DNA from: Pestalotiopsis fici W106-1
Lineage: Eukaryota; Ascomycota; Sordariomycetes; Amphisphaeriales; Sporocadaceae
DNA length: 64,000 bases
Assembly (NCBI RefSeq): GCF_000516985.1
Contig: NW_006917097.1
Span: 1,054,001 to 1,118,000 of the forward strand
Direction: 5' to 3'
This document shows positions 1 to 64,000 of the stretch, one piece after another; position 1 is the first letter of the stretch; each line of letters opens with the position of its first letter. The position numbers and the translations under genes are program-made. The notes beneath the pieces were generated by a model. The model was not told the origin of the DNA. It made no database searches and saw only the letters and a program-made list of their open reading frames with translations.

Positions 1-411
1 TCTCGTCCTTGTCTTCGGGCGGAGGGGCAGCCTTTTTGAATGCGGGATGATTCTCGCGCGACCATTTCGGAGGCTCTGCGGGCGGCGATGGTGCCTTGTG
101 CTTTGGCTGCGATTGCGCAGGCTTGAGTTCAGCAAGAGTCTCGTTTAGCAGGGCGAGCGCATCGTCTAACTCTGATTTCAAAGCCAAGAGCTCTGCATTG
201 TTGGGGTCATCTCGGAGGCCAGCGTCGACTACTTCGAGCTACAACATGTGTGAGTAAGTGACTCTCGTGACTGTCTGGACTTGGTACCGACCTGCTCGCG
301 ATATTGCTTGATATCTTCTTCAATGCTTGCGACATCAGCCATCGTGGGCGCTTTGTGGGTAGAATATGTTTGTGGGTCCAAAGTAGGAAAGTCTGGCGCT
401 TGGTTCGACAA
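1..411 (-). CDS. SPF30/SMNDC1-like pre-mRNA splicing factor, N-terminal part (runs off the window)
   Basis: The first exon (292-411) starts at the ATG at 409-411 and ends ...YREQ. A 53-nt intron (239-291, GT..TAG) follows and exon 2 (1-238) continues in frame to the window edge. The protein opens with an acidic helical segment (DVASIEEDIKQYREQ), then a stretch rich in D, L and E (NNAELLALKSELDDAL), then a Pro/Lys linker containing PKWSRENHPAF. This layout, a short helical N-terminus with LLALKSEL before a linker, resembles SPF30/SMNDC1 proteins, whose Tudor domain would lie in the missing part. SPF30 acts in the nucleus in assembly of the mature spliceosome. Recognition rests on a short region without the Tudor domain, so another small coiled-coil nuclear protein is possible. 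Confidence 0.55.
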
Positions 412-1984
412 CTGCGCACAAGTCTGTACAGGATCAATGTATTCAACTCGGCGTTCTCTTGTTGGTACTGGTGATTGTACTTGGACTGCGCGCAGTTGGT
501 GGCGCTCGATAAGCAGTCAAGTTCAAGCAGAGCGCACGGTCCCTACGCCAACGTACCCCGGAATCAAGTTGGAGCATATCCTGTTAAGTGCATACAGCTT
601 GCATGCATATGTGAATCAATTTTACTCTGCATTCTGGAAACCTCAACTACCGGCAGAATTATTACTCACCTGCAGGATACTACATTGCAGACGGAGAAAT
701 TTGACTTGGCTCCATCTCTGTAAGATTCAACATGCAGTAGCACATTTCTCAGCAGCATCTGTGATTACGGCCGCAGACTAGACATGTTCCGTATCCTCGA
801 TTCGTCTCTACGGACCGACCACCCGCAGACTGCCGCAGACTGCAACGCCTTTGATTCCAGCTGACTGTGACCAGCTGAAACCTTGAAGTAACGACTTTTG
901 AAATTTCATCAAGGAATCTCCGGGCATTCTGCGTGGACTAGATGACAGAAAAGTGCGCAGATTCAATGACCGTCAATCCAGAGAATATTTGTAGAATCAT
1001 GCGGTCATCCATGTCTACTCTCATGAAAAGCCATCTTTGCGAAAGGGGTCACCGCTTGCTTGTATATGCGACAATGACTAGGTAGACATATCTGCTGCTT
1101 CATTGCATGAGGTGATTAGAGACCGATATCCTCTGCCATAACGCACGTGGCAGAAAATGGAGCCTCTCGGCAAGTATTTACCGGCAATGCTTGATTTTAC
1201 AACTGTTCTGATTGAATGGCACTCACTCAGGGGGCAGAGTCAATCTCGGCAATCTAGACATTCTGGGCAATACGAAGAATCAGAGAGAAAAGCCCAGCTG
1301 AAAGACCCAGGAGGCTCTATTCGAAACAGCGGTTCCCAAACCACATGAGCAGAAGCTTATTTCTCGGTTACAACGTTCCACAATGGCGGGAAACTGCACG
1401 ACCTGAAATCCATGGGAGAAATGACCGTTAGGGGTTGCGAATACCCACTTGCGATGGATTCAGTATGGCGTCGTCCGATGCTCTGGGGTCCAGGCTTGGC
1501 CGATTCCACAAATCAGAAATAAGCTTTTCTGAAAGAATGGCCAAGCATCCCAGCTGTCGCTCGGCAGGCCCCGAGTCTGTTGGTCAAGAGACTGGATTCG
1601 AACCCATGCAAGCAACTCTAGACGACATGAACAAGTAAGGGCCGATGGATACAATACAGCTCCATTGCATTTCGCATGGGTAAACTCGAACTAGAACACT
1701 GCTTCAACCCTTACCACTCTCAATTGATTAAGTGAGCCCCGTGATGGAGATTGCACACTGCCGTTCAAGCCGCTGGTCCACGATGCCTCGAGTCTGCACG
1801 AGAGAATCGACTATAAGAGATGGTAGCCCAGAGGCACAAGTTGTTATGATTTTCTTGCCTCATCCGCACGCACATTGACAGCTCTGTGGGCTATTCGTTC
1901 TTTTCTATCTATTCATCCTTAATTGCTGGCCAACGCCGACTACTCTCTTTAACATTTTCAACTATACATTCATTACACGCAAAA
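412..1984. other. Intergenic region without a supportable gene
   Basis: Short ORFs here overlap on both strands, lack family features and show no convincing splice-linked extension. The last 170 bases before the polygalacturonase start hold a TATA-like TATAAGA at 1812-1818 and a pyrimidine-rich leader (about 1895-1975), as expected for its promoter and 5' UTR. A tRNA T-loop-like stretch near 1593 does not fold into a tRNA. Confidence 0.5.
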
Positions 1985-3187
1985 ATGATTGCTCCTGCTT
2001 CCACCCTCACGGCCGCCTTTGGCCTCCTCGCACTTACAGCTCAGGCAGCTCCTGTTCTCGAGGAGCGTGCTAGCTGCACCTTTACCGATGCTGCCAGCGC
2101 CATCAAGGGCAAGACCAGCTGCACCAGCATTATCCTCAAGGATATTACCGTTCCTGCTGGTACAACTCTGGACATGACTGGTCTCAAGACTGGAACCACT
2201 GTATGTCTTGGGGGAATTCCTTCTGGCCATGACGACTATTGACACATGATAGGTCACCTTTCAAGGTACTACTTCTTTTGGCTACAAGGAGTGGGAAGGT
2301 CCTTTGGTCTCCTTTTCTGGAAGCTCCATTACTATCCAGGGTGCCTCTGGCCACGTTATTGATGGAAACGGTGCCAAGTGGTGGGACGGCAAGGGAAGCA
2401 ACGGTGGAAAGACCAAGCCCAAGTTCTTTTACGCCCACTCTCTCAAGAACTCTTGGATCAAGGGCTTGAGCGTCAAGAACACTCCTGTTCAGGCTTTCAG
2501 CATCAACAGCGCCACCAACCTCGGCATGTAAGTTTCATCATCTTGTTCCAACCAACGAGCATCCAACTCACAACTCCTAGTTACGATGTCCACCTGGACA
2601 ACTCTGCCGGTGATGCTGGTGGTGGCCACAACACTGATGCCTTTGATGTTGGATCTTCCACTGGCATCTACATTTCTGGTGCCGTCGTCAAGAACCAGGA
2701 TGACTGCCTTGCCATCAACTCTGGCACCAACATTACCTTTACCGGCGGCTCCTGCAGCGGTGGCCACGGTCTGTCTATTGGCTCCGTCGGTGGCCGCTCC
2801 GATAACACCGTCAAGACTGTCCGCATCGAGAACAGCTCCATCTCCAACAGCGACAATGGCGTTCGCATCAAGACCGTCTACGGCGCCACTGGATCCGTCT
2901 CGGACATTGTCTACTCGGGCATCACCCTGTCCAACATTGCCAAGTACGGTATCGTCATTGAGCAGGATTACGAGAACGGCAGCCCTACCGGTACCCCTAC
3001 TGCCGGCGTCCCCATTACCGACCTCACCGTCAGCAAGGTCACTGGTTCCGTGGCATCTTCGGCTACCGATGTCTACATTCTGTGTGCCAAGGGTGCTTGC
3101 TCTGACTGGACCTGGTCCGGCAACAAGATTACTGGAGGCAAGACCTCTTCCAAGTGCTCCAACGTTCCCAGCTCTGCTTCTTGCTAA
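1985..3187 (+). CDS. Secreted endopolygalacturonase, glycoside hydrolase family 28
   Basis: Three exons (1985-2200, 2253-2527, 2581-3187) with GT-AG introns of 52 and 53 nt give 365 residues, the normal length of fungal endopolygalacturonases. The enzyme hydrolyses internal alpha-1,4 bonds of polygalacturonic acid in pectin outside the cell. A signal peptide ([21 protein letters not shown]) is followed by a likely propeptide ending near EER. The four family signatures occur in order: NTD (HNTDAFDVG), DD (QDDCLAINS), GHG (GGHGLSIGS) and RIK (GVRIKTVYG); these supply the three catalytic aspartates, the histidine and the substrate-binding Arg/Lys. The C-terminus is Cys-rich, as in the family. 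It suggests a fungus that meets plant cell walls. The start is the first ATG after the pyrimidine-rich leader. Confidence 0.96.
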
Positions 3188-3799
3188 GTCCGGGGCGTGG
3201 CTGCTAGGACTATTGCTCTTTTTAATGAGCTTGTCCTGGAAATATAATCAACCTCTTATTCCTGTACATAGTTTTTCGATACTACTTTCTACAAGTTATT
3301 CTTATTGTTAGACTTGAATATAAGCCACATGGTGCTGCGCTCTTTGGACAAATTCTTGATGTGTTGCAAAGATAGCGTGACTTGGTCTTACAATTTCGTA
3401 ACTAATACCGAAAACGGTTGCCAATGAAACACTCTGGCTTATGCCAGCAGCTGAGGACTCTTGTAGCGGGTTATTCAATTCCTGGTTTATGCCACGTCCA
3501 TGATTTTACAAATCGCTCGATATACAGCTTCGGGATGGAATATAATAGCTGCACCAGTCTACTTGGGCATCAATTCAGGACAGTGCTACGACTTGTATCA
3601 AACATCATCAGTCACGTAGATGGAGTGAATTATCATCATACTCGTGCATATATTCAATATACAATGTTGGCTATAGATTGTTAAGTACAAACTTGATTCA
3701 AACCCCCGAGGTAGGAGTGATGAATTAAAAAGATTGACCAGGTGACATGGACACGAATGTCCAATCACGAGTCCCAAATGGTTTATAGCGAGCAGAAAT
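3188..3799. other. Intergenic region between convergent genes
   Basis: This holds the 3' ends of the convergently transcribed polygalacturonase and deuterolysin genes. AT-rich stretches near 3240-3310 and 3650-3740 could serve in 3'-end formation. I see no coding region. Confidence 0.5.
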
Positions 3800-4983
3800 T
3801 TAACCGCTGCAGCCACCAAGACGGACGGAGCCGGCGTACATCTCGTACGTGTCGGCATTGGCAGCAGCCTGAGCAGCGGACAGCTTCTTGGCGGCAGTGG
3901 GGCCGTAGGCGTAGTCGTCGGTGCCGTACAAGTGGGTGGCCTCGTGGAGGATGGAACCGGCACGGTCGTAGTCAAAGTCGGTGCAGTCGGGGGAGAGCTC
4001 GTCAAAGCCCCAGAAGCCGTTGCTGGGGCAGGGGACAATGACCTTTGCGCTGGGGATGGTGTAGAGCAGGGCCGAGCCGTCGGCGCAGTCGCCGTACGTG
4101 TCCTTGCAGGAAATAGTGGGCGAGGTGGTCTGGATGCCCACGACGTCCTGGTAAATGGTCTGGACCTTGGTCAGGACCGACGTCGACTTGAACCAGGTGG
4201 TGTAGTAGTCGGCGCTCTGGCCGGCGGCGGTCTTGGCGGCCGACGACATGGAGACGGCGTCGGAGACGCTGGTCACGAGTGCGCTCTGCTGGGCCGAGGT
4301 GCAGCCGCTGTAGCTGACAGAGCGGCCCTTGATGCGAGAGTTGGACTTTTCAACCTTGAGGTCACGGGTGACGAGCGAGCTAGAGCATGTCAGTGGAAAT
4401 ACTCCAAGATGCCTGTCAGATACACTTACATGGCGGCCGTGGTCTGGTCAACGGTAAAGTCGACGGGGTCCGAGGTGACATTCTCGCAAAACTCGGTCTC
4501 GGCAATAGTCTTGGGAGCAGTGCTGCCAGTGACGTAGTGGAAACCCTGGATGGCTTGGGCCTTGGCCTTGGCGACACCCTCGAGGTTGTAGGTCTTGGCA
4601 GTGTTGACGGTAGCACTGACAGTCTCGCCAGCCTGGATGGTCTGGAACATGGAGGGGGCCATGTCGGTACGCTTGTAGTTGACAAAGAGACCCTCAAAGG
4701 GGAGGTCATTGCCATCTAGTGATTGGCGTTAGTGATTATGCCGGTAGTTGTGCACAAAGACAGGGTTATTTCTGGGCATACCTTCATCAGCGACCAAAAT
4801 GTCCATGGTGTTGTGCTCGCTCAGGACAGTGTTGCCCTTGAAGACGGTCACGGCCTCGGCGCCATTGTTGGTAACGGCAACGTTGAGGGTGTGGTCAGTC
4901 GAGCCAGTAATCTCGACAGACAGAGGGCAAGCAGCCATGGCTGCGCCAGCGAGGGCGGCGACGGGCAGAACCTTGGAAAGCAT
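3800..4983 (-). CDS. Secreted deuterolysin-type metalloprotease (M35)
   Basis: Three exons on the minus strand (4983-4782, 4715-4430, 4379-3800) separated by introns of 66 and 50 nt encode 355 residues, the usual preproprotein length of fungal deuterolysins. The protein has a signal peptide (MLSKVLPVAALAGAAMA), a propeptide of about 150 residues and a mature catalytic domain. Zinc ligands and the catalytic Glu lie in the aspzincin pattern HEATH followed by GTDD (ILHEATHLYGTDDYAYG). Paired cysteines near CPSNGF, CKDTYGDC and GGCSG fit the conserved disulfides. M35 enzymes are extracellular proteases often active on basic proteins. The last intron's CTAG acceptor restores frame ahead of SLVTRDLKV. 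Confidence 0.95.
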
Positions 4984-6750
4984 GTTTGCGACTCGAGAGA
5001 CTATGACCAGTGACTCCAAGAGTTGTCCATCAAGGTGTTCAAAGAATGGATGAAACACGGGGACTATAAGTACTGATGAGTGTCGACCTTGATCATGGCG
5101 GATGGGGCCGCGAGCCGCCGGCAGAAGCAATAACAAGAGACCTGGTCATCGTGGTCCAATTCCATTTGCCTCATTGTTCAAATCCCGCCTGGCCAAGCGA
5201 GGGTTTGCGTATCCCTCGGCCATGTTGGTCATGTCGGGTCCTGCGATAAGAAGGCAAGATATGCGAAATCCATCGAGCCAAGAATGCCAAGGCCTCTGGG
5301 CGATATATATGTAGTATCAATGAAGCGCTGCCCCCTATGGCGGCAAATCACTTGTTCCCTAATAAAGTAGTTCATTTGATTGTAGATGCCGTGGCTACGC
5401 CGCTTTAGGCAGGTTTGTAATGCGTCCAAGACGGGTGAAACCCAGGGTACCAATCGTACCTGTTTGTGTGGGGTATATCCTGGCTATAGCTTGGCACGTG
5501 CTTGGTGAAGCTTGTCCAGCCTAAGCACACCTTGGCAGTTGCTTGGTGTCTTGGTGACATTGAGGCCGTGGGGCGACGGTTGAACGTTTCATTCTTGTGA
5601 ACCATTGCAAAGAGGTACTCGTATCGAGTGGGTGAAGATGGCGGATCCTCCATGGCCAGCGAGCGAGATGGAGGCGAGGCAAGTCGGGTGATTGCCAGCG
5701 GTATACGCCGGCTATATAGCACCAAGACCCTGCATGCCCATCGGACGAATGACATGATGTAAAAATATCATATTTAGTGACATGCTCTTTGGATTGAGCA
5801 GCGATCTGCAGAGTAGATCTAAAGATGCACCACCTCGCGAGTGATGGACATTCAAGATGACCATGATTGGATAAAGATCTTGTCAGTTTGTTTGTCGCTT
5901 CCACGACCTGCAGTGCTGGAATGCGTTTAGGAATTACTGTCTTGCTGCTAAGCGGCGTCTTGCGGAATACGTACATAGCCAGTGACTCCAACGCTGGTTG
6001 GAGGATCAATTCAGCAAAGATTCTACAGCGTCTAAAAGTCGTTTATTCGAGTCGAAAAAGCAATGCCCTTGACGCAATGGAACATGATCGGATCACGGCA
6101 TCTTTTGACTGCCCATTGTTTGCTGTAGAGGTCTTGAATGTATGGATTGGACAAACCAGTCGGGCAGTGGGCCTCTTGACATGGAATGAATGCATACGAT
6201 AATCAAGACAACGATCAACAATCTATTCAGGGGAAGAGCCTCATGCTTTCTGGCACTTTTTGGCCTAGCCAATAAAACACTCCCAATGTCAAGAGCCTAA
6301 ACAGCTGCGAAAGACTTGTCGACACATTTGCATGTTCGTCGCGACCATGAATATCTCAAGCTGCCACGTCAATCGACTCGATAATCAATTATTGCAAGTT
6401 TTTACTGCACTTGAGGCCTTTTCGCTGGCAGTTTTGCAGCGAATGACTGCCTATAATCTGTTACAAATAACACTAGCTAAACTAGAGGCAACGAAAAAGA
6501 TGATTGGGTGTTCATTTCTATAAATGACAAATGTAGTAAATTTCCGGTCTTCGCAGTTGATTAATGCACATCCCTCTCAATATTACGAGCCATTAGTAAA
6601 AGCATAACTTGCAGCCTACTGCGTCATGACGCAGGCTTACCCACCCGTGGATTGTTGAGCAATTGGATCGTCAGTTGAGGCTATAGCAAGCAACTAAGAC
6701 GCTTAGCTCGCTGCACCAGCTCCTACGATCGTCCGTCTTCGGGGAGGGGT
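4984..6750. other. Intergenic region, no gene seen
   Basis: This separates the divergent deuterolysin and NMT1 genes. ORFs of up to 162 codons occur on both strands but overlap one another, have no family features and cannot be extended by splice sites. I see no repeats or RNA genes. The 150 bases next to the deuterolysin start presumably include its promoter. Confidence 0.45.
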
Positions 6751-6760
6751 ATTCAAGAGG

Positions 6761-6768
6761 TATATATC
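6761..6768 (+). promoter_or_regulatory. TATA box of NMT1
   Basis: TATATATC lies about 120 bp before the first ATG of the leader (6881) and 170 bp before the riboswitch aptamer. This fits transcription starting near 6790-6830. Confidence 0.5.
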
Positions 6769-6922
6769 TCGCATTCTTGAGCCAACTTTTGCTTGACCGG
6801 AGCAAAACAAGACTATTTCATTCATCACAATCTTCTATTCAATATCATATTTTCCTTTTCAACCCGACTGGTACGCGACAATGAAGCAGGGACTTGTGGC
6901 AATGGGGTTTCTACGTATCAAG

Positions 6923-7149
6923 GTAACGAACAAAAGCATGGCGGGTGTTTTGGCTTGGAACTCTTCAGTACTGCTGCTCAATCCGTGTTTGAATTTGCCA
7001 TGCAAGTAAGACCACGATCCGAGTGTATGCGCTGGATTTAGTAAAAGTCAAATCTGAGATTATACCGTCCGAACTTGATCTAGATAATTCTAGCGCCAAG
7101 GATCATGCTCCCCTTTCCCCAATGTGTAGGAGATATCTAACAATTTCAG
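6923..7149 (+). other. 5'-leader intron of NMT1 carrying the riboswitch
   Basis: A donor AAG|GTAACG at 6923 and an acceptor TTTCAG ending at 7149, with a CTAAC branch site at 7137-7141, bound an intron that contains the whole TPP aptamer. A second, stronger-looking donor GTAAGA lies at 7006 inside the aptamer's P3 extension. This two-donor layout is like the thiamine-controlled alternative splicing known for Neurospora NMT1. A further weak donor, GTACGC, at 6871 would remove the upstream ATG at 6881. Confidence 0.6.
6935..7109 (+). promoter_or_regulatory. Thiamine pyrophosphate (TPP) riboswitch
   Basis: The 3' half matches the TPP aptamer core: CTGAGA at 7054-7059, then ATACC, GAAC, TGATCTAGA with a TAAT loop closed by TCTAG (P5), then CGCC and AAGGA. 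P1 is a perfect 6-bp helix, AGCATG (6935-6940) with CATGCT (7104-7109). P3 is supported by TTTGGCTT (from 6949) pairing with AAGTCAAA just before CTGAGA, with a long insertion of about 85 nt in P3, as is common in fungi. The aptamer sits in the 5' leader of the thiamine gene NMT1. When TPP binds, fungal versions change 5' splice-site choice and lower expression. The covarying helices and the gene downstream make this a strong call without a covariance search. Confidence 0.93.
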
Positions 7150-7168
7150 CCTTGCTTGAACCGTCGAA

Positions 7169-8384
7169 ATGGCTACCGACAAGATTACCTTTCTCACTAA
7201 TTGGTAAATAGTCTTTTCTTTGAGCAGGGCTTGTTGATACCGATTGTCATGTTCATGCACATCCTTGGATTCAACTGAGACCCTTTACAGGCAAGCCACG
7301 CCCTACCACGCACCCCTCTACCTTGCCCAAAAGCTTGGTTTCTTTGCCGACGAGGGCATCAAGGTCGCCATCCTTGAGCCAAACGATCCGAGCGATGTCA
7401 CCGAGATTATCGGAAGCGGAAAGGTGGACATGGGATTCAAGGCCATGATTCATACTCTGGCCGTGAGCACTCTTTCTCCCTGTGTCTTATACATGCTCAC
7501 AATACACAGGCCAAAGCCCGCAACTTTCCAGTGACATCCATTGGCTCTCTTCTCGACGAGCCATTCACTGGGGTCGTCTATCTCAAGTCGAGCGGTATTA
7601 CTACCGACTTTCGCACCCTAAAGGGCAAGCGCATTGGCTATGTTGGCGAGTTTGGCAAGATTCAAATCGACGAACTCACCTCGCACTATGGAATGAGCCC
7701 CAATGACTACACGGCAGTCCGCTGTGGCATGAATGTCAGCAAGGCCATTATCGAAGGCACCATTGACGCCGGTATCGGCCTCGAGAATGTCCAAATGGTC
7801 GAGCTGGCAGAATGGCTCGCCAGCCAGGGCCGTGCCCGCGATGAAGTGCAGATGCTTCGAATCGACGAGCTGGCTGAGCTGGGTTGCTGCTGCTTCTGTA
7901 GCATTCTCTACATTGGTAAGTTTATCAATCATTCTCATTCCATCCTATACTGACCATTCACCTAGTCAATGACACTTTTCTTGCCGAAAACCCTGAAAAG
8001 GTTGAGAAATTCATGCGCGCTGTCAAAAAGGCAACAGACCTTGTCCTTGCTTCTCCCGCCGATGCGTACAAGCAATACGTCGACATGAAGCCAAGCATGG
8101 GCACCGACGTCAACTTTAAAATCTTTGAGCGCTCCTATGCGTACTTTTCCAAGGATTTGCAAAACGTGAGCCGTGACTGGGAAAAGGTTACCAAGTACGG
8201 CAAGCGTCTGGGTGTCTTGCAGCCCGACTTTGTTCCCAACTACACCAACAAGTACTTGACTTGGCCGTTGGAGGGTCCGTCGCAGGATCCCATTGCCGAT
8301 CAAAAGGCCATGGCAGAGTTGCAAAAGGATGTCGCTTGCTGTGGAGGCTTTCGCCGTTTGCCTCTTGCCCTTTCTACTGCCTAG
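7169..8384 (+). CDS. NMT1: Thiamine pyrimidine (HMP-P) synthase, NMT1/THI5 family
   Basis: Four exons (7169-7203, 7291-7462, 7510-7915, 7966-8384) joined by three short introns encode 343 residues, matching the family. THI5-type proteins make 4-amino-5-hydroxymethyl-2-methylpyrimidine phosphate from PLP and one of their own histidines, so each molecule works once. Lys62 (PLP anchor) and His66 (nitrogen donor) are present in FKAMIHTLA, and the iron-binding CCCFC motif is present in ELGCCCFCS. The opening [12 protein letters not shown] and the [10 protein letters not shown] region are also typical. Thiamine control is expected through the TPP riboswitch in its leader. The first coding intron (7204-7290) contains a CTGAGACCC stretch by chance and is not part of the aptamer. 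The catalytic features are complete and I see no damage. Confidence 0.97.
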
Positions 8385-8584
8385 GTCAAAGATTAAGCCA
8401 TCATTCGTTTCTAGAGTCAAATCGAGGCGATCACGGCAGTCATACCAAGCATGACTTGTACTATCACACTCGTAAAGTAGAAATACAATCACATTCATTT
8501 GAATTGCCAGATTGAGGCAGTCTATTTAAATTAGACGCATACATGGAATGATTGTGTCTTGTAAATTGTGACTGTCGAGTCGCA

Positions 8585-9871
8585 TCATTGTGTGTGTAGA
8601 GGCAACGCCGACGCAGTGCGACGAGTCGAGCTTTCATCAAAGGCTTCATACTCTGGCCAGGGAAAATTGTCACCCTTGATATCCTTGTTGACGCTCCTGT
8701 TGGCTAGCCACGGGATTGTAACAACCTTGGAAATGGTCCAGACCAGGCCATTAAGAAGCCTTCGTCCTAGAGGACCCTCGGGGTGTGCGATACCTGGAAA
8801 GATGGGCATAATCTTTTGCGACTCCTCCACGTAGGGACGAAAAATGCCTTCATACGCTTGGAGTGCCTTGTCAGGGTGCTCTCCCTTGCCGAGCTTGCTC
8901 AACTCTCCCGCCAGTAGATAGGCCCCTATTATGGCCAGCGAAGTCCCCATGCCCGTCAATGGTGTCGGGGCATAGGCCGCATCCCCAAGGCAGACGATTC
9001 GCGAGTTGGACCATTTGGTCATTTGAATCTGTTCAATGACGTGAAAGTAAAAGTCATCTGCCTGGCCCATGTTGTCTAGCAGTCTCTCTGCCTGCCACCC
9101 AGCGCCGGCAAACTCTAGCTTGACAAGTTCTTGCTGCGCACGTCTGCCACCCCGGGCAGCCTCTTTCCAAGCCTCTGCCTGGGCCTTGGTGCGAGGTACT
9201 AGGGTAAACATGGCTCGAGTGGTACCGTACGGGTCAGGTCGGAGGGTGATGATCCTGGATTGTGGTGCGACGTAGACGTTCCACCAGTTGTCGTCGCTGG
9301 GGAGGCGCGGAATGGTATAGTAGACGGCATACATGCCTTGAGGGACCACCTTGACCTGGTCTGCGTCAAAGCACTGCTTTCGCAACTTGGACCATTGCCC
9401 ATCGGCAGCGACCAACAGACCAAAGTCGTGTACCTCGCCATTGCAGAGTTCGACCCTGACCCCCTTGTCGTTGTTGGAAATGACCTTGCTGACCGCGGTG
9501 CCAAAGAGATACTGGATATTGGCATGGTCTTTGGTGGCATTGTAGAGAACCTTGGCCAAGTCTGCGCGAAGAATCTCAAACTCCGAGGACGGGCTACACA
9601 TGTGGCCCTCTTTGACAGGAAAGGGTGCAAACGGTTGTCCGCTCGGGCCAATGAATCGGGTGCCCTGTTCCGTTGTGTTGAAGCGTCGAATCTCGTCCAT
9701 GAGGCCCATTTTGTTGATGATGGTCAGCGAGCTGTCCTTGATGTCAATGTTTTGCCCGTGTGGCAGTATCGAGGAGCTCTTTTCCACAATCGTGACCTGC
9801 GCACCCGTCCTAGCTAGGAACCAAGCCAGAGTTGGCCCTGCGACTCCAGCTCCGCTAATCAAGACACGCAT
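8585..9871 (-). CDS. FAD-dependent monooxygenase (PHBH-fold)
   Basis: A single exon of 428 codons. The N-terminus has the FAD-binding Rossmann motif (ISGAGVAGPTLAWFL, GxGxxG from about residue 7), the middle has a DG motif (LLVAADGQWS) and the GD motif comes later (CLGDAAYAPTPLTGMG). These three are the signature of class A flavoprotein monooxygenases, which hydroxylate or epoxidise aromatic or other small molecules with NAD(P)H and O2. The length suits soluble TetX/salicylate-hydroxylase-like members, and the C-terminal part has no clear membrane anchor. The substrate is unknown. It is divergently transcribed from the Zn2Cys6 regulator across about 560 bp, so that factor may control it; this is inference. 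Confidence 0.93.
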   Translation of the reverse strand: MRVLISGAGVAGPTLAWFLARTGAQVTIVEKSSSILPHGQNIDIKDSSLTIINKMGLMDEIRRFNTTEQGTRFIGPSGQPFAPFPVKEGHMCSPSSEFEILRADLAKVLYNATKDHANIQYLFGTAVSKVISNNDKGVRVELCNGEVHDFGLLVAADGQWSKLRKQCFDADQVKVVPQGMYAVYYTIPRLPSDDNWWNVYVAPQSRIITLRPDPYGTTRAMFTLVPRTKAQAEAWKEAARGGRRAQQELVKLEFAGAGWQAERLLDNMGQADDFYFHVIEQIQMTKWSNSRIVCLGDAAYAPTPLTGMGTSLAIIGAYLLAGELSKLGKGEHPDKALQAYEGIFRPYVEESQKIMPIFPGIAHPEGPLGRRLLNGLVWTISKVVTIPWLANRSVNKDIKGDNFPWPEYEAFDESSTRRTASALPLHTQ

Positions 9872-10434
9872 GATACTGGGCCTGATGATTCGACTTGGAG
9901 TATTGGTAAAAAGAGATGCTCTTGATTGATAAAAGGTATGAATCTAGTTCATCTGCCATCTTGGATTGTCTCGGGATCATCTGGCCTTATAAACGACTTG
10001 TGTGTATGTGCGAGGGACGCTTTCGGGCTCGGACTATAGAATCGAGGACTTGTTTGCCGTTGGCTTCGGCGTAGTTGAGACCGCGGAATGACATGTTGCT
10101 AGTCATTCGACAGCCGAATACTTTGGAATGTATATATCACCAAGCAGCTATGATTCCGACTATTCCTTGTTGAAATTGGGACGGTCTCTGGAACTGGATC
10201 TCCTAGGCTCAAACTTGGCTCGGGACCGTGACTCGTCGGGGCCGAAGTAGCCCGCCAATCAGAGGCCACGTTCCGCCAGACATTGCCGTCATCACTCCTT
10301 CATTGCAAACATCTACCAGTACGCGAATCTAGGCCGATGCTTGGAAGAATGGATTTCTCCTACATGCTCATTTCATGTCAATTCACCATTGTCACGTATT
10401 CATGCCACAAGACATTCCACTAACCTCTAGTGCC
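9872..10434. promoter_or_regulatory. Bidirectional promoter region, monooxygenase / Zn2Cys6 regulator
   Basis: These 563 bp lie between two divergent starts. CGG-type half-sites that zinc-cluster factors commonly use are present (for example CTCGGG near 9970 and TCGGGGCCGAAG near 10218), but I cannot show that any is used. An in-frame ATG at 10402 could extend the regulator by 11 residues. Confidence 0.4.
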
Positions 10435-12877
10435 ATGGCGTCGGCCGTGACGTCTTTCCCCGCTGGCAAGCAGCCATATGCGTGCATTCGATGCGCTGCT
10501 CGCAAAGTCAAGTGAGTTTGGACTCTTTCCCAGTTGATCATTATTAACAATCGCTCTAGATGTGACCGTAATAGCCCATGTGCTGCGTGTACTAGACATC
10601 AAGTTGAATGTGTCTTTAATCTTGCACATCCACCGCGAAACCGCCACAAGCGCGGCCAGCAACAGGCACTAAAAGATCGCATCAAGCAATACGAAGCTCT
10701 TCTTTTAGAAAAGGGTATCGACCCAGAAAGGCTGCCAGATACCTCGTCCGATCATGGGGCACCCTCGACATTTACTCGTCTCGATTCCGACTTTGATCCG
10801 CAAGAGTCCAAGGATACAAGTCATTACAAGTATGCCAACAAGTGAGCAAACTTTCTCATGTTACATTTATCCCTGCTGATGAACGACAGCATACTGTGGA
10901 AAAGCGTGGCGGACGAGGTAGGTGGCTGTTGCATGCTCAAGTAATTCTTTTGAGAGCTTACAATTTGATATAGCTCCGCGAATCACCAGATTCCTTGCAC
11001 GAATGCTCAATTGACTCGGAAGATTCCGAAGACGACTTTGGTTTCGTCCTTGGTATCCAGCCCAGACCGGACCCCAAATCGCGCCACCCACCACCAGAGG
11101 GCATTCAAGAATTGTGGAAGATTTTCATTGAAAACATTGACCCCCTGACCAAGGTCTTGCATGTCCCTAGTTTATGGCCGGCTGTCAACAAAGCTGCCAA
11201 CAATATTGAGGTCATTCCCCGAGCTTTCGAGGCGCTCATGTTTGCCATTTATAGCGCTGCCGTCATGTCACTCGGTGATGATGAATGCAAATCTAGGCTC
11301 AATGCACCGCGGAAAACTCTCTTGTCGAGATACATTGCCGCGACAAAACGAGCGCTTGCTCGAGCCAAGTTTATGGGGAGCACAAATCTCGTCGTTCTCC
11401 AAGCATTGGCGCTTCATCTCCTCTCGGTAAGAGACAGCTACGAGCCCAGAGCCATTTGGTCCTTGACTGGTGTTGCTATTCGCATCGCCCAAGGGATGGG
11501 GCTTGAGCGCGATGGAGTACACCTAGGTCTTGCGCCGTTCGAAACCGAGATGCGGCGTCGTATTTGGTGGCAAATCAAGACTCACGACTTTCGTACAGGC
11601 GAGCTATGCGGCATTGCAAAGTTTCAGGATCTACACACTGGTTCCGATACCCCAAAATGGCCTACAAATGTAGACGACGACCAGCTCTACCCCGGCATGC
11701 CCTCACCAGCTACATCTTCAAAAGTCATGACGGATTCAGTCCTGATTGCTCTCAAAGGCGAACTCTTAAATTTCGCAGCGGCACGCATTGCTGATTTCCG
11801 CCGGCAGGGAAAAGCACCTGGGGCGTGGGAGCTTCATATGCGAGACAATGACACGACAGAAGTCGACAGACTGCTCGAGGAGATTGAAGAAACCTTGGAG
11901 ACCAAGTATATTCGCTACTGCGATCCTTCTAGGCCTTTGCACCTCTTTACCATGCTCATGGCACGATCGTCAATGAACATTATTCGGCTTTTATCACATC
12001 ACCCACGACGATGGGCTAATTTTGAACAAGCCCCAATGTCTGAACAGCTCTGGGTCTGGAACGTTTGCATCAACCTTCTCGAGCAACATACCATGCTACT
12101 TACTAACCCACAACTAAACGCTTTTGCATGGGTAAGCAATGTCCCTTATATGTGGGATGACATTGATAAAAGTGGCAATGAAACTGACAACATCTATAGC
12201 ACGCGCCATACTTTCAGCAATGGCACGCCGTAATTCATGTCCTAGGTACCCTTTGCAACGGGTCACTCGCTGTTGATTATGGAAAAGCTTGGGCGCTCAT
12301 AAGCAAAATCTATCAAGGGACACCAGAGATGGCTTCCGACATGAGAAAGCCCATACATGTGGCTGTAGGAAATCTCTGTCTCAAAGCATACAGAAAACAC
12401 AAGGCCGTGTTGGAAAAGAACAAGTCTGCAGTTCCGCCCCCAACGCCAGGATTTATCGTGAAACTGAATGAGCAACGCGACTCTATCAAGGCCAAACAAT
12501 CACAAGCCAAGACCAAGAAAGCAGAGGTTTCCAGGACCTTGAATCAGGCGTCGACTGGGGACAAAGATGTTCCGTCTGGTCCTGGGATTACGATCCAAGG
12601 CAATCCCCCCAGTTCAATACCAGCCCACTCAATCACTCATGGGACCGACGAGACTCTACTCGGCACACAAGAGGAATCATTTTGGCTGACACAAGGCTTG
12701 GATTCTTCCATTTTGAATAATATAAACGACATGATGGATTTCGATTTCGACTTTTCGCCGAATACAGACTTGAGCCTAGAGGAACCCTCGTCTCATACGA
12801 TTGATTGGGATCAGTGGGATACTTGGCTTGCGCAATCCAATATTCTTCGGCCACTGACTCCGGACCAAGGGTCTTGA
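10435..12877 (+). CDS. Zn(II)2Cys6 transcription factor with fungal-specific domain
   Basis: Five exons (10435-10511, 10560-10841, 10890-10917, 10974-12131, 12200-12877) give 740 residues; the third exon is only 28 nt. The zinc cluster is near the N-terminus (CIRCAARKVKCDRNSPCAAC..., six Cys with standard spacing) and is split by intron 1. A basic linker (HKRGQQQALKDRIKQYEALL) follows with a short coiled coil. The middle region has the fungal-specific transcription factor signature, including GLERDGVHLGLAPFETEMRRRIWW. The C-terminus is acidic (DFDFDFSPN) and could activate transcription. The DNA target and ligand are unknown. Divergence from the FAD monooxygenase suggests local control. An in-frame ATG at 10402 is an alternative start. 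Confidence 0.93.
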
Positions 12878-12922
12878 GGCAATCAACTGCTCAAGCTGCA
12901 GACATATGTGCGCAACATTGAT

Positions 12923-13423
12923 ATGCAAGTCCTCATTCCCCTAGAACCCAGCGATCGCTTGTACCATCGCAGGGACAGGACAGGATGGCTGTACGCACGA
13001 GAGGAACCCTTAACTCAAGCCATTGTGGACTTGTTGGCAGCTCTGGCATGCTGGACTTGTACGGCAAAGACTCATGTCAAAGACGGCGGAAAACTCGAGA
13101 TTGTTTTGGAGACGAACCAAAAGATTGACGACGTGTATGGATTCGAGACCTCGCTTGTCATGATTCAAAATAAAAAGCACCTCTCGATGGCTCAGCCGGA
13201 CAATCATCTCGTTGACTGCAAAGACCGAGCCTCAAGGTCCGACGAGAATCTATTCCGCGGTGGAATCGTCATGGCGGGTGGTCAAAACGTAGCGATCAAA
13301 GCACCCTTAACCCCAGCCATGTCTGCGCAATATTCCGTGATATTAGATCCTGCTCAGCAGAGTTGGATATATCTAATCGAGGACGCCAAGCGACTTCACC
13401 GCCCACTAGATCGCCAAGTATGA
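12923..13423 (+). CDS. Hypothetical ORF downstream of the regulator
   Basis: An open frame of about 166 codons starting at ATG 12923, only 45 bp after the regulator's stop codon. It has no signal peptide, membrane segment or motif I recognise, and nothing suggests introns. It could be a small gene, part of the regulator's 3' UTR or a relic. I list it because it is the longest frame in this 1.3-kb gap. Confidence 0.2.
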   Translation: MQVLIPLEPSDRLYHRRDRTGWLYAREEPLTQAIVDLLAALACWTCTAKTHVKDGGKLEIVLETNQKIDDVYGFETSLVMIQNKKHLSMAQPDNHLVDCKDRASRSDENLFRGGIVMAGGQNVAIKAPLTPAMSAQYSVILDPAQQSWIYLIEDAKRLHRPLDRQV

Positions 13424-14203
13424 AGCCGTATCGCCAAGACCAACTTGGCTATACTTGGCTCCCGTCTTGTGGAGCCATCGACGACTACGAGGTTGCAAAA
13501 CGTACTTTTTGTAGGGGCCATGGTAAATGATATCGTGGCTCCTGGAACTCAAAGTATGCACCGAATGCCAACGATCTTCTAATGCGACCGGCCCCGCGCG
13601 GCTACAGTGCATACGCGCAGGGGCAGTGAGCTTGATTCGACATGGGTTATAGCGCCTGGTCCAGCCCATTCAGGAAGGTGACATTGACAAACTGCTGCGA
13701 GGAACTGTTATCAACGGTACCTACTATTGCTGGAACAATTTGAACACACGTAATGTGGATTGATGGAACTACTTTCCAATAATGTTGAATAGTGACGTGC
13801 AATAACAGGATTACAGACTACAGGTACTGTACAAAGATTGCCAGCAAGATTGCTCCAGTCAATGACATCCTGAAAGCAGATCCAAACCCACTTCTTGGAC
13901 ATGAACCCACCTGTTCGGATCAAGAACCCCGACTTATCTCTTGATATTATACATGATGCCTACATTAGTGTCGTCTGACTGTGAACCGCGTCTCCATCCC
14001 GCACAACACCAAGCACGCGATACGCAGGGGTTCTACGATTGTAGGGATACTCCACAATCGTCTACGTAATGGCAGACCATCTGTTGGGGTTGCTGCTCGG
14101 CGTTTGTCCGATTACATGTCCATATAAATACTGCCAAGCTGCCGTCTATCCACCATGCTGCTTGGCAAGTTTGCTATCCGTTTGACGGCAGTTTACTCGC
14201 ACC
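13424..14203. promoter_or_regulatory. Intergenic region with TATA box of the sedolisin gene
   Basis: No supportable coding sequence here. TATAAATA at 14123-14130 lies about 75 bp before the sedolisin ATG at 14204 and is the likely core promoter. Confidence 0.5.
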
Positions 14204-16421
14204 ATGTTGTTTAGACAGTTGGCTGTTGCCGCGACTGGCAGTCTCGCTCTGGGGGTCTTGGCTAGTCCCTTGGCTGCTGGCCACGCCGAACTCGCCACTC
14301 ACAAACGTCAGGTCCCTGATACTCATGTGCTTCATGAGCGACAGCTTGCACACTGGGGACGACAGTGGGCAAAGAGGGACAAGGTCCCTGCTCGGGCATT
14401 GCTTCCCATGCGCATCGGTCTGGTCCAGAGGAATCTCGAAGCCGGAGCCAAGCGTCTGAGAGAAATGTAAGCTGAGCCATGCACGCATAAGAACATTTCT
14501 AACACATCTAGTTCCAATCCCAAGTCGGCAGACTATGGAAAGCACATGTCGGCCGACGAGGTCATTGACATGTTTGCACCCTCTGATGCCGTGGTTGAAG
14601 CCGTCCGGGAATGGCTCATTGACGCCGGCTTTGAGGGCGACGACATTTCCCTGTCTGCCAACAAGCAGTGGATCCAATTCGATGCATATGCCGAGCAAGT
14701 CGAAGAGCTCCTGGCAACCGACTACTTTACCTATGAGCATCTCGCCTCGGGCAGTCAAATGGTTGCCGTCGAAGAGTATCACGTGCCTCTTGAACTCCGA
14801 GACCACATTGACTATATTACTCCCGGCGTCAAGCTACGAGCCGACCCTGGAAAGCTCAAGAAGATGAAGCGTCGGTACGAGCAGGAACAGCTCAAGAGCC
14901 GCAATGTCAAGCCCATGTACACGAATTTCGAAGTGCTACGTGATGCAGAGACTGACGCGTCTGCTCTTCCCCCGCTGAATAATACCGTCTGCGACGTCTA
15001 TGTCACGACGGCCTGCATCAGAGATCAGTACAGCATTCCCAACAATACCCTGGCTGCGGCAGGCAACGAACTAGGTATCTTTGAGTCGCTCGACGACCAC
15101 TACAGCAGAGAGGATCTCGACACTTTTTTCTCTACCCTCTACCCGTACATTCCCAATGGCACCTATCCCGAGGACAGACTGATTGATGGTGCTATTGGTG
15201 CCGTCGAGGATGTTCCCGGCTACACTCAAGAGGACGCCGGTGTCGAGTCTGACCTCGACTTTGAGGCTGCTTGGCCCTTGATTTGGCCTCAAAAGACGGT
15301 CCTGTTCCAGACAGACGACGAGTTCATCGAGGTGAACCAGACCACGGCCGACACGCCCTACTTTGGATTTTACAATACCTTTTTCGATGCCATTGACGGC
15401 TCGTACTGCACGTACTCGGCCTATGGCGAGACGGGTGATTGTACCGACCCCGAGTGTCTGGACCCCATTTACCCAGACGACAACCCCGGCGGCTACACGG
15501 GACAGCTCCAGTGCGGCGTCTACCAGCCCACCAATGTCATTTCCATCTCGTACGGTGGCGGCGAGGCTGATCTCCCGGCCTACTACCTCAAGCGCCAGTG
15601 CGACGAGGTCATGAAGCTCGGCCTGCAGGGCGTCACGGTCCTCGAGTCCTCGGGCGACTATGGTGTCGCCTCGTTTCCCGGCGACTTTGGTCTGGAGAAT
15701 GGCTGCGCCGGGCCCGAGGGCACCATCTTTTACCCTTCGGCCGACGCCACCTGCCCGTACGTCTTGGCCGTGGGCTCGACGCAGTTTAACCACAGCACCA
15801 CCACGACCTATTTCGAGACGGCCACGTCGCGCTTCCCCAGCGGCGGTGGCTTTTCCAACTACTTTGACGCTCCCGACTGGCAGACGGACGCCATCTCGGC
15901 CTACTTTGACGAGGTCACTCTCGACTTTACCGGCTACACTGAAGCCGGCACCAACTTTAGCGACGTTGGCGACGGCGTCTACAAGATTGGCGGCCGTGGC
16001 TATCCTGATGTTTCCGCCATTGGTGACTATTACGTCGTCTTTACCGAGGGCGTCTGGGCTCGTGTCGGTGGTACCTCGCTGTCGTCGCCCGTCTTTGCTG
16101 CGGTTTTGACTCTGGTCAATGAGCACCGCTTGGCGGCAAACAAGAGCACTGTGGGCTTTATTCAGCCTACCTTGGTGAGTCACAAAGTAATCCGTCAAGA
16201 TGAATCATGCTAACAAGGTGTAGTATGCCCACCCCGAAGTTTTCAATGATGTCACCGAGGGTTCCAACCCTGGATGTGACTCGACTGGCTTTCCCGCCGC
16301 TGCTGGATGGGATCCCGTCACTGGCCTTGGGTATGTTATCATTCCTTTGACAAGATTCAAAGCTAATCTTTCTAGAACTCCCAACTACCCCAAGCTTGTC
16401 GACCTCTTTCTCAGTTTGTAG
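14204..16421 (+). CDS. Secreted sedolisin / tripeptidyl-peptidase-like serine protease (S53)
   Basis: Four exons (14204-14466, 14512-16174, 16224-16330, 16376-16421) encode 692 residues. A signal peptide (MLFRQLAVAATGSLALGVLA) is followed by a pro-kumamolisin activation domain (SADYGKHMSADEVIDMF, region to about residue 200) and then the catalytic domain. The sedolisin Glu and Asp are four residues apart in GVESDLDFE, the second Asp is in LESSGDYGVAS and the catalytic Ser in GGTSLSSPVFA. The C-terminal calcium-site region (FNDVTEGSNPGCD, then GWDPVTGLGTPN) is complete only when the last two introns are removed, which supports the exon model. Family members act in acidic surroundings and remove tripeptides or cleave internally. 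It fits extracellular or vacuolar protein degradation. Confidence 0.95.
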
Positions 16422-16865
16422 GGCGTTTCGCTGTTGAATACATGTCAATGGGAATTTCGGTGATGTCTCTCTTGTGATTTTCGAGCTTTCAGTCTCGTGA
16501 TGTAGTCGAAATGTGAGGATAAGCCTAGGCACAAAAGCGCCGAGCCTCATTCATCCGTTTAATGCAAAAGTGATTACCATGGCTAGAGGCCTAACATGGT
16601 GGTATCAATGTGCAATGTAACCGCCCATCTTATTCCCGGTGACATGTAGCATTGCAGCATGCTCCTGCAGTGAGATATGCACAGATGAGTGGTAGTATAA
16701 CCCCACCTTTTAGCCAAGGTTATGACCAGGAGGACTCCGTTTAAACCAATCCGATAATCCCGAACTCGGAACCATGCCAGTAATAACTTGACGACCAGAA
16801 ACACATACACCACAAGATCTACAAACCCGTTCTACATTACCTGCCTGAGCAGCTCTAGTCGCAGC
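16422..16865. other. Intergenic region
   Basis: This covers the sedolisin 3' region and the upstream region of the dehydrogenase. I see no gene or repeat. An in-frame ATG at 16788 upstream of the chosen dehydrogenase start would add 26 residues of unlikely character. Confidence 0.4.
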
Positions 16866-18077
16866 ATGTCATTCCGGGGAAATGGGCTCCGGCTCGCGCA
16901 TAGTCTGCTGAGAACCTCTTATCGAAACATGTCGTCGAGCTCCGTCCCGGCCATGGTTGTGCTGGACGACTATCTCGACATTGCTACACCACATTTTTCT
17001 CATATTCCTTCATCACAGCTCTCAGTCACCACGTTTAAACATGCACTCCCGCCTTTTAGCCATCCAAGCACCTCGGATGCCGACAGGGAAGCCGTCATTG
17101 CCCAGCTCAGGCCATATACCATCATTTCCAGTATGCGGGAGCGTACATCATTTCCGGGAGACCTCTTGCGCTCCCTCCCCAATCTAAAGCTCCTACTGGC
17201 CACTGGGACCCAGTTTGAAACCTTTGATCTTTCCACGGCCTCTAGCCAAGGCATTACCGTTGCCGCAGCCCCGGGACGCGGACGTACCGATGGCCGGACC
17301 TCGCATATCCCGCCCCGGCCCAAGCTGGATATAAAACAGGGCGGCAGCCACCCGGCAACCCAGCACACCTGGGCCATGCTTCTGGCTCTAGCACGCAACG
17401 TGGCTGCCGACGACGCGGCCATGAAAGGGACCTCCAAGGCATGGCAGACGGGCCTGGCGACGGGTCTAACTGGCGCTACTCTCGGCGTGGTGGGACTCGG
17501 CCGGCTGGGGGCGGCAGTGGCGCGGATCGCGACGCTGGCGTTTGGCATGCGCGTCATGTGCTGGAGTGAAAACCTGACGCAGGAAAAGGCGGACCGCATG
17601 GCGCGCGACGTCGGATTGCCGGCGCAGGGCGGGTGTGCCGTCGATTCCCAAGGCAGCACTTTCAAGGCCGTGACCAAGGCCGAGCTTTTCGAGACGGCTG
17701 ATGTGGTTAGTCTGCACTATGTGCTCAGCGAGCGGTCGCGCGGCATTGTTGGGCAGCCAGAGCTGGAGAAGATGAAGAGCTCGGCGCTGATTGTAAATAC
17801 CTCGCGAGGGCCCCTGATTGATCAGGATGCCCTGTACAATGTCCTCTCGAAGGGTGAAATTCGAGGAGCCGCGTTGGACGTTTTTGATTTGGAGCCTCTC
17901 CCAGCAGATAGCCCGTGGCGGTCGACGGAATGGGGAACAAATGGACGCGGAAGGCTCTTGATTACGCCTCACATGGGCTATGTAGAAGAGGGTATCATGC
18001 ACACGTGGTATGAGGAGACTGTTGAAAATGTCGAGAGGTGGCTCCGTGGCGAGCAAGTACTTTACAAACTCAATTGA
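16866..18077 (+). CDS. D-isomer-specific 2-hydroxyacid dehydrogenase
   Basis: Single exon, 403 residues from ATG 16866 (382 if ATG 16929 is used). The NAD-binding motif is VVGLGRLGAAVARIA (GxGxxG). The three catalytic residues sit in the usual order: Arg in NTSRGPLIDQ, Glu in ALDVFDLEPLP and His in ITPHMGY. The family reduces 2-keto acids to D-2-hydroxyacids, or the reverse, with NAD(P)H. The N-terminal 20 residues (SFRGNGLRLAHSLLRTSYRNM) are basic and hydroxylated and could be a mitochondrial presequence if the upstream ATG is used; this is inference. The insert RGRTDGRTSHIPPRP before the NAD motif is longer than in many members. The substrate cannot be named. Confidence 0.92.
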   Translation: MSFRGNGLRLAHSLLRTSYRNMSSSSVPAMVVLDDYLDIATPHFSHIPSSQLSVTTFKHALPPFSHPSTSDADREAVIAQLRPYTIISSMRERTSFPGDLLRSLPNLKLLLATGTQFETFDLSTASSQGITVAAAPGRGRTDGRTSHIPPRPKLDIKQGGSHPATQHTWAMLLALARNVAADDAAMKGTSKAWQTGLATGLTGATLGVVGLGRLGAAVARIATLAFGMRVMCWSENLTQEKADRMARDVGLPAQGGCAVDSQGSTFKAVTKAELFETADVVSLHYVLSERSRGIVGQPELEKMKSSALIVNTSRGPLIDQDALYNVLSKGEIRGAALDVFDLEPLPADSPWRSTEWGTNGRGRLLITPHMGYVEEGIMHTWYEETVENVERWLRGEQVLYKLN

Positions 18078-18520
18078 GGGGGTTTATGTAGATATTAGAC
18101 TTGCCTCCATCAGCAAGAGTGACGAGAAATATCTCGTGCTAGACATTTGTATCATACTCTTGTGTACACTCGCATATTATAAGTCATTCTCGAAATCATT
18201 GTCGGGGTAATGCATTGATTGCCAGAACGTGCCATGTTTCATTCTGGTATATAATTTCTCTACTCAATGCCCCTCAAGGATCTGTCCGTAAATCCATCTC
18301 AGAGATATTCCCCAAGCTCAATATGATGCCATGTTGCCGCTTTGAAGGCAAGACCATGATCTGGAAAAAGTCAGCAAGTCGTCGAAAGACTGTCAAATGA
18401 ACCATGAAAGTTGTAGGATCTGTTCTATCGCAGCAGTGTGAAAAGAATGGTGTCTTTCCAAACACTATTGTACATGTCCACCGCAATCAAGATGGAATTA
18501 GACTTACACATCTTTGGGCA
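18078..18520. other. Intergenic region between convergent genes
   Basis: This stretch holds the 3' regions of the dehydrogenase and the small membrane protein. I see no coding sequence or repeat. Confidence 0.4.
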
Positions 18521-18919
18521 TCACCTGTATTTGCCAGATCGGATTCCAGTCTGTTTTTCTTCTTGAGCCTTGGCAATTTCCCTGTCCTTGGCTGCTTTAT
18601 ACGCCTCTTGCATCTGGGCGTCAATCTCGGCTGCCCTGAACCGCACCCAATGTGAGGGCGAGAAACAATGCATAATCTTGCAACTGGTGATGCATCCAAG
18701 GATGAGTGAAAATATAATGACGGCAAGAATGGTGTAGAATTCTATCTGGATTGCCCTTTCTGTTGTCCATTTATTGTCCTCGTAATACATTCCGGCCGGG
18801 TTGAACCAGGTGCGCACGCCACCGAGCGTACTGGCCTCACTGCTGCGAGAGTTAGTTTGACCGTGTAAAATAATATGGTGTAGGACTTGCGCGCTGGGAG
18901 GTGTCGAAACTGGATTCAT
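18521..18919 (-). CDS. Small single-pass membrane protein, unknown function
   Basis: Two exons (18919-18891 and 18842-18521) give 116 residues if a 48-nt GC-AG intron (18843-18890) is removed. Its donor GCAAGT is the usual form of GC donors, and the acceptor region has a CTAAC branch site. The spliced product begins MNPVSTPPSASEASTLGG and joins smoothly. Without the intron the frame also stays open through different residues. A hydrophobic segment (FYTILAVIIFSLILGCITSC) spans the membrane once, and the C-terminus is charged and helical (EIDAQMQEAYKAAKDREIAKA). I recognise no family. A tail-facing-cytosol adaptor is possible but unproven. Confidence 0.6.
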   Translation of the reverse strand: MNPVSTPPSAQVLHHIILHGQTNSRSSEASTLGGVRTWFNPAGMYYEDNKWTTERAIQIEFYTILAVIIFSLILGCITSCKIMHCFSPSHWVRFRAAEIDAQMQEAYKAAKDREIAKAQEEKQTGIRSGKYR

Positions 18920-19865
18920 CTTGACACGAGGGTGCTGTCTGATGGTCAGGAGTCTCAAGAGTAGTGGTAAAGGAGACACTATGCGCGGGATGCCGTTCTG
19001 GGGCTGGTAAAGTTCCAAGGTGGAATGGAGAGGAGAGAAAAGTCTGGTCGACACGTACTTATGCAATTTCGAGACGTGTTGACCTGGTCTGTGAATCACT
19101 TGTGAATGGCATCTTGCTCACGCAGGTCTGAAGCAAATTGCAGAAGAGATGGTGAATCACGGAATTGTGTTATTGAGATTGGAGCTTTGCCGGATGTCAT
19201 TCCTGCTTGGTCGGTTTCTATATACATTCCTAGATGTGTTCTGATGATATATCCACCGGCCCAGTCACAGTCTGAGCGTGCCGAGTGCAACCCGAACTGG
19301 AATATCAAACATCATGTACAACGTTTTGATTCCAGGTCTGATTCAGTGCCTTGTCTGAATTTGGTTTACATTGGGTTATCACACTGGAGAGCTCGACGAG
19401 GTTGACGACACCCAGACGATATATAACACCACAATGGATCGTAGTTGATGGCAAAAGGGACACCCATATCATGGCCAGAGCATCAGGTCTTGCGAATCTT
19501 GCCCGGTTGACTTGTATAGAACGCGGTTGGCTTCTGCACTCATAACCATTTACCGCCAATGGAATCGCTACTTTCTTGGAGCGTAAAGTGGTTCTCGAAG
19601 CCTTGAACTGTCTACCCAAAGATACGAGGCTATAGACATGTCTCGAGGCATACTGAATCGTCGGATAGGCGACTGTCTGGAACTGGGTATCCCGGTATTG
19701 ACTTGTCGAGCCAGCGCGAGCTTGCATACCGATATGATTGAGCGTGCGCCAGGCAATGCGGCCAAATCAAGAAACATATGCGTCAAAGGCAGGCTGTTGC
19801 TGCGGCTTGAAGCCATCCACTATAACAGTGCACCAGGTTGAGGAGCCCCCAAGTTTGGCGGGATA
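18920..19865. other. Intergenic region before the repeat clusters
   Basis: Short overlapping ORFs only (up to 140 codons on the minus strand), none with recognisable content. No copies of the 16-bp hairpin repeat are seen until about 19885. Confidence 0.4.
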
Positions 19866-19869
19866 GAAG

Positions 19870-22480
19870 GTTTGCACCCCATGTCCCACACAATTTGTAT
19901 GGGTGCCAAGACCTTTTCGCACCCATACAATTCATGTTTGCACCCACCAAATTGTACCTGCAGCGATGATTTAGTAGGGCGCAAAGCGTGGGGCGCCCAG
20001 TGTAGCACCACGCCAGAGACTCCCAGTGCTGTCACCTACTGCCCCACACAATTTGTATGGGTGCAAAGCAGCCTATTCATGTTTGCACCCACCAAATTGT
20101 ACCTACAGCAATAATTTGTATGGGTGCAATCCAGCCCAGCAACGTTTGCACCCACCAAATGATACCTGCTACCACGAATTGTAAGGGTGCAATCCAGCCA
20201 TCAGCCATGTGTATTCATTCACAACTCTTCCACCACTGCGCTCAATCTAGAAATAAATATTCAAAATTCTCGCAAGTACCCATAAGATATTTACAATCAG
20301 GTGCATCGTTTTGACAGCTTGCAATTATGCATCTCCAGCTGCGCGCAGGTCTGTGATCGAGGGCGACGCATCGTGTTGCACCACCATAAAGAGGCTCAGC
20401 ATGACTGCAATCAAACGAGCTGCATCGCTGTCCATACTTGGATGCATGCAAAATCAATTGACAGTTCTTTCGATTGATTGACTCTGAATGGTATAAGAAG
20501 TTCTAGACAACATCATTGGGATGAATGCGCTGCGACACGAGTGCATGGTATTTGGTAGGTGTCATAATGGTGTAGCTTGTCTTTGGGGGGGCAGCGCCTA
20601 AATTGTATGGGTGCAAAGATGTTTAGCACCCATACAAATTTGGTGGGTGCATTTGGTTTCTATGGGCGCAAACATCTTGTATGGGTGCTAAGAGGTTTGC
20701 ACCCATACAAATTTAGTGCAGCACCTGGTCTTTGGTGGGTGCAAAGAATTTGGCGCCCATACAAGTTACATAGGGGTGGTGATTTTGTATGGGTGCAAAA
20801 TCATTAGCACCCATACAAATTTATATGGCGTCCCAATCTTTGGTAGGTGCCTGGGTGCAACGATTTATTTTGTATGGGTGCAAAGACCTTTGCACCCATA
20901 GAAAAATACGTGGGGCAGTCGGCTTTGTATGGGTGCAAAGATCTTGTACGGGTGCAGCGCCAATTTAGGTGGGTGCAAAGATCTTTGCACCCATATAATT
21001 GTACGTGGGGCGGGTGATTTTGTATGGGTGCAAACCATACAAAGTTGCGTGGGGCAGTCGGCTTTGTATGGGTGCAAACAAAATCAATGTAGCACTACCT
21101 ATCTGCTGCACCCAGAACCGTGATACTTGACCATCCCAATAGCGATGCGCCTGTACATAGATGGAATCGTTGCAATACTTTTAAAATGTACACATCTCTG
21201 GCTGGTAGACAGTTGCATCAATTTCCATGTGCCCAGTAATTGATTTGCGCCCATACAATTCTGTTGAGTGCATCGCTTTTTCTATGGGTGCAAACATTCT
21301 TTTCACCCATACAATTCTACGTGGGGCAGGTGTTTTGTATGGGTGCAAAGAGCCCTGGATCTTAGCACCCATACAATCTCATATGGTGCCCAAATCTTTG
21401 GTAGGTGCAAAGAGCTTAGCACCCATACAAATTCTTAGCACTCATACACAATTAGCTGCACCATTGCGCCCATACAAAAAGCAATGCACCCAGCTATGGC
21501 CGGCACCCAGCGCCAGCATCGTTGCAGCTCTTCAAAAGCGCTGCACCCATACAGGAAGCGATGGCATCCTGCATTACACGACCTTGCGAGATGCACCACG
21601 AGTTCTTGATCCTGCGACATGATCTGCGTGTGCAAATACATACGTATATGGCGCAATGCATTGGAGAATACCGTGGCCAGTATCGCATTTGCTGAGGGAA
21701 TGGTGCGCCATTAGGTGCAATGGTTGATTTGCGCCCATACAAACCTAGTGAGTGCATCGCTTTTGTATGGGTGCAAAACGCTTTGCACCTATACAATTGT
21801 ACGTGGGGCAGGTGGTTTTGTATGGGTGCAAATATTTGGCACCGCATTTTGTATGGGTGCAAAGAATGTTTGCACCCATAGAAAAATACGTGGGGCAAGT
21901 GTTTTGTATGGGTGCAAACTTTGGAAGCTCGATTGCACCCATACAAAAGTTGTAGCCCGCCTAATTTGTATGGGTGCAATCCAGCAGTGGTGCAGTTTGC
22001 ACCCATACAAAAAGCTGCCCCACACTTTTTGGTGCACTGCTGGTTTGCACCCATACAAAAGTTGTAGCCCCACCAAATTTGTATGGGTGCAAAGCATCTT
22101 TGCACCCATAGAAAAATACGTGGGGCAAGTGTTTTGTATGGGTGCAAAAAAAAGTGTTGCACCTACAGCGCCTATTTTAGGTGGGTGCAAAGAATGTTTG
22201 CACCCATACAATTTTAGGCGAGGAGGTGACTTTGTATGGGTGCAAAAAATTTGTATGGATGCAAAAGACTTGGCACCCATACAAAAGTCTCAGCACCTAG
22301 CACCCATATTTGCCATACACAATGACATTTGCACCCATACAAAATCAGCCCCACACATTTTTCTATGGGTGCAAACCTCAGCCTTCCACTTTGCACCCAT
22401 ACAAATGATTAGCACCCATACAAGATTAGCAGCCACACAAATTCTTAGCACCCATACATTGGCTGGGTGCAACACCAAAC
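19870..22480. repeat. Hairpin-repeat cluster 1: TTTGTATGGGTGCAAA and its reverse complement
   Basis: The core GTATGGGTGC occurs exactly about 19 times and its reverse complement GCACCCATAC about 16 times, with many one-mismatch copies. Adjacent opposite copies are separated by 4-20 bases and form potential hairpins with stems near 16 bp, for example at 20609-20641 and 20793-20820. Further arms, CCCCAC on the left and ACGTGGGGC on the right, often flank the pair. A larger unit, hairpin with TTTGCACCCATAG, then AAAAATACGTGGGGCA and another core, recurs near 20870, 21850 and 22080. Gaps without copies lie at about 20190-20600, 21085-21235 and 21580-21720. There is no TE protein. ORFs inside (up to 277 codons) are created by the repeat, which lacks stops in all six frames. 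Confidence 0.95.
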
Positions 22481-25439
22481 CACTTCACCCTTATATGACA
22501 GCGCCGCGATGCACGACGTCTTGCACAAAGACAACACAAAAGGATTGAATATTCAACGACATTTCATCTTATCCATGGATCACGAAAAGATGTACAAGTT
22601 CGTGTCGCATGATCCATTCTCGAGCGACTGATTGTCAGGTCATCAGGTCAGAGCTCGTCTGCATGATTCAAACTCTTGGACGTAATAGTTGCATTTCCAT
22701 CTTGATTGAATTGATCGGGCTCACCAAGTTGGCCTCGACGCCCCAAACTTGAATCTTTTGATGAAAAGTATGGAGCAATTTCGCTTCTTTCAAAGTTTGC
22801 ACTGCATAGATGCCAGCGAAAGCAGTCCGGGTTGCAAGCCATTCTGCTCGGCCGGATTTAGAACACCTCCTTCCAGAGGTTCTTTAGATATCATGCCAAG
22901 CGAGAGAATCCCACACATTGTAATTCCATGGCAACTCGCCGGCCAAAAGCATCAAAATGTCTCGGGCCGAATCGACAAGCCGGAACAATTCATCAACAGA
23001 GTAATAGGACCCGCAGGCTCGTGACACTTGCACAATGGAAATACCCATAGATGTGCCCAAGAATCGTCGACCTTGTCCTGCTTCGCCGTCGCCATGGCTG
23101 ACATGGACCTGAAGCCTGGGGTTGTGACGGCTTCGAAAACTCCAAGGGCTCATCAGTTGCCTTTCGTGTCCTCTTGCTCCATAGTTCGAGGCGCGGTTGT
23201 TCCTCTTGACAGCTTGGATGCGTCATTTGCTTCGTCCAAAGTATCAACGCAGCTGGATGGAATGAAGAGCCTCCTGGCATACCAAACGGGCTGAACCGAA
23301 ATGACAATTCTGAACTCCATCCAGCCGATTTCCATCTGTCTGTAGCAATTTCATCTACGTTGGCACGCACCTTGTCACCATTCTGTGGAGGTCGAAGTCG
23401 AAACGAGAAGGTGTTGCTAGTAGAAGAACTCGTTAAGACAAGTCGAGCCGTAATATATAGACACGGTTCTTTGGTTCGGGATTGGGAATAATGAGAATCA
23501 TGCGGATATATTTCTGGCGGCTGAAATGTTGATCCGGACATGCCAAACCATCTCTTGGATCAATTCCAATCAAACTACAGTCGTCAGCCTGTTGCCAACG
23601 TCCTGTTCCTATTCATGGCCGACCTGAAAAGATACTTTGACTAGAGCTGCCATTTGAATGGAGTTTACGAATCTTCGGCCGAGTATTTGATTCACACCTA
23701 GGCATCTCACAAGGATGGAAAGGGGAAACGTTCTCGTTTCTTCTCTCTGTGATATACGTCATGCTTTGGAGAGTTTGACGCGCGCAGAGGCCGGCAATGA
23801 CAAAGTGATATTGGCATATGAGTAATCACAAAGTAGGGAGTTATTTTTCTGCCATTGAAATACAACCATCTGAGAGTTCCCGTGCCTGCTACTTTTATTC
23901 GTGCTGCCTCCATTCGGACAGCCAAGCACTCAGCTTCAGGTCACTTGGTCGCTTGCCATAATCCGCAGGGAATCTATCTAAACACCAAGAATAGATTACT
24001 GTCCCCAATCAGAGAAACACAGGTAACCTCGACCAAGGAATAACAGGTGGGATATCAAAAGGACGTTGCCTGATCGGCTGGGCAATGTCGCGAAAACCAA
24101 CACCACAGGGACTCGAGGCCAAGAGACATACTCTGGGCCGACCTGAGACGTCGTTGGTCAAAGAAGAGTATCCTAATCTGCACAAGCTGGTAGCCAAGCA
24201 TTTGGAACCCCTTCCGAGGACCTTGCCACAGAGCACGGTGGAATGGACGGCCTCCTTGAACATATGGCACATCATTTCAGGATTGGGAATCTCGAATACT
24301 CATCGTTCGATGACAATCTTTGGGAGAAACTCAACAAGCGTGATGAATCCAAAGGCTCACTCGTGACCATGCTCTCTCCTAGTCGAACTCTTGAAAAAAT
24401 GACAACAGATTGGATAGACGAAGCCGAGCTGAGATACACGATTCTGGCAGAGCGACGGCTGAGCAGGACAGTGTCGGCCCTTCTTGGGGATATCTATAGG
24501 CGCTTCATGGCTAAAGAGCCTCGAATCTGTAGCAGCAAGGCTTTGGGAGCTTGCGAGCCGGTCTCATTCCGTTGATGAGTTGTTCTAGGCTGTCAATTCG
24601 GCATCATGAGTTCCTGGCTGCCATTGTGGTTGAAAATGGAATCATCAAAGATTGTGAGGCATGGACTATTCGCTCCCAATGAGGCTCTATGGGAGCAGTT
24701 GATTATTCTCTCGAAAGCCGTGACTCATTCTCTGGATCCTTCACGCGACTGGCATTTTGGATCCGGTCAGCTCATCTATATGGACTTGATCTGCAGCTGT
24801 GCATATAGTCGTCTGAAGCAGGATGATTCTCAGAGGTATGGGTTTTCTGTGGAATGTCAGGTAATTTTGATACCGCTACAAGCCTCGGTCCGTATGGTTA
24901 TTCACACCAGACATGCCGCTTGACAAGTGCCTTGCAATCAGGATTGCCAGTCCGAGTGGATCGACGAGATGAATAACAGAGGAATCTTTCAAGAGGTGTG
25001 ATCCATTTACTTTCGCACCGGGATACTTTTCTTCTTTCACGGAAAGACTGATGAATCAGTGTATTCTTGACTGGCCGAATGACCCAGAAGCATCAATTTT
25101 CTGTCCTTGACCTTGACCGGCTGTCTCATTGGGGGTGGTGACACTGTTCTTCTTTCATACAACATCGAAACACTGCCATTTGCCTTGTTCTTATTGTTCT
25201 TATTGTTCCTCGACCCATCCGTATACTTGCCAGCACGATATTCCCCGGACCCGGATGAGCGCCGCCAAGTTCCGGACAATCTGCGCGAACCTTGAAGCGG
25301 CGTATCCAAGGACTTGTTGCTATACGAAAAACACGAGACGCTCAAGCAAAGCATGAGCCGTGTAATTCGGTTCCATATCGATGCGACGTGATCAAGAAAT
25401 TTTGCAGCGCAACAGATTGCATTACCTTGAGCTCAACAC
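22481..25439. other. Inter-cluster region of decayed sequence
   Basis: No intact gene. A helicase-family relic lies at 22741-22880. Frames that look protein-like but are interrupted occur on the minus strand at about 22884-23541 and on the plus strand at about 24085-24575 and 24606-24923, where neighbouring frames seem to continue one another after shifts. I cannot assign these to a family. Hairpin cores are absent here. Confidence 0.4.
22741..22880 (-). pseudogene. Relic of the degenerate DEAH-helicase-like family
   Basis: Reading the minus strand, the block GIYAVQT, then EAKLLHT, then a QK..QV segment, is encoded at 22741-22816. It is the same, residue for residue in most places, as the segment just after the P-loop of the gene at 40686. 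Bases align at roughly three in four over about 80 nt. Upstream, the TSGRR position matches ASGKS of the P-loop, but it is followed by changed residues and preceded by a stop. The fragment has no intact frame around it, so it is a decayed third copy, some 18 kb from the tandem pair. Confidence 0.7.
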
Positions 25440-28165
25440 GCTATTGCATATGCCTCCTATATGGGTGCAACGATACTGGAGCTCGCTTTTGTATGGGTGC
25501 GACACTTTTTTCACCCACCTATCCACCAAATTTGTTCAGGTGCAAAGGAGTCGTTGCACCTGTATAAATCTTGGTGACAAGTTGGTAGCACCCGCTTCCC
25601 CACACGATTTGTATGGGTGCTAAATCTCTTTGCACCCATACAAATTTTGGTGACACGGTGGGGTCCAACGACTTTGTATGGGTGCAAAGATTCTTTCCCC
25701 ACACATTTTATATGGGTGCAAATGTTGGTGTCTTTCCCCACACTATTTGTATGGGTGCCAAAACCTTTTGCACCCATACAAATTTTGGTGACAGGGTGGG
25801 GTCCAACGAATTTGTATGGGTGCAAAGCAGCTTTTCACCCATACAAATTTGGCGACAAGGTGGGTGCCACGATTCTGTAGAGGTGCAACAGGCTTGCAGC
25901 GTCCATGCGAATGGATGATATGAGGTGCACTCTCGAGTCACTGCAGCAGAGACTCGGTGAGCTTGGGCAGAAATCAGGCGAGATCTAGATGATGCAGACA
26001 TGTGCAGCCAGGTTGCGTGCATCGAGTCTTGGTAATAGCCTTGTCTAAGCTTGGGATTTTGTATGGGTGCAAAAGAGGTTTGCACCCATATAAAATAGTG
26101 TGGGGGTGGTGATTTGTATGGGTGCAATCGAGTTTGTACTGAAATTTGTATGGGTGCAATTGAAGTTTGCACCCATATAAAATAGTGTGGGGGTGGTGAT
26201 TTGTATGGGTGCAAATCGAGTTTGCAACAATGGCACCTGGGCATGCACTGAAATTTGTATGGGCGCAAACCTCTTTTGCACCTATACAAAATAGTGTGGG
26301 GGTGGTGATTTGTATGGGTGCAATCGAGTTTGCACCCAACAAATTCGGGTGGTAGCGCACTGCAACGATGGCACCTAGGCATGTACTAAAATTTGTATGG
26401 GCGCAAAAGAGGTTTGCACTCATATAATTATACGTGGGGCAGGTGCTTTTGTATGGGTGCAAAGATCTTAGCACCCACACAAGATGTTTGCACCCATACA
26501 AATCATATGCCCCACGTATTTTCGATGGGTGCTAAAAGTTGTAGCACCCATACAAATTTGGTGCTGTACCTGATTCTCCGCAAATGCAATAATCAATCTG
26601 CACTCAATGAGAATCTTCTGGTGCACCTGTTTTTCTGTAGGAGCGACAATTATCTTGCACCCCAGTGAATCTGGCGATGCATGCATTTCTTGGTGGTGCA
26701 TCTCCTTTTCTATAAAGGCAATGATCAATTTGCACGCATACAAATCTGGCTATGCTGGTCTGCTGGCGGGCTGCAATAGGTGTTGCACCTAGTGTCCCAT
26801 ATAGATTTGTATGGGTGCAAAGATGTTTTGCACCCATACAAATTTGGTGGGTGCATTTGCTTTCTATGGGAGCAAAGCTTGCGTAGGGAGTTCCCCACAC
26901 TATTTGTATGGGTGCAAAGGTGTTTAGCACCCATACAAATTTGGTGGGTGCATTCGGTTTCTATGGGTGCAAAGCGGGAAGTTCCCCATACTATTTACCA
27001 CTATTTACCTGGCACCCGCCGCATTGCACCCTTATGTTCAATACAATTTGTATGGGTGCAAAGATGTTTTGCACCCATACAAATTTGGTGAGTGCATTTG
27101 CTTTCTATGGGCGCAAAGAATTCCCCACGCCATACTGGGTGATTGCACCATGTGTCTCATACCATTTCTAGGTGCAACGCCTTTTACCAGCAGCCTTTCT
27201 ATGGATGCAAATTTCTCCCTGTGCCATGCACCCAGCCAAAACATATGCTCATGAGTTCTTGTGCCTCTATATGATTCTCTGTGTTCTCGTATTTATATGA
27301 GACATAAACACCTACTCATGCAAAGGCTAATATGGACGCATCACGGACTTGCAGTGCTGGACCGATGCACGCTCCCAAAATGTAAGAGTGCCCTGTTGTT
27401 GCACCTGATTTCCTATGCGTGCAACATTTCAAAATTGGATTGGCTCTGCACACACAGCTGGGAAATGACATTTCTGACTTGATACTGATCAATGGCATCT
27501 TGTCCCGTAGCAATCCTTTGGCGTTGGCGGGCTGCATTGAACACTGGTTTGTACGGGCGCAAAGGGCTTGTTGCACTCGTACAAATTTGGTTGGTTGGGG
27601 GGTGCAACGCATAGGTATGGAATGGATTTTGTATGGGTGCAAAGGGGTTCTGTGCTGTTTGCACCCATACAAATTGTGTGGGGAAAAAACAGTTGCACCC
27701 GCCTTGTCACCAAATTTGTATGGGTGCAAAGGGCTTTTTACACCCATATAACTTTGGTTTGCTAGCAGGTGCAGCGACCATAGGCAGGTACCTAGTAGGT
27801 AATTTGTTTGGGTGCCAAGGGTTTCCCCACACAAAATCGTTTGCACTCACCTCATCACCAAAATTCTATGGGTGCAAACACCCCTTTGCACCCATACAAA
27901 GTGTGTGGGGAAGCTTTTGCACCCATACAAAACCATTACACCCACCTTGTCACCAAATTTCTATGGGTGCAAACACCCCTTTGCACCTATACAAACTTAG
28001 TGTGGGGAAACCTTTCCATGTTTGCACCCATACAAAATTATTGCACCCGCCTTGTCACTCAATTTGTATGGGTGCAACAACCACTTTACACCCATACAAA
28101 TTCCGTTGGCTAGTGGGTGAAATGACTGTAGGCTGCACTTGCACCCACCAAACCATGCACTCTGA
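25440..28165. repeat. Hairpin-repeat cluster 2: same 16-bp family
   Basis: About 17 exact GTATGGGTGC and 11 exact GCACCCATAC copies, with many near-copies, in the same paired arrangement as cluster 1. Nested palindromes are clear at about 25597-25663 and 25737-25802, where CCCCACAC, core, loop, reverse core and GTGGGG follow in order. A unit with GTGTGGGGGTGGTGATTTG plus core is repeated at about 26097, 26185 and 26299. A unit with core, GATGTTT, reverse core, AATTTGGTGGGTGCATTTG and a degenerate core recurs near 26810, 26905 and 27050 and also in cluster 1 at 20609. A copy-free gap lies at about 27210-27540. I find no gene or TE protein. Confidence 0.95.
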
Positions 28166-30921
28166 CCAAGCGACGTATTCTCCGTCTCTACCTTGATCAA
28201 GGAGAATTACAGAGTCATCAGTCTAATGCGTCAATTCGCAGGATGCGAGGAAAACAATGATCAAAGCGCAGCGTCTCGCATCCAGCGCGTGCAGGTATCG
28301 TGGTGCGCTGGTCCTTCAGTGGGCTTTAGGGGCCTGTCCACTGAGACAGCCTCTGCTGGAGCAACTTTTCACTCTCAACCGCAACCGTCCACGCAATCAA
28401 GCTGCAATCGTGGAGAACAAGTTGCGCGATTCCTCTTAATTGCTTAATTAACCATCTCCAACTGGCTACATTATGCTTTCTTTTGATTTGGTAGAGTTGC
28501 AGTCTGCGTAGCCGGTCATGATGTACCAGGCGGCTGCCATATTATACTTTGTGCTACGGTTCCGAGTGATTCACAGCCTCGCTACTCATATCGGTCGAGA
28601 GCGCAACCACGCAGCATTCTTAGGGCTTTATCTGTCCGGGTCAAGTGGATGATACTACTAGATAAGCTTCCTTTTGTCAAGCCGATACTGGCAAACCGTC
28701 GTCACGGAGCCAAGAGCAAGAGAGCTTGAAGGCATTCCGCGGGATCCAGAACTGGAACATGATAGATACGTGGTATACCACTGCGCAGACATTGCTCGCG
28801 TTGCTGATTCCAAGACTCAACCCAATGACAGGAGAGTCAGTCGATTATTCAAGCCAATCTTCCACGGTGTAGATTGCCATCCATGGCAGTTCACAATGCC
28901 AGTCCTTGAAACTCTTTTACAACGAGAGCATGACTGACAATCAACAGGGAGCGATACTGTTCTCCCCTTCCAGGACTCGGGAGGGTTCACCGGCCTTCAG
29001 AGTCAGTCTTGCGAACTGGATCGCCCAAGATGGCGACACAACACCCCCTTCCGCCGAGCCTTTAAATTATAAGGGGAACCCTGGCAAACACCAGCAGCCT
29101 CGATGCTCGATGTGAACATCGTGGTCCCCCCCTGCCTGAGCACGAGAACCCGTCTGCCCCCAGGTCAGTCTTGCTACTGATTTACATCCGGGGAGATTCG
29201 CCATGCCCGACTTCCTCAAGTCACATCATTCGTTCGTCAACTCCCTCTTGGATATATCGTCCAGCCTCTGTTTCTAGTGGCTATCCATCTCTTCCGTCTC
29301 GTCTTGACGGCCTAGCCCCCCTGGACACGAGTCCGGTGCTCGTACAGATCGAAGGGGGAAACATCTTGTAAAGAATTTCACCATCTCGATAAGCGTAGAG
29401 TGTTTTCGACTTTGTCAAACAATGTCTCTGGTACAATTGTTCTCACTCTTGAGACGTTTTCAAGAACCCATCCAGCTCTTCCGGTAGGATACTCCCGGGC
29501 AGCAAGATCCTTTTCTACCAATCTCCTTTGTATCGGGGAAAGATGTTTGTTCTGCCGCTCCAAGTGAGCAATTCCCAAAGCTCAGGCCGGGCCGAAATTC
29601 CTAAAAGCATCGAGCTTCTATGAGCTGCGGAAAATTGCGTCCTCGTGCTACCATTCTGGCTACATAGTTGGGGGATCGTTCTCACGTGGTCACAACTGGT
29701 TCAAGACTTGCAAATGACGAAGAGACGTGCTATGGATATGATCAATGTAGTTGTGTTGGCCGTGTCGGGGCACGGCCGACCTCACCCGCTCCAATGCAAA
29801 CTCGCCAGTCCATATGTAAAGAGTTTGTTGGAGCGGATCTTGGGTCGATTGGCTCGTTTGGCTACAAGTGTGTCGATTCCGAGTTGCAGGGACATGAGAG
29901 GCCTACGGGCAGTTTTCAAACTAGTGTGACATTGTATTGCACATTGGGTAGCCAGGAATGTCGCCGCAGTCTCTGTCGGAGGGACCGACACAAGTCTCGA
30001 GGCAGTGATATTTCGACCACAGTTGACGCACACAAAGCCACTGGCTCTGCACCAGATCTGCACAAAGCTTGCCACTTTCATTGGACCATTGTCCGTAAGC
30101 AAGACCTCGAAGCCGTTTCAATTTTCAAGGACGCAAACCAACGGACACGACTTTACAGGGTTGCCAATGCAGAGTATGAAACTAGTTCTTGGGCAGGAGA
30201 TAATGGAGTAGTCCCAGTCAAAGAAACACGGGAGCATGCCGAGGGCACTGGTACCGAGACATCCTGTCTCTTATAACAGAGGCGGCAAGATGGCCCAGAT
30301 AGCAAACTAGACGCTACTATTTGAGTCAACATTCCAATGCGGCGCAATGGTCATGGCATTATTGGGAATTTTTACGGAATTACATTGAGAATACGCAGAA
30401 TCCTCATTCACATATGTGTAGTTGAGGTTGTAGTTATATACTTGCGACCGCACCCAACCTCGTGATTTACGTTTTAGCAGTGGTGATCGGGCTCGCTCCA
30501 CGAAGGAGTGTAAATAACTTGTAGAATCACGAATGAATTCACAGCTACAGCCCTATTGATCCAGTGTCACGTAGGAGACTGCTAAACGTGGAATGGTTCG
30601 TCGCGTGATTGGATTATTTCCATTGACGATGCCGTTTATTCCGCAACATAAAAAGCTGCAGCTTGAAATATTGCAGCGTGACAAGGTTGGAGTCTGGAAA
30701 AATAATGCAAAAAGTATCGTGAGTGAAAGAATTGCCGTATTAGGAAAGGGTGACGTAAAAGGCCTAAGCGTTGGACCCGACCCGGCGGGCTGGGTCCTCT
30801 AATACTAGTATAAAAAGCTATAGCGTGGGAATGTCCAGCGTGCTAGCTTGCACCAAACTCAACTGCAGCCTGTTGGAACTCATTCATTGATGAAATGATC
30901 CACTAGTGTGATTCCTCGGTG
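28166..30921. other. Gene-poor region after repeat cluster 2
   Basis: Several ORFs of 60-200 codons overlap in different frames on both strands (for example plus 28674-28937 and 29668-30276, minus 29378-29578). None shows a family motif, signal peptide or splice-supported extension. Some may be eroded genes. The hairpin repeat is absent. Confidence 0.4.
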
Positions 30922-32008
30922 CTAATGACTTAGGTGTTGCACAATCTCGGCTACTTGAGCAAAGGCGAGACTCTCCATTGTCTCATTCCAAAGCCTTTTC
31001 GCAATCCTACTGCCTTCCTCTGTATAGACGAGGGGAGCCATGCTGGGTTCAAAATTAGCAATCAGGTATTTAGAAAGCGCTGGACACTTACGGTTGCAAT
31101 TTCCCATCTTCTATGTAGTGCCCATGAGACTCGGTACCGTGCCTGACTGCAGCATCTGTAAGTGCTTGGGCGCCGACAGAGGTAGAACGACCAATGGCTC
31201 GCACAGCCGCATTGTAGATGTAGCCCAGAACGCTGCCATTCCATTCGCTGGTCAGGCTAGACCCATAGCATAGTCCTGGATTGGGTGCGTTGACAACTGC
31301 CACGGATGATGGGATGCGCTTTGCAAGTTCCGACAGAAACAGCTGGCCGAGCAACTTGGAGTTCCAATAGCGTTGGGTACCGTCGAAATTGTCGGCTTTA
31401 TCAAAAGCAGCCAGTAGAGGGGCCGATTCCCTCTCTTTGAATGGCGCCCAAGCAGCAGTCTCGGAAGAGACAAGTAGAATCCGACCTGGGCCCTTGAGAG
31501 ACCTCTTTTCTTGCATTATCGGTAATACTAGGATGGTAAGGAGAGCAAGCGATAAATAATTTGTCTGCATGCACTCCTCGTGTCCTGTTTCGTTATTGAG
31601 CTGGAACGACCTTTTGTTGAGACCTGCATTGTGGACAAAAATGTCGAGGCATTTCAGCGGCTTGAGACGTTGTGCAAACTTTGTAATGGAGTCATAGCTG
31701 GACAGATCCAATTGCCATACTTCGACAATCTGCTCATCGGCAACTCTCTTGGACAATAATATGTTGCGTGCCGCTTCACCTTTGCTGGTACTTCTTACCG
31801 CAAGGATTAGCCTACTGACGCCAAGATCCATCAGCTGGCAACTGCATTCGAATCCGATGCCAGTGTTGGAGCCGGTTACTATGACTGTTTGGCCAGCGAG
31901 ATTCACCTCGTCCCGCGTCAGGACCGCTGTTTGCCGGAAAAGCTGGCGTTTGAAAAAGGACAAGAAGCTTGCCCGCTTTTCTGGTGTTATGTCAAAGTTT
32001 GTCTCCAT
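30922..32008 (-). CDS. Short-chain dehydrogenase/reductase (SDR)
   Basis: Two exons (32008-31092 and 31042-30922) with a 49-nt GT-AG intron encode 345 residues. The classical SDR pattern is present: cofactor motif TGSNTGIG, HNAG in place of NNAG, catalytic Ser in LLVSSETAAW and Tyr/Lys in YWNSKLLGQL. The second exon adds the normal C-terminus PMAPLVYTEEGSRIAKRLW, which supports the intron. It resembles fungal retinol-dehydrogenase-like or WWOX-like SDRs of secondary metabolism. The start METNFDIT is preferred over upstream in-frame ATG 32128. It is the last gene of a trio with the NTF2-like protein and a Zn2Cys6 regulator. The substrate is unknown. Confidence 0.92.
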
Positions 32009-32644
32009 GGTCGCGCTGTAGCACAAAGGGATAGTCGGTCTGCAACGTGGAGCACAGTATAAGAGGCGCTGGGTTTCGTTCGACTGGCGAGATGTTCGTG
32101 ATGGTTCTAAATTGGTGGTCAAGTTCAAGAAAAGTCTGAACCTCTCTATTTAATAGAACTTCTCTGACCAGTTTTGTCAGTGATATCGGACGCGGAGATG
32201 AATTTGAAGCCGCCTTGTTCCATGTCCAAAGTCTCGATACGCTGAGCCGAGAGCTGAGATCGGCTTTACATCCCCTGCAAGTCCGGTCCGGATCTAAAGC
32301 CACTGAGATTGATATCGTCAATCAATTCTGCCAGACGACTCATACCGATGCCACTGTAGCCGGCTTTGGCGCAGCCAATAAGCAATTTCTCCTTATAGAC
32401 TCGTCCATACCATTGTGCCTGCCGGGCATAAGGTTTGAAGCGCGACCGTTGTTTACACCTGGTACGGCGTAGCAACATTATGGGCTAATCTATACATTAC
32501 CAGATCAAGGCAGCATCTAGCAGTTCCAAGCTTGTGTGCTTGTTTTATCCTACAAGACATCATTCATGGCAGGGCTTTGCATCGAAAGTGGGAGGAATCA
32601 ATCAATTATTCCATATACCTCAATCCAGGTAATCAAATCCCATT
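32009..32644. other. Intergenic region
   Basis: This spacer separates the SDR gene from the NTF2-like gene, both on the minus strand. It must hold the SDR promoter. I see no further gene. Confidence 0.35.
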
Positions 32645-33121
32645 TTACTGGCTAGACTGGTTTGAAATGTTCTTGTAAGCTCTCTGGGAGAGCCCCAGTA
32701 ATTTATCAACAGTCGCCTTGCTGTCCACAAGTTCTATAGTCTTGATAATCTTGTCTCCTTCATTGTCCAGAAATATCATAAAGATGTATTCTGCCTTGTA
32801 ATTCCATTCCTGGTTGGCGATACCGTCATCCTTGGCCGCGTCGCGGAAGATTGCCTCTCCTGCAGCCCATATTGTGACTGCGTTGCTACTCTCGCTTTCC
32901 ATGGCCAGCTTCACCACCATGGGATATCCGTTCATGATGGTTTTGAGACTTGTCACGAATGCTATTAGACCTTGCTTGTCGAAAGGCTCTTGCTGGGGAA
33001 TAGAGCTAGGGGCGTATTGATGAATGTAGTCTGTCGCTAGAATTGACTGGAGAATGTTGGTGTCGAGGGTTGCGAAATGCTCAATGAATTTCATAGCTGC
33101 TGCCAGACGAATGGACGCCAT
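32645..33121 (-). CDS. NTF2-like / SnoaL-like small protein
   Basis: A single exon of 158 residues from the start MASIRLAAAMKFIEHFATLD. Upstream in-frame ATGs (33187, 33226) would add a hydrophobic leader of poor coding character. The N-terminal helix, the pattern DTNILQSILATDYIHQYAP and a repeated strand pattern (NAVTIWAAGEAIF, then YKAEYIFMIFLDNEGDKIIKTIELVDS) fit the cone-shaped NTF2-like fold of SnoaL-type proteins. In fungi such proteins accompany secondary-metabolite enzymes as cyclases, isomerases or dehydratases. The fold assignment is from pattern only. It shares a divergent promoter of about 310 bp with the Zn2Cys6 regulator. Confidence 0.7.
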   Translation of the reverse strand: MASIRLAAAMKFIEHFATLDTNILQSILATDYIHQYAPSSIPQQEPFDKQGLIAFVTSLKTIMNGYPMVVKLAMESESSNAVTIWAAGEAIFRDAAKDDGIANQEWNYKAEYIFMIFLDNEGDKIIKTIELVDSKATVDKLLGLSQRAYKNISNQSSQ

Positions 33122-33430
33122 TACTGTTATAACTGTAGTTTGGACGTTGATCAGATTAAACACAGATATTAGAAAGGATTCGAGTGCCATTTTATTTTGT
33201 ACTTGTGCGTTTCTGCTTCTAATCACTTTAATGCCTTGAAAGAATCGGCTTTACCGGGGACGGGGTTTGGCCCAAGACGGACTCTGGCTGCTCAAGTCCT
33301 ACCCCGATGCCGACCCCGCCCTCCAAGATGACACGCCTGAAAGCGGTGATGCGATGGTCAACTGCAACTTGGGTTCCACCAGCGCATCATAAGAGCAGAG
33401 ATTACGTACAAACCCCTATGTGCCGGGAGT
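33122..33430. promoter_or_regulatory. Bidirectional promoter, NTF2-like gene / Zn2Cys6 regulator
   Basis: Divergent starts lie 309 bp apart. GGGGACGGGG at about 33256 and CCGGGAG-type CGG sites near 33425 could bind zinc-cluster factors, but usage is unproven. Confidence 0.4.
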
Positions 33431-35738
33431 ATGGGCGATCATAACTCGACTACCCCGGTAATGAAGACTCGTCGCCGGCGGGCGCTTGCTTGTACATCAT
33501 GCCGCTACAAGAAGCTTCGATGCAATCGCCAACAGCCCTGCAATGGCTGCGTACGATCCAAAGACAAACAAAACGTATGCACTTACGCTACGGAACCCAT
33601 CGCCGCCTCTGCTGCTAGTACAAGAGCAGCGCCCTCGGCCGTTCAGCCGACCGCAGCGAGTTCAGTCATTCCCCCCAGCGCAGTCGTCTCAAAGAAACCC
33701 CTTGATGCGGTACTGACGAGTGCCATTCCATCACCGACCTCGCATCTGGCGTCAAATACAGAACAGCGGCAAGGCCAGAATTGGTATTCTTCCAGTGTTG
33801 GCCAACTATTGGTTGCCACGCCTCCTTCCACAGACTTGTCACGCAGCCAGTCAACCCAAGACGTGACAAACGCGGGCCCAAATCAAGACTATCCGGCAAA
33901 GGATGGAGGCATATCAGGGACACTAGACAGTTTATCAGCTCCCATAAGTGCAATGATGGTAAAGACTCGATACTTTTCACCGAGTGCTTGGCTGTATTGC
34001 GCACTACTGGTAAGAACTTGGTACCATGTAGGGAGATATCCATTAACGACAAGTCCCTGTACAGCTCCCTCACAATCTGGCTTGGCTGGAAAAGATCAAT
34101 GAAGAGAAAACGGAATCTTTTCAAATCCTTCAGACGTGCAAACTTTTGGCGAAACATTTCCAGAACCTGCAAATACTTCAATGGAACTATGGCGAATATG
34201 GAATGCTCCTTGCTCAGAAAGCAATCGCGGACGTCCTCATTGACAATTACCTGCGCACTTTTGAGACTATCCATCGCATTCTACACATTCCCAGTTTTAT
34301 GCGCGATTATGAGCTCCTCTGGTCGGAAACTGAAGTGACTCCTGTCAAATTTATTATTCAAGTTCAGTTATGCTTGGCCCTGGGTTCGCTAGTGTACGAT
34401 GATGACTTTACCCTTCGACCACAAGCCCTGCACTGGACAAGAGAAGCCGGGGCGTGGCTCGAGTCGGCAGCAAAGCGTCGTTTAATGTTTTCCACAATTC
34501 AGACCATGTGTCTTTACCAGCTGGCTCGTGAGGGTCTACAAGGTACCTATGGGGATAGGATATGGATCGTGTCAGGGTCTCTTGTCCGAGCAGCAATGTC
34601 CATCGGTCTTCATCGTGACCCGACAAAACTACCGCCCACGTCAGCAACGCATGCCGAGATGCGCCGCAGACTATGGACGACGGTCGTCGAGCTCGCTTTG
34701 AGCTCGTGTCTCGATCCGGGTGCGGCTCCTCTCATCTCTCTTGATGATTTCGACTGCAAATTACCTTCAAATCTCGATGATGCTCAACTGAATCTGGATT
34801 CCAACCACAGTCCAAAACCAAGGGACAAGGATCAATATACCGATTCGTCATTGCAAATCGCACTAGGCCGCACAATAGGTACCCGTATTGCCATGGCTCG
34901 GTTCTGCACAAAGCTCAACCCAGATGGCTACGACAAGACACTGGGACTAAACAATGATTATAACACGGCTTGTCGTGCCTTGTCCGAGTCACTGCAATCT
35001 CTGAAGCCAGCACCGTCCGAGTTTCAGCGTCAATATTGCGAATTGGTCATGTCCCAGTATAGCTTTGCCCTACATGTTCAGTACATGATGATATGCTCTC
35101 GCAATCCGTCGTACCTATTGTCCAGAAAAGTCTGCGTCGACACAGCGCTCAACCTAGCCCGCTCTTCACTACCGCTTGCGTCGGGGCACGACCAAGTACT
35201 AGCGACAATGCAGGCCATGACCATGAATCAGTCTCCCCAAGGCAGCGAATTCGTGCGGCTATGTATCTGCGGATCAGGCCCTTATCGATCCGCGCTATTC
35301 CAAGCGCTCATGATAATCGCGTCCGAGCTGATTACCATGATTGAGGAACGCAAGGGTTCGCTTCACTGGCCTACGGGGCTGCTTGGTGGAGACATGCGTG
35401 CTCACGAACTCCTTTCACTGCTCCGTGTGGGTGCAGAGTGGACAAGGCTTCGTATGCGAGTCGGTCAAGAGATCAACAAGGATCATTTATTTGTGACTTT
35501 GGCCATATCCAACATTGAAGCCCTAATGAAGGAAGAGGCCGTGATGGAAGCCATGGACGTAAGCGGCAAGATTGCTTGCTTGGAAGTAGAGCAGATCCTA
35601 AAGGAGCTTCTTTCTGCTTACAACGATGAACAAATACCAGAAGTGCGGTTCAGCTCTGAAGAGGATGACTTGTTGGGCTTCGATGAAATGTGGCTTATTC
35701 AAAATGGGGATTTTGATACAAACTTGGTTGATTTATAA
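33431..35738 (+). CDS. Zn(II)2Cys6 transcription factor with fungal-specific domain
   Basis: Two exons (33431-34009 and 34065-35738) joined by a 55-nt intron with branch CATTAAC encode 750 residues. The zinc cluster is at the N-terminus (CTSCRYKKLRCNRQQPCNGC). The linker is rich in Ala, Ser and Pro. The intron splits a conserved segment, KTRYFSPSAW before it and LAWLEKINEEKTESFQILQT after it, and removing it restores the usual KTRY/F ... CKxLA order. The fungal-specific transcription domain follows with SIGLHRDPTKLPPTSATHAE and MRRRLWTTVVELAL. The C-terminus is acidic (SSEEDDLLGFDEMW) and may activate transcription. Placed divergently to an NTF2-like gene and an SDR gene, it is a candidate local regulator. 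Confidence 0.92.
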
Positions 35739-36087
35739 TGAGATGGTCCTTGATATTCACTTTTCTATTCAACGACCCGGCGGGTGCAGTGCTGTTGAAT
35801 GTGCAAGTGTCTTGCATTCATATCACGACAATCACAATCATGCGCAGGACAATTACAAAGTTGGTCAACATTTGTTATTCATGTAAAGGCGACTACAAAA
35901 TGCTATTCATTCTAGCGTCTCCTGAAGTGCTAGAGCATTTGCACTAGTTTATTGGCAATGGATGCGTGAGAATGATGCTTGCTGTTGCAGTCATCTCACT
36001 CACCTTGCACGCCGAAAAGGATATGGAAACCCCGAGAGAGCTCAATATGCCAATCAGCTACGTATGTAGCTCGACTTGCCAGTAAAA
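35739..36087. other. Intergenic region
   Basis: Converging 3' regions of the regulator and the next minus-strand gene. No feature seen. Confidence 0.35.
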
Positions 36088-37707
36088 CTAGAAGAAACGA
36101 CCACGTCTTCCAACAGAAGAATTCCTTGAACCGCGACCGGCTCCGCGGCCTGAGCGACTGCGCTGGCCACGACCGCGTTCTGGGTCAAGCTCCTGTCTCG
36201 TCGGGTGGCTGGTTGTGGGAGTTCTGTTGGACATTGGGCGACCCAGTGCGTCAAATATCGGCATCTCGAGATGTGAGTTCAAGTGCTCTGCCGGAAGGAA
36301 ATAGCGGCCTGTCGTGGGAGCTCTGCTAGACATTGGACGTCCCAGTGCGTCAAATATCGGCATCTCGAGATCAGAATCGGATTGCGCTACCGCATGCAAG
36401 GGACGGTTGTTTGAGCTCGAGGGGTCTTTTGGGGAAAATTGCGCATTTTGTGGCGTGGATGGTCCGAGTGGGAGAAGAAGGCCGGGTTCAATCTTTGGCT
36501 TCTTTGGTCGAAAGCCTCCCACGATGTCCAAAGATTCCACTGATTCTCGTTTCAATAAAGATTGCCCTTGGCTTTGTCTTTGAAGAGGCCGGGGAGTTGA
36601 TTCTTCTGCCAAAGAGGCACCTCTTTCGATGCTTGACATGCTTGCAGCGGCGGGAGATGACGCAGCATTGAATCCAGAGGTTGGAATCCTAAGGTTCACG
36701 TCTGATGTATTCGTCAAACCATTCATCTCGTGATTGGTTTCTCTGGCTGGAGTAATCTCTTCGCCCCCATGGGCAGGGACACTGATCTTCTTGTAAATCA
36801 AGACAAAAGTACCGGGGCCTTCGAGTTCCCATTCATCATGTGTGATATTGGCCATCACCGCGCTTTCCGGGTGTTGGACATGACTACCGTCGAGACGGTA
36901 GAGTCGGACGCTGTCCATGCTTGCTGTCGGGTGCATGTATACAACTCCAACCAAGGCATACTGGACATTGGTGCGCCCAAGTCGGAATCGATGGTCAACA
37001 GGATTAACTGACCATTCAGAGACGTCAAAAGAAAGTCTCTCTAGCGATGAAAAGTTGTGCCATTCTGTGCCATCATTTGTGTAATGGACAAATAGAAAGT
37101 TTGGTTTGGCACACATGTGCCTAATGACTCTTTCGCCGTGACTTCTGGCATCGTCTGAATGATCAAAGATGGGAAAGAGGCCCATGATTCTGTCGGCCAA
37201 AGGCTCTTGACCATTCCACCGAATGATGGATTTCTTGGCAACGTCCAATGCCGAAAGGATGTGATCGACCGTCCACTGTCTCGAACCAGCGTTGGGACTG
37301 CATGTCCACGTCTTTGGGTGATACAAGCCAAAGTTCGGGTCCGAGAAGAGTGTATCCATCATCAAGTCGCTCTCCAAGAGCTCCTGGAAGCGAGGCGTGT
37401 GGCCTTGGCTCTTTCCAAAGATCTCGGCAATCTTTGATCTCAGTTGAAGCTCGCTAGCTTTCGGAGGATTGGTAACTTTTTGCCATGCAAGCTTCAAGAT
37501 GGGGTTGAGCTCTTCATTGCGTCGAGCAAGATCATTGGATCGATAGTTTTCTGGTACAAACTTTGCAAGATGTCGGAGAAGAACCAGCAGGCAGTTCAAG
37601 GCAGGCCAATCGTTGGTCTGATCGCTGCAGCCTGGCCAAACGTTTTGCAGTTGATGATTTGCCAAAAAGGCGTCCGGGTGGTTTCGCAAGTCGTTGTCTG
37701 ACTCCAT
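36088..37707 (-). CDS. Unknown protein, possibly a degenerate ubiquitin-specific-protease fold
   Basis: A single exon of 539 residues from the ATG at 37705-37707; the frame stays open upstream to about 37959, but that part overlaps a 30-bp tandem repeat and is less likely coding. The segment YALVGVVYMHPTASMDSVRL, then YRLDG, then WELEGPGTFVLIYKK resembles the end of USP-type deubiquitinases, where a His-containing GHY box should sit at MDSVRLY. N-terminally, LNCLLVLLRHLAKF resembles the helix after the USP Cys box, with Thr at the expected Cys position. If so, the protein cannot cleave ubiquitin. The C-terminal third is disordered, holds two copies of LEMPIFDALGRPMS and ends in an Arg/Gly-rich GRGxRSRSGRGAGRG tail that may bind RNA. 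The fold call is inference. Confidence 0.75.
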   Translation of the reverse strand: MESDNDLRNHPDAFLANHQLQNVWPGCSDQTNDWPALNCLLVLLRHLAKFVPENYRSNDLARRNEELNPILKLAWQKVTNPPKASELQLRSKIAEIFGKSQGHTPRFQELLESDLMMDTLFSDPNFGLYHPKTWTCSPNAGSRQWTVDHILSALDVAKKSIIRWNGQEPLADRIMGLFPIFDHSDDARSHGERVIRHMCAKPNFLFVHYTNDGTEWHNFSSLERLSFDVSEWSVNPVDHRFRLGRTNVQYALVGVVYMHPTASMDSVRLYRLDGSHVQHPESAVMANITHDEWELEGPGTFVLIYKKISVPAHGGEEITPARETNHEMNGLTNTSDVNLRIPTSGFNAASSPAAASMSSIERGASLAEESTPRPLQRQSQGQSLLKRESVESLDIVGGFRPKKPKIEPGLLLPLGPSTPQNAQFSPKDPSSSNNRPLHAVAQSDSDLEMPIFDALGRPMSSRAPTTGRYFLPAEHLNSHLEMPIFDALGRPMSNRTPTTSHPTRQELDPERGRGQRSRSGRGAGRGSRNSSVGRRGRFF

Positions 37708-38062
37708 CTTGCAGCGCTTGTGATGATGCCGGTGAAGATGAGGGTCAACTACAATGACAAGTCGTTTGTCCTTGAAGCTGGACAATGAAGAGGGGTCAAG
37801 TTGGCGGTCCAGCAAGGCAAATAAAAAAAAGTGGTGGGCGACATTGGCGGCCTGCAGGTTAGAACAATCCATTCTCCGTTTGAATGACGTAGAACAATCC
37901 ATTCTCGTTTGAAAGGTGCAGAACAATCCATCCTCCGTTTGCAAGACGTTGAACTGCACCCACTACTACCGGTTGATTTCTACATGGACACCTCCAAGCT
38001 TTCCATCTTTCTCATTCATCGAGACAAGAACTGAGCCTCTCTTCTAGGCTGATCAGCTCACC
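37708..38062. promoter_or_regulatory. Divergent promoter region with 30-bp tandem repeat
   Basis: This spacer separates the USP-like gene (-) from the helicase-like gene (+). At 37861-37949 lie three tandem copies of about 30 bp built on AGAACAATCCATTCTCCGTT; the lengths are 30, 29 and 30, so the reading frame is not conserved between copies. This argues that the repeat is not coding. Confidence 0.5.
37861..37949. repeat. Three tandem copies of a 30-bp unit
   Basis: The copies occupy 37861-37890, 37891-37919 and 37920-37949 and share AGAACAATCCAT followed by C/T-rich CTCCGTTTG. They differ at a few positions. They lie in the spacer between two divergent starts and could be upstream activating sites. 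Confidence 0.85.
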
Positions 38063-40399
38063 ATGGATCCATCACGACCGCAACCACGACCAAACCCAGC
38101 CTATACGGCTGACCAAGCCGTGCCCAGCGCACAAAACAAGCATCTTGTCCAGTTCGCAGACAACCTCGCGTCCCATGTGATTCCCGGCATCGTCACAGCC
38201 CTGAGAAAGAATCAGGCGTCTGGCGTCCGGGCAATTCACATTGTCTCTCCTTATTCAACTGGCAAAAGTACCCAAATGGTGCCAGAAATCTGGACACGCA
38301 TCATATCCATGTGGCCGAACTCGCGCGGGACATATGTCCAAGCAACTGAATACCAAGCATACAGCCTTCACAGGCACCTTCAGACAACAAACGTTACATT
38401 TGGAAATGTCCTAGGCAAAGCAGATCTATACACGACTGCCAGTGGCCCACCGGCCAATACGCTTACCCTTACTATTTACAAGAGCTTGGAAGGAATTCTT
38501 GCCGACAAAATCCAACAACGCACCTCGGAACCCCCCCTTGGTCCGCTCACTATTTTCATTGATCTGGAAAAGGTCCCCAGTATTCGTGTCCAAGTCACGC
38601 TCGGTCTCTTGGTGACCTGGCTCTCCCAAGTCGCACCTCGGGCGGCTCAGCAAGGTCACAATATCACCCTGGTGACCTTGGCAGGCCACGAGGCGAGTGA
38701 TGTGTATAAGACACTTCATAGCTTTCTTGGTACAGAGGTTGCGCCACTTGTTCTTTCAGTTCCAGATCCTCAACTGCCAAGACAGGTAGTCTCCATCCGT
38801 GACAAGAGAGATGACCAAGCCCCTGGGATCTTGCAGATACTTGTCGACGATTTCAAGGACTTCTTGCAGTCTCCGGAGGACTTGCACCTTCCACCACCAT
38901 GCATTGTTGTATTCGTCTCCGAGGTTGAAGCCAACACACTGCTTGGTCAGCCCTTGTCTGAAATGATTGGCGACGAGCAGCAACCTCCCATCCCTATACC
39001 CATACATCACCTGACTGCCAAGTCGAGCGAAGGAGATGTACAAAAGATTACATTGGCGCAGCACCCGCAGATTATTCGCGTCGATCCCTCATTTCAATCA
39101 GTCTTGTCAGTCAACGCCACTCATGTCATCTCCTTGGGTCGCAAGATCATTCGCATCTATGAAGAACACTCCAGCCAGTTTGTCTCGTCCGCTGTCCGGC
39201 TGAGCAAGAATGAACTAAGCTGGGAGAAGGCCTGGGCAGCAGCCTCCAACCTTTCAAGTGTCAAGCTATTGACAGCAGATGGTGACGCGATGCCTCTGAC
39301 GAGGCCAGAGAACCCTCTCGAAGGCGACCTCATGTACCTCGCCTACAGTCTTGTCTACCATTGGGGGTCTACCGAGTGGAAGTCGATCCCGATTCCCTGC
39401 CTTCCCTACACTAACCCAGTTCATCTCAACGAAATGTCAAGGCGCATTGAAATCATGTCAGTGGTCAAGCAGGATCCCAGCGGTGCTTGGCAGGTTCCAC
39501 CTAGCTTGCGTTATTTTAACGACTTGCTCTACACGCCTCTTAATGAACCGCGTAGTGTTCAGCTTGCCTGTCTGATATCACACATTTACGAAATGAGACA
39601 AACTCTGTCTACCAAGGCTGTCCGTCTACTCATTCGTCTAGCAGCAATTATTAGCTGTGGCATTGCGAAGCTCATGAACATTGATGAGGAGCAAAGCAGC
39701 AAGTCTGGTCTCAAATCCCTGGGATTTCGAAATAGTCTCATCTTCCAACTGGACATTGCAGCAGCTTCGTCTGGAATCGGCCAAACTATGGTATGCTACG
39801 GATCACTCTGGGCCGCACTTGGTTTGTGGCAAAAACAAGTCGTCGAAACCAAAGGATTCGAGATCCTTGGGAACCATGGCAAGGATGGCACAATCAAAGT
39901 GGCCAATACTGCAGTCACTTTGCATCTTGCTACATGCAAGAAAGTCTTGGAACGTGCCAAACAGCTAGAGGGTGTGGTCGAATATGCACTTCTCTCCCCT
40001 GACCAGGAGATTTCAGAAACCACCGCGGACGCCCTTGGACTGGAACAAGTCAACAACATTCTCCTGCAGTCTTACATGCACCAACAGGTACTATTCAGAC
40101 CCTTGAGATCAGGCAGCAACGAACTTGACTCTATTGATCTTATCTCTAGTCGAAAGGTGACCGTCATGTTGCCTACTGCTCGCATAATCGATGGCGAATC
40201 GATCGGAGCGCAACAAGAGACTAATAACGGCCAACGGGCCCCCTTTTCTGCCATATATACATCCATACATGACGGAGACGATGGAAACCTGCAGCCAGAA
40301 GATTTGACATTTGTTCCTTATAAGTCTCACAAGCATTTAAGGTCCATACTGCCTTGTACCATTTCCCTAGCCCTGAGATCATCAAGCATAACAAGGTAA
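38063..40399 (+). CDS. Degenerate DEAH/RHA-type helicase-like protein
   Basis: Single exon, 778 residues. DEAH-like helicase landmarks are recognisable in order, but altered. Motif I is intact (SPYSTGKST, residues 62-70). A motif Ia-like strand follows (GTYVQATEYQAYSLHRHL), then a TDG-like site changed to LEG (YKSLEGIL). Motif II reads FIDLEK (D167-L-E169) rather than DEAH. Motif IV is CIVVFVSEVEAN, and a motif V/VI region is ATHVISLGRK then LSKNELSWEKAWAA, where the arginine finger motif QRxGRxGR is lost. It probably binds a nucleotide but may not unwind RNA. It is the intact member of a tandem pair with the gene at 40686. A viral-type helicase origin was considered, but the HA2-like region of the paralogue favours a cellular DEAH origin. 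Confidence 0.85.
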   Translation: MDPSRPQPRPNPAYTADQAVPSAQNKHLVQFADNLASHVIPGIVTALRKNQASGVRAIHIVSPYSTGKSTQMVPEIWTRIISMWPNSRGTYVQATEYQAYSLHRHLQTTNVTFGNVLGKADLYTTASGPPANTLTLTIYKSLEGILADKIQQRTSEPPLGPLTIFIDLEKVPSIRVQVTLGLLVTWLSQVAPRAAQQGHNITLVTLAGHEASDVYKTLHSFLGTEVAPLVLSVPDPQLPRQVVSIRDKRDDQAPGILQILVDDFKDFLQSPEDLHLPPPCIVVFVSEVEANTLLGQPLSEMIGDEQQPPIPIPIHHLTAKSSEGDVQKITLAQHPQIIRVDPSFQSVLSVNATHVISLGRKIIRIYEEHSSQFVSSAVRLSKNELSWEKAWAAASNLSSVKLLTADGDAMPLTRPENPLEGDLMYLAYSLVYHWGSTEWKSIPIPCLPYTNPVHLNEMSRRIEIMSVVKQDPSGAWQVPPSLRYFNDLLYTPLNEPRSVQLACLISHIYEMRQTLSTKAVRLLIRLAAIISCGIAKLMNIDEEQSSKSGLKSLGFRNSLIFQLDIAAASSGIGQTMVCYGSLWAALGLWQKQVVETKGFEILGNHGKDGTIKVANTAVTLHLATCKKVLERAKQLEGVVEYALLSPDQEISETTADALGLEQVNNILLQSYMHQQVLFRPLRSGSNELDSIDLISSRKVTVMLPTARIIDGESIGAQQETNNGQRAPFSAIYTSIHDGDDGNLQPEDLTFVPYKSHKHLRSILPCTISLALRSSSITR

Positions 40400-40429
40400 T
40401 GTCACGGTAAACCGTTGACTTAGATTAGA

Positions 40430-40560
40430 TCCTTAATTAATAAAATCCATTAAGCCGATTATCCAGCTAATTTATTTATAATTAAATTTATTAATACTAT
40501 TGACGCGTGATGCCATGGGGCCTGGAGCTTACTGCTTGATACCCCCCCCCCCCCCTCGCA
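40430..40560. other. AT-rich stretch and 14-C run between helicase-like paralogues
   Basis: Bases 40430-40505 are strongly AT-rich (for example TTTATTTATAATTAAATTTA), unlike the genes on both sides, and 40542-40555 is an uninterrupted run of 14 C. The run may be a replication-slippage site or a boundary of an old insertion. No terminal repeats are seen. Confidence 0.6.
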
Positions 40561-40685
40561 ACAAACGCGGTACTTGAAGTGCAGACTGACCACAAGCTCT
40601 CCATGCCCACCAATCCTTCATCATCTCAACATCTCGGCACACTACCTCTCAACTCTTCATTCACGAAAATCCTTCAAGCAGTAAG

Positions 40686-42887
40686 ATGGATGCATCAACA
40701 GAAGAGGTCCTTGAGGCCCTGACCTGGCACCCGGACGGTGCTGCAACCAAAGTCCTGTTTATCGAGGCGCCACCGGCCTCTGGCAAAAGCACAAAACTGG
40801 TTCCCAAGATCTGGCAACAGTTATCGAGTCGGTCTCCCAACATCACTGGCATTTACGCAGTGCAAACATCCACAGAAGCAAAACTGCTGCATACCTACTA
40901 CCAAAAAAGTCAAGTCATGAAGACTTCAATCTCAGTCAAAAAGACAAGAGATCGACATGATATCCATCTTTGGGACCAAAACCATGTTCGTAATGGTTCG
41001 GATGAAATGTTCTTGTGTGGGCATGGGACCCTGAGTACAATGCTTCAGCAACAGAAATCCACACAGCCGCCCATCCTCAACCCGTGCCTCGCCATTTTCA
41101 TGGACCTTGAGCCAGTGTCCACAGCTCTGGGAGAGTGCCTTTTGGGCCAGGTGATTCAGACGCTGCGTGACCTACGATTCGCCAACCGGGCGACGCCAAT
41201 CAGCCTCGTCTTGTTGGGGTCGCATATTCGGCCAGGTGTACCCCGACATGTTGAGTACCTCTCAATTAAAGATCAAGATGGATATGATCACATATCGCGA
41301 GCCTTTTCGTGGGCGGATAAGTCCCCGTCCCGTCAGAGATGTTGATTCCGAGTGGCTACAAAGCATGCTAATCCAGAATTTCAAGCAGACGCCACCGGAA
41401 AAACCCCAGCCCTCCGTTGCTCTCTTCATGACTCACGATGACGCCCGAATCGCAGTCATTGACCCAGTTGTAATGATCCTGGCCGAGCCCTCCACAGTGT
41501 ACTACATTGACAAGACCTCGCGGAAAAGTGACGTGTACAAAATGGCAAATTCCCAAGAGCCAAAGCTCGTCTGTATCGATCCAAGTGGGAGGTACACTCT
41601 CCCCCCGATCAAGAATCTTGGGATTGCACTCTCTTCTGGCTCTCGAGAAGCATATCCATTTCACCACCCGACGAGTCAATATCCTTACGCCCGTGTGGGA
41701 TTGTCACGACTGGAGCTGGAGAGACAGGCCTCCATACTGCAAGGCCAGGAAGAGTCAAACTTGCAGCTTGCACGAGACCGTGAGTGGCTCGATAGTGTGG
41801 ACCCATGTCCTGCACAGGACGCTGCCTGGATTCAAGAACTCATTATCCTGTCGTATCGATTTTGGTCAGACGGCGCGTCCATGTTGATGCCTCTACCGGT
41901 TTTGGATGAAATTCCACGGGGGTCTCTGCGAGAGGCGAGGCGGCGCCTTGTGGCTATGAGAGCTGTGGAAGGAGATATTGCCACGGGCTTCCATCCCACC
42001 GAAATTGGTATGGCAATGGCCAACGAGCTGATGCTGGTGGACAAGTGGTCTCCAGACGTTTGCATAGCCCATGCCCTGGCTCGGTGCCGACACCTGGCAC
42101 ACGGCAGACACTCTTGCGCATCATGATTAGACTGGTAGTCATTTGTTACTACAAACCTCGCAAGCTTTTTTCGTTGAGCATCAAGGAAGCCTTGCAGTGG
42201 GACAAGGGCGAGAATACCTCTGCCATACTGTCCAAGGTCCAGGCCGACTGTGCGGGAGTTGGTGCACAGGAATACTACAATGGTTCCATCTGGCTTGCCC
42301 TTGGGCTGTACGAAAACCTGGTGGTGCAGGACAAGATATCCTTAAATCAGCACAATCGTTACATGCCAGTCGCAGATGACTGCATTGACCTGGACATGAG
42401 AGTGGTTCACAGGATTACCAAAATGATTGCGCATCTGGAGACCCGACTTCTCCCAGAGCCGGTCGACAAGACGCTTCCAACTTCATTCGCAACGCCCGCG
42501 GATCGGCTCGAGGCTTACGAAATCCTGGCATGGTCCTATCTACATCAGACCGTCTTTATGCCCAAACCAATCAATCATCCTAACGTGAGGGCCTTTGATA
42601 TAACCTCGAGGCAGCCTGCTGATATTACACGTCACTTTTTCATTCCTGTAGACAGGGCAAAGCGAAACTACATGCTGTTGGAGAACCCATCAGTGCCTGG
42701 ATATGCTGCATTCTACTTGGTGTCAGTAACTCCACCAAAGACTCCAAATGGTCTGGTTGCCCTCGTTACTATGGATCTTAATTTAATTCCACCAGCCGTC
42801 CTGGATCGTATTGAAAATGAAACGGGAGAGAAGCTCGCGGCATTGACGAGAACCTTGTATACAATCCCTCAAAAGGGTGTAGATTAG
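40686..42887 (+). pseudogene. Frameshifted second copy of the DEAH-helicase-like gene
   Basis: Three overlapping frames continue one another: 40686 to about 41340, then about 41340 to 42100, then 42100 to 42887. The first holds an intact P-loop (EAPPASGKSTKLVPKIW), a TDG-like CGHGTLSTML and motif II-like IFMDLEPVST. The second holds a degenerate HA2/winged-helix segment (RGSLREARRRLVAMRAVEGD, then FHPTEIGMAMANELML). The third aligns with the C-terminal third of the 38063 gene (TRQTLLRIMIRL, WLALGLYENLVV). One frame change lies at about 41240-41345 and another at about 42040-42125. No normal introns explain both: the only GT-AG pairs are too short or remove sequence that aligns with the paralogue. 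It is a recent pseudogene, or the reads contain two errors. Confidence 0.75.
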
Positions 42888-43668
42888 TACCGCAACAATG
42901 CAAAATAGACTAGCATACAGTTAATTCAAAAGGAGCACAAGCTCTAGTAGTACAACTTTGATCTCCATCCATGACCGTGACCGTTGCATACGCCCACGTC
43001 AGGGCTTTTTTCGCAATGTAGTGAAGGGTTGAAGGCAGAGGGCAGTTAGGGGTGGATTATGACGAAACTGAACTCTGACCTACTAGAATTAACGGGAGCC
43101 CCTATTTATAGGCGGTCGATCGCTAACGCAACAAGGCTGGCTATATCAAGGTAGCTGGTCTACTTTTAGCACTTGACATCCCATCCTCGGACAATCAATG
43201 TCACTCATGTAGGGTAACCGTCACTGGGCCGAGTGAACTTGATAGAGTACATATAGATTGCATTTACATGATGAAGTCCTGATCGCTTCAGTGTTCACAT
43301 ATCCTCTTTAAAGACTCGACCAGGTCTATCCATCCTTTATCCAGTACTTCCAAGCAGTGTGGAATTGTTTCACGTAGCTAATTCAGGGCTTGTAATGCGA
43401 CATTGGAAGACGTGGATTGGACAAGGACAAGAATAAAATGACGGGGTCGATGAATAGCCACTAGATTAGATCTACTTCTGGTATCTAGTGCCAGGGCCAG
43501 TCGCCCCGGGGCCCAAAGGACGCTAGTGGTGGGGAAACCAGCCAGAACCAAGCTTATGCCGCCAGTCCAGTTACCCAACGATCCAGGGCCTGGGTCCAAA
43601 CCTTGACTTTTCAATCCATCAAGATTCAAGCTCATCAGCTCATCTACACCAAATCAGCATCATTCATC
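42888..43668. other. Intergenic region
   Basis: No gene seen. A TATTTATA-type element near 43100 is too far from the next ATG (43669) to be assigned with confidence. Confidence 0.35.
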
Positions 43669-44700
43669 ATGCCTGCCAAAAAGCGTCGCAGTACATCTGC
43701 TGCGGCATCCGACGATTCTTCTGCGCCTGCCAGTGCACCTGCCAGTGCTCCTGCCAGTGCTCCTGCCAGTGCTCCTGCCAGTGCGCCTGCCAACGCCCCT
43801 CCCAGAGGTCCTGTTATCCACAAGCCTCTGGACACTGCGCGCAATGACGACGCAGCTGCCACACCCGAGAACCTGCTCGCGGTATTGAACGAAGCTCGCC
43901 AAATGGTCAAGCAAAAGTACCCTGAAATGACAAAGTCTGACATTGACCGACTGGTCAGAGGTCCGCCCATTGACGACAACTGGACTCTAGAGGATGAGCA
44001 AAAGTCCAGAGATGACTGGGATAATGATCCCATGAAGACACATTTGCTGGAAGCCAAGCATACCAAACTTGGTGCATCATGGCGATACAGCGTTCGCTTC
44101 TACGGGACCTTTGTTGAGGATATCATTGGACCACGCTTCAATTTGGTCTACGACTCAAGCAGTCATGCAACCGTGGTTGTGGTCGATGGCATATCCGTCA
44201 AACATCCATATTGGTCGGCTCCCTTTTGTGAAGCCCTACTTCCTCTGCTGAGCCATGACATGTGGCAAAACCAGCCCGGTGCTGCAGCGGTTTGTCTACA
44301 ATATGTAGTCAAGTGTCGTACAAACGACCAACGTGCCATGAGATGGCCACGCGAAAACTATACTACAGACAAGTTTTTTGACATATTCGCAGACGTCACG
44401 GAATGCTTGAATACCGGCCAAGCATCCGTCAAGGACATTCACATTCAAGTCCGACATAAGCTCGGTGAAATTCAGTCGCCGTGGTCCAGACTCTTTGAGG
44501 AAATCGAGGCACTGTGTTTCAGGGAACAGGTGGCTCCCAAGACAACACCACCCGTGTCACAAAATGACATTGGTTTGTATTCTGTAGGTACAAGCGATCT
44601 CGAAAAGCTAATCAAGGCACTAGACAACCAAAGAGATCGCAACGGCCTACCAGTATACAGAAAAGCCCAGTTGATCTCCAAGGCTGCAGCTGCATCCTGA
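43669..44700 (+). CDS. Unknown protein with Ala-Ser-Ala-Pro repeat N-terminus
   Basis: Single exon, 343 residues. A basic start (MPAKKRRSTSAAAS) that could be a nuclear localisation signal is followed by six 4-residue ASAP units encoded by a 12-bp minisatellite. The remaining 270 residues look globular, with WRYSVRFYGTFVEDIIGP and VVVVDGISVKHPYWSAPFCE, but I recognise no family. After the TGA at 44698-44700 the same frame stays open to 45528, so the natural product may be longer or the gene may have been cut by a nonsense change. It is encoded between the helicase-like pair and the coiled-coil gene. Confidence 0.75.
   Translation: MPAKKRRSTSAAASDDSSAPASAPASAPASAPASAPASAPANAPPRGPVIHKPLDTARNDDAAATPENLLAVLNEARQMVKQKYPEMTKSDIDRLVRGPPIDDNWTLEDEQKSRDDWDNDPMKTHLLEAKHTKLGASWRYSVRFYGTFVEDIIGPRFNLVYDSSSHATVVVVDGISVKHPYWSAPFCEALLPLLSHDMWQNQPGAAAVCLQYVVKCRTNDQRAMRWPRENYTTDKFFDIFADVTECLNTGQASVKDIHIQVRHKLGEIQSPWSRLFEEIEALCFREQVAPKTTPPVSQNDIGLYSVGTSDLEKLIKALDNQRDRNGLPVYRKAQLISKAAAAS
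43729..43800 (+). repeat. 12-bp minisatellite, six units, coding for ASAP repeats
   Basis: Units of GCCAGTGCTCCT and close variants run without a break, the last unit being GCCAACGCCCCT. Such tracts change length easily, so the number of ASAP units may differ between strains. Confidence 0.95.
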
Positions 44701-44847
44701 AACAATGATCATCCTACCAACGCAGACCAAAAAGGTGCGCGCGAAAGAGCGCTACTCTCTGTCCGGCAGCACGCAGCCAAAGCCGAAAAGACCCCAAGTC
44801 CCGCACTCCTTTCCGATATTCCTTTGGATGCTGATCCAGACCAAGAA

Positions 44848-45528
44848 ATGGCAGATTCCGAAATTCCAGAATCTCGCCCCGGTTCCCCTGCTCAAATGAA
44901 GACGAGACAAGCCGACGGGCCTCGTACCACAGTAGGACTTGCCATGCCCGATCCAGCACAAGCTGATGGGCCTCACCCCACACCAGGACTTGCCATGCCT
45001 GAGCCAGGATTGGCTTCACAGCTTCCTACATTACAACAGGATGAGCCAATGGGCAATACGGCACCTACATCACAGCAGGATGAGCCAATGGGTAACACGG
45101 TTCCTGAGCAAAGCAGCAGGCCAAGTATCCCCCATGTTTCTTCACACGAACTCTCAAGAGAGGCGCCTCGTAGCTCAAACACCATGTCCAGTCACAGCGA
45201 GGCATTGCCCCTCCTGATTACCTCTTCAAATATTGCCATACCAAGTCAGGAGATGGAGCACGATGCACCAGAAGGTGACAATATTGATGCTCAAGAGGAG
45301 CCCACTGCATCAAGTATACCCCCTCATCTTGCTTATGTAGATGCTACACATCCTCTCGATATTCCAGACGAGGCGAGGTTGTCCGACGTTCCGTTGCCCA
45401 TTTCATGGGAGAATGCGGCGGAGAGGGTTCAAGACCCATTCGATCCGTATGCCATCTTGTCGTCGCCAGGCGATTCATCAGAATCCGACAATGATGCTAC
45501 CATGGAAACCCCTCCAAACGAGAGATGA
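44848..45528 (+). CDS. Pro/Gln/Met-rich disordered ORF in frame with the preceding gene
   Basis: This frame is open from the stop at 44698 to the stop at 45528; the first ATG is at 44848 and gives 226 residues. It is low in hydrophobic residues and contains two kinds of internal repeat: ADGP...GLAMP twice and QQDEPMGNT twice. The end (DPFDPYAILSSPGDSSESDND) is acidic. It is either the distal half of the gene at 43669 separated by a nonsense TGA, or a separate small gene. No splice sites that keep frame around the TGA were found. Confidence 0.5.
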   Translation: MADSEIPESRPGSPAQMKTRQADGPRTTVGLAMPDPAQADGPHPTPGLAMPEPGLASQLPTLQQDEPMGNTAPTSQQDEPMGNTVPEQSSRPSIPHVSSHELSREAPRSSNTMSSHSEALPLLITSSNIAIPSQEMEHDAPEGDNIDAQEEPTASSIPPHLAYVDATHPLDIPDEARLSDVPLPISWENAAERVQDPFDPYAILSSPGDSSESDNDATMETPPNER

Positions 45529-46186
45529 CTGACACGAATGTGATTTAAATAGTAAATAAAAACTTTTTCATTTGAATTTGCTCTCCATAAAGCTCCAACC
45601 TTGGTCCGGAACACTGTAGTTGTCTTAATGCTGGATTAGAATGAATCGAAACATTGAAATGCACCGGGAATCAACGGAAACTCGCCAAAAATAAACGTCA
45701 CGTAAAAGGTCTGTATTGTAAGACGGAAAAGAAATGAGCTTACTGCCCTTGAAGGCCTCGATCAGCCAATTAATTATCCCTTTTAACCTTTAGTTCATGC
45801 TTATCCTCACGGTTGCAGCCGATCCCATGAAGGGTTTGACTGGATAGAGGGAATGTCCTTGTGCCAATCTTGGAGTACAATCGATTTATAATTCTCGAGC
45901 TCATTGACAGGAAAGGACTCGAGGTGTAAATTGATAGACTCGTCTATAAAGAACTGAATTTCGCGGTGATAAACATGTATTGTTTCAGATATGGACAATG
46001 TAGACTATTCTCCTGTTAATTGACCACCCAGCTCCAAGCTCATCCGCAGACGGATCATGGTGATCAGTACGAGTGTACTGTTGGCGCAGTGAAATGACAA
46101 TGAGGGCTTACTCTAGAGTTCATGATGCAACAGTGACAAAAAGACACGTATGAGGGGAATCGATATATTTTAATTAGGTACAAATT
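45529..46186. other. Intergenic region between convergent genes
   Basis: AT-rich 3' regions. No feature seen apart from short ORFs. Confidence 0.35.
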
Positions 46187-49109
46187 CTACGCCTGGAAAC
46201 TAGCAAATTTTGTCCACCACATGAAATTAGCTGGTGACATGGGAAAGTCCATATTTCCATGCTCTTCTGGTGCTTCTAACCGCGCCGTATTAATGGCAAA
46301 TTTGGCTTGTTGCTTATCTACCAACCGGACCGTACGTGTTGTGGTGCCAATGACAAATATAAAGTGCTCACTTCCCACAAGGCATACGTTCAAGTCCTTG
46401 TACCATATGGTGTCTCTGTCGGCTTCATCAGTGAAATGACTGACATTATCCGATAACAGGTGCTTGCATAAAGGCTCCCACAGATCTTGATTTTCCAAGT
46501 ACTCCTGGATCTTGTTGATGCGATCAGGAGCAACAGATGGCCAACGTCTTTGCATGAATCGGCCAATTTGGAGTAATCCAATGAGGAACATTTGCTCAAT
46601 AAGACTCTTCTTGATCGGGTCAACCTGGTTTGGCAGATTTATGCCTTGGGCTTCCTGGGCTTCCAAATACCGCTTTTTGGCTGCCTCAAATATGAGTGGA
46701 ATAACCCCAACAAACAGACCTGGAGCGTCATTTTTGACGCATTCCTCGGAAATGAGCCGCAGCAAGTGCCACATTTCAGCTTCGGGGTCCTTGTTTGTGA
46801 TATGATAGTAGAGTTGGGTGAGCAGATCCATTAGCCCAGCCCTAGACTTTGCCGGGTTGTTCCCAGACTGCTGGTTCAAGTCTGACCAAGGCTCTACTAC
46901 TGCCCAAAAGTAAGGATCCGGCAACTGGCGGATAGGAATTTGAAAAGGATGGGACTCTATGGCACCCATAAAGACAGTCCAGAATTCGATTTGCAGACCT
47001 TGCACTCTGGCCATGTCTGCAAAGTATCTCTGATAGCCAAAACATCTTTGCTCAGTCTGTCGCTGCAAATCGATCACTTTTGTCTCCAACTCTCCAATAT
47101 GCTCCAACATGGAGTCGTGCGCCATATCTTGAGCAGCATATTCTTGGTCCATGGCCTCTAAATCTGCTTGGGCCAAATCATTTACTCTGGTCGACTCGTC
47201 CAACTCATCTCTGAGTGTCTGATTTGCAATATTGCAGTTCTCAAGTTGACTTGCAAGGTCTTGGACTTTTCTTTCGGATTCATCCAGACTAGATGTTAGC
47301 TCAGTGGCTTCACCTTCCGCATCCATGACGCGATCGAAAACTTCATCATGCCTTTTTTGAGCATCAGTCTTTCCGCGAAGAGAATCATCCCTTGCTGTAA
47401 AAGCAGCAGTCTTTTCGCGGAGAGCATCCTCTTTCTCCTGCATAGAAGTTTCTTGGTTTAGTTTCTGTGTGAGAGAATCATGAAATGTATCTTCATCTCT
47501 ATGGTACGGTCGTAACCCTAGGTCATCTTGCAAATTATGTAGTTGTGCCAGCCTTTTCCGTATGCTAACCCTCAAGATGTTCTTTTTCTTTTGAGACGTT
47601 CCTGTAGAGATTGCTATATCTCTTTGATTGTTCATTTGCCTCTTCATACTGCCGAGTCATATTCTCGAGGTCCTTTTCAAAACCATCTCGTTCCGTGACA
47701 ATTTCGTCTCTCTGTCTTGTCATGTTGACCAAATCTTCCTGGGATTTATTCTTTTCTTCGAGAAGCTGGCCATGACTCTTCCTCAAAGACTCTATTTCAG
47801 AGCGCAGTACATCAAGGTCTCTTTGGGCGTGTACCTTTTGGACCTCTTCAAGCTTCTTGGCATTCTCCAACTCTTGACGTGCTTCGAGCCCCTGGTTGAA
47901 CGCGTCGAGCGCCTGGATCTCTCCATCTCTGGCTTCCGAGTGCGCTGTTTTTTCATCTTCGAGTTGCAGCTTTAGCAACCCAATCTCATCAGTCCATGAC
48001 TTGCGGTCCTCTACTTCTTTCTGCAGTAACCGATTGACATTTTGATGGGCTTGTATGGCCACCATCTTCTCTTGCTCCAACGTCTGAATTTGTGAGCCAA
48101 GCATCTCGGCTTCTTGCTCACTTGCCTTGTTTTGTAGGCGGAGTGAGTACAGCTCATCCTCTAGAGTAGCCTTTTCACTCTGCAGGACCTCCACGTCAAC
48201 ACCATGTACATGTCCAGCCTGAGAGGTCTTCTGTGACAGACGGTCTAGGGTCTGTTGTTTCATGGCAACTTCGGTCTCCAGGTCCTTGATCTTTTGTACA
48301 TTGTCCTTTTTCTCCTTTTCGTAGTCTTGGATGGCTAGACTCCACTTCTCGACCTCGGCCGTCTTCTCGTTGAACCATGTTTGCATGTCTTCTTCATTCT
48401 TTTTGTTCGAGTCCTTGAGTAGCTGGATTTTCTTGTCGCAACGGGCCTTGGTATCATCTACTGTTGAATTGGACTGCTCTAGGTCTTGTTCTAGCGACCT
48501 GATCTTGTCTTGCTTGACTTTCAACTCTTCTCGTAGTTTGATGAGACTTCTTTGCGACTCCTGACTGGTGTGTTGACATTCTTCCAGGTCGTCGGGCCTG
48601 GCCGTTGTTTGAGTTTTCAACATTGACAGCTTTTCCTGCAACAGTTGTACCTCGGCATTGAAGAGAGCAGTCTTGTGACTAGGGGACAGCTCGCGAATGG
48701 GGTCCAGGGTTTTGAAAGCTTCCAGGAAGTGTGTCAAGAGGTCTTGAGTAGCCGCGGAATTGAGGCCAACATTTTGTGAGATAAAGTTAGGTACTTTGTC
48801 CATGACTTGCCTGAGGCTTTGCCGGGGCGCATCGATATTTTCGACATGCTCATTGGACTCCTTTTGAAGCTCTCTCAGCTTCTTGCCCATGTTTTCGATT
48901 TTCAGTGCCAGGTCGGCTACCTTGTCACTGTCGTTGTCTGTGTCGAAATCGGGCATATTGCCACTGCCAAGGGCATCGGGAGCTTCATCCAGGCGTTTGT
49001 GCAAGTCTTCCAACAGGTTGTCGCCGGCTTTGAGCCATTCCGAGACTTGGTCCCAGTTGGTACGTAGGGGAGGAAGTGCTCCCGTTTGAAATGCCGTTGG
49101 GTTCGCCAT
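46187..49109 (-). CDS. Long coiled-coil protein with C-terminal globular domain
   Basis: Two open frames, 49109-47570 and 47526-46187, join in frame to 959 residues if a 43-nt intron (47527-47569, donor GTTAGC, acceptor CAAG) is removed. The join reads KEHLE-DDLGLRPYHRDED. The donor is unusual, so a frameshift is the alternative. Residues from about 60 to 660 are almost continuous heptads rich in E, K, Q and L, for example KVKQDKIRSLEQDLEQSNST and KKKDNVQKIKDLETEVAMKQ. The last 290 residues are different and look folded (FQIPIRQLPDPYFWAVVEPW, ending NFMWWTKFASFQA). It may act as a scaffold, tether or cytoskeletal linker, and I recognise no family. It closes the unknown-gene island. Confidence 0.8.
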
Positions 49110-51267
49110 CTTGTTCTGTGGCTTTGGAGTGATGCTGAGAGGAAAGTTGGTGGCAATTCGTGAAAATCGCACGTGTAGCGTGCCAATTAATGCCTGCCTC
49201 GGATGGTGAACGGAATACCGAAAGGGTGGATATGGGGTGTTGGGTTCGATTTCTAACGGCGCTAGTCACTGGGGTGTCCATGAAGTTGACCTGTTCTGTA
49301 TCTGTTGGCAGGCGCGAACCTAGTGCTTGACGAGGGGTAAAAACAATAACGCTGGCAGCTGGCAACCAAATTTTCTCTTCTTGAGCATTCTTGATACCAC
49401 ACCTTGTTGCTGTTGAAATTGTTCTTTTTGGAAGTGTCCAGTGAGTATCTCCCTCTCGCCATGGAAGCGATCTGTTGGGGAAACAGACTGGCGCTGATGA
49501 GCAGTCGCTCGTGGTGATCGCCATAGTAACACCTTGTGTCACTGGAAGGTCCGTTAATCATGGTTGAATAATCGGCCTGGATGTCAATTAAGCCGGGGAA
49601 TGAATGGCGACGAGGCTGCGAACAAGGGCTTTGCGGTCAACGGGTTGTCCTCGGTGGTGGAATGAAGGAGTGGGATGGTACCGCTAGAAGCAGACTCCCA
49701 GCAATGATCAGATCTGTGATCGGCATCATCATTCCCTTCTCAATTTCGTCGGAACATGGCTTGCGGCAACTGATTGACATGTTGCTCGTCCTTCATGACC
49801 TACTTCTTTCTTCCCCTGTTTGGATCCGTGCTAATTTTCGCAGGGCCGTAACACGGGTCAACCTCGTTCTCTTTATGATAGCTTGTTGCGGGAACTCTGT
49901 CCAGTATGGATCATCCGAGTTTGTCGAACATACCGAAAGGAAGATAAAAGTCAGACTCATTTCACTCGATGAATCGGTGAAAATTCTGGCACGCGAAGCA
50001 AGACCGGTGCTTGAACGGACTCAAAGCTGTGTGCCGGACTTTAGCTGGGCGTGACTTTGCAATCAGTCTACTTACTCTTGTAGACGTTGTCGTCGTTCAT
50101 CCTTCCTCTTGGTATTACCTAATGTAAGGGAACTGATCCTACAAACTCTTGATGCGACAGCCCAAAGTTACTGTCAGGGTCCCCGCGTAGATCATAGGTT
50201 CGCCATCGTTGTAAAGTGTCGTACTGATGTAGTCAGCACCCACCGCAGATCACCTGCGTGGGTATATAGTCGCTCTTCAGCACCTCTCTTCTGTAGACTA
50301 GAGATCAACTCAGACAACTTTCAATGCTTCCTCGATCATCTCGTCTTCAGTTCCCCCTTCACACATCGGCTCAGGTGAGATAAAGGCTATGGCAAGTATA
50401 AAACTTGCCAGGATAGCCGCATCCCAAGACTGCCTCGCTCCACACCATCGATCGCCAGGCCATGTACCCTATATCAAGCTCGTTCGGCTCGGTGACCAAG
50501 TAGCTCGGGCAGCCGATATTGGTGATAATCAACCATACCCAAAGGATGGCGACGGGAGATGAAACCGCAGCGGATGTCAAGAAGTGGATTCAGAAGCAAC
50601 AGACGACAACAAGATCTCCCGGAAATATGGATCTATCGCAAGGTCATGTACAGACAAGTTGACAGTGCGCACCCCAACTCAAGTCTGGAACCAAGCATTG
50701 AGTCCTTTCAAGCACTGGCCGTGCCTCGCGCGTCTGAAGTTGAAAACCAAACAGGTCCAACCAAAAGAGCTTCCCCCATTGAAGCTGTCCTCTTTCGGCA
50801 TGCAGTCTCTGAAATCAGTAGCTCTCAAGTCTTGACGCGCTTGAGGTTGTTCACTATCCGCGTTGCGTAGGCTCTTTTCTGGAGTTTTCACCCGTCATCA
50901 AGCGGCCCTGTCTTTTGATAAGTCAATGTCTTTCCATCTCTTGGGTGTTGTCTGCGGCAGCTATGCAATTCCAGTTAGGGCGCAATACACACGCTGGGCA
51001 CGGGAGCAGGGGTTTGGGCCCCGGCACCAGATGCTGCAGCGTCCAGTCCGCTATTAGACAAATGGCCGGCGACCTCCACTCACCCCAACTGTCGTGAATC
51101 TCCACGCCCAAGAGAACACACGAAGACTGCATGCCGAGCATACAGATGGCCGGTATGAGTAGCCGATGGAGAATTTAATGAGTGGCGAGAAACGTCTCCT
51201 CTTCTTTCCATTCTTTTGCGTCTTGTCACAAAGATACAGCTTCTCATTGTACTTGCAATTCAGCACC
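49110..51267. other. Intergenic region, no supportable gene
   Basis: Short ORFs such as 49581-50054 (+) and 50559-50870 (+) lack recognisable features and overlap other frames. No repeats stand out. The last 100 bp before the P450 start are pyrimidine-rich and contain an in-frame ATG at 51166 that would only lengthen the leader. Confidence 0.4.
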
Positions 51268-53081
51268 ATGACTTTGTTTAGTGGCGTGCTTTCATTCTCC
51301 GGGGGTTGGGTCCCCACGGTGTCGCTGTTTCTAGTCACCATTTGTTTCGTGGTATTGCGACGCCGGTATTCAATGCTTGACGATATACCTGGGCCATTCT
51401 TTGCAGCATTTACGCGACTCTGGCACGTACGGCACATAATAATTGGCGACCAAAACCTTCAATTGGTCAAATTGCACAAAGAACTTGGTAAGAGAATGAA
51501 TGCGTAAATAGGCGGAACTGTACCTAATCACACGCTTTTCAAGGCCACTTTGTTCGCGTATCATATAATGAAGTCAGTGTCAGTCATCCAGACGCCATAA
51601 AAAAGATTCTACTGGCTCCTTTACCCAAGGTGAGATAGCACCATACCGAGACTGGACCAGCGACTGACCACATGCAGGCACCGTGGTACGAGGTGATGCA
51701 ATTTCCCGATTGGCGTTGGGTGAATCCCATGTCGGTGTTGGACCCCAAAAAGAAGAATGAATTGTCCAAGAACTTTGCCCCAGCCTATTCCAACAGTAAT
51801 CTATTGCAATCCGAGGCCATCATGGACGAAGTCATAGCCAGATTATGCGAATGGATTGACAAGCACGTCAAAAGCGAGGAACCCATGGACTTGGTAAGAG
51901 CATTCTGTTGTGTAAATCAGCACGTACTGACATGTACCACAAGGACTGGTTCTTTACGTATACATCATTTGACATTATGGGAGAAATTGCCTTTTCCAAG
52001 CAGTTTGGATTCCTCGCTTCTGGGACGGATGTTGGAAATACCATTCACAATATTGCAACTCTAAACGTATACGGTGCTATTGCGGGCTTCTTTCCTCGAT
52101 TGTAAGTTTAATATGTACATCTTGACGTCGAGCTTTTCATGCCGGAGCAAGTGACTGACTGATAATTACAGGCACTATCTCTTGGCGAACCCAGCCGTAA
52201 CGTGGACAAAATTAATGCCTTATGGACTTCTCTATGACATGACTTTTAGCACAATCGACGAGCGCCGCAAGAATCCAGATGCGCGATATGATTTGATTGC
52301 GCACTGGTTCAAGGTTCACGAAGAGCATCCGGAGCGCCTATCAATGCGAAACATTGAAGCCCATACCTTTCAGGCCGTGGGTGCGGGTTCGGATACTGTC
52401 TCGACTGCTCTGCAAAGTTTCGTCTATCACATAATTCGCAACCCCGAGGGAAATCATTGGCAGCGGATACGTGACGAGATTGTGAGTCTACTATTCCGAT
52501 GATGAAAATTGGCAACTAACAGGGATTCAGCGTGCAGCACAACAGCAAGGAAGGTGTAAAGACCCTGTAATATCCTTTGCCGATGCACAGAAACTGCCAT
52601 ACCTTCAGGCTTCCATCAAGGAAGCCATGCGTGTATTTAGCCCAACACCAATGGCTCTGGCAAGGACGGTCCCGGCAGACGGTTTGACCATTGGAGACAA
52701 GACGTTTGCTCCAGGCACGCTCGTCTCTGTCAACTCTTGGGTCATTCACTTTTCGACGGAAATATGGGGTAAAGACGCTGCTGAATTTAGACCCGACCGA
52801 TGGCTTGAGCCGAATGGCGCTGCTTTGGAAAAGCAATTCATGCCTGTAAGTTTTCCAGCCAGCCTTTAATGCTAACTCTAACGTGTCATCTCCAGTGGGG
52901 TCAAGGCTACGCGTCCTGTCCCGGTCAAAATATAGCCCGACTAGAGTTGTCAAAAATTGCAGCTACAATTGTACGTGATTATGATATACGGCAGGTAGAT
53001 CCAAAGCAGCAGTGGCATTGGAAAGCCAGGTTTGCTATGCTGCCTCACGACTGGCCTGTTTATATCACGAAAGCTACCTAG
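51268..53081 (+). CDS. Cytochrome P450 monooxygenase (pisatin-demethylase-like)
   Basis: Seven exons (51268-51487, 51544-51629, 51678-51893, 51944-52101, 52172-52481, 52531-52845, 52896-53081) encode 496 residues. An N-terminal membrane anchor (VPTVSLFLVTICFVVL) followed by RRRYSMLDDIPGP fits an ER enzyme. Later motifs are the I-helix AGSDT, the K-helix ExxR (KEAMRVFSP), FRPDRWL and the heme-binding WGQGYASCPGQ with the ligand Cys. The heme segment has W and A where the textbook pattern has F and R, a variation I believe occurs in some fungal P450s of this kind. The C-terminus DYDIRQVDPKQQWHWK is typical of pisatin demethylase-like P450s. It oxidises an unknown small molecule with NADPH-P450 reductase. 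It converges with the MDR oxidoreductase. Confidence 0.94.
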
Positions 53082-53255
53082 AATGTCCAAAGCAAAGCTC
53101 TGATGAGTTGAGAGAATCATATTCATCATGCCAGAATCTCATGGTCATGCATTTGCATGAAAGAAAGTACTGCTAGGAGTGCCCATGGGCTGTACGAGTC
53201 CTGTTGCTACCAAGTCACGGGTCAACTTCAAATCTCATACTTGAGCATCAATCGA

Positions 53256-54441
53256 TCAAGGAGCCTTGACCTCGACGTATAGCTTGCCAATTTTGTCGCC
53301 CGTGAACAATTTCTCAAAAGCAGCGTCTGCTACAGTAATGCCACCCTTGACAATGGTCTCCTTTGTTTTGAGTTTTCCTTCCGTGATCCACTGTAGCAGA
53401 GTAGCTCGCGCCTCTGGAATATCTTTCATGTGGTCCATGACCACAAACCCTTCCATACGTACGCGTTGTTTTCCAATCTCTATGATATTCTTGATTCCTA
53501 GTCTCTCGGGCTCCGGGAGGTTGTACTGGGCCGCGCCACCGCAAATGACATACCGAGCAAATTTGGCAGCTCTGGCAAGGGCAACCTCTAGGATCCATCC
53601 ACCGACATTATCCCAATACACATCTATCATGTCTGGAGTTGCCTCTTCGAGTTTCGCGACAAAGTCTGGCGAATTGTAATTGAGCGCGACATCAAACCCG
53701 AGCTCGTCGCAAAGCCAGCTGCACTTTTCATCAGAGCCAGTGATACCGACTACGCGGGCACTTTGAATCTTGGCAATCTGGCCGACTATGTGTCCTGTAG
53801 CACCACTGGCTGCAGAGACAACTACGGTATTACCGGGTTCAACATTGGCTTTGTTCTGAAGCCCAATATACGCTGCCATGGCAGGCCCATCTGAGAGCTC
53901 ATTAGTTGTCATTTCATTGTCAAAGAACGCGATATACTAACTGAATGCGACTGTCAACATGTCTGTCAATTTGATACCTTCAGGTAGCTTGATAGCCTCC
54001 ACCATCTGCTCCGGAACAATGGCGACCTCGGTCCAGCCAGTGAGTGCGTATATAACGTCTCCAGGTGCAGCCTTTGCCGACTTGCTTGCCAGGACACGAG
54101 AGATTGCCCCGCCGACCACTAAAAGCAATTAGAACATCAACTCATCGACAATGCTCATGACTTACTCTTTTGACCAATCGCTACGGGGGCAATGTATGAC
54201 CTGGTGCCTGCCAAGATATCAGCAAAGACCTTGTTGAGCTCACATTAGAGTATCAAGTACTATTCAGCATTCCTCGCATATATGGGTCGAGCGATAGATA
54301 CAAGACCTCGACGAGCACCTGTCCATCCTTCAGATCCTCAGCTGTCGGAGCTGGCTCTGACCTTTGCTCAAAGGTCTGACCGGGAACCACGGAGGCTGTT
54401 GGCCGTTTGGCGAGATGAAAGGTGATATTCTGGCGAGACAT
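53256..54441 (-). CDS. NADP-dependent medium-chain oxidoreductase (LTB4-dehydrogenase / CurA-like)
   Basis: Four exons (54441-54261, 54207-54166, 54118-53942, 53890-53256) encode 344 residues; the second exon has only 42 nt. The start SRQNITFHLAKRPTASV and LSLDPYMRGMLNSTRSYIAP are typical of zinc-free MDR enzymes such as leukotriene B4 12-hydroxydehydrogenase, which reduce alkenals and enones with NADPH. The cofactor motif is SAASGATGHIVGQIAK, followed by VGITGSDEKCSWL and the NVGG segment. No zinc ligands are seen. Joining exons restores QKMVGGAISRVLASK and VAFNGPAMAAY. It converges with the P450, 175 bp apart, so it may act on the same chemistry, but this is inference. Confidence 0.93.
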
Positions 54442-54879
54442 TGTTGACCTTATCTTGATACGAATACGTCGTGCGAGTCAATAGGTAAAGGCACTTTTCA
54501 AGTTGTGGCGACCAATCCTGGATCTCAAGTTGCACCGTACAGAAAGCAAGCGTTCAAAAATAAAATTTAGACAAGCGCCATGCAGGCTAAACGTTGGTGC
54601 TCGACCGCGGCCCAGCATAACGCCCGTCTTCCAAGAAAAGAACCTGCAACATAACCAGGACCAATAGCTCGAAGCGCCATGGCCCCCAAAAAGCTTCATT
54701 GCGTGCGTCTTCTGGCCCTGCCATCACCCTGTTAGAAGTACCCTAGGGCGTACCCGCCAGTCCACCCGCTTCGTGTATCCCATGCATCCATTCAACTATC
54801 CAAGGCTATGCAGGTACCAGCATCAACCAATACATCACATCATATCCCAAAGTCATAAATATCCGCAAGACCACTTTGA
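54442..54879. other. Intergenic region
   Basis: Contains the upstream region of the MDR gene and the 3' side of the small gene. No feature seen. Confidence 0.35.
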
Positions 54880-55282
54880 CTAGTTGCTTGAATCGCTCTT
54901 TGATCGTTTCCATGATTCGTCCCATGCCCTTAAGAACTGTTTCGTCTCTTTTTCCTTTTCATCTTCCTTTGAAATCCCGCCCTCTGATTGGCTGGAAGGG
55001 GGAACAGAAAGCCTTTCAACGACGTTTAGAGGACTTTTCAGGTACCTGTCGAGGTTTTCCGTGTGTTTGCTTGTTTTTGGTGGTCTGGATATATAGTTAA
55101 TATCGCAACTGCTGCTATCTTTAATCCGATGATTTGACTCACGTGGTTCTGTCATTGCTGTCGCTCAGAATCATTGAAGATGACATGATGCCTGAACCGT
55201 CCTTGTAGTATCTCGATGCTGTTGAGTCGCTAGTACAAAAATTGAACAAATACAGTGGACAAGGACAATAAGACTACCTCAT
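54880..55282 (-). CDS. Small unknown protein (98 residues) with a 5-nt first coding exon
   Basis: Three exons (55282-55278, 55229-55143, 55084-54880) are joined by introns of 48 and 58 nt. The first coding exon is only ATGAG. Intron 2 has a textbook donor GTGAGT, a TTAAC branch and a CCAG acceptor; intron 1 has GTAGTC and TACTAG. The spliced frame is continuous: MSDSTASRYYKDGSG, then MSSSMILSDSNDRTTPPKT, then a hydrophilic tail with KEDEKEKETKQFLRAWDESW. It has no signal peptide or membrane segment and appears largely disordered. I recognise no family. The agreement of both introns with one frame is the main evidence. Confidence 0.7.
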
Positions 55283-56063
55283 GGCACCAGTTATGGAAAT
55301 GTTAAATATTTTATAATACTGTATACCCTTACTTGCTCGCATACTTTTACTGTAGACTTGACAAACACACTTTCCATCATCACACTTTGCAAGCCATCAT
55401 GAGTATTGCACACAGGTAAGTCAATACACATGGTGGCTAGTATTTACTGACACTACGCGGTTTCGATTCATTTTTGCAAGAACACTCTTGTGTTGTGCCA
55501 TGTGATTGGCTACATGCAAGGATTCATTACGACAGGCATGGTGAAGCGCCATTGGCCAATGATATCCATGAACACATTTGTGTTATTCAGGTCCCACCTC
55601 AGTCGGGCGTAAGCCATTCTCACCTACCCCATCCTCGATTTCGCCCTCGCAAACTTTGCGAAATGGAATCAATGCACCTCTTTGTTGATCTGAGAAAACC
55701 AAAATTTACAATTTTGACTTACTGACGGGTGCCGATTTCTTTCACGGCTGTTCTGTTTTACTATGCAAAGTCACTGTGAATAGAGGTGGAGCTGAGGTAG
55801 GGCACTTGGCTAATGCCGCCATCATAGGGCTTTCCTGACGTGGAATAGATCCTGGTCAGCGACCTACTCACCGTCGCCTTTTTCAGCACAAATTTGCATG
55901 TCTGCTATCAACTCTGCTTCCAAAGGATAACCAAAGTCTCCAACCTCAAGAATCCGTGACTGTCAACTATTGTCACGACGACGACCCAATATTGGTGATA
56001 GAAATCTTCATTGTGCTACTCGAATCAACAAGACTTTGATATTGCTGCTCGATCGAACCCCAG
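55283..56063. other. Intergenic region between divergent genes
   Basis: Contains the promoters of the small gene (-) and the C2H2 gene (+). An ORF at 55474-55725 (+) has no recognisable content. No repeats. Confidence 0.4.
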
Positions 56064-59000
56064 ATGGAGGCCCAACCCCAGACGAGGAGAAATCCGAGCA
56101 GTCGACTTGATCACGTGGACTCGGATGAGCACAAAGCGCAGACCTTTGCTTGCCCATTCTACAAGAATAATGCTACTCGATCTGCAAATGCCATATGCCG
56201 CAACGTTCAAATGCTTCGCAACATCGCTCGCGTGAAGTGAGTCAAGATATCATTGAACAGAGGGTATTCTGACAAAGTCACAGGCAACATATCGCTCGAT
56301 GTCACCTTCAGCCACTGCACTGCGCAAGATGCTGGATAACATTCCCGAACCTGGGGGGTCTCTTGGCCCACCAACGAGCGTCGACTCTATGCGTGCCAAG
56401 TCAACAAGCATGTACTATTGAAGGAGTGAACGAAGCCCAAAGGCGCCTTCTTTCAAAGAGATCTCGAAATGTTTCAAGAGAGGATCAGTGGAAAGATGTC
56501 TATCGGATTCTCTTTCCTGAAGTAAAAGAATGTGATATACCAAGCCCGTGTGAGTCCTTTCCTGAATGCTCCACCGAATAGGATTCTCAAAATCATAGAT
56601 TTTGAAGATCCTGCAACCCAGCAATCCGCGCGATTGAGAGAGAACGAAGCGTGCTTGCCTCAAGAACCTCCATCAGTACTATCGGAAAACTTGCGCAGAT
56701 CTGGCGTTCATTTCGTGGAGGATAAGCTCAATGACTTCTCATGCGACCTAGACTTCTCGTCATTCCACTCAGATCACTCCCCATTCCACTCAGATCTCTC
56801 CCCATTCGGCCTAGACATCTTATCCATCTTTGAGCCCTCATCAACTCAGGCGGTCCCCCCAACCGTGGCCTGCGATGCGCGATTTCCCTCAAATGACCCG
56901 GCCCCGATCCCATCGGATGATGCCAGTTACGATCGGGAATTGAAATCTGTTGACAGTTGTCTCAGTCCCAGCAGCACTCGTCGTTTGAGTTTGACATCAG
57001 AGGAGAACGTACATGGTACCAAAGCAAACACTGCAGAGAAACTGGGGCTACTTGGTTCAAAAGAGGACAAAAATGACGATATCCCATACACGGACTCTGG
57101 ATACGCATCTGCTAGGGGTCCGGTTTACCCCTCAATGTATCAGGAAAATGCCGAGAACCCCAATCACGCAAACTGTATCCATAAAGATTCAACAAGCGAT
57201 ATGGATGCAAACGACGCCAACACATCATATTCTGCAGTCACGGCAATTTTCCCAGAACTCGCGGATAATTGTGTCGTCGATGTTTGCAATAACATCAATA
57301 GTAGACTCGACGGATTAGTCGACAGGCCAACCTTGGTGTCATTATCAAAGAGACTTCCTGAACTCATCAAAGCATTTGCTATCAAGCTAGGCTCCGACAT
57401 GCCAGACCAAATTAACCTCCGTGTCATGCACTTTGTCCACAAGCACCACCAGTAGGTCATTTGACGCAAGGCTTACACCACATGAAAGAGGCTGACGGAA
57501 GCAACAGATACATAGTGTCGCAATTACGAAACGAGTTCCATTGCGATGTAAACGAACCAACGAGTCTCCAGAAACAAATGGACACCATGCCCCTGGACGA
57601 AATCATGAACATGTGGGACAAGAATGACAATCAACGTCCTGTAGCAGTGGACCCCAGTGAATACCTTCAGGGCGTCGAGGATGAGGACGTCGAGGATCAG
57701 AAGGAAGACATTTCTGCACTGTCAGAGTATAGTCAGAGAATTGTAAACAGTGCGGCGTACGAATGGCTGATTTCCAGTCTTGTCAAGGAGGCAACACTCC
57801 ACTGCGACGACGCTCAACCACAGACGACGATGGATCAGATACGCCAAGAGATCCTAACACAACTCCCGACGGGTCGTATCAGCTCAAAGCGCCTCCCCAC
57901 TCAGCACACGGTCTCATTCAGGATACCCAAAAGCTTTGTGCCATTCCTTCCGGAAGATGCGGTCCTTCCGTCATCGTTCCACTCACAAACGGCGATTGCT
58001 GACCGTATCGTCGCAACATCTTTGTCGGACGACAGCATACAACTATTAAAAGTGAGTGAGTATATGGACCAGACTTGGCCTCTCGGCGGAGGGACATTGT
58101 TGTCCGTTCTTCAAAGCGTCATCAACGGGGCGGGACAGGCTAGAGCTTCTAGTAAGTTTCAAAGCAGCAACAAGCACTGTCATACATGCTCACACGATCA
58201 AAGGTACTCTGGAGGGTAACGGCGTGATTGAGATTATTCTCAATGGCTCTTACCTCGAGACATTTGTCACTGGGACTTCCTATTCCATAGCAGAATATGG
58301 GGAACAATTGGCTTGGCTAACGGCAGCTCTTCAACCCGCAATCTCCAACCTAGGAACGTACGTCAGGCCGTTCATGCGGCATGTCGATAGCTATACTACT
58401 CCAACCGAAAAGAGACACAGTTGGGTTATTGAACTTGTGAAAGAGCAAATAGACGACACGGATAGCACTGCCTGCTCTGTTCAAGAGTGGCAAAACGAGC
58501 CCAAGACCCCAGTCATTGTGCAGGGATTTCCAATCCTGAGTCGCCCCGGAAACTGCCCTGGAATTGAGGTACCTTGGCAATTGCCTATCAGTTTGGCACC
58601 AAGTCTGATATGTATGGGAAAGGCAAACCGATTTTTGCTGACTGCGACTGGAAAGGTTTTGCACCTATTCGCACAAACCCAAGGTGTGACCATCTGGCAC
58701 ATTCTCAGCTCTCCCAGAGAAGACTGTACATGCCATCAACGCTTCTTGAAGACTGATGACAAGAGACCACTGTCCAGCCCAGATTTGGTCCGTATATGGC
58801 AAGGTCGCCACATTATTACTGCTTGTTCTACTGCAGAGTTGTATAACAAAGGTCAAGAGCCAGGATTGGATCCCAAGAAAGAAAGCGCAGAGGTTCAACG
58901 ACGAAAAGACTCGCTGTCAGGAGCGACTCGACCTTCTCCATGTACAAGCAGTACAGCTGATTGTTCAGACTCCCTGGACGTGGACATGCTATCGATACCG

Positions 59001-60389
59001 GACGTTTCTGAAGACAGCGTGATCGGGTCTCAAGACTCTGATGATGCCACGTCGTCAATCATGGCCGTGGTGGCTACTCGTTTGATTTCCGAGTATCAAA
59101 GCTACACGAAATGGAGTCCGGCAAATGAATGTGCTAGCAACACGAAGCAATGCAGTCCGGGACAGCAGCAATCATGCAAAACACAGGGCAGTACGCAGAG
59201 CACTCGCGGGGAGGGTACCACTCAGGCCAATTCGATAGAGTCCACGAGAAAACGGCCCATGGGACAGAATGACAGGAACAGCGACGATGATGATTCATAT
59301 CCCCCACCAAAGCGGCAGAAATCAAAACACCATGACTCTGGCAAAAGCCTACAGATTTTCGCTTGCCCCTTCTGGAAGCAGAACCCGGGGAAGCACCACA
59401 ACTGCTTCGGCAAGAGCCTCGACGACATTTGCCGGATCAAGCAGCACCTTGCCCGTAGTCACACGCCAAAATTCTACTGTGGTAAATGTTTAGAGGTATT
59501 TCCTGACACGACAAACCAGCTCACGCACCTGCGCTACGCTGAGTGCAGCTTCCAAGACAATCGGTTTGAATTTATAACATCAGAGAAGCAAAGCGAGCTC
59601 TCGCGCAAGCGAAGATCCGGCCTCAACAAGTCGCAACAATGGTTCGTAGTTTGGGATATCTTGTTTCCAGGTCTGTGCCGGCCTTCATCTCCCTATCTGG
59701 ACCTTGGTATCTCCCCAGATTTCAACCATTTCCTCGAATTTTATGAGAGCCGCGGCACGACGGTAGCCATCGAAATTTTGCGTGATCGGGGAATTCTAGC
59801 GTCCGGTGGTGGCGAGAATGATGAAGAGGTCCAGAGGACCCTGAATCACGTCATACATGCAATCCTTCGCGAATGGCGATTTGATTGGGACAGCCTATCT
59901 CAGAATACCACCTCTGAGGGCTCTTCCTCGGCAGAAGCACCAAGACAACAGCAGCATAATGGACGACGGCGCGTACGAATGCCAGTCTTGACGGACCCAA
60001 GCTCCAACGCGGACAGTGGTATCGAGCTTGGCTCACAGCCCTCATCCGGGCCATCACGCGAAGACGCAAATCTCCCGCCTTATGTTCCCATACAACCACG
60101 ACCTCCATTGGGTAGCAGGCTAAACATGGACTCCACTGAAACGGCCAATCTGGGTGTTCAAGCTGCCGGGATCCCTAGCATTGACGCAAGTCCCTTGCAG
60201 GTCTTTGTCGAGCCTTCTTCCTTGAATGTGGCTCAGTTTGACCATCTCCATCAGAACCGAGGGAACCGTTCCGAGCCCGAACCTCTGGATTTTGATATTG
60301 GAGAGGAATGGCCTGGGGTCTTTGGTGATGATTTTGATACGAATAGCTTTTTCGCAAGCTTCGATAATGGTCATCTTGGAAGTAGCTGA
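56064..60389 (+). CDS. Large protein with two C2H2-like zinc-finger modules
   Basis: Five exons (56064-56236, 56284-56549, 56599-57451, 57508-58151, 58204-60389) encode 1373 residues. The first module, at about residues 28-100, has FACPFYKNN then KQHIARCH and CARCWITFPNLGGLLAH, then the fungal motif WKDVYRILFPEV and IPSPYFE, which is created only by splicing intron 2. A middle region (about 500-700) has YEWLISSLVKEATLHCD, then QLPTGRISSKR, then QTWPLGGGTLL, seen in related fungal proteins. A second module near 1030-1100 repeats the pattern: FACPFWKQNP, KQHLARSH, CGKCLEVFPDTTNQLTH, then WFVVWDILFPG. It could be a nuclear protein or regulator; the function is unknown. Since the unit appears twice, it may be a fusion of two family genes, or two genes if a stop or start was missed. 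Confidence 0.75.
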
Positions 60390-60551
60390 ACATTGTACTC
60401 TCCCCAGCAGGACATGAGGATATTTGACCAAGATCACTGGATCAGTTTCACAACCTAATGCGGGAAGAAAAACTGTATTCATCCATCATTTAGCTCTGTA
60501 CAGACACTCGGCAGCGTGTCATTTGGAAGGTTAGATGTGTTTTGGTAGAGA

Positions 60552-62330
60552 TCATGTCGTCTTCCAAGCATCCTTGATGAATTGGGAGCATCTCTCAGCA
60601 ACCATGTAGGTAGGCGCCATGGTATGAGCAGCAGGAATCCTTGGAAAGATGCTTGCATCGGCGACACGAAGATTCTTGAACCCATAGACCTTGAGCTCAT
60701 CATCAACAACACCGCCATCCTCTTCCCTGGCCATCCGACACGTGCAACCGAGATGAACAACGGATTGAATTGACGATCTGACATATTCATCAATCTCCTC
60801 GTCGCCGAGTTCCCGCCAATTCCGGTTAGTCTCGGCATTGGGCGCAAGAAACAGCTCGACAGAATGTTTGTAGCCTGATGATTGCATAAACTGCTCGGCA
60901 AGGTTCAAGCTAAACCGCACTCCTCGGCGGGCGGCTTCGATATCCACGGCACTCTCCAACATGTTGTAGTGAATTTTGGGACTTGCAGTCGCATCCAATG
61001 ATGTCAATTCAATTCGTCCAATAGTTTCGGGCTGGACCAGACATGTATAGAGTGTGACAAGGGGTACGCCGGGATATTTGCCGACAACTGTGCCTGCTGG
61101 GATTATCATGACTTCAAGATCGGGAGTGTTCTCGGGGGCAGCAGCGTCAAATTCCTGACCATCTGGTGAAGGCCTCAGAGTCGCTTCCGTGGGATCGAGG
61201 TTTCCCGTCTTGAGAAATATGGTGCTCGATGTTGTACCAGCCTTGAGCCAACCACTCTTGTTCCACGCAAAACGGACAACTTGCCAAATGGCCCATAGGT
61301 AGTCGGACTCCATGCGGTGAAAGCTATCTGCAGCGGGGACCTTGAGCATGATTGGGATACCGTGATGATCGCTCAAATTGGCTCCGACACCTGGGAGGTC
61401 CTTTTTCACTGAAATGCCAAGGTCTCTCAGGTGGTCAGCCGGACCAATGCCGCTCAACATGAGCAGTTGCGGGGAGCAAGTCGCACCGCTAGTAATTATG
61501 ACTTCTCTCCGGGCCTTGACGAGTCTTTCAGTGTCAGTTCGAGAAAGTGTAGACTTGATGTATACCCCATTGACGGTACTGTTTTCTGAATCAAGGTCGA
61601 GACGAGTAGCAATCACTCGGGTACAAATTGTCAAGCGATTCTTTCGAGCAATGGCCACTTCCTTGGGGAGGTAAGCCTTGTATGCACTGTGTCGAAAGCC
61701 ATTGCCGTCGACGGTATAGTCCAGGTAGTAGTAGCCAGCTGCCGGCCCAGCCGGGTTGTTTGCATCCGTTTCTATAGGCAAGCCCACTGCTGCTGCAGAC
61801 TTGTCGATATGATTGTGCAGTTCAAACTGAGGCAAATGCTGAATGATATGGATTGGCCCGTCGTGGCCGAGATGCTGAGCTTTGGGATGGCTGACGCAGT
61901 TTTCAATCCTTTTAAAGAATGGTTCAACTCTTTCCCAAGACCAGTCTGGATGCCCCATTTGTGACCATTGATTGTATACACCCGGAACGCCTCGAGTGTA
62001 TAGCATTTGGTTGATTCTTGACGAGCCGCCTAGGGCCTCGCCAGTCCACAAGTCGGTCCGTCTCCCATTGCAATTGGAAATGGATTCCGACCATCGATGT
62101 GTCACTTGAAGAAATTTGGCCAGGCTGCCAGAGATGAGCGGAACGCGAGATAGCCAGCCGTCTCCGACACCGCCCTTTTCGAGAAGCAGAACGCTGACAT
62201 TTGGATCCTCGCTCAGTCTAGAGGCCACGGCACATCCCGCGGTGCCTCCGCCTACAACAATGTAATCATATTCATCGTACGGGATCTGATGAGCTCCAAC
62301 CTCGGGGTATGCGGTACCAAAAGGCCACAT
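60552..62330 (-). CDS. GMC oxidoreductase (FAD-dependent alcohol oxidase/dehydrogenase)
   Basis: Single exon, 592 residues. The FAD-binding motif IVVGGGTAGCAVASRL is near residue 24, and the GMC signature WTGEALGGSSRINQMLYTRG follows. A second signature, SGATCSPQLLMLSGIGP, lies mid-protein. The C-terminal catalytic region has VVHLGCTCRMA and AHTMAPTYMVAERCS, giving the His pair. GMC enzymes oxidise alcohols, sugars or aryl alcohols. No classical signal peptide is seen, so it may be intracellular or use another route. The substrate is unknown. It converges with the C2H2 gene, whose stop is 160 bp away. Confidence 0.95.
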   Translation of the reverse strand: MWPFGTAYPEVGAHQIPYDEYDYIVVGGGTAGCAVASRLSEDPNVSVLLLEKGGVGDGWLSRVPLISGSLAKFLQVTHRWSESISNCNGRRTDLWTGEALGGSSRINQMLYTRGVPGVYNQWSQMGHPDWSWERVEPFFKRIENCVSHPKAQHLGHDGPIHIIQHLPQFELHNHIDKSAAAVGLPIETDANNPAGPAAGYYYLDYTVDGNGFRHSAYKAYLPKEVAIARKNRLTICTRVIATRLDLDSENSTVNGVYIKSTLSRTDTERLVKARREVIITSGATCSPQLLMLSGIGPADHLRDLGISVKKDLPGVGANLSDHHGIPIMLKVPAADSFHRMESDYLWAIWQVVRFAWNKSGWLKAGTTSSTIFLKTGNLDPTEATLRPSPDGQEFDAAAPENTPDLEVMIIPAGTVVGKYPGVPLVTLYTCLVQPETIGRIELTSLDATASPKIHYNMLESAVDIEAARRGVRFSLNLAEQFMQSSGYKHSVELFLAPNAETNRNWRELGDEEIDEYVRSSIQSVVHLGCTCRMAREEDGGVVDDELKVYGFKNLRVADASIFPRIPAAHTMAPTYMVAERCSQFIKDAWKTT

Positions 62331-63408
62331 TTTACATGAATCGGCAATCGGAGCTCCGTTCGGATATCGAAAGGATGTGCGGCGGATCGCAAGGTAAATG
62401 AATGGGACATGAATTTCACCTCTTCAAAGTCGCCATCACCAATTGTGCCGGTATCAAGGAAGCAGCCTAGTTAATTCGGCGCGCGTCTTTGTAGGACCGT
62501 TGCCCAGATCAAAATCACGTCACGATCACGGACTGAACCCATGTCATTGTCCAAAAGACAATTCGGACACCCTGTTTTCACTTACCGCTCCGACAAGTTG
62601 GACATTCCGACCAGTCGAACAAACCATGTCCGATGGTGATGTTGTCAAACGGTCACATGGTCCCGGTGGTAGACGGGGCTGGTCTTCTATTTCATCTCGA
62701 CAAAGGCTGGGCAGTCTTTAGCAGCTGCCAACAACGTATTTCGAAAGATGAAGCTCATTTTCAACTTGGCATGCTTCGGCGACGGCTTCATATAGGCAAT
62801 GCCATGTACAGTTCATCGGGACTTGTTGTATAGGCTTGGCGAATTGAAACAGAAAGTCTTGACTTGACGGATATTGTGCTTCTGCTTGGAATTGGTTCGT
62901 GGGGGCAGTGGGCAGGGTGACGTGATTCTCAATTACAATCAGTCCCTGGATACAAATCGGCCATGTCCATGATTGGAAGTGCAATTCCATAATTGATATT
63001 GCCTTGCAAACGCGTATTCCCTGTCCTTTTTATTTACCATATCATCTCCATACCGACAGGATCAGCGTCATTTGAACGCTTATCTTGCATTCCCGCAGCG
63101 GAGCGACTTGGGTCACCTTCCCAGACGGTACTAGTCGGCAGCAACTGATGATCAACACCACTTGTAAACTATTCGCCAATTGACCGGGGCGCATCATGAC
63201 CAGGCACCAGACAAGTCAGGCCCTGACCGATCCCGGCTTGGAGATGACGGAGCTCGGCTCGGTGCACAGGTAGTCATGGATCAGATATCTTTTGGGCGAG
63301 AGCGCTTTTCCTGCTTCTTTCCTCCTTGCTCGCGCTCTCTGCCCCGAGGCTTGCACTTGTAATCAGCGACTCGTTCTCTCGTCTACCGATCCAATGTCGT
63401 CAGTCAAC
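62331..63408. other. Intergenic region between divergent genes
   Basis: Shared upstream space of the GMC gene (-) and the carboxypeptidase gene (+). Short ORFs only. No TATA box of strong form or repeat seen. Confidence 0.4.
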
Positions 63409-64000
63409 ATGAAGAGCCTGGCTTGCGCCGTGCTGCTTCCTCTTGTCGCTGCGCAATTCGTGCCGGCGCCGACCGATTTAATCACCAAAGAGGGTTATGC
63501 CGGCATCAATGTTCGTTACAAGGAGGTGCCCACTGGAATCTGCGAGTTGGACCCAAATGTCAAGAGCTATTCTGGTTATGCGGATGTTGATGAGAATCAA
63601 CACATTTTCTGGCAAGTAGACTGTCAATTGGTCAACGGAATGGCGCTGACCGCAACAGGTGGTTTTTCGAGGCCAGAAATGGGGATCCCACCGAGGTAAG
63701 CTCGATTGAACTGGCGGCGCGCATCGAAAAGACGAGTACTGACTTGTAGCCAGGCGCCGTTGACTGTCTGGATCAATGGTGGGCCGGGATCATCCTCCAT
63801 GATCGGCTTGTTCCAAGAACTAGGGCCATGCGGAGTAGACATTAATGGGCAGCCATACAACAACCCGTACTCTTGGAGCAACGTCAGTAACATGCTGTTT
63901 GTCGACGAGCCGACCACGGTTGGTCTGTCCTATTCGATCCCGATTCCTGGATACGAGGACGATTATGGCAACATTGTCCAACTGCCAGACACGACCTGCC
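63409..64000 (+). CDS. Secreted serine carboxypeptidase S10, N-terminal part (runs off the window)
   Basis: Three exons are seen (63409-63611, 63659-63695, 63754 to the window end). Intron 1 (63612-63658) is a GC-AG intron with the GCAAGT donor; it is required to produce [14 protein letters not shown], the conserved start of the S10 fold. Intron 2 ends at the second of two possible acceptors (CCAG) and gives [20 protein letters not shown], where NGGPGSSS lines the oxyanion hole. A signal peptide ([15 protein letters not shown]) precedes [15 protein letters not shown]. An in-frame ATG at 63394 adds five residues. The catalytic Ser (GESYAG), Asp and His lie beyond 64000. S10 enzymes remove C-terminal residues from peptides in acidic compartments or outside the cell. 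Confidence 0.92.

Follow-up and report, generated by a model that had tools for sequence, protein, structure and literature searches.

A repeated 16-bp site in two blocks between convergent genes

The DNA analysed here (the window) is a stretch of 64,000 nucleotides corresponding to C7:1054001-1118000 in the Pestalotiopsis fici W106-1 genome, which comprises 51.7 Mb in 20 contigs. The GMC oxidoreductase encoded in it matches Pestalotiopsis sp. NC0098 at 81%, Seiridium cupressi at 75%, and one further relative at 87%. An interval of approximately 13 kb with little coding signal lies between two open reading frames (ORFs) that converge on it: a 2-hydroxyacid dehydrogenase on the plus strand (16758..18077, stop to stop; PF02826, 1.7e-43) and a short-chain dehydrogenase on the minus strand (31088..32149, stop to stop; PF00106, 2.3e-18). 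Since the 3' ends of both face the interval, an ordinary or shared promoter role for the two neighbours is unlikely.

This interval holds an array of a repeated site with the 16-bp consensus TTTGTATGGGTGCAAA, organized in two blocks. The window contains 63 exact copies of GTATGGGTGC, compared to a mean of 0.12 and a maximum of 2 in 100 shuffles. The preliminary description had reported about 35 exact copies of the core within 2.6 kb, and precisely 35 are counted in 19897-22457; the block it described is therefore as stated, but the extent it gave to the array stopped short of a second block (25491-28075) with 28 more copies. If the 10-bp core may differ at no more than two positions, 134 matches are found in 19800-28200 (69 on the plus strand and 65 on the minus strand). 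Block 1 (19870..22480) holds 68 of them, in both orientations and with recurrent ACGTGGGGCA linkers, and block 2 (25450..28120) holds 65, with recurrent GTGTGGGG and TGGTGACA linkers; a single match falls between the blocks. The remaining 55.6 kb of the window contain 45 core matches, 38 of them with two mismatches. With at most one mismatch there are 52 and 49 copies in blocks 1 and 2, versus 0.73 and 0.77 on average in Markov simulations (60 per block), and only one in the spacer, one in the left flank, and none in the right flank; the block borders are sharp.

The two blocks are separated by a unique 3-kb spacer (22480..25450), whose sole match in the genome is itself; the right flank of the array is likewise single copy. 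A hidden gene in the spacer was considered and rejected, since a comparison of its minus-strand ORF 22993-23559 with 59 candidate proteins gave no homologue at E ≤ 0.001. This ORF lacks a Pfam match, and the best codon-usage segment of the spacer reaches 17.2 bits (24201-24452). Ten ORFs of the window, of which nine match Pfam, served to train the codon-usage score, and across 18.1-31.0 kb this score picks out five weak segments of 12–19 bits; the main segments of those nine ORFs reach 42–228 bits, values flattered by having trained the score. None of six ORFs in 18.1-31.0 kb has a Pfam match at E 0.01. The weak score and these six ORFs led to the rejection of a protein-coding array, although a short exon may lie inside this interval.

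The ratio of observed to expected CpG is low in both blocks (0.50 in 19870-22480 and 0.42 in 25450-28120, versus 0.81 for the window and 0.88 for the spacer), and the site itself lacks CpG. An origin of the repeat by RIP was rejected because two ratios are shifted otherwise than RIP would give: TA/AT is 0.67 in both blocks and 0.60 in the window as a whole, and (CA+TG)/(AC+GT) is 1.66 and 1.54 versus 1.38. Two of 20 stretches sampled elsewhere in the genome are AT-rich, C1:500000-509999 (21.5% GC, TA/AT 1.19) and C1:2000000-2009999 (32% GC), and are possibly RIP-altered or centromeric. Further along the window, 36088-49265 carries a run of long ORFs devoid of Pfam matches (36088-37962 and seven of the ten others scanned). 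The protein of 36088-37962 matched only itself in a large protein search and has no Pfam match, and the Pfam-less open frame 43489-44700 contains a 12-bp tandem repeat of 5.9 copies at 43722-43792.

Confinement of the array to one locus

The array is real, exceptional, and, within the reach of the searches, confined to a single locus. Scattering of the core through the genome had been set beforehand as an outcome that would count against the array, and it is not observed: the exact 15-mer TTGTATGGGTGCAAA occurs 41 times in the genome, 40 of them in the array and one on another contig. The lone outside copy lies at C1:4102097-4102111, and the paired-site search gave no partner for it. When the genome was searched at the DNA level, block 1 returned 41 matches and the 26040-27110 part of block 2 returned 45, all of them at the locus among the best candidates scored. 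The paired pattern ATGGGTGC-(0-20)-GCACCCAT gave 20 forward and 20 reverse matches in the genome, with 40/40 at the locus, compared to none for its reversed-pattern control. Near copies are less restricted, as the 16-mer with up to three mismatches occurs at 558 places versus 369 for its control; 105 of these are in the array, which leaves a mild scattered excess outside it (about 453 versus 369). Finally, the commonest non-simple 10-mer per 3 kb is found 36 and 32 times in the blocks and 2–6 times in the sampled stretches (20 stretches of 10 kb on contigs C1–C3, 200 kb of the 51.7 Mb).

The preliminary description had recognised no known MITE, telomeric, or rDNA repeat in the array, and this holds as far as tested, since no dispersed copies of the array were found. 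The dispersion expected of a MITE is reduced to the single exact 15-mer on C1, and no Rfam family matches the window at gathering score. The array is not telomeric in sequence, the telomere repeat of this organism being TTAGGG, runs of which are found at the end of C2 and the starts of C14 and C15, and also on C17. In two scans of prokaryote and viral contigs, TTGTATGGGTGCAAA occurs once in each stretch listed (80 of at least 120 in one scan and 67 of 67 in the other), and these matches are taken as chance. Among the publications listed on such arrays and on Rap1, none showed the motif in this setting, and publications containing the 10-mer had unrelated titles among the matches listed.

This confinement bears directly on the suggestion that a short palindromic transposable element, akin to MITEs or REPINs and strongly inclined to insert locally, has built up the array as a nest. 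Paired inverted 16-mers do look like miniature elements, and the units lie in both orientations. However, the exact paired pattern is found at 20 places, all of whose rows on both strands fall in the locus, and neither block 1 nor the middle of block 2 has matches beyond it among the best candidates scored. Because the searches gave no further copy of the paired unit in the genome, such a nest, also proposed in the preliminary description, is disfavoured and now appears very improbable.

Pairing, folding, and conservation of the sites

Neighbouring sites within 60 bp alternate in orientation in 84 of 115 pairs (mean 57.8 and maximum 76 in 2000 shuffles). Plus-minus neighbours (n=47) are separated by 0–8 bp in 34 cases, 32 of them by 4–6 bp, and minus-plus neighbours (n=46) by 17–19 bp in 21 cases. 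A total of 42 of the 47 plus-minus neighbours lie within 16 bp, accounting for 84 of 133 non-overlapping sites, which bears out the earlier view of the array as consisting mostly of close inverted pairs. The commonest distances between site centres are 21, 55, and 34 bp, and the two preferred gaps define a unit of approximately 55 bp. An example of a perfect pair is 26806..26842, where a plus site and a minus site enclose the 5-bp loop GATGT, while the pair at 20869..20904 (TTTGTATGGG versus CCCATAGAAA, loop GACC) bears an uncompensated change in one arm.

The preliminary description had placed its emphasis on hairpins. A 491-nt stretch of the array indeed folds far better than 100 shuffles (z -12.7 on each strand), as inverted-repeat DNA does by construction, yet the pairing between arms is not preserved. 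In 34 close pairs, a departure from the consensus affects one arm alone 86 times, and four variants are shared, with 3.1 expected; at three positions both arms depart but differently. The mean identity of partner arms (0.836, or 0.777 in columns unused for detection) equals that of permuted partners (0.8355; p 0.46), and the same lack of covariation is seen in a wider plus-minus set (42 pairs) and in two minus-plus sets (22 and 33 pairs). Functional hairpins were therefore rejected despite the strong predicted folding, no compensatory change between arms having been found in the 34 close pairs. Transcription of the array into a structured long non-coding RNA, or into a source of hairpins for small-RNA silencing, would agree with the folding of both strands and with the scarcity of coding signal, but it is rendered improbable by the lack of arm covariation and of an Rfam match at gathering score. 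RNA repeats with a strand-specific function are unbalanced in orientation, unlike the 69:65 balance observed here, and a perfect stem of some 16 bp makes a short substrate for Dicer.

The arrangement of short sites alternating in orientation at regular spacing (84/115; gaps of 4–6 and 17–19 bp) is reminiscent of bacterial REPs, which the available text of PMC2817692 describes as regularly spaced, alternating in orientation within BIMEs, and dispersed in high copy. Unlike REPs, the array occupies one eukaryotic locus and its stems do not co-vary; the many extragenic loci per genome that characterize REPs and BIMEs were not found in the genome-wide searches, among the best candidates scored.

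The array also bears the marks of local duplication. TRF detects short patches only, of 1.9–3.9 copies and with periods of 19, 55, 63, 65, 73, and 86–87 bp, and no head-to-tail tandem of one unit across the whole array, as expected of a satellite or minisatellite, was found by it. A 70-bp unit is common to both blocks with 96% identity, linkers also recur in inverted copies, and some loops are reverse complements of each other (such as AGAGG/CCTCT). Linker words built on a TGGG core, which is that of the site, are specific to one block, with ACGTGGGG and GTGGGGCA in block 1 and CCCCACAC in block 2. The distances between site centres contain a component near 10.75 bp of 0.339 (maximum 0.155 in 300 jittered sets). 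Nevertheless, helical phasing is suggestive only, because a null in which spacing classes are shifted as wholes, so that the duplications are kept, attains the observed component in 16 of 400 trials.

These features give weight to a neutral local satellite, in which slippage, template switching, and unequal exchange would have repeatedly copied an inverted unit of about 55 bp, devoid of function, in both orientations; breakpoints near the stem edges would leave the 16-bp core intact and give the loops a new appearance. The internal tandem duplicates, the unit shared between blocks, the inverted linkers and loops, the result of the duplication-respecting null, the restriction to a single locus, and the lack of a known binder all fit such growth, which is a serious possibility. 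On the other hand, simple duplication would be expected to preserve loops and linkers no less than cores, but the loops are near random in sequence and nearly constant in length. Correction by template switching should moreover make partner arms alike, and they are not; the absent covariation thus also speaks against the perfection of imperfect palindromes by this process.

What the array conserves is the site rather than its surroundings. The 5-bp loops (n=17) have an identity of 0.318, compared to 0.255 for shuffled letters and a maximum of 0.341 among the shuffles. In a first comparison, based on overlapping internal alignments, identity was 91% in site columns and 66% elsewhere. In eight disjoint internal duplicates, where a site column is one lying in a site of either copy, mismatches amount to 107 of 936 in site columns versus 125 of 492 elsewhere (Fisher p 3e-11). 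All these measurements come from one array, whose copies are related by descent and not independent, the site columns were chosen by their likeness to the consensus, and the duplicate alignments were anchored on sites, so the figures are indications rather than clean probabilities. The profile of the 134 sites is uneven: the first, second, and third T are kept in 90, 117, and 124 sites, the adjacent G in 89, and the last two A in 119 and 97. Two of the outer T (117 and 124) and one outer A (119) are thus kept even though they were unused for detection, in a pattern that resembles that of a binding site. Loops that are almost random, sites that are 84% alike, and mismatches less than half as frequent at sites as elsewhere in duplicates together fit protein-binding sites that are read individually. 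Conservation of the site beyond its neighbouring sequence, as expected of a homotypic array, is hence observed within this one array.

Candidate proteins and a putative binding platform

The reading tentatively preferred here, which falls a little short of an even chance, is that of a locus-specific platform of putative binding sites for one protein. We judge an individually read, selected platform of this kind to be slightly likelier than neutral local growth. More than 100 duplex-DNA sites for one sequence-specific protein would make up a natural homotypic array at one chromosomal locus. With the sites of an inverted pair spaced by about two turns of the helix, in alternation with steps of 34–35 bp, many copies of the protein could occupy neighbouring sites, rather in the manner of an engineered lacO array, and the resulting high-occupancy platform could serve silencing, anchoring, pairing, or fork control. 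Selection, rather than the copying process, would then keep the sites. Among the suggestions of the preliminary description, a non-coding array acting as a possible protein-binding platform is the best supported, with binding itself being what we infer from the sites.

As for the protein, the core TGTATGGGTG resembles the yeast Rap1 site, and the genome encodes a double-Myb protein of Rap1 type. Its gene lies on the minus strand at C7:1755060-1758134, approximately 0.68 Mb from the array on the same contig. With the exons read apart and unspliced, its pieces match BRCT_2 (27.2 bits, cut-off 27.3), Myb_Rap1 twice (best 8.2e-16, whole piece), and ARID (7.1e-13). A genome-wide search for PF09197 (Rap1-DNA-bind) gave no match, its controls likewise matching nowhere; on the exons of this gene PF09197 gives matches below the cut-off, with E values of 0.0033 and 0.027. 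No solved structure is significantly matched by the Myb exons, the best hits being human RAP1 in both cases (E 0.21 and 0.083).

It can be envisaged that the TGTATGGGTG core is bound by this BRCT-Myb-Myb-ARID protein, which would then seed telomere-like or silent chromatin at an internal position, a variant of the platform reading that is in itself unlikely. The resemblance of the core, the presence of the gene, and linkers rich in related TGGG words point in this direction, and Rap1 motifs appear as ACCCAGACACC/ACCCATACACC and AAACCCACACCCC/ACACCCACACACC in a table of PMC10944472. Against it, the telomeres of this organism are made of TTAGGG, the resemblance was noticed after the fact, the Myb exons lack a significant structural match, and Rap1 is presented in PMC7744550 as a late arrival, acting as the major telomere-binding protein in budding yeasts. 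Furthermore, TGTATGGGTGY occurs 98 times in the genome, 64 of them in the array, and the 34 occurrences elsewhere compare to 38 for the reversed-pattern control. The yeast-like core is thus not enriched outside the array, and there is no sign of its genome-wide use. A C2H2 zinc-finger protein would suit the TGGG-rich site equally well, and both types of candidate binder are to be taken as leads only.

Several known systems share part of this organization. The family of repeats (FR) of EBV oriP comprises about 20 EBNA1 sites on a viral episome, unlike the array, whose two blocks carry more than 100 sites on a fungal chromosome, with a candidate binder only. FR is described in part of PMC2654434 as a partitioning element through which EBNA1 impedes fork migration; the array is similar to it in being a dense cluster of sites, and it has been proposed here to be likewise a platform for one protein. 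The clustering of short motifs on a chromosome is also found in the meiotic pairing centres of Caenorhabditis elegans, where, as stated in a section of PMC4555223, such motifs recruit a pairing protein such as HIM-8. However, C. elegans has one centre per chromosome, and the searches of the fungal genome revealed no further array of this motif. Budding-yeast Rap1 arrays, at telomeres and silencers, are comparable through the likeness of the core and the presence of a Rap1-type gene, with binding putative, and differ from the array, which is internal rather than telomeric, consists mostly of inverted pairs, and has a core that is not enriched elsewhere. Multiple bound copies of Rap1 can stimulate breakage, according to an excerpt of PMC4532487.

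In its most specific form, the platform reading would make the two blocks, with their more than 100 sites flanking a non-coding core and loaded by a dedicated or Rap1-type protein, a unique chromosomal address for anchoring, pairing, or silencing, a proposal that is doubtful as it stands. Should a protein-binding platform be confirmed, a filamentous fungus would possess a naturally occurring equivalent of engineered lacO arrays; to our knowledge, few natural arrays this dense for a single protein exist, most of them viral, telomeric, or from nematodes. It would also offer a defined fungal locus for asking how arrays of binding sites arise and are kept, and what effects they have on replication, pairing, and silencing. 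If the array is instead neutral, it would indicate that inverted units can multiply at a single site of the genome, in either orientation, to form an array that stays there.
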